Shown here in pieces: positions 1 through 34,561 of a stretch of 34,561 bases of DNA. How positions within the stretch are numbered: position 1 is the stretch's first letter; each line of letters opens with the position of its first letter. Made by a program: the position numbers and the translations under genes. This DNA is from an uncultured Pseudomonadota bacterium (GTDB lineage Bacteria; Desulfobacterota; Syntrophorhabdia; Syntrophorhabdales; Syntrophorhabdaceae), in the NCBI GenBank assembly GCA_937862865.1, contig CALMFJ010000164.1:1-34561 (forward strand). The letters are read 5' to 3'. The notes under the pieces are model-generated. The model saw nothing but the letters and a program-made list of their open reading frames with translations, had not been told where the DNA came from and did not search any database.

Positions 1-74
1 TGGGAGATCGTTCAACGGCAGGACAACGGACTCTGACTCCGTGAATCAAGGTTCAAATCCTTGTCTCCCAGCCA
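1..74 (+). tRNA. tRNA-Gln (anticodon CTG)
   Basis: A complete cloverleaf can be drawn. The acceptor stem pairs TGGGAGA (1-7) with TCTCCCA (64-70), followed by the discriminator G and an encoded CCA (72-74). The anticodon stem ACGGA/TCCGT encloses the 7-base loop CTCTGAC, giving anticodon CTG, which reads the glutamine codon CAG. The T-arm contains GGTTCAAATCC. The first base of the window is the first base of the tRNA, so any upstream tRNA neighbours or promoter lie outside. The glutaminyl-tRNA synthetase that would charge it is encoded at 3944-5626. Confidence 0.95.
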
Positions 75-86
75 TAATAATTTCGA

Positions 87-118
87 GGGGTTAGCCAAAA
101 GAAGGCTACCCCCTTTTT
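87..118 (+). terminator. Intrinsic terminator after tRNA-Gln
   Basis: A GGGG-T-TAGCC arm (87-96) pairs with GGCTACCCC (104-112), with one bulged T and an AAAAGAA loop, and is followed by CTTTTTAT. This is a standard rho-independent terminator 13 bases after the tRNA. Confidence 0.8.
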
Positions 119-414
119 ATTACCCCCTCGATTTTATCCCGCATGATCCCGCACAGCCCGAAAAGTCCTAATGAGTTGTGCATGACACCACATTAACACC
201 ATAATGAAACCCCATTGCTTTTTCTGAAAGTAGTGCTAGTATGAAAGTATACCAAGGTTTTAGGCGGTTCGTTTTGACAAAAAACTACAGTCACTGCTGG
301 AAGTTCAGACAATATCCCGGTCTAAGAGAAAAACACGAGACCAAACCCATGCGGAAAAGACAAATTGGAATCTAGGGTCTAACGAACAACCTGTCCCTTA
401 AAAAGGTCGGGATC
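119..414 (+). other. Non-coding gap between tRNA-Gln terminator and first CDS
   Basis: No convincing gene lies here. ATCCCGCA occurs twice with a 10-base period (136-143 and 146-153). A possible sigma70-type promoter, TTGCTT (215-220), 16-base spacer, TAGTAT (237-242), could drive the gene at 415 with a leader of about 165 bases. A TTGACA at 274-279 has no matching -10. The promoter reading is weak. Confidence 0.3.
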
Positions 415-948
415 ATGCTCGTCCAAAAGGGTAATACGACGGGAAGGCGTATTTTGCACGGCCTGAGACTTCGGGATATGCTTGTCACGACCATGGTCGC
501 AACGACCCTGGTTCTCGCTTGCATCCACCAGCACGACCGGGTGTTTGCCGGTTCGGCCACCAAAAAGGTCCAGGTAACTGCCAGGGTTGTCGCCCACTCC
601 CATATGACGGTGCTTTACCAGATATCCAAGGTCAGGATAACACGGGCCGATATCAAACGGGGATATGTCGACATCGGGTCTGCATCACGTTTCGCGGTAC
701 ACAGCAACAACCCCCAGGGATACATCCTCATATTTCGGGTGGCCGCCATGCCATTCAAGACTGTCCACGTGAAAGGGAACGGAACCGACGCCTATCTCGA
801 CGGTGGCCAAAGTTTTGTACGAAGGCCCTACTTCAGGGGTACGGAGGCGGTTGAGTTCAGTTTTCAACTGATCCTATTGGAAGATGTACAGCCCGGTGTA
901 TACGCTTGGCCCGTCGATATTGGAATCATCGATGATCGTGGTGCTTAG
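415..948 (+). CDS. Secreted fimbrial/spore-coat-U-like beta-sandwich protein
   Basis: 177 residues. A hydrophobic stretch near residues 23-35 followed by VFAGS (about 43-47) looks like an export signal; the mature part begins about KKVQVTARVV. The rest is beta-rich with no cysteines: an early VTARVVAHSHMTVLYQ strand, a central AVHSNNPQGYILIFRV, and a late PGVYAWPVDIGI. This arrangement resembles the small secreted spore-coat-U/chaperone-usher-related proteins of proteobacteria, which are extracellular structural subunits. That family call is from pattern resemblance only. No chaperone or usher gene is next to it, so it would be a solo subunit. The start is uncertain: ATG 415 gives a long basic N-region, whereas an in-frame ATG at 478 starts right before the hydrophobic stretch. 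Neither has a strong ribosome site. Confidence 0.55.
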   Translation: MLVQKGNTTGRRILHGLRLRDMLVTTMVATTLVLACIHQHDRVFAGSATKKVQVTARVVAHSHMTVLYQISKVRITRADIKRGYVDIGSASRFAVHSNNPQGYILIFRVAAMPFKTVHVKGNGTDAYLDGGQSFVRRPYFRGTEAVEFSFQLILLEDVQPGVYAWPVDIGIIDDRGA

Positions 949-1023
949 GATATATCTGCGGTGCCCCCGGAGATGTCACCACACTCGTACTTAACGAGAA
1001 TAAGACGCCGGCATCACAGAAAT

Positions 1024-1341
1024 TTACCGGTAAAAGAGTGAGACGACCGTGAATCCCTCCCCCGGCCCGGCGCCTTTGGCATAGTGGAGCGATCCGGTCC
1101 GGTAGTCGGGCCATTCCCAACCGTACTCAGATTTGTCTGGGTTACCGGCGCGAGGCGAGCCTATCACGCGTTTGACCGCGGGCACCGGCTGGTCCTGGCG
1201 GGCCTCCCGCAGGATCTTTTCCACGTCGGCCGCGACCTCTCCCGCCGCAGCCCCCGCCCCGAGCATCAGGATCATTATGGACAATCCAAATGCACATCCG
1301 AACAAGATGTTCTTTGCTGCTTTTTTTCTCCTATTGCCCAT
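1024..1341 (-). CDS. Small exported protein of unknown function
   Basis: 105 residues from ATG 1341 (a GTG at 1344 is also possible). A basic N-terminus (GNRRKKAAKN) is followed by a hydrophobic segment, about residues 11-34, ending in AGAAAGE, consistent with a cleaved signal peptide. The mature part has a short helix (EVAADVEKILREA) and a tail rich in G, Y and W (SEYGWEWPDYRTG). I do not recognise a family. Its start overlaps the 3' end of the protease gene by 11 bases, so the two are probably co-transcribed and translationally coupled. The overlap lies inside a repeat element (1323-1370), which may have created it. Confidence 0.6.
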   Translation of the reverse strand: MGNRRKKAAKNILFGCAFGLSIMILMLGAGAAAGEVAADVEKILREARQDQPVPAVKRVIGSPRAGNPDKSEYGWEWPDYRTGSLHYAKGAGPGEGFTVVSLFYR

Positions 1342-1370
1342 CACCCGTCTTCATCCCCCCATCACCCGTC
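1323..1370 (-). repeat. Short GGTGATGGGCAATAGG-type repeat inside coding sequence
   Basis: On the minus strand this stretch reads GACGGGTGATGG.. twice, followed by GGGCAATAGG. The same words occur in the long palindrome at 6524-6604. Here it encodes the C-terminal tail of the protease gene, its stop codon, and the start of the next gene. Only two copies are in the window, so a genome-wide family is inferred, not seen. Confidence 0.5.
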
Positions 1371-2341
1371 GTTTTCAATATCTTCTTCATCTTCTCGATG
1401 ATCCACGGCGATTCCATCTCCGTTACCCCGAGGAAAAGATACGAAAAATTATCCGCGAGTATCTCCTCGGGATGGATCGTATAATCGGTATTCTGCCCGA
1501 TCTGTTCATAAAGGTCCTGCAATTCCTCTTCTTTGTACAGGGCCATGTCTTTGTCTTTCAGCATGACGAGTCTGTTCCCCGGGTTCTTTATTCGAGCAAC
1601 GGAGATATACGCCGTCTGGAGATAGTCGAATAACCTGTCGCCATCCCGCTTGCTGTATGTGTCGAGCTGGGAATAGAGCAGGGGAAGGGCAATGATATCG
1701 GCCTTGCCCGCCTTTACCTGAATGCAATATTCATTAAGCGGAGCATCCGGATTGGTAATGCGCCGGCTGTCGAGGCTTTTCGGAAGGGCGTACGCAGGGC
1801 ACCTCCTGAAACCTATGATACCATAAAGATCGTTCTTGAGATGCTTGTTCTGCCGGGTAATAACGTGGAAAAGCTCGTGGGAGAATAGTTTATACAAAGC
1901 GACCAGGTCAGATGTGACAAGTCTGCGGGGAAATACGATCCCATTGCCCCGGGTATAGGCCGCGCCGCCTTCCTCATCGCCCGTTGTTTTTATCAGGTAG
2001 ACCGTATCGGGCAAATAGGGCGCATATGCCTCAAGTTTCGGCGCCAGGGTGTCAAGGATCCTCTGTATCTGCTCCCTGTCCTCTTTCTCCCATGCGACAA
2101 CATTGTTCCCGACGAATTTCAGGAATTCATCGACCGGTACGGGTTTCTCGGAGCGCATCCGGACAGCCCTGTCAAGGGGGCTCATATTGTCGATAAAATC
2201 GTCCCGGGCGGTCAGTACCGTCTTTCCCTCTTCTTCGGAAGCAAAAATGAAAACAGGCTTTCTATCCACCGCCCATGCGGATGTGCACAGACCAAGACTT
2301 ATGATGCATACGTAGAATACAGATCTCTGGAAAAGGGACAT
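1331..2341 (-). CDS. Exported HExxH zinc metalloprotease-like protein
   Basis: 336 residues. An N-terminal signal peptide (about residues 1-24, ending SAWA) sends it to the periplasm or outside. Residues 155-159 are HELFH, the HExxH zinc-binding/catalytic motif. An EILAD at 293-297 gives the E-x3-D that supplies the third ligand in gluzincin-type metalloproteases, so the active site looks complete. The middle region (PLNEYCIQVKAGKADIIALPLLYS) is not familiar. The family is unassigned; substrate unknown. The start is supported by AAGGAG five bases upstream. The last ~12 residues (TGDGGM-KTGDGQ) are encoded by a short repeat and look like an added tail. It lies upstream of, and overlaps, the small exported gene at 1024-1341, suggesting a two-gene unit. 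Confidence 0.7.
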   Translation of the reverse strand: MSLFQRSVFYVCIISLGLCTSAWAVDRKPVFIFASEEEGKTVLTARDDFIDNMSPLDRAVRMRSEKPVPVDEFLKFVGNNVVAWEKEDREQIQRILDTLAPKLEAYAPYLPDTVYLIKTTGDEEGGAAYTRGNGIVFPRRLVTSDLVALYKLFSHELFHVITRQNKHLKNDLYGIIGFRRCPAYALPKSLDSRRITNPDAPLNEYCIQVKAGKADIIALPLLYSQLDTYSKRDGDRLFDYLQTAYISVARIKNPGNRLVMLKDKDMALYKEEELQDLYEQIGQNTDYTIHPEEILADNFSYLFLGVTEMESPWIIEKMKKILKTTGDGGMKTGDGQ

Positions 2342-2389
2342 AAACGCTCCTTATGCACTGCGGAAAAAAACCTCAACCGATCGAATATA

Positions 2390-3907
2390 TCATGTCATGA
2401 AAAGATTCTTCGTGGCGAAATTGGGATCGCTTGTCAGGTTGACCCCGATCCTCCTCAGCCCGGCTTCGTCCCCGGGAGTCGGTATATGCGTCATATGGAC
2501 TTCACAATCCTTCAGGTCCTTCAATTTCTCAAGCGCGAGGTTCGCCGCAGGATTGGTCATCGTGCTTACGCTCAATACGATAAGGGCCTCTTCAAGGTCG
2601 AGGCTCACCGAGCTTTCGTTCAATATGCGGGTCTTCAGGTTTCTCACCGACTCCGTCACGTAGTCAGGCAGGAGTGCAAGCTGATCGGGTATTCCTGCCA
2701 GGTGCTTGATCGCATGAATGACGAGGCTCGTCGCGGCGTGCATTAAGGGTGAATTGCTGCCCGTCACAATTGTCCCGTCTTTAAGTTCAATAGAGGCACC
2801 GCAGTATATCCCTTCGTTACCCTTGTTGGTGGTTTGCGCGGCAAGCGCGGCATCGCGGGCGGGGGCGACCACGGAACGGTCTTCTGCCGAGAGGTTGAAC
2901 TCCTTCATGTAGAGCTCGACCTTTTGAAAGGTTTCTCTTTCGGCAAAACCCATTGCATATTCGCAGCGGTACCGAAAGAACCTCCTGATTATCTCCTGTT
3001 TGGCCGCTTCCCTTATCACCTCGTCGTTCTCAATGGCAAACCCCACCTTGTTCACTCCCATATCGGTCGGTGAACGGTAAAAGCTCTCACCGCCGGTGAT
3101 TTTCTCCATTATCCGGTACAATACAGGGAAAACCTCGACGTCCCGGTTGTAATTAACCGCCATCTGGCCGTATGCTTCCATGTGGAACGGATCGATGAGA
3201 TTGAAATCCCGGATATCAGCGGTCGCGGCTTCGTATGCAACATTGACGGGATGCTTCAAAGGCATGTTCCAGACCGGGAACGTCTCAAACTTGGCATATC
3301 CTGACCGGATGCCCCGCTTGTGATCATGGTAGAGCTGCGAAAGGCACGTGGCGAGCTTGCCTGAGCCGGGGCCGGGGCCTGTGACGATAACGAGGGGCTT
3401 TTCGGAAAAGACGTAGTCGTTGACGCCGTATCCTTCATCGCTCACGATCATGTCCACGTCTGTTGGATACCCCTTCGTGAACCGGTGGGTGTAAACCCTG
3501 ATGCCGCGCCTCTCGAGTTTGTTTTTGAAATGAACTGCAGCGGGTTGGCCTTCGAACCGGGTGATGACCACGCCGAGAACGTCTATGTCCCAGTTCCTGA
3601 GGTCGTCTATCAGTTTCAGCGCATCCGCATCGTATGTAATGCCGAAGTCAGCCCGTATCTTCTTCCTTTCGATATCGCCGGCATATATGCATAAGAGGAT
3701 ATCCGCCTTATCTTTCAGCTTTGAAAGCAGGAGCATTTTCGCGTTCGGGTCATAGCCCGGCAGGACCCTGGCGGCGTGGTAATCATAGAGCAACTTGCCC
3801 CCGAATTCCAGGTATAGTTTATTATTGAACCTCTCAACTCTTTCGATGATCTCCTCTGTCTGCAGCCGAAGATATCTCTCGTTGTCAAAGCCGATAGAGG
3901 AATTCAT
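2390..3907 (-). CDS. DUF1846 family protein
   Basis: 505 residues, the usual length of the DUF1846 family. The N-terminus (IGFDNERYLRLQTEEIIERV) and the P-loop-like GPGPGSGK at residues 177-184, followed by TCLSQLYHDH, are typical of the family, as are SPTDMGVNKVGFAI and the C-terminal MTHIPTPGDEAGLRRIG. Known members are cytoplasmic and structurally characterised, but their reaction is not established; I give no function beyond the family. The start has AGGGGTG upstream. It lies 36 bases downstream of glnS on the same strand and may be read from the glnS transcript. Confidence 0.9.
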   Translation of the reverse strand: MNSSIGFDNERYLRLQTEEIIERVERFNNKLYLEFGGKLLYDYHAARVLPGYDPNAKMLLLSKLKDKADILLCIYAGDIERKKIRADFGITYDADALKLIDDLRNWDIDVLGVVITRFEGQPAAVHFKNKLERRGIRVYTHRFTKGYPTDVDMIVSDEGYGVNDYVFSEKPLVIVTGPGPGSGKLATCLSQLYHDHKRGIRSGYAKFETFPVWNMPLKHPVNVAYEAATADIRDFNLIDPFHMEAYGQMAVNYNRDVEVFPVLYRIMEKITGGESFYRSPTDMGVNKVGFAIENDEVIREAAKQEIIRRFFRYRCEYAMGFAERETFQKVELYMKEFNLSAEDRSVVAPARDAALAAQTTNKGNEGIYCGASIELKDGTIVTGSNSPLMHAATSLVIHAIKHLAGIPDQLALLPDYVTESVRNLKTRILNESSVSLDLEEALIVLSVSTMTNPAANLALEKLKDLKDCEVHMTHIPTPGDEAGLRRIGVNLTSDPNFATKNLFMT

Positions 3908-3943
3908 TTACACCCCTTTTTGTACTTCGGTCGGGAAGATCGT

Positions 3944-5626
3944 CTATCTTGCCGATATCTTTGCCCAGGAATCGCGCAGCGTGACGATCCTGTTGAACAC
4001 AGGTTTTCCGGGCAAGGAGTCTTTCATATCACAGCAGAAATAACCGAGGCGTTCGAACTGGTATCTTTGTTCGGGCTGGGCCCCGCCAAGGCCCGGCTCG
4101 ACGTATGCAGGGTCGATGACCTCAAGCGAGCCGGGGTTGAGAAGGTCGGCCATCCCGTCCTCGCTTCCCGTGGGGTCGGCAACCTTGAACAACCTGTCAT
4201 AGAGACGGACCGTGGCGGGCACCGCATCCTCGGCGGCAACCCAGTGTATGACGCCCTCAACCTTCCGGCCGTCCGCCGGGGCTGCATTTTTCGTGTCGGG
4301 GTCATATGTGCAATGCAGCTGCCTGATCTCGCCCGTCGCTTCGTCCTTGATCATCGATGCAAAACGGATGACATAGGAGTTCCTCAAGCGGACCTCGCGA
4401 CCGGGGCCGAGCCTTTTGTATTTCCGGGGCGGGTTTTCCATGAAGTCGTCTTTCTCTATATAGATGGTCTTCGAGAATGGCACCTTTCGCGTGCCCATCT
4501 CCGGTTTCTGGGGATGGTTCGCGCAGTCCATATCCTCGGCCCCGTCCTCGGGGTAGTTGTCGATGACCACCTTGAGCGGATGCAGCACGGCCATTGCCCG
4601 CGGCGCAGATTCATTGAGGTCCTCACGGACGCAGTGCTCGAGGAGCGCGATATCCACCAGGTTGTCGTTCTTCGCGACCCCGATGCGGGAGCAGAACTCC
4701 CGTATCGCGCTTGCCGTGTAGCCGCGCCGCCTCATCCCGGCGACCGTCGGCATGCGGGGATCGTCCCATCCGTTCACGAGCCTGTTCTCTACAAGTTCGA
4801 TAAGCCTTCGTTTGCTGAGGATGGTGTAGCTCAGGTTGAGACGGGCAAATTCTATCTGCCGGGGTTTCGGGCCGCCGATAAGCTCGTTGACGAACCAGTC
4901 GTAGAGCGGCCGGTTGTTCTCGAATTCCAGAGTGCAGATCGAATGTGTTATCCCTTCGATCGAGTCTGAAAGGCAGTGGGCAAAATCGTACATGGGATAG
5001 ACGACCCATTTGCCCGCCATGCGGTAGTGGCCCGCCCTCTTTATCCGGTAGATCACGGGGTCACGCATGGTGATATTGGGCGATGCCATATCTATCTTTG
5101 CCCTCAGGACATGCTGCCCGTCCTCAAATTCCCCCGCCCTCATGCGGGAGAACAGGTCGAGGTTTTCTTCGGCCGGCCTGTCGCGATAGGGGCTGTTCTT
5201 CCCCGGTTCGGTCAGGGTGCCCCTGTATTCCCGTATCTCATCGGCACTGAGGCTGCAAACGTACGCCTTCCCCGCCTTGATAAGGTCGATCGCGAACTGG
5301 TAGAGCCGTTCGAAGTAATCCGAGGCATAGAACAACCGGTCGTCCCAGTCGAACCCCAGCCACCGGACGTCATCCTGGATCGATCCGACAAACTCCATGC
5401 TCTCGCCCGCCGGGTCGGTATCGTCCATGCGGAGGTTGCAGGTGCCTTTGTACTGAGCCGCAAGGCCGAAATTGAGGCAGACCGATTTGGCATGCCCTAT
5501 ATGAAGGTACCCGTTCGGTTCCGGCGGAAAGCGGGTTGCTATCCGGTTGTGTTTTCCTGTTTTGAGGTCATTGTCAATGATCTCGCGGATAAAATCGGTT
5601 TGGGTGGAAGCATTCTCCTCGGTCAT
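3944..5626 (-). CDS. glnS: Glutaminyl-tRNA synthetase
   Basis: 560 residues, matching the usual ~550. This class I synthetase attaches glutamine to tRNA-Gln in the cytoplasm. Signature elements: [15 protein letters not shown] with HIGH at 42-45; the KMSKS-equivalent ILSKRR at 269-274; the GlnRS-type stretch [19 protein letters not shown]; and the C-terminal anticodon-binding beta-barrels ending in LRDSWAKI. The start has GAGGAAAACC just upstream. A GlnRS rather than only the Glu-tRNA amidotransferase route is typical of proteobacteria and relatives. The cognate tRNA-Gln(CTG) is 4 kb away at the window start, on the other strand. The DUF1846 gene follows downstream. Confidence 0.97.
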
Positions 5627-5767
5627 GGTTTTCCTCGAATGGTTGATCTTCGGGCCACTTTCAGTTTGTGCGTGTGGTCATAAAGTATCAATATTTTTAC
5701 CATATACGGCCTTCATTAGCAACGCGTTATAATAGAAGTTGAGGCGCGCTTCCCTGACCGCCCCGTA

Positions 5768-5796
5768 TTGCGTTTCCGGTTTGTTTGCTTTATGAT
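5768..5796 (+). promoter_or_regulatory. Promoter candidate giving a near-leaderless mRNA
   Basis: TTGCGT (5768-5773), a 17-base spacer, and TATGAT (5791-5796) form a good sigma70-type promoter. The expected start point, about 7 bases further, coincides with the ATG at 5803 of the metallo-hydrolase gene, which has no Shine-Dalgarno sequence. Confidence 0.45.
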
Positions 5797-5802
5797 TCGT
5801 AT

Positions 5803-6525
5803 ATGAAACTTCATATCCTGGGCACGGGAACAGCCATTCCGCGCATAGAGAGAGGCTCGTCGTCCTACGTCGTCAGGGCGAAGGGCCTCAACATCCTCAT
5901 CGATGTCGGCCCCTCGGTCGTCAGAAGGCTTCTCGAGCGGGGTTTTGACGTGGACGATATCGATCTGATCGTCATTACCCATTTCCACGTGGACCACACC
6001 GCAGACCTTTCCACGTTCTTCTTCGCATGCAATTACGGAAAGGTGGCGCGCGAGAAACCGCTTACGCTCATCGGAGGGAAGGGGATCGCGCGGTTCTACC
6101 AGGCCCTGAGGAAAGTCTACCCCTGGATAGAACCGAAGGCATATGGCCTCACCGTGAAGAGCCTTGTTCATGGGTCTTTTGTGTATAAAGGCATTACGAT
6201 CACCACGGTCCCTGTCAAGCATAATCCCGAAAGCATCGCCGTCAGGTTCGACGACAGGAGATCGCTGACATTTTCAGGCGACACGGATTTTTCACGGAAC
6301 CTTATAAGGCTGGCCGACAGAAGCGACCTCCTTGTTGCCGAATGCGCCTTCCCGGAACGTAAGGTAAAAGGGCACCTCAATCTTGAGTCCCTCGATAGGA
6401 TAGTAAAAAAGGCAATGCCGAACCGCGTCCTGCTCACCCACCTTTATCCCGACTGGGATACATACACGGGCGTCCTTCACGCACCGTACCTCCTCGCCGA
6501 AGACGGGATGGAAATAAATATATAG
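5803..6525 (+). CDS. Ribonuclease-Z-like metallo-beta-lactamase-fold hydrolase
   Basis: 240 residues from ATG 5803. The metal-binding motif THFHVDHTADL (H60, H62, D64, H65) and the N-terminal LGTGTAIPRIERGSSSYVV are characteristic of the RNase Z/arylsulfatase-like branch of the MBL fold. A mid-protein LTFSGDTDFSRNL and a C-terminal LLTHLYPDW supply the other expected metal ligands (D and H). RNase Z proper trims tRNA 3' ends; this protein is shorter than most (about 300) and may instead be a related hydrolase, so the substrate is left open. A TTG at 5785 would add six residues but lies in the promoter. A long imperfect palindrome begins immediately at its stop codon. Confidence 0.8.
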   Translation: MKLHILGTGTAIPRIERGSSSYVVRAKGLNILIDVGPSVVRRLLERGFDVDDIDLIVITHFHVDHTADLSTFFFACNYGKVAREKPLTLIGGKGIARFYQALRKVYPWIEPKAYGLTVKSLVHGSFVYKGITITTVPVKHNPESIAVRFDDRRSLTFSGDTDFSRNLIRLADRSDLLVAECAFPERKVKGHLNLESLDRIVKKAMPNRVLLTHLYPDWDTYTGVLHAPYLLAEDGMEINI

Positions 6526-6604
6526 GCAACGGGCGATGGGCAATAGGTGATGGGTAAAGACCGGAGCTATTCTTCCTATCACCCATAGCCCATTGCCTAT
6601 TGCC
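6524..6604. repeat. Long imperfect palindromic repeat
   Basis: Left arm AGGCAACGGGCGATGGGC... (from 6524) and right arm ending ...AGCCCATTGCCTATTGCCT (to 6604) are about 31 bases each and agree at roughly 25 positions when one is reverse-complemented. The loop contains AAAGACCGGAGCTATTC. It would form a large hairpin at the 3' end of the upstream gene. Words such as GGTGATGGG and GGGCAATAGG recur at 1323-1370. Confidence 0.75.
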
Positions 6605-6671
6605 TGCATGCTATATATCGTATACAATCCTATTCAGGTTGATCATTCATTTTGAAAAGCAAAGACGCTGG

Positions 6672-6689
6672 ATCCCGGCCAGCCGGGAT
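6672..6689. repeat. REP-like short palindrome
   Basis: ATCCCGGC-CA-GCCGGGAT is a perfect palindrome with 8-base arms, set in CTGGATCCCGGCC..GCCGGGATGACGG. This is the form of the dispersed short palindromes (TGGAT-CCCGC-type) common in many proteobacterial genomes. It ends 17 bases before the start codon of the next gene. Confidence 0.6.
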
Positions 6690-6706
6690 GACGGCTCGTG
6701 GTGAGA

Positions 6707-7507
6707 ATGGCGAAATTCAAGCGGGAGAAGACGGGGCGGTACACCCTTGTTCACAGGGGGGAATGCGGCGATATTGCGGGTTTTGTTAAGAAGGCCATGG
6801 ACCCGGACCGGAGGTTGGCAGCGGGGCGGGGTGCGCCCGGGGTGTTTGATTTCAAGGGGAAACGATTCGTTTGCCGGCAATATCTCCACGGGGGATGGCT
6901 GAGGGGCGTTACGAAAGGAACATTCCTGGGGGAAAAACGAGCCGGGACTGAATTGAGCATCACGGCATATCTTGAGGAGAACGGTTTTCCCGTTGTCCAG
7001 GCTCTTGGATATATATCCCGAAAAGGTATCATCACAAACGATCTCTTCTTCGTTACCCTGTTTGTCAACGATGCGCGCGATCTGGTGGAGTATTTGAGAA
7101 CATCCGACGGGCGGGACCGGTTACGGATGGCGAGAAAAGTGGGCATTTATTTTTTCATGCTTGGCCAGCTCGGTATCTATCACCCCGACCTCCACCTGAA
7201 GAACGTGCTTGTCGACCCTTCGGGCCATCTCGTATTCCTGGATTTCGACAAGGCACAGCGCAAGAAACTGACGCTCGACGATTATGAAACAATGTTCTGG
7301 CGGCTTGACCGCTATATCCGGAAATACGGCGACGAGTTGGGCGGCCCCGTCACCGACAGGGAGCGGCTTATATTCCTGCGGACTTTCGAGCGCCTGTCGG
7401 GGCAGAAGATCATATCGAGAATGGCGGCAGACCGGGGCAGGAAAGAAAGCTCGGCCAGGCTCGGCTGGTTCATCGACCGGGTACTATACAACCGCAAGGA
7501 GCCTTGA
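6707..7507 (+). CDS. Lipopolysaccharide (Kdo/heptose) kinase family protein
   Basis: 266 residues from ATG 6707 (GTG at 6698 and 6701 also possible; no clear ribosome site because a REP-like palindrome sits upstream). The kinase-fold catalytic loop HPDLHLKN is at 159-166 and the metal-binding LDFDKAQ at about 178-184, as in the KdkA/WaaP/RfaP lipopolysaccharide kinases, which phosphorylate inner-core sugars at the cytoplasmic face. The N-terminal RFVCRQYLHGGWLRGVTKGTF matches the family's glycine-rich and lysine region (R-Q-Y...GG). It converges with an lpxL-type acyltransferase, so both ends of this junction concern LPS. Whether Kdo or heptose is the acceptor cannot be told. Confidence 0.82.
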   Translation: MAKFKREKTGRYTLVHRGECGDIAGFVKKAMDPDRRLAAGRGAPGVFDFKGKRFVCRQYLHGGWLRGVTKGTFLGEKRAGTELSITAYLEENGFPVVQALGYISRKGIITNDLFFVTLFVNDARDLVEYLRTSDGRDRLRMARKVGIYFFMLGQLGIYHPDLHLKNVLVDPSGHLVFLDFDKAQRKKLTLDDYETMFWRLDRYIRKYGDELGGPVTDRERLIFLRTFERLSGQKIISRMAADRGRKESSARLGWFIDRVLYNRKEP

Positions 7508-7566
7508 GCACCGTCGCTTCTGAAACTGCGTTCTCAAGGCCGGCTCGCTGCTGTTTTCGACCCCTT

Positions 7567-8472
7567 TCAACTCTTATGTCGCCGGTGTTTGCGGTTTGGG
7601 CGGCCCCATCTCTGGTGGACCCAGAACCACTCGTCGGGGTACTGACGGATTATATCTTCCAGGAATGCGTTTATCTTGCGGGTGTTCTTCTCAATCAGCT
7701 CTTCAATATCACCTTCGCGTTCCATGACGATCGGTTCGCCGCACATGATCGTGTAGCGCAGGAACCCCTTGCGCACGGGGTAGCAGGGTACGACGGGGCA
7801 TCCCGTCTTCATGCCGAGCATTGCGGTCCCCTTTGATGTCGGGACCTTGTGGCCGAAGAGGTCGACGAAGACTCCCCGGGACCTTTTCTCGCGATGGTCG
7901 CCGAGGATGGCTATAATAGCCTTTCTCTTGAGCAGGCGCATGACCTCTTTAGCCGTATTCTCGTTCACGATGATCGTGAGCCCTGTGGATTCGCGCAGAC
8001 CATTCAAGAATGCGTTGAGACGGATGTTTTTTTTTAAGGGGCGGGCGAGTGCGACGACGGGTTGGTTGAGGAGTTTCGACGTGATCCCCATGATCTCCCA
8101 GTTCCCGAAGTGAAAGGTGAGCGCTATAACACCTTGTCCCGAGCCGAGGGTGCGCTCCGCAATGTCCCGCGGTTCAAAGGAAAACCTTCGCGGTACCTCG
8201 TCCTCAGGGACAAAGGGCGCCATGAGCAATTCGATCATGTTCGTGCCGAGCTTCTTGAAACAGCTTAGGGCGATCGTGACGGCCTCATCCCGCGTGCGGT
8301 CGGGAAACGCCCGCTGTATATTGGTTATGGCGATATTGCGCCGGTTCCGGAGAATGGCATACCCCAGCGAACCGAACAGGCGCCCCGTGGCGGCCTGCAC
8401 ATTTTCCGGCAGCGCTCTTAAGATGTGCTGCAATAGTTTGATGAGGGCAACGAGGAAAAGATCGATATTCAC
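7567..8472 (-). CDS. Lipid A biosynthesis acyltransferase (LpxL/HtrB family)
   Basis: 301 residues, typical length. A hydrophobic N-terminal helix (FLVALIKLLQHILRAL) anchors it to the inner membrane. The catalytic HX4E motif is HFGNWE at 121-126; downstream blocks GDHREKRSRGVFVDLFGHKVPTS (quoted in part: GVFVDLFG) and the C-terminal PDEWFWVHQRWGRP are diagnostic. These enzymes add the secondary acyl chains to Kdo2-lipid IVA. The start is GTG with GGACGG upstream. It is the last gene of the cmk-ispH-rpsA-trm112-lpxL operon, 9 bases after the trm112 gene. Which of LpxL or LpxM it is functionally cannot be decided from sequence. Confidence 0.9.
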   Translation of the reverse strand: MNIDLFLVALIKLLQHILRALPENVQAATGRLFGSLGYAILRNRRNIAITNIQRAFPDRTRDEAVTIALSCFKKLGTNMIELLMAPFVPEDEVPRRFSFEPRDIAERTLGSGQGVIALTFHFGNWEIMGITSKLLNQPVVALARPLKKNIRLNAFLNGLRESTGLTIIVNENTAKEVMRLLKRKAIIAILGDHREKRSRGVFVDLFGHKVPTSKGTAMLGMKTGCPVVPCYPVRKGFLRYTIMCGEPIVMEREGDIEELIEKNTRKINAFLEDIIRQYPDEWFWVHQRWGRPNRKHRRHKS

Positions 8473-8481
8473 CCGTCCCGT

Positions 8482-8664
8482 CTAAGGTTTTTCAGGCTTT
8501 ATGGGAATAGCCTCCGAGATGAGCATTATCGGGATGCCGTCCCTTATAGGATAAAGGACCCCGCATTGCGGGCACGTAAACCCTTCCGGCGATGACGATA
8601 AAACCAGATCGCCTTTGCACTTAGGGCAACACAGGATATCGATCAGGTCCTGGCTGATAGGCAT
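8482..8664 (-). CDS. Trm112/YcaR family small zinc-ribbon protein
   Basis: 60 residues. Two CxxC pairs, CPKC (C13, C16) and CPQC (C31, C34), would hold one zinc. LIDILCCPKCKGDL and GVLYPIRDGIPIMLISEA are the hallmark segments of the bacterial Trm112-like family, often found beside LPS genes. In archaea and eukaryotes Trm112 activates methyltransferases; the bacterial role is not established. A GAGGAGCGGCC ribosome site precedes ATG. It sits between rpsA and lpxL with gaps of 16 and 9 bases. Confidence 0.9.
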   Translation of the reverse strand: MPISQDLIDILCCPKCKGDLVLSSSPEGFTCPQCGVLYPIRDGIPIMLISEAIPIKPEKP

Positions 8665-8680
8665 GGCCGCTCCTCTTTGA

Positions 8681-10396
8681 TCAATCGTTGTCTTCGCTGT
8701 TTTTCTTCATGGCCGGCTCAAGGATATCGCCGAGAGTTGAGAACGCGCCGCCGGTTTCCTCGCGTACCTCGGTTAAGGTCTTCGTTTCCCTTTTCCTCAA
8801 TACCTTTGTGCTCAGGGCTATTCGTTTGTCCTTTTCGTCGATGTTGAGGACCGCTGCCTGTATCGTGTCATCGAGAGTGAATACCTCGGACGGCTGTTTG
8901 CCCTGCAGTTCATCCATCTCAGACACGTGGATGAGGCCTTCCACGCCTTCTTCGATCTCGACGAAAACACCAAAATCAGTGATGCTGGTGATGTGGCCCT
9001 CAACCACGTCACCCACAGAATAACGGTTTGAGACCCCCTTCCAGGGGTCTTCCTTAAGGCGCTTCAAGCTCAGCGAGAACTTTTTCTGCGCCTTATCGAT
9101 ATTGAGGACAAGAGCGTCGATCGTCGTGCCCTTCTTGAATTGTTCCTGGGACGTCTTCTTTCTCCGGGACCATGAAAGTTCGGACATGTGGACGAGTCCG
9201 TCGATGCCGTTGCCGATGCCGACGAACATACCGAATTCCGTGAAGTTCTTGACCTTGCCCTTCACGATCGAACCAGGGGGGTAATTCGCTTCAAGTTCGT
9301 CCCACGGATCGGGGGCCAATTGCTTTAAACCGAGGGATATCCTTTTCTTATCGAAATCTATCTTGAGGACAACAAGTTCGAGCGCATCGCCCTTGTTGAC
9401 CATTTTCGACGGGTTCTTGAATTTCTTGTCCCAGCTCATTTCGCTGACATGGAGGAGCCCTTCGAGGCCCTGCTCCAGCTCGACGAACGCACCGTACTCT
9501 ACGATACCGACAACCTTGCCTCTCACTTTCGTGCCGGCAGGGTATTTTTCCTCTATCTTCAGCCAGGGGTCCGTCTTGAGCTGCTTCATGCCGATGGATA
9601 CGCGGCCCTTTTCCGTATCGATCCCGATGATCTTGACCTTGACCTCGTCGCCTATCCTCAGGTATTCCTTGGGATGCGTGATCTTTCCCCAGGTGATGTC
9701 GTTGATATGGAGAAAGCCGTCGACACCGCCGAGGTCGACGAACGCGCCGTAGTCGGTTATGTTCCTGACGAAACCGTAAATTATCTGGCCGTCCTTAACG
9801 TTTTTCCAGAACTCCTGCCTCTTCCTGTCGCGCTCCTCTTCAAGGAGGACGCGCCGGGAGAGAATGATGCTGCCTTTCCTGCGGTTCGACTTTATGACCT
9901 TGAACTTGAGGGCGCGCCCGACGAACGATGCCGGGTTCTTGACCGGCTTTATATCGACCTGGGACAAGGGCAAAAAGGCGTTGATCCCCACGTCGACGAT
10001 GAACCCGCCTTTGACCTCGGAGACGATATGGCCTTCCAGGGGTGACCCGTCCTCAAGTGACCTGTCTATCTTTTCCCACGTCTTTATCTCGTCGACGCGT
10101 TTTTTCGAGAGCCTTAAAAGTCCGGACTCTTTCTCGCGGCCGACGATCATGACCTCGACCTCGTCATCGACGCTCACGGGGTGTTCGCTGCCTTCTCGGG
10201 GAGAAAATTCATGAAGGGGCACTATGCCTTCGGATTTCAGGCCGACATCGATGATGACAGAATCACCGGCGATGTTTATTACCTTTCCCGTCAGTATGTT
10301 GCCTTCCTGGAGGCTTTTCATCGACGTTTCGTAGAGTGTCTGCATATCCTCCTGTGTGTTGTCTTTTGGTGCCGTGGGATCTGTCTCTACCATCAT
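8681..10396 (-). CDS. rpsA: 30S ribosomal protein S1
   Basis: 571 residues with six S1 (OB-fold) RNA-binding repeats, as in proteobacterial S1 (about 557). Repeat starts can be seen in the series [79 protein letters not shown] and [19 protein letters not shown]. The strongest repeats carry the [17 protein letters not shown] type block. S1 binds mRNA leaders on the 30S subunit to help initiation. AGGGGG precedes two tandem ATGs (10396, 10393); either may be used. It is preceded by ispH with a 10-base gap; in several bacteria ispH and rpsA are fused or adjacent, and here they remain separate genes. Confidence 0.96.
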
Positions 10397-10406
10397 CGTG
10401 TGCCCC

Positions 10407-11225
10407 CTAAAAGTTTTTTACGCGCCCTTCAACAATATCTATAATAAGATCGGGTGTTGATGCTCCCCCCGTTAAGCCTACCCGTGATACACTTGTGAAC
10501 CACTCGGGACGAAGGTCATCGACAGTTTCGATGTGATAAGTGTTTGGCTGGACTTTATGAACGACCTTGTAAAGCTTCGTGCAGTTTGAGCTGTTCTTCC
10601 CCCCCACTACCAGCATCATGTCGACTTCGCCCGATAATTCTATCGCTTCATTCTGCCGTATCTGAGTGCTTTCGCAGATCGTGTTGAATATCCTGAGTTC
10701 CTCCACTCCGGCGATAAGCTCTTTTACGATCGAAACGAATGTCCCCTTATCGAGGGTCGTCTGACTGACAACTCCGACCTTTTTGGCGGCGAACGTTGTT
10801 GGTTCTTGTAGTACAATACCATCATTATCCAGATAACTCAAGACACTTTTGACCTCGGGATGGTTCCTGTCCCCAACGATCACGACCTGATAGCCGCTCT
10901 TCTCGAGGTTCCGGGCATGCTTGCGCACCCGCTTTACGAAAGGGCACGTGGTGTCTATCGATTTAAGGCCGCTCTTGCGGACGTATTCCTCTTCTTCCTT
11001 TCTTATTCCGTGGGTGCGGAATACGACCGTACCGTCTTTAACCTGGTAGACGTCATCAACGGGAGTGATCCCCTTCTCCTTCAGCAGTTCGACCATCTGG
11101 GGATTATGGATGATGGGGCCTATGGTAAACACCCTTTCGCCTTTTTCCGCGGCCTTCAATACCATTTTGATCGCCCGTTTTACACCGAAGCAAAAACCGA
11201 TATTTTTCGTCTTGATCACATTCAT
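10407..11225 (-). CDS. ispH: 4-hydroxy-3-methylbut-2-enyl diphosphate reductase
   Basis: 272 residues, slightly shorter than usual (about 280-315). The three cysteines that hold the Fe-S cluster are present: C12 in GFCFGVKRAI, C94 in DTTCPFVKRV, and C184 in NTICESTQIRQ. Substrate-binding histidines (H40 in GPIIHNP, H122 in RNHPE) and the C-terminal TGGASTPDLII are also present. It makes IPP and DMAPP in the last step of the MEP isoprenoid pathway. Its ATG overlaps the cmk stop codon as ATGA, so translation is coupled to cmk. Confidence 0.96.
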   Translation of the reverse strand: MNVIKTKNIGFCFGVKRAIKMVLKAAEKGERVFTIGPIIHNPQMVELLKEKGITPVDDVYQVKDGTVVFRTHGIRKEEEEYVRKSGLKSIDTTCPFVKRVRKHARNLEKSGYQVVIVGDRNHPEVKSVLSYLDNDGIVLQEPTTFAAKKVGVVSQTTLDKGTFVSIVKELIAGVEELRIFNTICESTQIRQNEAIELSGEVDMMLVVGGKNSSNCTKLYKVVHKVQPNTYHIETVDDLRPEWFTSVSRVGLTGGASTPDLIIDIVEGRVKNF

Positions 11226-11896
11226 TTCCGCTGGCTGTCCCTCTTTTTTATGTGGTTAAGGATGATCCGCAACACGCCTTCGATGTCCTTTCCCGTCGTG
11301 TCGACAACAATCGCCCCGTCCGGGATGACGAGCGGCGCAACCGCCCGCGTGGAATCGTTCGCATCACGTTTATCCATCTCCTGCCTGACCGTATGGAACT
11401 CCTGCCCCCGACCTTTTGATGCGAGTTCGGTATGCCGGCGGTTCGCCCTTTCATCGGGGCGTGCATCGAGATAAAACTTGATATCGGCGTCCGGGAAGAC
11501 CACACTTCCCGTGTCCCTTCCCTCGAGAACGGAATTCCTGTCCGCCGCAAGCCTGCGCTGGGTCGCGTTCGCATATTCGCGGACCGGGACCTGTTGTGAC
11601 AGACGGGAAGCAAGAAGTGATATATCGGGTGTGCGTATCTCTTCGGAAATGTCCTCTCCGGACAGGGTTACCCGGGTGTTCTCGCCGAATTCGAATGTAA
11701 CAGGAAGGTTGTGGAGGAGTTCCTCGAGCGATTCCCCGTCTTTTCGTATTTTATAGGCGTATGCTATGCTCCGGTAGATCGCACCGGAATCGATGTAGGT
11801 ATAGCCGGCAGTGGAAGCAAGGAGTTTTGCGATCGTACTCTTACCGGCTCCGCTTGGACCGTCAATCGTTATGATCGTGTTTTTTTTTACAGTCAC
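11222..11896 (-). CDS. cmk: Cytidylate kinase
   Basis: 224 residues, normal for the bacterial enzyme that phosphorylates CMP/dCMP with ATP. The P-loop GPSGAGKST is at residues 13-21; YIDSGAIYRSIAY, GRDTGSVVFPDADIKFYLDA (in part: GRDTGSVVFPDA) and the LID-region RRHTELASKG are family signatures. The start codon is GTG with AGGAA five bases upstream. It is the first gene of the cmk-ispH-rpsA-trm112-lpxL operon; cmk next to rpsA is a widespread arrangement. Confidence 0.96.
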   Translation of the reverse strand: MTVKKNTIITIDGPSGAGKSTIAKLLASTAGYTYIDSGAIYRSIAYAYKIRKDGESLEELLHNLPVTFEFGENTRVTLSGEDISEEIRTPDISLLASRLSQQVPVREYANATQRRLAADRNSVLEGRDTGSVVFPDADIKFYLDARPDERANRRHTELASKGRGQEFHTVRQEMDKRDANDSTRAVAPLVIPDGAIVVDTTGKDIEGVLRIILNHIKKRDSQRK

Positions 11897-11937
11897 GTTG
11901 TTTCCTGCAGCCTCAAAAACCCTTGAGCCAGATAATC

Positions 11938-11966
11938 AGTATATATGAACTTCTCGAAAAATTCAA
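11938..11966 (-). promoter_or_regulatory. Promoter of the cmk-ispH-rpsA-trm112-lpxL operon
   Basis: Minus-strand TTGAAT (11966-11961), exact 17-base spacer, TATACT (11943-11938). Transcription would start near 11931, about 35 bases before the cmk GTG. This is one of the best sigma70-type matches in the window. Confidence 0.65.
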
Positions 11967-12114
11967 AATGTATCGCGGGGATAGGTGGGCTGACCGTGTT
12001 GTGCGCATGGCGCAACGGGAAAACCGGGTTGCCGGCCCTGTGTGTGGAATTCTATGCACATGCGGGGCTTCGGGAGGCCACGGGCCATAGGAATTGACGC
12101 ATCATTTTGAAAAT

Positions 12115-12370
12115 ATGGAACATTCATTGTGCGGGCAGATGCGGTGCCCTCGATCCGTGAAAAGATGATTTTCTTACTATGGGAATTAGCCCCACATTTA
12201 CTCAATGGTAAATCAATGAGACATTTCGAAAAATATATGCTAGCATCATCATGCAGCGTTGGGGAAGTGGGGGTCGTTGAGCTCGTTGGGGAAGGGGCAG
12301 CGTTATCGGTAGTGCGGTTGCATCAAAAAGATGTTCCATCAAATAGCCTGTCTAACGACAGGCATTTTTA
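12115..12370 (+). ncRNA. Candidate structured small RNA with its own terminator
   Basis: In the 484-base gap between cmk and the DUF697-like gene, ATGGAACAT (12115-12123) is perfectly complementary to ATGTTCCAT (12331-12339), which would close a roughly 215-base RNA. Seven bases later comes a perfect plus-strand terminator (12346-12370). Inside are smaller hairpins, such as TTTAC-TCAATG-GTAAA and the palindrome ATGCTAGCAT, and a G-rich direct repeat CGTTGGGGAAG. It does not match any RNA family I can recall. A TTGACG at 12094-12099 lacks a clear -10. The rest of the gap (11967-12093) shows nothing I can name. Confidence 0.28.
12346..12370 (+). terminator. Intrinsic terminator in plus orientation
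   Basis: GCCTGTC-TAAC-GACAGGC is a perfect 7-base-pair hairpin followed by ATTTTTATT on the plus strand. No plus-strand protein gene precedes it, which suggests a non-coding transcript. On the minus strand, it lies 11 bases past the DUF697-like gene, but the T-run there is poor (TATTTGAT), so it might serve that gene only weakly. Confidence 0.65.
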
Positions 12371-12380
12371 TTCCGAATTT

Positions 12381-12881
12381 CTAAGGCATACGTTCCGGGA
12401 TGGGTTTGCGGTCGGCCACCATCCCGGCAACCTTGTGACATTCGTTGATATGGTGACGGATAACGAGCATCATCCCCCCGTAGCTTAACCCGGCGGAAAC
12501 GGCCTGCCCGACAATCGGCATGTACTTTGCCACCTGCTTCGTGGTCAGTTTCTTCAGGCCAATTTTTTTCAGCAGGTTAAAAACGAGGTCCTTCGTCAGG
12601 GCGCTGCCGATGACCTTTGACCCGATTTCTTTGGCTGTTTCGTAGATCACGATGGACACTTGCGGATCGTACCGGTCTATCTGTTCCCTGGCAAGCCCGA
12701 ATTTTTGCGTTATTTTCGGGATAATATCACGCAGGACCATGATGTCCGTCGCCACGTCCGTCAACGGGACCGGCACTATCGATGCCGCCGCTGAGATCAG
12801 GGCCCGTTTATTCGACATTTTGATACACTCGTGCCGTATCCGGTCGAGTTCTTCCCTGGTATGGGCCAGCATAGTACTCAT
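12381..12881 (-). CDS. DUF697-like membrane-associated protein
   Basis: 166 residues. The pattern KMSNKRALISAAASIVPVPLTDVATDIMVLRDIIPKI (shown to place the region: residues about 21-57) followed by a second hydrophobic/helical region KYMPIVGQAVSAGLSYGGMMLV (about 123-144) is typical of DUF697-type small proteins with two hydrophobic helices, related to the C-terminal part of YcjF-like proteins. Function unknown. The start at 12881 is followed by a second ATG at 12872. Minus-strand TTGATT and TATAAA with an 18-base spacer lie right at the first ATG, which would favour the second ATG. It stands alone, divergent from the lipoprotein gene. Confidence 0.6.
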   Translation of the reverse strand: MSTMLAHTREELDRIRHECIKMSNKRALISAAASIVPVPLTDVATDIMVLRDIIPKITQKFGLAREQIDRYDPQVSIVIYETAKEIGSKVIGSALTKDLVFNLLKKIGLKKLTTKQVAKYMPIVGQAVSAGLSYGGMMLVIRHHINECHKVAGMVADRKPIPERMP

Positions 12882-12961
12882 TTATAGTATTTCATCCGGC
12901 ACTAAATCAAGGATTTTGTGCCGGAAGCGGTCCGTCGCGGCGCGGCAGACGGATTTCCCGG

Positions 12962-12989
12962 TTGCAAAATCCGGCAGGGAGAATAGAAT
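12962..12989 (+). promoter_or_regulatory. Promoter candidate for the small lipoprotein gene
   Basis: TTGCAA (12962-12967), a 16-base spacer, TAGAAT (12984-12989). It lies about 70 bases before the lipoprotein ATG at 13060 and could also serve the pentapeptide-repeat gene behind it. Confidence 0.4.
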
Positions 12990-13059
12990 TACATATACGA
13001 GGTCCGATCGATGTCGTACCGGGTGCTGTATAGGCCGGTGAAGAAACCAGGAGGGTACT

Positions 13060-13317
13060 ATGATATCAGATTTCCGCATGCGAAAACTGAAGTGGGCGTG
13101 TGCCGGGTTCTGTGTGACGCTTCCGCTCATTCTCGGCGGCTGTGTCGTCAATTATTCTCAGAGAGGTAAAACGCAATCTGATTTCGACCGTGATAAAGCA
13201 ATGTGTACGCAAATAGCCGAGCAGACGTATCAGAAAAAGGGAACACGGGTCTGCGACGAAGTCGACGCATGCTTGAAATCCCGGGGCTGGACGGCCAGTT
13301 CACCTACGCTCTGGTAA
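13060..13317 (+). CDS. Small lipoprotein of unknown function
   Basis: 85 residues. A basic N-region (MRKLKWA), hydrophobic core and lipobox ILGGC place an acylated cysteine at residue 28, so it should be a membrane-anchored lipoprotein. The mature part carries three further cysteines and a DFDRDKAMCTQIAEQTYQKK helix, then DACLKSRGW; such short lipoproteins with a Cys-rich C-terminal half and a final 'CL..RGW' motif are common in proteobacteria without assigned roles. GGAGGG eight bases before ATG supports the start. It ends 18 bases before the pentapeptide-repeat gene. Confidence 0.75.
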   Translation: MISDFRMRKLKWACAGFCVTLPLILGGCVVNYSQRGKTQSDFDRDKAMCTQIAEQTYQKKGTRVCDEVDACLKSRGWTASSPTLW

Positions 13318-13335
13318 TGACCCGAGCATACTATA

Positions 13336-14028
13336 GTGGAGATCACGCATAAGGACCTGAAGGAAGTTCTGTCGCAACATATGCGGTGGCTTCGCAACAG
13401 GGGCGGCGCCTGCGCCAACCTGTCGGGCCTTGATCTGTCCGGCCTGAGGATGGCCGGCGTCAATTTGTCGCACGCACTGTTGTCCGGCGCAGACCTCGCC
13501 GGCGCGAGCCTTGTCCGCGCCAACCTTTCCGGCACCGACATGTCCGGGTGCGTCCTTATCGATGCCGACCTTTCCCGTGCAAATTTTTATCGGGCCACCC
13601 TGTGCGAGAGCGATCTTTCGAACGCCAGACTGGTCAGGGCAAATTTGTCCGGGGTTGACATGTCGCGCGTGAACTGTTCGCATGCTATCCTCACCGGCGC
13701 AAACTTGAGCCGTGCGAATCTTGCCGGGGCCGACCTGAACGGGGCCGACCTCGCCGGGACGGACATCGAACGGGCGGACCTTGCCCTTGCAGAACTCATC
13801 GGCGCCGACCTCACCGGGGCGAATCTTTCCTACGCGGACCTTTCCTACGCGAATCTTTCCCGGGCGAATCTCGCGCGGGTGAACCTTGCGGGGGTCGATA
13901 TCTCCCGCGCCAATCTTGCGTATGCGAACCTCGCCGGGGCGAACCTCACGCGGGCGGACATGACGCTGGCCGATCTTAACGAGGCGGACCTGACGGGGGC
14001 CGTCTGGCCGGACGGAACAAAAAAATAG
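13336..14028 (+). CDS. Pentapeptide-repeat protein
   Basis: 230 residues. After an N-terminal helix (DLKEVLSQHMRWL), residues from about 27 to 225 are nearly unbroken pentapeptide repeats of the A(D/N)LXX form, for example ANLSG, ADLAG, ANLSR, which fold as a right-handed quadrilateral beta-helix. Around 38-40 repeats are present. Some members mimic DNA and protect gyrase, but most have unknown roles; no cytolytic or kinase domain is attached here, and no signal peptide is visible. The start is GTG 13336 with a weak ribosome site; ATG 13381 is an alternative. The repetitive coding leaves a long open frame on the opposite strand, which is an artefact. Confidence 0.85.
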   Translation: MEITHKDLKEVLSQHMRWLRNRGGACANLSGLDLSGLRMAGVNLSHALLSGADLAGASLVRANLSGTDMSGCVLIDADLSRANFYRATLCESDLSNARLVRANLSGVDMSRVNCSHAILTGANLSRANLAGADLNGADLAGTDIERADLALAELIGADLTGANLSYADLSYANLSRANLARVNLAGVDISRANLAYANLAGANLTRADMTLADLNEADLTGAVWPDGTKK

Positions 14029-14088
14029 AGTGAACTTTTCAAAGATCTGCTTTACGTTATTATCCACGAACGTAGGACTGGAGGAGTC

Positions 14089-14742
14089 ATGCGCTATAAA
14101 GGTGTGATTTTTGATCTTGACGGGACGCTTGTCGATTCGCTCGACGACATAGCGGATTCCATGAATAAAATTCTCAGGGCACATGGTTTTCCGGTGCATG
14201 CCACAGACAGGTACAGGGAATTTGTCGGGCGCGGGATGACGAATCTCGTTATCAGGGCATTGCCCGAAGACGCCCGGGATGACACCCGGATCACGGTTTG
14301 CCGCGATGCGATGCTTGTCGAATACGGGGCCAACTACCTCAATAAGACACGTCCGTACGACGGAATCATCGACATGCTCACCGAACTTACCCGGCTCAAT
14401 ATCGAGACAGCTGTTTTTTCAAACAAGGTCGACCATTATACAAAGAAGATTATGGCGGAGCTTTTTTCCCGATGCAATTTCGCGGTTGTGCTGGGGTCGG
14501 GCCCCGAATTGCCGGAAAAGCCGGACCCGAAAGGGGTCCTTGCTATAAGCTCTCTTCTGGGTGTCCCGCCCGGGGACCTGGTCTATGTCGGGGACTCCGA
14601 TGTGGATATGCAAACGGCCCGTAACGCAGGTATGCATCCCGCCGGCGCCCTGTGGGGTTTCAGGACCCGGGAAGAGCTGATTGCGAACGGTGCCGAGTTC
14701 CTCCTCGGCCACCCGATGGACCTTCTTGCGGTAGTGCAGTAG
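14089..14742 (+). CDS. HAD-family phosphatase (phosphoglycolate phosphatase-like)
   Basis: 217 residues. HAD motif I is FDLDGTLVDS (nucleophile D9, acid/base D11), motif II is AVFSNK near residue 109, the lysine of motif III is in PEKPDPKG, and motif IV is YVGDSDVDM. A helical cap lies between motifs I and II, as in the Gph/PGPase class that dephosphorylates phosphoglycolate and similar small substrates. True substrate is uncertain. GGAGGAGTC just before ATG gives a strong ribosome site. It converges with the transglycosylase gene 21 bases away, without an obvious terminator. Confidence 0.88.
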   Translation: MRYKGVIFDLDGTLVDSLDDIADSMNKILRAHGFPVHATDRYREFVGRGMTNLVIRALPEDARDDTRITVCRDAMLVEYGANYLNKTRPYDGIIDMLTELTRLNIETAVFSNKVDHYTKKIMAELFSRCNFAVVLGSGPELPEKPDPKGVLAISSLLGVPPGDLVYVGDSDVDMQTARNAGMHPAGALWGFRTREELIANGAEFLLGHPMDLLAVVQ

Positions 14743-14763
14743 GGACAGTTTTTTACCCGTATC

Positions 14764-15387
14764 TTATTCCGTACCGGGGACATCGCTTAACCGTTCGGAC
14801 AGGACACCCTTCTTGAATGATATCGCGGCCGAAATAACCTTATCCGCATATCCGTCATCCTTTGCGCCCAGGTATCTGTACAGCGCTGTCCTGAGATCAT
14901 TCTTCGAAGCGTTGAGGTACAGCCGGAGTATGGCGGTGCCCACAGACAGGTTCCTGTGAAGATCGTGGACCTCTTCCTCGGAAGAAAAATAGTGCTTCCA
15001 GGTCGGCCAGTGGACCTGCATGAGACCGCGGGCGTTCTTGCTGCTGACTGCATGCGGGTTAAAACAGCTCTCCACCCCTATGATTCCCATAATGACCGAC
15101 AAGAAATTGAGCCTGTGTTCATCGGAGGCGTACCGGAACCTTTTCTCGTGCACATGGTCGGTTATTGCTTTTGCCACAAAGACAGACGTGGCTTTCGCCT
15201 GTTTTTTGTTAACGCTCCGTATATGCCGCAGGGCATACCGGAAGTCTTTGTATCTGTCCGGGTCTTCTTTCCTCATGGCCTCAAGTTCATAGCGGACCTT
15301 CGAGAAATTGCTTTCATATGCCCTGCTGTAAGGAACTTTACAGGCCAGCAGGAAACAAACGAGGCCGGCAATGATCAGTATCTGCAA
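14764..15387 (-). CDS. Lytic transglycosylase (SLT family) lipoprotein
   Basis: 207 residues from TTG 15387. GGAGG lies seven bases upstream of this TTG, whereas an ATG at 15420 has its nearest ribosome site 15 bases away. From the TTG the protein begins with a short hydrophobic signal and a lipobox LLAC (Cys16), so it is likely anchored in the outer or inner membrane. The SLT catalytic motif GVESCFNPHAVSS (catalytic Glu at about 106) and ARGLMQVHWPTW follow, then the LSVGTAILRLYL and ALYRYLGA blocks of the fold. It cleaves peptidoglycan. Such small transglycosylases accompany conjugation and type IV secretion clusters, consistent with the genes that diverge from it, but a housekeeping role is also possible. 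Confidence 0.85.
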   Translation of the reverse strand: MQILIIAGLVCFLLACKVPYSRAYESNFSKVRYELEAMRKEDPDRYKDFRYALRHIRSVNKKQAKATSVFVAKAITDHVHEKRFRYASDEHRLNFLSVIMGIIGVESCFNPHAVSSKNARGLMQVHWPTWKHYFSSEEEVHDLHRNLSVGTAILRLYLNASKNDLRTALYRYLGAKDDGYADKVISAAISFKKGVLSERLSDVPGTE

Positions 15388-15572
15388 AACTCCGCCTCCC
15401 GACCGGCTCCATCCGGGCATCTTGTGCAGGATCGTCCTCCATATAGTGATATAGCGCGCACGCTAATCAAACGGGCTGTATCGGCAGTTTTTATTTTTTT
15501 GCCTGTTATTGCGCTATATTTTATCTTGACAACGTTTCCGGAAATATATTTTTATAAACATCATCAGTTGCT

Positions 15573-15595
15573 TTCCGCAGTAAATTCCGCAGTAA
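15573..15595. repeat. Two 11-base direct repeats upstream of the membrane-protein gene
   Basis: TTCCGCAGTAA occurs at 15573-15583 and again at 15585-15595, a 12-base period. It lies in the AT-rich divergent spacer (15388-15656) between the transglycosylase and the membrane-protein genes, 42 bases downstream of a TTGACA (15526-15531) followed by an AT-rich run. A regulator-binding or iteron-like role is possible. The rest of the spacer shows only AT-rich stretches and a small palindrome AGCGCGCACGCT (around 15453). Confidence 0.5.
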
Positions 15596-15656
15596 CTTAT
15601 CGCATAAGATCCAGATCAATATGTGCAGTGTTCCATGCATCGGGGGAGGGATTGCG

Positions 15657-16364
15657 TTGGAAAGAAGTACAGCAAAAAGTTCGGATAGTGTTGCGTATGT
15701 CATTGCAAGTCTCATCATTCTGGCATTGCTTGCTCTTTACGCATCGCGCAGCCTGATCGTCCTTCACAGGATCGAGTTGCCGGTCCTTGAGTTTCAGGCG
15801 CACCTTTACGCCCGGGTCTTGTCTCGCTCTGATTATGAGATGGAATTTTACAGGATCAGTGCGATCAGAGACGCGCTTGATGCCGAGTTCGTCAAGAGGG
15901 GCAGTTACACGGCGATCAGGTCAGATATGCTGAGAAAGGCCGTTGTATTCTCGTCCGTGCGCACGGGGCGGTGTACGCGTATCCTGGCATGCATCTTTCT
16001 CGGGTCTTTCGGCTCTATTATAACAGGGGTTGTCATGAGGGCCCGGGGGCGTCTCTACAGAACAAGGGACAATGTTCGCCGTTTGGAGCACAGGGGGGTT
16101 CACGGGTTTATTCATCTGGTCGGCGGGCATCTCGATTTCGATGCCATAGCACGTATCGAGAGATGTCCGACCCCCGAAAACCTGAGGAATGCCTTCACCG
16201 CCGTCCGTGAAAAGGTCAATGTACCGTGCTCGGTGGTAGCGCGCCTATTTCCGCGAGGGTCGGGGGAACGTCTGGCACTCCTGGAATACGGTAAGCCAAA
16301 GGTTAAATTCGCTGACAATCCAGAGAACGCCGGACGAGGTCCGGAAAACGAAAGGGGGACGTGA
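15657..16364 (+). CDS. Two-helix membrane protein, possible DotM/TrbA-like
   Basis: 235 residues from TTG 15657, chosen because GGGAGGG lies 7-8 bases upstream; ATG 15621 has no ribosome site. One membrane helix follows the short N-terminus (VAYVIASLIILALLALYAS, about 13-32), then a loop of about 70 residues, a second helix (ILACIFLGSFGSIITGVVM, about 110-128), then an arginine-rich start of a cytoplasmic C-terminal domain (RARGRLYRTRDNVRRL). This topology and the R-rich exit recall DotM/TrbA, which partners the DotL/TrbC coupling ATPase in type IVB systems; the sequence resemblance is weak and it is shorter than DotM (about 380). Its stop overlaps the next gene's GTG by four bases (GTGA). 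Confidence 0.5.
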   Translation: MERSTAKSSDSVAYVIASLIILALLALYASRSLIVLHRIELPVLEFQAHLYARVLSRSDYEMEFYRISAIRDALDAEFVKRGSYTAIRSDMLRKAVVFSSVRTGRCTRILACIFLGSFGSIITGVVMRARGRLYRTRDNVRRLEHRGVHGFIHLVGGHLDFDAIARIERCPTPENLRNAFTAVREKVNVPCSVVARLFPRGSGERLALLEYGKPKVKFADNPENAGRGPENERGT

Positions 16365-17002
16365 CAGCAGACATGGAAGCACAATCGTGGGCGAACACAG
16401 GCAGTGAGCGGGCGCAGGCCATGACGGTCTATATGAGGGCCTTTTTCCGGTCGATGAATACACAGGATTTTTCGAGTTTGATCATACACGCGCAGGAAGG
16501 CGGCCAACAGAAGATAGTCGAGGAATTATATTCGGCTGGAGTGGTAAGCAATATCGTCCGGGCGATCCTTGGAAGGATCGATAAGGGGCGCTCCATTGAT
16601 GACCAGATCAACGATTATGTTCAGGATGCAACGGTCGTTCTTATCCAGATCGCCCGGCAGGGGAGATTGGACCTGACCAAATCGGCAGGTGAGATCGCCT
16701 CGTATATTTGTCTCTGGATAGAGCAGAGGGTAAAGAGGGTTGCAAGAAAGGACCAGCGCTGGCGGTTTTCGCTGGCAGCCCTTTCAGGCAGCATAGAGAA
16801 TGTGCTTGAGGCGACTGAGGGGTGCGATAAGGACCTGGACGAGGTTTTGCCGGGGGAAGAGGCGGGCCCCGGACCATATATAGATACCGGAGCATGCGTG
16901 CAATTGCCCGAGCGATGGGCACAGGCAGGGCATCACGACCTTTTCGCGTTCACGCTCAACAAAAGCGAGCGCAACATACTGTCCATCTTCGGGTCATCGT
17001 AA
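16361..17002 (+). CDS. Sigma-70 region-2-like protein, lacking most of region 4
   Basis: 213 residues from GTG 16361, which overlaps the preceding stop (AGGGGG upstream; ATG 16373 is an alternative). Residues about 62-140 resemble sigma-70 region 2: a helical block, a DDQINDYVQDATVVLIQIA stretch in place of the usual D-LVQ-E-F, then ICLWIEQRVKRVARKDQRW, followed by SLAALSGSI. Near the C-terminus, LNKSERNILSIFGSS looks like the beginning of region 4 (L-x-ERxILxLRFG), but the protein stops there, so the DNA-binding helix-turn-helix is missing. It could be a truncated sigma factor, an anti-sigma-like or RNA-polymerase-binding accessory, or a coincidental likeness. It sits in a run with the membrane-protein gene before it and a winged-helix gene after it. 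Confidence 0.45.
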   Translation: MTADMEAQSWANTGSERAQAMTVYMRAFFRSMNTQDFSSLIIHAQEGGQQKIVEELYSAGVVSNIVRAILGRIDKGRSIDDQINDYVQDATVVLIQIARQGRLDLTKSAGEIASYICLWIEQRVKRVARKDQRWRFSLAALSGSIENVLEATEGCDKDLDEVLPGEEAGPGPYIDTGACVQLPERWAQAGHHDLFAFTLNKSERNILSIFGSS

Positions 17003-17078
17003 TCGGGAGGAAGACGAAAACAGACGAACGGAAATAACCCGTGATCACCGGAACATTTCGGGCCCCGGGGTCGCCGCA

Positions 17079-17423
17079 ATGACGGCGCACTATGTCCATC
17101 ACTACATGGCACCCCTGGGACCTTTCGTTTCCTCGGTATTTTTTTCGCTCATATTCAACTCCGGCGTGCATGGCGTAAGGCCGAATGCGTATATCAGGAG
17201 CGTGCAAATGTCCCTCGCAGGGATAGCCCGGAGGGCGGGAATGTCAAGGAGAAAGGGTGTTGACGCCCTGAAAACCCTGAAGGACTACAGGATCATCATG
17301 CAGTGTAACGGCCGGGGAAGAGGGAACCGGAACCGCTATTTTTTTCTCCCATGCGAGACGTGGTTTCTCCCCGATGCATCCCGGAAAGATGCGATGCGGG
17401 TCGATGATTGTCCGGCACAGTGA
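17079..17423 (+). CDS. Winged-helix/helix-turn-helix protein
   Basis: 114 residues. The stretch VQMSLAGIARRAGMSRRK (about 43-60) followed by GVDALKTLKDYRII and a basic GRGRGNRNRYFF wing fits the HTH_36-type domain often found in plasmid/phage replication or regulatory proteins. DNA binding is therefore likely; the target is unknown. The ATG at 17079 has no Shine-Dalgarno. A strong GGGAGG lies at 17006-17011 with no usable start just after it, and this reading frame is open back to at least 16980, so the gene could begin at an unusual codon or be joined to the sigma-like gene by frameshifting. It precedes the ParB-like gene. Confidence 0.5.
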   Translation: MTAHYVHHYMAPLGPFVSSVFFSLIFNSGVHGVRPNAYIRSVQMSLAGIARRAGMSRRKGVDALKTLKDYRIIMQCNGRGRGNRNRYFFLPCETWFLPDASRKDAMRVDDCPAQ

Positions 17424-17512
17424 AAAGACTCGCATTAATACGGCTCCGGGATGCACTTTTTAGCCCGTGCGATCCATTGATTTGTCTAAGCATTCATCTG
17501 ACGTTACAAAAA

Positions 17513-17530
17513 AGGCGGCATGTGCCTCCT
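17513..17530. promoter_or_regulatory. Imperfect inverted repeat upstream of the ParB-like gene
   Basis: AGGCGGCA-TG-TGCCTCCT is an inverted repeat with 7 of 8 arm bases matching. It abuts the stronger palindrome at 17530-17544. Confidence 0.35.
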
Positions 17531-17544
17531 GTACAAATTGTACA
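17530..17544. promoter_or_regulatory. Operator-like palindrome upstream of the ParB-like gene
   Basis: TGTACAA-A-TTGTACA is a perfect inverted repeat (7-base arms, 1-base centre) ending 34 bases before the ATG at 17579. It overlaps a TACACT that could act as a -10 element, so a bound protein would block transcription. I found no second copy in the window. The likely binders are the ParB-like protein itself or the winged-helix protein encoded just upstream. Confidence 0.5.
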
Positions 17545-17578
17545 CTTGAACGAATTCCGAAAAACCGGAAGGAGACAT

Positions 17579-18934
17579 ATGGACATAAAAGCTATTATGA
17601 TCGGAAAGCGGCACAGGACGAGCCTGGGAGACCTGGAATCCCTGAAAAGGTCAATATCCGAGGTGGGGCTCCTCCAGCCGGTCGTCGTCAGGAAGGGAAC
17701 AAATGAGCTCGTCGCGGGGTTTCGAAGGTTAAGGGCCCTGGAAGACCTGGGCATTACAGAACTGACGGATGGTGTTCATGTTCATTATATTGATATCGAC
17801 AGCATCATACGCGGCGAGCATGACGAGAACATATGCAGACAGGATTTTACGATATCTGAGAAAGTTGCCATTTTTGAGGCGATGAAGGAAGACCAGAAGC
17901 GGCTCGGGATCACACGCCGGATAATATCGGGGAAGGCGTCTACGCCTTCGAGCTCCATCATCGATCCGCATGGTCCGGAAAAGGCAGCGGGCGGGCATGG
18001 GTCCGCACGGGCTGATGCGGCCCGGGCGGTAGGCCTGCACTACAATACATTGAGGAAGGCGTCGGAGATCGTGTCGGCCGCGAGGAGGGACCCGGCACGA
18101 TACGACGGTCTGGTCAGGGAGATGGACCGGTCCGGGAAGGTCGATCCTATCTTCCAGAAGTACACGCAGGAAAGATTGCAGTCTGCCATGCATGAGAATG
18201 AACCGGCACCCGGCCTGTCATACCTGGCATCAGACAGGGGCGGCCCCCTTCCCAAATTCATTATCGATGCGCTGTCCCGGGTATCGCCCACCCTCCGGGA
18301 GGATCTGTTGCGGCGCCATAACGATGTTCTTCGGGCCCTCAAGCGAGGCGACGTCGAGCGATCGGTGAAGGTCTTTTCGAAGAAGTGCGACATCGGATCG
18401 ATGCCGGAGAACGATATCGCGCAGCTCGTCGGACATATCCTGCAGCACGCCGCCGCATCGGCCACGGAATGGGTCTTTCTTCCGCGGGTCCGGCAGATCG
18501 CCGCGGTAATAATGGGTGTTGCCAGAGCAAAGGAGCCGGCGTCGGTGCTCGATAAGCTCGATTTTTTTATGATCGGCCTCGCGGGTTTTGTTGACATGGC
18601 CTGCAACTATCTTCAGCTGGCGAATAAGGGCGGCATCCTCAAGGATATTCCTGCGGACGCTCTTGAAAAATATCTCGCCGCAATAGATGCCTTTCAGATG
18701 CTGTATGAGAGCAAACTGCCCCGGCAGGTGGGGGCGCTGAGGGCCCGGGAAACCCGTTCTGTCCCGGCTGACGGTATCCCCACCGTCCGCGATCATGTGA
18801 ATGCAATGAAGGCGAACGAGATGATAACGAACGCGGCGGAAGGTTCCATCCCCTACTACAGGAGCCTTGTGGCGGGCCTTGTGCAAAACTTCCGCGAAGG
18901 GGCGCAGAGCCTTAAGGAAGCAGGCCTGCCCTGA
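17579..18934 (+). CDS. ParB-like partition/nuclease-domain protein
   Basis: 451 residues from ATG 17579, chosen because GGAAGGAG lies just upstream; the frame is open further 5' but that part is not protein-like. Residues 1-95 form the ParB/Srx N-terminal domain: SLKRSISEVGLLQPVVVRKG (box I, in part) and AGFRRLRALEDLGI where canonical ParB has GERRxRA (Phe replaces Glu). Residues 140-205 hold the central helix-turn-helix part, with ADAARAVGLHYNTLRKASEIV. The C-terminal 230 residues are helical and unfamiliar. There is no ParA beside it, so it may be a regulator or solo partition factor of a plasmid-like element rather than the chromosomal ParB. It is the last gene of the accessory run, 54 bases before cysS. 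Confidence 0.78.
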   Translation: MDIKAIMIGKRHRTSLGDLESLKRSISEVGLLQPVVVRKGTNELVAGFRRLRALEDLGITELTDGVHVHYIDIDSIIRGEHDENICRQDFTISEKVAIFEAMKEDQKRLGITRRIISGKASTPSSSIIDPHGPEKAAGGHGSARADAARAVGLHYNTLRKASEIVSAARRDPARYDGLVREMDRSGKVDPIFQKYTQERLQSAMHENEPAPGLSYLASDRGGPLPKFIIDALSRVSPTLREDLLRRHNDVLRALKRGDVERSVKVFSKKCDIGSMPENDIAQLVGHILQHAAASATEWVFLPRVRQIAAVIMGVARAKEPASVLDKLDFFMIGLAGFVDMACNYLQLANKGGILKDIPADALEKYLAAIDAFQMLYESKLPRQVGALRARETRSVPADGIPTVRDHVNAMKANEMITNAAEGSIPYYRSLVAGLVQNFREGAQSLKEAGLP

Positions 18935-18944
18935 TGCAATTGCT

Positions 18945-18974
18945 TTGACAAGTCCGCGATAGCTATGGTAAATA
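18945..18974 (+). promoter_or_regulatory. Promoter of cysS
   Basis: A consensus TTGACA (18945-18950), 18-base spacer, TAAATA (18969-18974). Transcription would start near 18981, which excludes the upstream ATG at 18965 and supports ATG 18989 as the cysS start. Confidence 0.5.
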
Positions 18975-18988
18975 ATACGGTCAACGCT

Positions 18989-20434
18989 ATGGCTCTGAAG
19001 GTTTACAATACCATATCCGGAAAGAAAGAAGACTTTATCCCTGTGTCCGAGGGGAAAGTGAGGCTCTACGTCTGCGGCGTTACGGTGTATGACCACTGCC
19101 ATATCGGCCATGCGCGCAGTGCGATCGTTTTCGATACCATATACCGGTATCTGCGGTCGAAGGGCTACGACGTCACGTATGTCAGGAATTTCACGGATAT
19201 CGACGACAAGATAATCCGCAGGTCTCATGAGGAAAACATACCCTGGCAGGAAGTCGGGCGGAAATATATCGCTTCATTCTACGAGGACATGGATGCCCTC
19301 GGTATAATGCGGCCGACCCACGAGCCCCGGGCGACAGACCATATCGGCGACATGATAGCGCTTGTCGACTCGCTGATAAAAAAGGGGCACGCCTACAATG
19401 TCGACGGGGATGTCTATTTTTCCGTGGACAGCTTCAGGAAGTACGGCGAGCTTTCGAGACGGCCACTTGAGGAAATGATGTCCGGTGCCCGGGTGGAAGT
19501 TGACGAAAAAAAGAAGAATCCCCTCGATTTTGCCCTCTGGAAGGCATCGAAGGAAGGCGAGCCATCGTGGGACGCTCCGTTCGGGAAGGGCCGTCCGGGA
19601 TGGCATATCGAGTGTTCCGCCATGAGCACGCTGTTCCTTGGCAATCCTTTCGATATCCACGGCGGCGGAAAAGACCTTGTTTTCCCGCACCATGAGAATG
19701 AAAAGGCGCAGACCGAAGCCGCTACCGGTGAGAAATTCGTCAACTACTGGGTACATAACGGTTTCGTCAATATCGACCGGGAGAAGATGTCGAAGTCCAT
19801 CGGCAATACTCTTTCGATCAAGGATTTTCTCAAAGACTACCATCCCGAAGTTCTTCGGCTTTTTTATCTCTCGAACCACTATCGCAGCCCGGTTGATTAC
19901 AACGGGCAATCGATTGATGACGTCAATACGGCGCTCCAGCGGCTCTATTATAGCCGGCAAAGGGCCCTTGACGCCCAAAAGGGGAAAAGCTTCAAGGCCC
20001 GCAATTTCGAACAGGCTGATGAACTGAACAAGAAATTCCTCGAGGCCATGGATGATGATTTTAACACGGCCCTGGCGCTTTCATATGTTTTCGAGCTTTC
20101 AAAAGAGATCAACCGGATGGTGGATGAAAAAGACGCGAGCGCGACACCATTAATATCATCCGCAAACCAGATGCTGGAATCTCTTGCCGGTACGTTGGGG
20201 CTTCTGGAGGACAATTTCGAATCTTTTGAAAATCAGGCAAAAATGCGGCACCTTGCACGCATGGGCCTCGACGCCCCGTTCGTTGAGAATGCGATACATG
20301 ACCGGATCGAGGCGAGAAAGACGAAGAATTTTCAGAAGGCTGATGAGATAAGGAATGCGCTGGCCGAAAAAGGGATTATGCTTCTTGACACTCCTCAAGG
20401 TACACAGTGGCGGATAAAAACTTCAGTTTCTTAA
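18989..20434 (+). CDS. cysS: Cysteinyl-tRNA synthetase
   Basis: 481 residues, the usual length. Class I signatures: zinc-ligand Cys29 in YVCGVTVYD, HIGH at 38-41 (HCHIGHARS), and KMSKS at 266-270. GWHIECSAM and DIHGGGKDLVFPHHENE are further family blocks, holding the other zinc ligands. It charges tRNA-Cys in the cytoplasm. The start was set by a consensus promoter just upstream; the leader is only about 8 bases and has no clear ribosome site. The oxidoreductase gamma-subunit gene follows after 13 bases and probably shares the transcript. Confidence 0.97.
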   Translation: MALKVYNTISGKKEDFIPVSEGKVRLYVCGVTVYDHCHIGHARSAIVFDTIYRYLRSKGYDVTYVRNFTDIDDKIIRRSHEENIPWQEVGRKYIASFYEDMDALGIMRPTHEPRATDHIGDMIALVDSLIKKGHAYNVDGDVYFSVDSFRKYGELSRRPLEEMMSGARVEVDEKKKNPLDFALWKASKEGEPSWDAPFGKGRPGWHIECSAMSTLFLGNPFDIHGGGKDLVFPHHENEKAQTEAATGEKFVNYWVHNGFVNIDREKMSKSIGNTLSIKDFLKDYHPEVLRLFYLSNHYRSPVDYNGQSIDDVNTALQRLYYSRQRALDAQKGKSFKARNFEQADELNKKFLEAMDDDFNTALALSYVFELSKEINRMVDEKDASATPLISSANQMLESLAGTLGLLEDNFESFENQAKMRHLARMGLDAPFVENAIHDRIEARKTKNFQKADEIRNALAEKGIMLLDTPQGTQWRIKTSVS

Positions 20435-20447
20435 AAGGAGAATACAT

Positions 20448-20999
20448 ATGCTGGAAGTCAGATTTCATGGAAGGGGCGGACAGGGAGCCGTCACATCTGC
20501 GGAGATCATAGCCCAGGCTGCTATCAAACAGGGGATGAGCGCACAGGCTTTCCCCAGTTTCGGCCCCGAGCGCCGCGGTGCTCCGGTGCAGGCGTTCCTG
20601 CGCTTATCGGACAGACCGATCCGGTTGAGATCGAAAGTGTACAAACCCGACAGTGTCCTGATACTCGACCCGACCCTCGTCGAATCGGCGAACCCTACGG
20701 CGGGGCTTAAGGAAGGCGGCTACATTGTCATCAATTCAAACAAATCGGTAGAAGAGCTGAAGAAAATGTTTCCCGGGCAGAACATCGTTGCCGTGGATGC
20801 GACGAAGATAGCCAAGGAAGAGCTCGGTGTTCCCATCACGAACACGACAATGCTCGGTGCACTCATCCGTGCGACGAAGGCCGTTGAGCTGAACGCCCTT
20901 GAAGAACCGGTTCGTAGCCGTTTCGGGGCCAACGGCCAGAAGAATATCAACGCGTACACCCGGGCATTTAACGAAGCGATAACAATAAACGCCGGGTAG
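20448..20999 (+). CDS. 2-oxoacid:ferredoxin oxidoreductase gamma subunit
   Basis: 183 residues, a full-length gamma domain. The family motifs are FHGRGGQGAVTSAEIIAQAA at the N-terminus and FPSFGPERRGAPVQAFLR. In pyruvate (or 2-ketoisovalerate) ferredoxin oxidoreductases this subunit works with delta, alpha and beta subunits to oxidise 2-oxoacids to acyl-CoA with reduced ferredoxin, an anaerobic reaction. Here it stands alone: after it comes a strong terminator and then ade, and no alpha, beta or delta gene is in the window. AAAAGGAG precedes the ATG. Confidence 0.9.
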   Translation: MLEVRFHGRGGQGAVTSAEIIAQAAIKQGMSAQAFPSFGPERRGAPVQAFLRLSDRPIRLRSKVYKPDSVLILDPTLVESANPTAGLKEGGYIVINSNKSVEELKKMFPGQNIVAVDATKIAKEELGVPITNTTMLGALIRATKAVELNALEEPVRSRFGANGQKNINAYTRAFNEAITINAG

Positions 21000-21026
21000 T
21001 CTAAGAACGCAAAAGGCATTGCGAGA

Positions 21027-21093
21027 TAACCGCCAGCTGCCGGATGATCGATGAATATGTTCATCCATTGGGTCGCTGCCGGTTATTTTTTTA
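21027..21093 (+). terminator. Strong intrinsic terminator between the gamma-subunit gene and ade
   Basis: ATAACCG-C-CAGC (21027-21038) pairs with GCTG-C-CGGTTAT (21076-21087), one C/C mismatch, and ends in a run of seven T. The loop contains a second perfect hairpin, GATGAA-TATG-TTCATC (21051-21066). Only about 40 bases separate it from the ade ATG, too little for a clear independent promoter, so it may act as an attenuator as well. Confidence 0.8.
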
Positions 21094-21135
21094 TCCCTGC
21101 ACAATGCAGACGGGGGCAGTCCAGAGAAGGGGTTC

Positions 21136-22758
21136 ATGACGAGCATATCGGGCAATATTGTCGACATCCATAACGAGACCATCTTTCCCGGCACGGTCCG
21201 CATAGAGAACGGCATCATTGCAGGGGTCGGGAGAGAACGTTACTGGGCGGACAGGTATATCCTGCCCGGTTTCGTGGATGCGCATGTCCACATCGAGAGC
21301 TCCATGCTCACGCCTGTTGGTTTTGCGCGGCTCGCCGCGGTCCACGGGACGGTAGCAGCGGTGTCGGACCCGCACGAGATCGCGAACGTCCTGGGCATAT
21401 GGGGGATCGACTACATGATAGAGAGCGCCTCCGGTGTCCCCTTTGTGTTTTCGTTTGGAGCCCCGTCCTGTGTACCGGCGAGCCCCTTCGAAACGTGCGG
21501 CGCCCATATCGGCCCAGCTGAGGTCGAGGAACTGCTGGGCCGATCTGACATCGGGTATCTGGGTGAAATGATGAACTACCCGGGGGTCATCAGCGGCGAC
21601 CCTGAAGCGATCGCAAAGTTAAGGGCCGCAAAGGCGGCCGGTAAACCGGTCGACGGCCATGCGCCGGGATTGCGCGGCGAGGCGCTCAGGAGATATATAG
21701 AAGCAGGCATATCGACAGACCATGAATCATTCGAGATCGAAGAGGCTCGGGAGAAGTTGTCCCTCGGTATGAAGATACTCGTACGGGAGGGGTCGGCGGC
21801 CAGAAATTTTGACACGCTCTTCCCGCTGATAGCGGACCATCCCGGACAGTGCATGCTTTGCAGTGATGACACGCACCCCGATATGCTGGTGCGCGGGCAT
21901 ATCAACCTGCTTGTTGAGCGGGCAGTCCGTGGGGGGATCGATCTCATGAAGGTGCTCAGGTGCGCGTGTCTTAATCCCGTCGAGCATTACAGGCTTAATG
22001 TCGGCCTGCTGCGCATTGGGGACCCCGCGGACATGATCGTTGTCGACAACCTCGAGTCCTTCAATGTGTTGATGACGATCATACGCGGACAGGTTGTTGC
22101 GGAGGACGGGGTGAGCAGGATCGCACATGCGTCGCCGAAGCCCATCAACATTTTCAGTGCCGCAGCGAAACGGCCGGGTGATTTCCGGATCCAGGGAACA
22201 TCGGGACGGGTCCGCGTCATCGAGGTTATAGAGGGCCAGGTGGTTACCGGTTCCTCAACCGGGAGCGTTCCCGTGAAGAACGGAGAGCTCGTTTGCGATA
22301 CAAACAAAGACCTTCTCAAGATATCCGTCGTCAACCGGTATTCTGACGGACCGCCCGCCGTTGCATTCGTTCGAGGGTTTAACCTGAAAAAAGGCGCGAT
22401 AGCTTCCTCAATAGCGCATGATTCACACAATATCGTTGCGGTCGGAACCTCGGATGACATGCTCTGCGAGGCCGTGAATTGCGTTATCGAGAAAAGAGGA
22501 GGGATCTCGCTTGTCTCTGACGACATGAAGATGGTGGTGTCCCTGCCGGTGGGCGGGATAATGTCCGATGACGACGGCTACAGCGTCGCGCGGAAATATA
22601 GCCGCATGAACGCACTTGCCCGCGAACTCGGGTGCTCGCTTGATGCGCCTTTTATGACGCTTTCGTTTATGGCGCTCATTGTCATCCCAAAGCTGAAACT
22701 CAGCGACCAGGGCCTTTTTGACGGCGAGCGCTTCGCGTTCACAGACCTTTTTCTGTAA
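21136..22758 (+). CDS. ade: Adenine deaminase
   Basis: 540 residues, within the normal range. An amidohydrolase-fold enzyme that converts adenine to hypoxanthine and ammonia in purine salvage. The metal-binding HxH is in FVDAHVHIESSML (H50, H52); DPHEIANVLG, DGHAPGL and SDDTHPDML supply further ligands (His, Asp) and are characteristic of Ade rather than of other amidohydrolases, as is the C-terminal MSFxxL-type domain (APFMTLSFMALIVIPKLKLSD, in part). AAGGGG three bases before ATG supports the start. It converges with the GGDEF/HD-GYP gene, leaving 7 bases. Confidence 0.95.
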   Translation: MTSISGNIVDIHNETIFPGTVRIENGIIAGVGRERYWADRYILPGFVDAHVHIESSMLTPVGFARLAAVHGTVAAVSDPHEIANVLGIWGIDYMIESASGVPFVFSFGAPSCVPASPFETCGAHIGPAEVEELLGRSDIGYLGEMMNYPGVISGDPEAIAKLRAAKAAGKPVDGHAPGLRGEALRRYIEAGISTDHESFEIEEAREKLSLGMKILVREGSAARNFDTLFPLIADHPGQCMLCSDDTHPDMLVRGHINLLVERAVRGGIDLMKVLRCACLNPVEHYRLNVGLLRIGDPADMIVVDNLESFNVLMTIIRGQVVAEDGVSRIAHASPKPINIFSAAAKRPGDFRIQGTSGRVRVIEVIEGQVVTGSSTGSVPVKNGELVCDTNKDLLKISVVNRYSDGPPAVAFVRGFNLKKGAIASSIAHDSHNIVAVGTSDDMLCEAVNCVIEKRGGISLVSDDMKMVVSLPVGGIMSDDDGYSVARKYSRMNALARELGCSLDAPFMTLSFMALIVIPKLKLSDQGLFDGERFAFTDLFL

Positions 22759-22765
22759 ATATTTC

Positions 22766-24541
22766 TTAAGATACGATCTTGACGAACGTGGCGACGAGTT
22801 CAGGATCGAACTGCCTGCCCGCGCATTCTTTCAATTCCTGGAGGGCTTTTTTCCTGGAGATGGCCTTGCGGTGCGGCCTGCCGGCCGTCATTGCCTCATA
22901 GGCGTCGGCGATCGCCATGATCCGGCTTTCAAGGGGAATGTCCTCACCCGAAAGGCCTAAGGGGTACCCGGCCCCGTTCCACCATTCGTGGTGCTTGAGG
23001 ATATATTCCGATATATGGGTCAGGTTTGCTGACGACTGGGCAATGCGGTGGCCTATGTCGCAATGTTTGCGCATCTCGAGAAGTTCTTCCTGGGTGAGGC
23101 TCCCTTCTTTGAGAAGTGTCCGGTGATGAACGCCGATATTTCCTATATCGTGAAATTGCGCAAGGAGAACGAGGTCCTTCATTCGTTTTTCCGGCAAACC
23201 GACTGCATTTCCCAGGGCCGTGACCAGTTTTTTCAGCCTGCGCGCCGAATGCTGTGTGGTTATACCGATGTCCTCGATCGTGGCGAGAAGATTTTTCACG
23301 ATCACTCCCCGGAACTGCTGGCTTCCAAACAGTTTTTCCTTGTACATGTTGTTGTCGGCTTCGCGGTACAATTCGGTCATACCCTGACCGGGGCTGCTGC
23401 GGATCGAGAAGCCGATGGAGATACCGAGGGGAAGATTACGGTTCTTCCTGTTATAATCCGCAATGCTGCTCTTTATCCGGGCGCATATTTCTTCGACCTT
23501 GGAACGCGGCGTGTTGGGCAGGAGGACGGCAAACTCATCGCCCCCGACACGCGCGACGACGTCGTTTTCGCGGAACGATCTCCGGATGATCTGCGACGCC
23601 CTCATGAGCAGTTCATCGCCCCTCTCGTGCCCGAGCGTGTCATTGATCAGCTTCAACCCGTCCACGTCGCACATGATAAGGCCGACCAGCTCAAAACGGC
23701 TATTGTCGAGGCGGTGCATTTCCTCCTCGAAGTATGCACGGTTGTAAAGGTTTGTCAGGGGATCGTGAAGGCTCAGATACTTCAGCTTCTCTTCTGTTTT
23801 TTTCAGCTCTGTAATGTCTTTTGATATAACGGCGACATATTTTGTCTCCCCGGTTTTCGGGTCAGGTATCGGGCTCAACGTTCTCAATGTACACCGCTTC
23901 CCATTGTCGCTCTTGTGCTCATAGCTCAGGGACGTGTTCCATTCAAATATTTTTTCCACGTGACCCGCAAAATCGAAGGCATCATCGGCATTGTGAAAGT
24001 CGGCGTAACGCCTTCCTATTATATCGGATTCATCAACGCCAAGGCGCCTGACCGCCTGCCGGTTGACAAAGAGATACCTGCAATCCCGGTCCATCATATA
24101 GACCGAATCTTCAGTGGATTCGATAAGCGAGCGGTATTTTTCCTCGCTCAGGCTTATCCGTTTCCCGGCCCTGACATATTCGGTAATGTCAATGAATGAC
24201 ACGGCCGTGTACCCGGCGCCCTTCAGCCCGTTGCGTATTATCAGCACATCCCTGACCGACCCGTCCTTCAGCGCCAGCTTAAAATTCGTGCTTTGGGCGG
24301 TGCCGGGGCCATTGGGGCCGGTAAACTCCTGGTGTTCTTTCGTCGTGGTCAGGTCGCCGCCGACAACGAGTTCCGGCCATTTTTTCTTTTGTATGTCGCC
24401 CTTCCCGTATTTTGAAAGTTTGAGAAACTGCCGGTTTGCGTGGAGTATCGTCCCGTCGGGATCGGCGATTATCGCGGCTATTTCCGACGATTCGAAAAAG
24501 GCCTGATGTATGTCACTTCTGTCCAAATTCTTGTGGGCCAT
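22766..24541 (-). CDS. PAS-GGDEF-HD-GYP cyclic-di-GMP signalling protein
   Basis: 591 residues, cytoplasmic (no membrane helix seen). Two PAS domains (about 10-130 and 135-255) precede a GGDEF domain (about 265-420) and an HD-GYP domain (about 425-591). GGDEF is intact, and the inhibitory I-site RxxD is present five residues before it (RENDVVARVGGDEF). In the HD-GYP part, HDIGNIGV and HHEWWNGAGYP are present. So one protein carries both c-di-GMP synthase and phosphodiesterase modules, sensed by PAS; which activity dominates is unknown. It is likely transcribed alone from a TATACT promoter at 24560-24589. Confidence 0.92.
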   Translation of the reverse strand: MAHKNLDRSDIHQAFFESSEIAAIIADPDGTILHANRQFLKLSKYGKGDIQKKKWPELVVGGDLTTTKEHQEFTGPNGPGTAQSTNFKLALKDGSVRDVLIIRNGLKGAGYTAVSFIDITEYVRAGKRISLSEEKYRSLIESTEDSVYMMDRDCRYLFVNRQAVRRLGVDESDIIGRRYADFHNADDAFDFAGHVEKIFEWNTSLSYEHKSDNGKRCTLRTLSPIPDPKTGETKYVAVISKDITELKKTEEKLKYLSLHDPLTNLYNRAYFEEEMHRLDNSRFELVGLIMCDVDGLKLINDTLGHERGDELLMRASQIIRRSFRENDVVARVGGDEFAVLLPNTPRSKVEEICARIKSSIADYNRKNRNLPLGISIGFSIRSSPGQGMTELYREADNNMYKEKLFGSQQFRGVIVKNLLATIEDIGITTQHSARRLKKLVTALGNAVGLPEKRMKDLVLLAQFHDIGNIGVHHRTLLKEGSLTQEELLEMRKHCDIGHRIAQSSANLTHISEYILKHHEWWNGAGYPLGLSGEDIPLESRIMAIADAYEAMTAGRPHRKAISRKKALQELKECAGRQFDPELVATFVKIVS

Positions 24542-24559
24542 TCCTTGAGAACTCTTTCG

Positions 24560-24589
24560 AGTATATCACGCGATTCTTGATATTGCTAA
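24560..24589 (-). promoter_or_regulatory. Promoter candidate for the GGDEF/HD-GYP gene
   Basis: Minus-strand TTAGCA (24589-24584), 18-base spacer, TATACT (24565-24560), about 20 bases before the ATG. The short leader carries ACTC-GAAA-GAGT, a small hairpin. Confidence 0.4.
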
Positions 24590-24606
24590 TATTATACCCG
24601 TGTTAC

Positions 24607-26013
24607 TCATCTTTTTTTAGAACCGTCCGGTCCCTTGAATACCTTGCCGGGGTTTAGAAGACCTTTCGGATCGAAGGCATCCTTGACCCTTTTCATGAGA
24701 GGCAGAACCTCTCCGCCAAGCTGCAGGGGAAGATAATCCATGACCGTCAGTCCGACGCCGTGTTCGCCTGTAAGGGAACCTCCCATCGCAACCGTTTCGC
24801 GGTAGATCTGTTCGAGCAGACGGTACGCCTCGTCAAGCTCCGCAAAATTCCTGCGCCGATAGAGTATCGTCACATGAAGATTGCCGTCCCCTGCATGGCC
24901 GTATGTGGCTATCCGCAGCGCATCGCCGTGTTTGAGGTTTCGCACGAACCGGACGAGAAAAGGGAGCTTATACCGGGGAACGGCGACATCCGCCTCCAGG
25001 TGGTCTTTGCCCAGGGCCTTAAGCGACGGCAGCACTTCCCTGCGCGAGAGCCAGAACCTGTCGGCCTCCGCATCGTCGGCGGCAAGGTGCACATCGAATG
25101 TCCCGGGAGCATTCCTGCACAGGGCGTGCAACTCGCGGGCCTCATTGTCGACTGCGTCCTCGCTGTGCCCGTCGATCTCGATGAGGACCATTGCGGCGGC
25201 CGTGCGGTCAAGGGGGATGTTCAAATAACCGGCCACGGTGTTTATCGCGATTGTATCCATCAACTCCACCGCACAGGGCATAATGCCGGTCCTGAATACC
25301 GCCACGATGAGGTCGGCCGCCGACACCAGGTCATCGAGGTAAGCAACGATTGTCCGGCGGACGCGCGGCCGTGTCAGGATACGCAGCGTGATCTTCGTAA
25401 TAACAGCGAGTGTCCCCTCCGAGCCAGTTATAAGCGAGATGAGGTCGTATCCCGCAACATTCTTGAGCGTTTTCCCGCCGAGGGTTATTGTCTCGCCCGA
25501 TGGGAGTACGGCTTCAATGCCGCGTACATAATCCCGGGTCACGCCGTATTTTACCGCGCGGGTGTATCCTGCATTCTCCGCCACATTTCCCCCGAGTGTA
25601 CTGTCGACGGTGCTTGACGGGTCCGGCGGGAAGAAGAGCCCCCGTTCGTTCAAGGCCTTTTGAAGGTCGTTGGATATGACCCCTGGTTCCACGACGGCAA
25701 ACATGTTCGCCTCGTCTATCTCGAGGATCCGGTTCATCCGCGGGAATGCGAGGACAACGCCGCCGGTTACCGGCACCGCGCCTCCCGACAGGCCCGTCCT
25801 TCCTCCCTGCGGAGTGACCGCGACATTGTGCATAGAACAGCATCGCATGATCCGCGAAACCTGTTCCGTATTCTCGGGCAGGACAGCTGCCTGCGGCAGC
25901 GAATGCCTTTCCGTCGCGTCATATGAAAAGTGAGAGAGATTATCCTTATCGGTGATGATCTGGTCTTCTTTGAGGAAGTTTCCTATTTCGCGCAAGAAGT
26001 CGTCAAAGGCCAT
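24607..26013 (-). CDS. FAD-binding oxidase, glycolate oxidase GlcD-like
   Basis: 468 residues. The FAD-binding_4 (PCMH-type) domain fills the first half: TPQGGRTGLSGGAVPVTGG, PDPSSTVDSTLGGNVAENAG (in part) and YDLISLITGSEGTLAVIT. The C-terminal half is FAD-oxidase_C: YGHAGDGNLHV, GEHGVG and DPKGLLNPGKVF. These are typical of GlcD, D-lactate dehydrogenase and 2-hydroxyacid oxidases. No GlcE/GlcF-like iron-sulfur partner is in the window, so substrate and electron acceptor are unknown. It lies downstream of the peptidase gene, with a 67-base gap, on the same strand. Confidence 0.9.
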   Translation of the reverse strand: MAFDDFLREIGNFLKEDQIITDKDNLSHFSYDATERHSLPQAAVLPENTEQVSRIMRCCSMHNVAVTPQGGRTGLSGGAVPVTGGVVLAFPRMNRILEIDEANMFAVVEPGVISNDLQKALNERGLFFPPDPSSTVDSTLGGNVAENAGYTRAVKYGVTRDYVRGIEAVLPSGETITLGGKTLKNVAGYDLISLITGSEGTLAVITKITLRILTRPRVRRTIVAYLDDLVSAADLIVAVFRTGIMPCAVELMDTIAINTVAGYLNIPLDRTAAAMVLIEIDGHSEDAVDNEARELHALCRNAPGTFDVHLAADDAEADRFWLSRREVLPSLKALGKDHLEADVAVPRYKLPFLVRFVRNLKHGDALRIATYGHAGDGNLHVTILYRRRNFAELDEAYRLLEQIYRETVAMGGSLTGEHGVGLTVMDYLPLQLGGEVLPLMKRVKDAFDPKGLLNPGKVFKGPDGSKKR

Positions 26014-26080
26014 ACTTCGTCAATTATATCCGTCAGGCCCCGAAGGAGCAACAGAATTAGCTCGCACGGCGAGCGACCTG

Positions 26081-27283
26081 TCATACGTAAACGATGTCGA
26101 GCGGAGTTTTCGTCAGCCTCTCAAGCCCGTCTTTTCGCACCACAAAATCCACTTCAATTCCTATTGCGCCCTCGCCGGGGAAGATGAACTTCGGCTCGAA
26201 GGCGAAGACCATGCCTTCCTTCAAGAGTATCTTGTGGCGCGGAGTGATGACCGGCAGTTCGTTGATCTCGAGCCCGAGGCCGTGGCCGATGAATGCGACC
26301 TGGCCCTCTCCATGCCCCATGAAATGGGCTTCGAGGCCCGCCTCCTTCACGCGCTTGAAAGCCCTTCCGAAAATTTCGGTCCCGTCGATGCCTTCCTTTG
26401 CGAAGCCCATCGTCTCTTCGATGATCTCCCGGGAGACCTCGAAGGGTTTATGGAAGACGTCTTTGAGCGGTCCCGTTGCGTATGCCCGTGTCTCGTCGGT
26501 GATGTACCCGTTGTAGCCTCCCCCGTAGTCGACGATCACGGGGACGCCGTGCCTGACCACATTGACGGATGCGCCCTGTCCGATGGCGTGGGTGAGCCCG
26601 ATGCCGGATATCGGGACATCGGCGCCCGAGGTCACCGTCGTCGAATACCCGTGGGTGACGTAGCAGCTCATCATTTCCTGGTTGAGGCCCCGCATCCTCA
26701 AAAATCCCTGGTGCCCCCGCTTTCTGCCTTCGGCAAGAAGCTCCGCATCGATATCGACCTCGCGGATGCCTTCTCTTATTATGGTCTTTGCCTTTTCGAA
26801 GACGCGCTCGCAGATTGCGCCCGATTTCCTGAGCTGTTCGATCTCGAATTCGCTCTTCGTGATCTTGCAGTCACGGATGATCGCGGAGAGGTCGCCGACA
26901 TCGGCGAGCCCCAGCAGCGATTTCCATCTTTGATATATCGCGACGGGGACGACATCGAGTTCCATTGCACACCGCGCCGGGTACATCTTCTTTTCGACCA
27001 GTATATCCTTTACCTCTTTGTCCCGCTTGATGGGAATGATCTCGAGAGGGGTCTCGATCCGTGCGCGGTAGAGGCTCTTCTCGACGAAGAACGCCGGGCC
27101 GTGCTCCGCGGATACCGCGAGGACCCCGCGCTGGAGCGTTCCCGTGAAATACAGGATATCGACGTTCTGGAGAATGATCGCAAGCTCGATGCCCTGCGCC
27201 GCCATCCCTGCACGAAGCTTGTCGATCCGTGCGTCTATCTCGTATCCCGGTGTGAGATCACCGGTGTTTAGCGTCTTCAACAT
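26081..27283 (-). CDS. Xaa-Pro peptidase (M24 family)
   Basis: 400 residues from ATG 27283, set by GGAGG ten bases upstream; this ATG lies inside proS, so the two genes overlap by 26 bases. The creatinase-like N-terminal domain (about 1-170) precedes the pita-bread M24 domain. The five metal ligands of a dinuclear peptidase are visible: two Asp in VDYGGGYNGYITDETRAY (about residues 251-268), His in FIGHGLGLEIN, Glu in AFEPKFIFPGEG, Glu in GIEVDF. It should release N-terminal residues before proline, or cleave Xaa-Pro dipeptides. Coupling to the prolyl-tRNA synthetase gene makes a proline-recycling theme likely but unproven. Confidence 0.9.
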   Translation of the reverse strand: MLKTLNTGDLTPGYEIDARIDKLRAGMAAQGIELAIILQNVDILYFTGTLQRGVLAVSAEHGPAFFVEKSLYRARIETPLEIIPIKRDKEVKDILVEKKMYPARCAMELDVVPVAIYQRWKSLLGLADVGDLSAIIRDCKITKSEFEIEQLRKSGAICERVFEKAKTIIREGIREVDIDAELLAEGRKRGHQGFLRMRGLNQEMMSCYVTHGYSTTVTSGADVPISGIGLTHAIGQGASVNVVRHGVPVIVDYGGGYNGYITDETRAYATGPLKDVFHKPFEVSREIIEETMGFAKEGIDGTEIFGRAFKRVKEAGLEAHFMGHGEGQVAFIGHGLGLEINELPVITPRHKILLKEGMVFAFEPKFIFPGEGAIGIEVDFVVRKDGLERLTKTPLDIVYV

Positions 27284-28973
27284 AGCGTATGATCCTCCCG
27301 GCCGCCTCTGCAACAGGCACCTTTTCAAAGTCTTTGCTCTCGCGTCTCTTTATCTCGACGATGCCTTCTTTAAGCCCCCGCTCGCCGATGGTCACCCGAA
27401 GGGGTATCCCGATCAGGTCGCAATCCTTGAACTTAACGCCCGGACGCTCATCGCGGTCGTCCATGACCACGTCGATCCCCTTGCTCAAGAGCTCTTCATA
27501 TATGGCCCCGGCAACGTTCATGCTCTCGTCGTGGCCCGTGTTGACGGGAAGGACATCGACCTCGAACGGGGCGATAGGAATGGGCAGTATCATGCCGTTC
27601 TCGTCGTTCCCCTGTTCGATCGCCGCTGCGACGGTCCTGCCGACGCCGATCCCGTAGCACCCCATGATCATGAACTGCTCCTTGCCTTCGTTGTCGAGGA
27701 AGGTCGCGTTCATGGCCTGCGAATATTTGAGGCCGAGCTTGAAGATGTGCCCGACCTCGATGCCTCGTGTCGCAACGAGCTTGCCGCTATCGCACCGGGG
27801 GCACCCGTCCCCGGCGACGGCAACCTTTATATCGTAGAAGCCCTTCACGGTAAAATCGCCGAGGTTGGCGTCGACGACGTGAACGTCGCGCTCGTTGCCG
27901 CCGATAACGAAGTTTTCCATGAACTTGAGGTCCATGTCCGCGTAAAGGGGTATTGTGAGGCCGATGGGCCCGGAGAAGCCGAGCAGGCCTCCCGTGACCT
28001 CCTCGATCGTCCGCTCGTCCGCAAGCTCGAGCGAATCGAGCTTCAGGAGGTTCTTCAGTTTCGTGTCATTTATCTCGCGGTCGCCGCGGACGAGGACGCC
28101 GATGACCCCCTGGTCTGTATTGTAGATGATCGTTTTGAGGAGTCTGTCCGGGGTTATCCCGAGGAATTTCGAGACCTCGTCTATCTTGCGCTGGCCGGGT
28201 GTCGGCACGCGTTTGCTGAGGCCGGCTTTCGCGCCCGGAGGCTCGATCCCCGTGACACCGACCTCGGCCCTTTCCAGGTTCGCGGCATACCCGCACGCAT
28301 CGCAGGATATAATGATGTCCTCCCCGGTGTCCGCGAGCACCATGAACTCGTGGGAAAAGCTCCCGCCGATCTGCCCGGTGTCCGCCTCGACGACGCGGAA
28401 TTTGAACCCGCACCGCTCGAAGATGCTGACGTACGCCTCGTACATGTCCTTGTAGCTTTTCTCCGCCGCCGGCTCGTCCGCATCGAAGCTGTACGCGTCC
28501 TTCATCGAGAACTCACGGGAGCGCATTATGCCGAAGCGGGGGCGTATCTCATCCCGGAACTTGTTCTGGATCTGGTACAGGTTGACGGGCAGGTCCTTGT
28601 ATGATTTTACCTCGCGCCGCACGAGGTCGGTGACGACCTCCTCGTGCGTGGGCCCGAGGCACAGTTCGCGGTTGTTCCGGTCGACAAAGCGCAGGAGCTC
28701 CTTGCCGTATTTCTCCCAGCGCGTGCTCTCGACCCACAGCTCCTTCGGCTGGACCGCCGGCATGAGTATCTCCTGGGCCCCCTTCCTGTTCATCTCTTCG
28801 CGGATGATCCGCTCGACCTTCCTGAGTGACCGCAAACCGAGGGGAAGCCATGTGTACACGCCCGATGCGAGGCGCCGTATGAAACCCGCCCGGAGCATCA
28901 GCCGATGGCTCGCTACCTCGGCTTCCTTCGGGTCTTCTTTAACAGTCGGAATGAACATTTTGGAAAACAGCAT
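27258..28973 (-). CDS. proS: Prolyl-tRNA synthetase (bacterial type)
   Basis: 571 residues, the same as the usual bacterial type (about 572). A class II synthetase with the bacterial INS editing domain inserted between motifs 2 and 3 (GVIGVLVRGDREINDTKLKNLL, in part), which hydrolyses mischarged Ala-tRNA-Pro. Signatures: LPLGLRSLRKVERIIREEMNR at motif 1, FRDEIRPRFGIMRSREFSMKDAYSF (in part) at motif 2, and GIGVGRTVAAAIEQ at motif 3. No T-box-like leader is evident, only a plain promoter about 85-110 bases upstream. The peptidase gene overlaps its end. Confidence 0.97.
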   Translation of the reverse strand: MLFSKMFIPTVKEDPKEAEVASHRLMLRAGFIRRLASGVYTWLPLGLRSLRKVERIIREEMNRKGAQEILMPAVQPKELWVESTRWEKYGKELLRFVDRNNRELCLGPTHEEVVTDLVRREVKSYKDLPVNLYQIQNKFRDEIRPRFGIMRSREFSMKDAYSFDADEPAAEKSYKDMYEAYVSIFERCGFKFRVVEADTGQIGGSFSHEFMVLADTGEDIIISCDACGYAANLERAEVGVTGIEPPGAKAGLSKRVPTPGQRKIDEVSKFLGITPDRLLKTIIYNTDQGVIGVLVRGDREINDTKLKNLLKLDSLELADERTIEEVTGGLLGFSGPIGLTIPLYADMDLKFMENFVIGGNERDVHVVDANLGDFTVKGFYDIKVAVAGDGCPRCDSGKLVATRGIEVGHIFKLGLKYSQAMNATFLDNEGKEQFMIMGCYGIGVGRTVAAAIEQGNDENGMILPIPIAPFEVDVLPVNTGHDESMNVAGAIYEELLSKGIDVVMDDRDERPGVKFKDCDLIGIPLRVTIGERGLKEGIVEIKRRESKDFEKVPVAEAAGRIIRYVEDAKHR

Positions 28974-29057
28974 GATTGCTCCTTACAATGATGTGAGCGA
29001 TGCCTGTTGCCACGAGATTCGCAACGGATTGATGTGCAGATCTCAAAAAGCTGAGAA

Positions 29058-29086
29058 AATCTACCACTTTTTGACGTTATGGGCAA
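29058..29086 (-). promoter_or_regulatory. Promoter candidate of proS
   Basis: Minus-strand TTGCCC (29086-29081), exact 17-base spacer, TAGATT (29063-29058). The expected start near 29051 gives a leader of about 78 bases before proS. Confidence 0.45.
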
Positions 29087-29098
29087 GACCTCAAGATG

Positions 29099-29135
29099 CC
29101 GTCAGACGCAAGACGTAAAACGTAAAACGTACGTA
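29099..29135. repeat. Short tandem-like repeat between proS and the transfer cluster
   Basis: GCCGTCAGACGCAAGACGTAAAACGTAAAACGTACGTAC contains ACGTAAAACGTAAAACGTACGT, a decaying tandem of ACGTAAA-type units (AGACG(C/T)AAGACGT). Such runs are seen between genes in several deltaproteobacteria. It sits just at the boundary where housekeeping genes end and the secretion cluster begins. The rest of 28974-29244 shows no gene. Confidence 0.5.
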
Positions 29136-29244
29136 CAGACATTCGGGGGGAAGATCGGGAACCCTGACGCCTGAGGACGTGGGCGGCTGACAGCGGGAAG
29201 GACAGGCCGCTTCCGGCGCGGCACCGGGCTATTCTATTCCATGA

Positions 29245-30921
29245 ATGCCACGATCGATCAACGACAGGGCCGAACGCGCAAGGATCACGCCAACCTCAAG
29301 ACTGCACCCCCGCACCTGGCTCACCATCCGCTGGGTAAACCCGTTCGTTATGACGGTATGCTCGGCCGGAACGGCGCTTCTCAGCCCTTTCTTTGCCGTT
29401 TGCATCTTTATTGCAGGTGTGGTCATTCAACTTATGGCTTCGGACAATTCTCCCGGGTCGGTTTTCGCGAGAAAGCCCGGAGACACCGCAATTCTTCTCG
29501 GAGAGGATGAATACGGAATACCGGTCCTCCTGCCGGTGTCGGAAGTAACACGCCACGGGATGCTCATCGGTACGACGGGATCGGGCAAGACGACTGCCAT
29601 TAGAAGCGTCGCAGAGTCGATCATGAAACTCGGCGGCGGGTTTTGTTTCATAGACGGCAAATCGGACGTGACCGATACATACGAAGTGCTTTATGAAATA
29701 GTGGACAGCTGCGACCGGCTGGAAGATTTGCTCGTCCTCAATTTCCTTAACCCGTCGCAATCCCACACATTTAATTTCATGACCCACGGCGATGCCGATT
29801 TTCTCGCCGAGATCATGACAGGGTTCTTAAAGCAGGCCGGGGGGGACCAGGTTTACTGGCAGGAGCGAGGAAAGATACTCATGAAGGCGGTGCTTGCCCA
29901 ACTGGTATACAGAAGGGACCACCCCGACATTTTCGGGGATTACGGGCTTACCCCATCTGAGGTCCGCCGTCATCTTTCATTCGATGCGGTCCTCGCCCTG
30001 GAGGCGGATAACAGGTATCCGTTACACGACGACGGAATACCCGTAAAGGCCCGGCTCAGGGCATTGCTTAACGAATTGCCCGGCTGGGAGGAATACCGTA
30101 CTGCAAGTCAGGGAGGCAGAATGTCATCGGCGGCGGCCGAGGTGTTGCGCCAGTACGGGTTTTTTGTCCAGCAATGGGGGGCTCCCCTTGACCTTCTTGC
30201 CGGAACATTCAACCGGATATTCGATACCGATGCGCCGGAGATCGATATGGTCGACGTGGTTGCCAACAGCCGTGTACTTGTTGTTCTCCTGCCGTCATTG
30301 TCGTATTCGCTTTCAACCCTTCAAGCACTGGGGAGGTTGACCCTCAACGCTTTTAAGATTGCCCTCACAACAGCTCTGGGAACGAGGGTCGAAGGCGACT
30401 ACGAAGAGATCCGCCGTGAGGTGAAAAGACGGCGGCCGGAGGTCCCTTTTACACTGATCGCCGACGAATACGGTTCATATGCTGTGGAAGGTTTCGATAC
30501 GGTGCTTGCGCAGGGCAGGTCCCTGGGATTCGGGGTGGTCATATCGGTCCAGGAGCTGGCGTCACTCTTCAAGGCTTCCGAAACTGACGCGAAACGCCTG
30601 ATAGGCAACACAAATTACAAGATTATAATGAAAGTCGAAGACACGGATACAGCAAAATTCCTCGGAGAGAGAGCGGGAGAATCATTTTTCATGATGCCGA
30701 ATATCCGCAACGAAGGTGCAGTAGTGGAAAATCTCGGCAATTGGGACGGGACGTATGCCTTTCAGAAAGGGAACAGGATCGAAGTGAGAGACCTGACCGG
30801 TCTTACAACAGGTGAAGGCTATGTGTTTGCCGGGGATGTGGTCAGGCGCTTCAAGACCCGTTATATCCCTCCCAGAGGTAATGTCAGAGAAATGCTGCTC
30901 ACCAAATATGTTAAGAGGTAA
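29245..30921 (+). CDS. Type IVB coupling ATPase, TrbC/DotL-like
   Basis: 558 residues. A hydrophobic N-terminal region (about 32-62) anchors it in the inner membrane; the rest is a cytoplasmic RecA-like ATPase with Walker A GTTGSGKT (109-116) and Walker B FTLIADEYG (D407, E408). After Walker B, AQGRSLGFGVVISVQELASL and NTNYKIIMKVEDTDTA resemble the segment shared by TrbC (IncI plasmids) and DotL (Legionella) more than VirD4/TraD of type IVA. Coupling ATPases bring the DNA-relaxase complex or effectors to the secretion channel. At 558 residues it is far shorter than DotL/TrbC (about 760-780), lacking the C-terminal adaptor-binding extension. ATG 29245 is used; no clear ribosome site. Confidence 0.75.
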   Translation: MPRSINDRAERARITPTSRLHPRTWLTIRWVNPFVMTVCSAGTALLSPFFAVCIFIAGVVIQLMASDNSPGSVFARKPGDTAILLGEDEYGIPVLLPVSEVTRHGMLIGTTGSGKTTAIRSVAESIMKLGGGFCFIDGKSDVTDTYEVLYEIVDSCDRLEDLLVLNFLNPSQSHTFNFMTHGDADFLAEIMTGFLKQAGGDQVYWQERGKILMKAVLAQLVYRRDHPDIFGDYGLTPSEVRRHLSFDAVLALEADNRYPLHDDGIPVKARLRALLNELPGWEEYRTASQGGRMSSAAAEVLRQYGFFVQQWGAPLDLLAGTFNRIFDTDAPEIDMVDVVANSRVLVVLLPSLSYSLSTLQALGRLTLNAFKIALTTALGTRVEGDYEEIRREVKRRRPEVPFTLIADEYGSYAVEGFDTVLAQGRSLGFGVVISVQELASLFKASETDAKRLIGNTNYKIIMKVEDTDTAKFLGERAGESFFMMPNIRNEGAVVENLGNWDGTYAFQKGNRIEVRDLTGLTTGEGYVFAGDVVRRFKTRYIPPRGNVREMLLTKYVKR

Positions 30922-30978
30922 AAGCCCGGCACCGTAAGATAGAGCTGCCGGCACCCGGACCGCGGAGCAGAGCACAGG

Positions 30979-31242
30979 CTACCAGTTGACCTTGATGACA
31001 TTGCCCACGTCAAGGCCGCAGTTATGCAAGGTGCTGACAGCTACGGATGAGAGTGTTTTGTAGGATGTCAGGCATGACCCGATAATAATGAGCTTTCCGC
31101 CCCCGCTGCCGCCCTTCGCCGCTTCGTTGCCGTGTGCCAGCCGGATAAGCCCCCTGATTATAAGGAAGACCCCGATTACCGGTATGACAGGTGAAACGGT
31201 CGACTGGGCATTGTTCAAGAATTCCATGATCATTTCAGTCAT
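30979..31242 (-). CDS. Small two-helix membrane protein, opposite strand in the T4SS cluster
   Basis: 87 residues. AAGAGG lies six bases before ATG, so it looks like a real gene. Two hydrophobic helices (VSPVIPVIGVFLIIRGLIRL, about 16-35, and LIIIGSCLTSYKTLSSVAV, about 51-69) flank a basic/glycine-rich loop (HGNEAAKGGSGGGK). Small proteins with this topology are typical of the IcmC/DotE, IcmD/DotP and VirB2/TraC-like components of type IV systems. No specific family can be assigned. It is the only minus-strand gene in the cluster, facing the coupling ATPase and diverging from the DotI-like gene. Confidence 0.6.
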   Translation of the reverse strand: MTEMIMEFLNNAQSTVSPVIPVIGVFLIIRGLIRLAHGNEAAKGGSGGGKLIIIGSCLTSYKTLSSVAVSTLHNCGLDVGNVIKVNW

Positions 31243-31303
31243 ATGAAACCTCTTTGTCGATGAATGCTGCTATTTAACATATAGCAAAGAGGGAGTTTAT
31301 CCG

Positions 31304-31984
31304 GTGAAAGAAGAAACAAAAGTTCCGCGTGTTAAAGAAGACAGCCGGGCGCTCGCCATTGAAATAGGGGTGTTCAAAGGTCTCAGGTTTTCTTCGACAG
31401 CCCTCATCGTGCTCCCCGCGGCGACGCTGGCGCTGTCCATGATGATCGTTATGGCATCGATCGTGATCGTTGCGGTGGGCAAGGGGAAGGATAAGATTGT
31501 GTTTATGGATGCAACGGGCCGGCCGTCATTGATCCGGGTCGATGACCCGGACAGAATATACTGGCCGGAGCTCGAGATCTTCTGCAAGGATGCCATAAAG
31601 GACATCCTTGCATGGACGTATGTTGAAGTGAAATCGAAGGAGGACCTTGCCGGCAGGATGGCCCGTATGTCGCGCCATTTCGATCCCGCAGCATTCAGGG
31701 CATTTTACGAGCCCTACAAAGACAATTACCTCAAATCGCTGTCAGACCAAAAACTGGTCGTGACCGCCGAATGGCATAATCTCAAAGACGCGAAGTTGCA
31801 CGGGAAGGAGGCCGTCGTTCTCGTGGCGGTAAGGTTAAACGCGGTACGCGTTGTCGGTGAGGAGGCTGCCAGTGCTGATATCAAGACCAAGATATATGAG
31901 ATAAAGCTATATAAAGGAGTGCGCAGTGTGGAAAACCCTTTTGGCCTTTACATTGTTCGTTTTTCTGAGCCTGCCGGCGGCTGA
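31304..31984 (+). CDS. DotI/IcmL (TraM)- or TraE/VirB8-like inner-membrane protein
   Basis: 226 residues from GTG 31304, with GGGAG eight bases upstream. One membrane helix (about 32-58, LIVLPAATLALSMMIVMA) follows a 30-residue cytoplasmic start; the remaining 165 residues are periplasmic. That arrangement, with an alpha+beta domain (helices near ELEIFCKDAIKDILAWTYV and FDPAAFRAFYEPY, strands near KLVVTAEWHNLKDA) and a final ENPFGLYIVRF, fits the VirB8 fold shared by type IVA TraE/VirB8 and type IVB DotI/TraM. Position between the coupling ATPase and a VirB9/DotH-like gene supports DotI. The family call is from topology and gene order, not from a search. It overlaps the next gene by 59 bases in another frame. 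Confidence 0.6.
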   Translation: MKEETKVPRVKEDSRALAIEIGVFKGLRFSSTALIVLPAATLALSMMIVMASIVIVAVGKGKDKIVFMDATGRPSLIRVDDPDRIYWPELEIFCKDAIKDILAWTYVEVKSKEDLAGRMARMSRHFDPAAFRAFYEPYKDNYLKSLSDQKLVVTAEWHNLKDAKLHGKEAVVLVAVRLNAVRVVGEEAASADIKTKIYEIKLYKGVRSVENPFGLYIVRFSEPAGG

Positions 31985-32789
31985 TGCCGCAGCGGACAGG
32001 CCAGTGGAGACGGAAAAACAACAGCAGCAAAAGCACCTGCCGGAAGACCAGGTAATTATCCCCCCGTTTGACCTTCCGGAGAAGGACATAGTGGAAATGA
32101 AGGACAAGGCTCAACGCTTGAAACCGATTATCGAAAAAGACAGGGATTTAACACGAATAAAAATAATTGATATAGAGGAAATTCCGGGAATCGTACCGAA
32201 GTTGCATCTTGCGTATGGATATGGCACAGTGCTGAACCTGCCGTTCTCCTTTGCCGGTGAGGATGTCGCGATCGGCTCCCGGGAAAAGTTCACCATCGAA
32301 ATTAAGGACACTTCACTTGTCATCTTTCCTCTCAAAGAATTTAAAACTACAAATTTGATAGTGTTTGAGAAAAAGGACGGGATCTCTTTGCCGCATCATT
32401 ATCTCCTTGCGGAGGACCTGTCATCGGGAGAAGCCGACCTGACGGTCAACGTAAGACGACGAAGCGTGAACGATGTTTCTTCAGCAACGGATGCAGTGGT
32501 GCGTATGATAACCACGCAAAATTTACCAGAAAAAGGTTCGGCCGAAGACTTGCTGCTTGAAGGACGATCACCCTCGCTTGTGAGGCTTGATGAATACCCG
32601 TTTCTGAGCATGATGAAGCTCGTAAAGCCGGACCTGTACGTCTTCATGATAGCTGGCAGGGTAAGCCCTGTCGGCACCGCGGAATTCTGCATCGATCTCG
32701 GAAACGGCACAAGCATAATAGGCTCACGTCAACCCCGCGTCGCGGTACGGAGGATAAGTGATGGGAAAACTTTCAGATACCGGCATTAA
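31926..32789 (+). CDS. DotH/IcmK (TraN)- or TraK/VirB9-like outer-membrane complex protein
   Basis: 287 residues from GTG 31926, with AAAGGAG five to six bases upstream. A signal peptide (about 1-23, SLPAADAAAD) exports it. A Q-rich short linker is followed by beta-rich domains: LAYGYGTVLNLPFSFAGEDV, then FTIEIKDTSLVIFPLKEFKTTNLIVFE, then HYLLAEDLSSGEADLTV. The phrase 'Y-G-x-x-T-V-L-x-L-P-F ... V-x-I-G ... L-x-I-x-P ... T-N-L-I-V' is the shape of the VirB9/TraK/DotH family, a ring component of the outer-membrane core complex. DotH is favoured by the type IVB neighbours. Its end overlaps the small gene at 32761 by 29 bases. Confidence 0.6.
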   Translation: MWKTLLAFTLFVFLSLPAADAAADRPVETEKQQQQKHLPEDQVIIPPFDLPEKDIVEMKDKAQRLKPIIEKDRDLTRIKIIDIEEIPGIVPKLHLAYGYGTVLNLPFSFAGEDVAIGSREKFTIEIKDTSLVIFPLKEFKTTNLIVFEKKDGISLPHHYLLAEDLSSGEADLTVNVRRRSVNDVSSATDAVVRMITTQNLPEKGSAEDLLLEGRSPSLVRLDEYPFLSMMKLVKPDLYVFMIAGRVSPVGTAEFCIDLGNGTSIIGSRQPRVAVRRISDGKTFRYRH

Positions 32790-33030
32790 TGGTTTCATTC
32801 TTGTTTTGCTCGCCGTTTTGATCATTATTGTCCACCAGCCGGTCAGGGCCGGGCAAACTGAAGTGGAGACCGCAATGCCGCCGTCGGCGACACTGTCCCC
32901 GGTTATATCTGTACTGGCGAGGCAGGTCGCTTTTGTAAAGACCTTTTCCATCGATTTTCCTTATCAGTATGAACCGGGTTCTTCAGATGGGGGCAAAAAC
33001 AGGCATATGAAAGGTAGTGCAAAGAAATGA
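32761..33030 (+). CDS. Small exported protein of unknown function
   Basis: 89 residues from ATG 32761, preceded by GGAGG at a seven-base spacing. A single hydrophobic stretch (GFILVLLAVLIIIVH, residues about 11-25) followed by QPVRAGQ looks like a signal peptide. The mature part (about 60 residues) has no cysteine and ends in a basic tail, MKGSAKK. I do not recognise it. Overlaps with both flanking genes (29 bases upstream; adjacent to the next start) show it belongs to the T4SS operon and is translationally coupled to it. Confidence 0.6.
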   Translation: MGKLSDTGINGFILVLLAVLIIIVHQPVRAGQTEVETAMPPSATLSPVISVLARQVAFVKTFSIDFPYQYEPGSSDGGKNRHMKGSAKK

Positions 33031-33037
33031 GGAGCGA

Positions 33038-33676
33038 ATGAAGAAAGCAGACCATAATCTAAGGTTGGTTGTTTTACTCGTCCTGATCTTCCTGGTTTCG
33101 TGGGGGTGTTCGCCTGCGATCCGCCAGATATCAAATGACGCTATCGAAAAGGAATCGGTACTGGCGGCCCGCGATGAAGGCAGGCAACAGGGAAGACAGG
33201 AGGGCATAAATATATGCAGGACGGAAATTGATGAAATGTTGAGGGATTTCGTCCGAAGATATCGAGATCAGCTTCTATATCTTGAATTGGTGAAGGGCGG
33301 CGCGATAATGCCGGCACAGGTGCGGCTTGTATACAACCCGGCGAAGATAAGCAGCGATGGGAGCAGCTACTCAGCCCCGGGGCTTACCTGGAAGATCGTT
33401 TCACCACCCCAGTTTGTCAGCAACGATGCACAGGGCGACTGGCTAAAGAAGGACAGGGCGAACTTCTGCTATTTTCTGGTCGAATCTTTTTTCACTGAGA
33501 GCGAGGCCTTTCTCTTTCTCGGCAATACGAAAAAACCGGATGACGCGTTCCTTACGATCGCACCCTACGGAGATGGCGGGAGATGGGCCGTCATTGGTAA
33601 AGCTTTTAAAGGAAGGTGCGACGATACCCTGCTGTTTTACAAAAGGCTTGGCCGGCAGCCTGCCCGCATAGATTAG
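33038..33676 (+). CDS. DotC-like lipoprotein of the T4SS cluster
   Basis: 212 residues from ATG 33038, with GAGGAG a few bases upstream (GTG 33017 is less good). A hydrophobic N-terminus ends in FLVSWGC, an imperfect lipobox, so an outer-membrane lipoprotein is likely. Then ARDEGRQQGRQEGINICRTEIDEMLRDFVRRYRDQLLYLELV (shown in part) and GAIMPAQVRLVYN, GLTWKIVSPPQFV, W. The A-x-x-x-G-x-x-x-G-x-x-x-G helix, the 'L-x-L-x-x-x-G-x-I-x-P' turn and the P-x-F-x-x-x-x..W end follow the layout of DotC/TraI, a lipoprotein that helps DotD place DotH. Length is shorter than DotC (about 300). Weak but consistent with its place. Confidence 0.5.
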   Translation: MKKADHNLRLVVLLVLIFLVSWGCSPAIRQISNDAIEKESVLAARDEGRQQGRQEGINICRTEIDEMLRDFVRRYRDQLLYLELVKGGAIMPAQVRLVYNPAKISSDGSSYSAPGLTWKIVSPPQFVSNDAQGDWLKKDRANFCYFLVESFFTESEAFLFLGNTKKPDDAFLTIAPYGDGGRWAVIGKAFKGRCDDTLLFYKRLGRQPARID

Positions 33677-33682
33677 AAGAAG

Positions 33683-34177
33683 ATGCTGATCCGATATTCA
33701 CCGGGCAAATATGATGATCGGATACCATTCCCGGTGCAAAAAAGGGTTTCTGCCTGCGAGCGAACTGGCAATCACCGTGAATTACTTGTTCTTGAGATTG
33801 CTGGCGGCAGGTCGCACGAGCTGAAGATCGATGAATGTTCATCGTTGATGTCCCGTCAAAACAGGGCAAAATCGTGGTTGAAGCTGGTTGGTCTGTTCCT
33901 GCTTATTGTTGCCTTCTGTGTCGGAACGAATAACATTATATCGCGGCTCTGCGCGGGTGGCCGCAGCCTGGGAATTCTCGTCATAGTCCAGCTCGTTATG
34001 AGCCTTGCCCTGCTTACCTATCTAACCTGGGTTTTCAAGACAACCATCGAGCGACACATATACGGCGGTCTGAAACACAGTCTTGGAGAGATCTATTTCC
34101 AGTCTGAAAAAGAAAGATCGCTGTTCGGTGATATCTCAAGAAATGAGAGGAGAAACAGAGATGGTTCAAAAGCTTAG
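33683..34177 (+). CDS. Two-helix membrane protein of the T4SS cluster
   Basis: 164 residues from ATG 33683, only six bases after the DotC-like gene; ribosome site weak (AGAAGA). After a soluble N-terminal part of about 60 residues come two membrane helices, WLKLVGLFLLIVAFCVGTNN (about 65-84) and LGILVIVQLVMSLALLTYLTW (about 95-115), then a charged cytoplasmic C-terminal tail rich in E, R and S. No family recognised; type IVB systems have small inner-membrane proteins of this kind (DotE, IcmV), but this does not single one out. The next gene begins inside its 3' end (17-base overlap). Confidence 0.5.
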   Translation: MLIRYSPGKYDDRIPFPVQKRVSACERTGNHRELLVLEIAGGRSHELKIDECSSLMSRQNRAKSWLKLVGLFLLIVAFCVGTNNIISRLCAGGRSLGILVIVQLVMSLALLTYLTWVFKTTIERHIYGGLKHSLGEIYFQSEKERSLFGDISRNERRNRDGSKA

Positions 34178-34547
34178 AGCGATCAAAAGGGCGATACGGG
34201 AAATTCCCCCGCCGGGCTGTATTTTCCCTGTATTTTTCGCATCCGGTTTCGTGTTCTCACGGGAGGCGCAGGCTGACACATTCAGTGTCACATGGGGTGA
34301 AGGATCGAATACCGCTGAATCGTTTTTAACGAATCTTTCCACGATGTTGATGAACGGGCTCCTGGCAATATCGTTCTGTGCCGGTACAGGCCTCATTATA
34401 TGGGGATTCGTTTCAATGGCGAACAGGGACAGTAATCCTCAGGGAGCACAGGGGGCCTGGAAAAAGGTCGCATTCGGGGGATGTCTGGTATCGCTTTCTT
34501 TCATCCTGGGGATAGTGAAGGCAACAATGAAGAGTGCGGCAGGATGA
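34161..34547 (+). CDS. DotP/IcmD-like small membrane protein
   Basis: 128 residues from ATG 34161, with GAGAGGAG about ten bases upstream; longer reading to ATG 34083 would overlap the previous gene more and add a charged stretch. After a signal-like start (PGCIFPVFFASGFVFSREAQA) come a short T/S/N-rich periplasmic segment (WGEGSNTAESFLTN) and two helices (LLAISFCAGTGLIIWGFVSM, about 72-91; VAFGGCLVSLSFILGIVKA, about 104-122). This 'TM-MANRDSNPQGAQGAWKKV-TM' layout with a glycine-rich tight turn resembles IcmD/DotP (or VirB2-like pilin subunits). It overlaps the following start codon (ATGA). Confidence 0.55.
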   Translation: MVQKLRAIKRAIREIPPPGCIFPVFFASGFVFSREAQADTFSVTWGEGSNTAESFLTNLSTMLMNGLLAISFCAGTGLIIWGFVSMANRDSNPQGAQGAWKKVAFGGCLVSLSFILGIVKATMKSAAG

Positions 34548-34561
34548 TGAGCCAGAGAAAA
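34544..34561 (+). CDS. Start of a further T4SS-cluster gene (cut by window end)
   Basis: ATGATGAGCCAGAGAAAA begins inside the last codon of the DotP-like gene (TGATGA overlap), giving MMSQRK. Only six codons are visible. The tight overlap suggests that the operon continues to the right. Confidence 0.5.

Follow-up and report, generated by a model that had tools for sequence, protein, structure and literature searches.

The 34,561-nt stretch analysed here (the window) is a contig of Syntrophorhabdus, an anaerobic bacterium. As an initial annotation had noted, it carries at 14764-18934 a run of five genes, here called the ParB run: a lytic transglycosylase, a membrane protein (memb), a conserved protein starting at 16361, a small putative winged-helix protein, and a ParB-family protein. 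Their order is kept across the genus, which is more than chance would give. Beyond parB is a block of housekeeping genes, cysS-porG-ade-GGDEF/HD-FAD oxidase-M24-proS (18965-28973), and at the opposite end of this block is a T4SS run, with an IncI TrbC/DotL-type coupling ATPase (T4CP), DotI, DotH, and others. A distance of 10.3 kb separates the coupling ATPase from the end of parB, in agreement with the 10 kb first given.

The transglycosylase (14764-15420, minus strand) belongs to the SLT family (Pfam SLT, E 5.8e-13). Orthologues, 53-66% identical, occupy the same place in the genus: complete in six congeners, and cut by the contig end in a further one (G005). It was initially described as a transglycosylase lipoprotein; the enzyme assignment stands, but a lipobox-like LLAC is visible only in the window copy, so the lipoprotein label is not general. 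With an SLT domain and a co-encoded T4SS, it has the features of a VirB1-like T4SS lytic transglycosylase, and may well play that role.

The memb gene (15657-16364, plus strand) encodes a protein of no known family with two hydrophobic stretches, probably transmembrane, and orthologues 41-48% identical in seven congeners. The open reading frame was called as 15621-16364, but translation probably begins at TTG 15657; the equivalent codon is GTG in all eight relatives, most of them with a clear AGGAGGG-type site ahead. A TTGACA at 15526-15531 (plus strand), conserved in relatives in an intergenic comparison by eye, could belong to a promoter for memb and the two genes that follow. The proposed likeness to DotM was not borne out: memb has no match in Pfam or NCBIfam, no relevant PDB match, and none to DotM, and hhalign against one TrbA, the IncI DotM homologue, gave 0.1%.

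The next protein (16361-17002, plus strand; orthologues 47-54% identical) had been called sigma-like, a label that finds no statistical support. No sigma family is matched in Pfam by any of seven homologues, PDB comparison was likewise negative, hhalign against E. coli sigma factors gave 0.1-0.3%, and sigma region 4 is absent. The best alignment is in register with sigma region 2.1-2.4 (DYVQDA...WIEQRVK), marking a candidate region-2-like segment; a single-sequence AlphaFold model reached a pLDDT of just 35, with no usable fold, so a diverged region 2 can still be entertained. For the putative winged-helix protein (17079-17423, plus strand; orthologues 48-56% identical), the initial label has some weak matches in its favor (HTH_43, E 0.04; PDB wHTH regulators, E 0.02-0.9) but no strong one. 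A regulatory role for these two proteins has weak similarity as its basis.

The ParB-like designation held up well: the 451-aa product of 17579-18934 (plus strand) matches ParB_N (E 7.6e-8), phrog ParB (E 1.6e-20), and a PDB ParB (E 4.8e-7). Its start is ATG 17579, not TTG 17408. The predicted layout is that of the ParB-CTPase family, with an N-terminal domain carrying a C-motif, GxRR, and P-loop, followed by an HTH; the motif residues (GLLQP, GxRR, DENxCR) are invariant across the genus alignment, and the C-terminal region is genus-specific. In some 400 genomes of the phylum, full-length relatives are confined to the genus; viral contigs yielded solely N-domain relatives, and the plasmids searched three weak ParB records. 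There is no ParA in the window, and hence no adjacent ParA as in a ParABS partition system. A palindrome ahead of parB, TGTACAAATTGTACA at 17530-17544, was found by intergenic comparison, with AATTGTACA kept in most relatives; it is a possible autoregulatory site. A ParB operator common to the T4SS was also considered and rejected, as a TGTACA-type site is conserved ahead of parB and no conserved copy is evident at the T4SS heads. A second ParB-family gene, an open frame of 294 aa, is present on another contig (C101).

In the T4SS run, the best supported gene is that for the coupling ATPase (29245-30921, plus strand), 79-86% identical in congeners and with about 24-32% identity to TrbC proteins of plasmids. 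It matches NCBIfam TrbC_conju over residues 95-544 with E 7.1e-64, below the 800-bit equivalog cut-off, and is of the TrbC/DotL type that marks MPF_I systems. Downstream is a small membrane protein gene (30979-31242, minus strand; DUF6750, E 0.008), divergent from that of a DotI/IcmL-like protein (31304-31984, plus strand; Pfam E 2.1e-4), with the equivalent intergenic stretch conserved in relatives. Weaker assignments follow on the plus strand: a DotH/IcmK-like protein (31926-32789; Pfam E 0.1, VirB9 E 0.02, gene order), a DotC/TraI-like lipoprotein (33017-33676; a homologue matches T4SS_TraI, E 0.065), and two further membrane genes (33683-34547), the second weakly pilin-like. The run goes on in contig C125 of the same genome, which has orthologues of the VirB4-type and DotB-type ATPases (DotB type, PF00437, E 1.3e-48; VirB4/TraU type, P-loop_TraG, E 4e-8), as also found in MPF_I systems; a DotG-like protein matches TrbI weakly (E 0.018). 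The DotI, DotH, TraI/DotC, and TrbI matches, candidates for the four or more MPF_I-specific genes sought, are all below curated cut-offs, with a gene order consistent with MPF_I. Relatives have an R64-like secretin and PilB/PilT-type ATPases. A literature search at title and abstract level found no description of a Syntrophorhabdus T4SS.

Both runs have the same genus-only distribution. Of 11 congeners sampled, 10 have a strong T4CP match (a fragment in one case), and of 49 relatives sampled outside the genus none has a match of that strength; the apparent loss in one congener (G011) is not evidence, since its contig is masked with N. The ParB run adjoins cysS in all nine genus genomes in which cysS and its flank are assembled. 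In sister genera, which lack both runs, the cysS-proS block is contiguous: the housekeeping genes are thus ancestral and outside the system, and each end of the block has gained one of the runs. Of the original suggestion that these are pieces of one transfer system separated by cysS to proS, the single system is retained but the separation is not, the runs having been added around the block.

Distance correlations among core genes, ParB run, and T4SS are 0.90-0.996, with compatible trees. This agreement argues for vertical inheritance rather than an ICE; vertical inheritance fits two unrelated chromosomal loci equally. Codon usage of the runs resembles that of core genes (ameliorated), which also speaks against a plasmid or ICE character. 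Decay is seen in two species. In G009 the T4SS is deleted, with VirB4 absent and a frameshifted T4CP fused to what is left of a late gene of the system, and the ParB run is pseudogenised: parB and the 16361 gene have stops, and memb a frameshift; this joint decay is seen in one lineage only. In G008, a 100% complete genome, the second half of the T4SS is lost (VirB4 absent) and the ParB run is intact; the loss may be recent, or else the ParB run may have a role of its own.

A further connection is an upstream element, GCTATT, found post hoc in an unbiased scan of all 4096 6-mers. It alone is conserved ahead of four heads, three of T4SS operons (T4CP, DotI, and a VirB5-like gene) and one of the ParB run (gene X, first in an X-transglycosylase operon), and it is conserved ahead of none of eight core heads; 6-mers not overlapping it are conserved at one head each at most. 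It precedes the coupling ATPase (29228-29233, plus strand) in 10/10 genomes, and in 10/10 is part of an element between the divergent small membrane protein and DotI genes (GCTATTTAACATATAGC, 31269-31285). The window has a degenerate copy, GCTATA (15450-15455, minus strand), 35 nt before the transglycosylase start; the equivalent position has GCTATT or GCTATC in seven relatives, ahead of the extra gene X. The element is not found ahead of memb or parB, and so ties the transglycosylase, not the putative regulators, to the T4SS. No -35-like element is seen at a fixed spacing from it. A copy before another gene (15163) was discarded as independent evidence: it is within the end of the VirB4 coding sequence and encodes the conserved VirB4 C-terminus, which makes a genome-wide pattern search weaker than it looks. 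In that search, total matches were no higher than in a backwards control; zero-mismatch sites alone cluster at the T4SS, and almost all of these are at the head of DotI, the source of the pattern.

The shared distribution, positions at the block ends, congruent trees, common upstream element, and the decay of both runs in a single species together favor one system. We consider it reasonably probable that the ParB run serves a chromosomal MPF_I/Dot-like T4SS, domesticated and resident in Syntrophorhabdus, as its accessory and regulatory arm; precedents are available (PMC10770331, PMC3158045). The transglycosylase would open peptidoglycan for the apparatus, in the role of VirB1, and the ParB-CTPase, winged-helix, and 16361 proteins would control T4SS expression, with VirB of Shigella as an analogue. 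The probable task of the machine is contact-dependent protein delivery, not conjugation, since no relaxase was found in the genome: there are no PF03432 matches in the window's assembly (96.5% complete), and across the genus no TrwC and only below-cut-off TraI_2 matches.

The strongest competitor is that two unrelated genus-core loci flank the same block by chance, the ParB run having an independent chromosomal function. The intact ParB run of G008 fits this, as do the memb and parB heads without GCTATT, and any two core loci would be expected to give congruent trees. It has more difficulty with GCTATT shared by the transglycosylase operon and the T4SS heads, with the joint decay in G009, with a VirB1-type enzyme within the ParB run, and with a single lineage having acquired both runs, one at either end of one block; on balance we regard it as unlikely, if a serious contender.

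The gonococcal genetic island encodes a transglycosylase and a T4SS of MPF type F. Its likeness to the present locus, with ParB and lytic transglycosylase genes near a chromosomal T4SS, suggests a resident DNA-release machine, with ParB in a membrane relaxosome; gonococcal ParA and ParB facilitate ssDNA secretion (PMC8716806). That system, however, uses ParA and the TraI relaxase, where no ParA was found in the window and no relaxase in its genome, and differs in MPF type (F rather than I), so that DNA release seems quite improbable here. An ICE or integrated conjugative plasmid, whether live or in decay, with ParB for partition, the character first proposed for the cluster, would accord with a coupling ATPase closest to IncI plasmid TrbC, the R64-like secretin and PilB/PilT-type ATPases of relatives, and a ParB-family gene on an IncI plasmid, but is largely refuted, and very improbable, given no relaxase in the genome, no ParA and no integrase (among Pfam matches) in the window, genus-wide fixed position and vertical descent, and core-like codon usage.

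Returning to a resident, protein-delivering T4SS, a more detailed version is conceivable, if doubtful: a relaxase-less domesticated MPF_I machine whose transcription would depend on a ParB clamp, a one-domain sigma-like protein, and the winged helix, acting via a private GCTATT promoter element, with delivery by cell contact to partners or rivals in methanogenic communities.

Several known systems have parts of this arrangement. IncI/R64 (MPF_I) shares the TrbC-type T4CP, the DotI-, DotH-, DotC-, and DotB-like parts and, in relatives, the secretin and PilB/PilT-like ATPases; the Syntrophorhabdus system differs in being chromosomal, genus-fixed, and apparently relaxase-free, in a VirB4-like ATPase matching TraG/TraC-type models, and in structural proteins that mostly match weakly. 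The Dot/Icm systems of Legionella and Coxiella and the T4BSS of Pseudomonas putida IsoF are also chromosomal MPF_I-type machines, and in P. putida, as here, system and housekeeping trees are congruent (PMC9519443); unlike these, the present system has a Desulfobacterota host and an accessory run with an orphan ParB, with no effectors identified. VirB of Shigella, which is related to partition proteins and switches on a secretion system, and KorB of RK2 resemble the Syntrophorhabdus protein as ParB-CTPase family members with C-motif, GxRR, and P-loop-like motifs, here without a neighboring ParA; the Syntrophorhabdus protein differs in its long genus-specific C-terminal region, and its DNA site and regulatory action are putative.

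A 2011 survey (PMC3158045) reported chromosomal MPF_I systems as rare, with the Dot/Icm systems of Legionella and Coxiella as essentially the sole cases. If the reading as a resident T4SS is right, a conjugation machine would have become a genus-fixed resident outside pathogens, in a syntrophic Desulfobacterota lineage, suggesting contact-dependent interaction in syntrophic consortia; the ParB-family protein and the common cis-element would offer handles on its control. As a minor observation on its coupling ATPase, one ATPase model among defence-system models, mad8, matches with E 6.5e-29, which we read as shared ATPase homology; the other matches are generic or weak.

The five-gene stretch at 14764-18934 and the T4SS genes from 29245 onward agree in presence, synteny and descent among the genomes compared, have a sequence element in common, and in one genome have decayed jointly. 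The former, here the ParB run, is a real, orderly locus. By sequence, two of its labels are solid: an SLT transglycosylase (14764-15420, minus strand) and a ParB-family protein (17579, a corrected start, to 18934) carrying GLLQP, GxRR, and DENxCR motifs; no ParA partner for it was found in the window. Between them are a membrane protein gene (start corrected to 15657), the first of a series continuing with genes for a 213-residue protein (16361-17002) and a small putative winged-helix protein (17079-17423). The labels given initially to the membrane protein (DotM) and the 213-residue protein (sigma) obtained no support. The best alignment of the latter, statistically insignificant, is in register with sigma region 2.1-2.4, and it may be a diverged fragment of region 2. 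Conserved palindromic sites lie 5′ of parB (17424-17578; TGTACAAATTGTACA in the window, GTGCATCCTGTGCA-type in relatives), where they could possibly serve parB autoregulation. Two IMG/VR viral contigs (L133 and L134) encode proteins with 37-38% identity to the ParB-like protein, confined to its N-terminal region.

The T4SS run opens with a TrbC/DotL-type coupling ATPase (from 29245) and, past a small divergent membrane gene (30979-31242), extends to the contig end with DotI-like, DotH-like, DotC/TraI-like lipoprotein, and membrane proteins, each assigned by weak family matches and gene order. The window is contig C164 in full (34,561 bases), and in this assembly (2.64 Mb, 96.5% complete) the T4SS run picks up again on C125. 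Genes there encode a DotB-like ATPase, three proteins related to one another that we read from their sequences as VirB5-like, a VirB4-like ATPase, and a TrbI/DotG-like protein.

When 60 relatives were searched, strong matches to the coupling ATPase were confined to the genus Syntrophorhabdus (10 of 11 congeners, the window genome excluded, with the G009 copy a fragment and the eleventh, G011, on a masked contig); across 395 genomes sampled from the phylum, the next best were 29-33% identical. The full-length ParB-like protein was likewise found in the genus only. The ParB run adjoins cysS in every genome with cysS and its flank assembled (the window genome, G002, G003, and G005-G010). No complete parB was found in G001, G004, or G011; as cysS was not found there either, this points to absent or masked contigs. 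The coupling ATPase neighbours proS in seven genomes, and in G008 part of the cysS-proS block is rearranged.

The common element is GCTATT, first spotted by eye and afterwards tested by scanning all 4096 6-mers within 60 nt upstream of 14 genes of the two runs and 8 core genes (threshold: presence in at least 70% of genomes). It was the sole 6-mer to reach four heads: those of the coupling ATPase, DotI, the first VirB5-like gene, and X, a small extra gene in front of the transglycosylase gene in relatives and missing from the window. The 6-mers reaching two heads all overlap it, the remainder reach at most one, and it stands at none of the 8 core heads. Direct inspection found it at the coupling ATPase and DotI in 10/10 genomes each and at the VirB5-like gene in 8/8. 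Gene X (~110-140 aa, conserved) lies between the transglycosylase and membrane protein genes in G002, G003, G005-G008, and G010, and in relatives probably forms one operon with the former. The window has GCTATT at 29228 and, near-palindromic between divergent genes, at 31269, and a degenerate GCTATA (15450-15455) before the transglycosylase; no -35 partner was found. A match before gene 15163 was discounted, as the sequence encodes the end of VirB4. GCTATT ties the transglycosylase operon, not the regulators themselves, to the T4SS.

The joint decay is in G009. Its coupling ATPase, adjoining what is left of a late T4SS gene, carries a frameshift at about residue 22 and has a match that stops at residue 179; the genome has no VirB4. 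In the ParB run, stops interrupt parB and the 16361 gene and a frameshift disrupts the membrane gene; no stop falls within the match of the winged-helix gene. The main evidence against tight dependence of the runs is G008, which is without the second half of the T4SS and has an intact ParB run. What remains there, 65 residues of the first VirB5-like gene and fragments of Fic, suggests recent loss; at this locus (L063:7369-15794) ~7 kb of other DNA follows a toxin-antitoxin pair and precedes these remnants.

The initial annotation's plasmid/ICE-flavoured cluster would imply a mobile element here, which the evidence disfavours. For the core block, the ParB run, and both T4SS halves, distances between the proteins of congeners correlate at 0.90-0.996. 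Trees concur on a clade of G002, G005, G006, and G010 and, where they include G003, place it beside that clade; disagreements are limited to close relatives, the window genome pairing with G009 (core, ParB run) or G004 (T4SS). Codon usage in both runs is like that of core genes, with GC3 somewhat lower. No match to the PF03432 relaxase was found in the window genome and no TrwC in the genus, and TraI_2 matches were below cut-off only. The agreement of the trees indicates vertical descent, and together these results argue strongly against recent mobility at this site. Four congeners have PF03432 matches, on contigs other than that of the locus; relaxase-family genes on such contigs (G005:C181; G006:C17, C24, and C120; G008:C55; G010:C41) raise the possibility that the resident machine mobilises separate mobile elements in trans.

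Nor are the housekeeping genes between the runs an insertion: in sister genera, G018, G027, G032, and G035 keep the order cysS-porG-ade-GGDEF-FAD oxidase-M24-proS, as does G029 (porG not found, gap larger), and none of the five has either run. Both runs therefore most likely reached the two ends of a pre-existing block, in the lineage leading to Syntrophorhabdus. Genes flanking the block in sister genera were not found beside the runs in Syntrophorhabdus. The initial proposal of one transfer system split by cysS to proS was half right: the runs are likely one resident system, but not a split one.

In such a system the transglycosylase would open the cell wall for the secretion machine, and the ParB-family protein would regulate instead of partitioning, the role that VirB has for the virulence genes of Shigella (PMC10770331) and KorB for RK2 (PMC11790492). 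Contact-dependent protein delivery is our preferred function, held tentatively and at somewhat less than an even chance, because most T4SS without a relaxase have been argued to secrete proteins (PMC3158045) and a Pseudomonas putida T4BSS kills competitors (PMC9519443).

In G002, G005, G006, and G010 the T4SS run extends to a secretin, a protein we read as PilP-like, and PilB/PilT-type ATPases, none of which was found on C125. In these four, what separates the DotB-like gene from the first VirB5-like gene includes a Phd/YefM-PIN toxin-antitoxin pair and a gene of the Fic family (L053:7426-9282 in G002); none were seen at the equivalent place in the window genome. Three tandem secreted proteins of G002 (L053:9481-12365), VirB5-like by eye, have a similar C-terminal stretch in common, which suggests that they arose by duplication.
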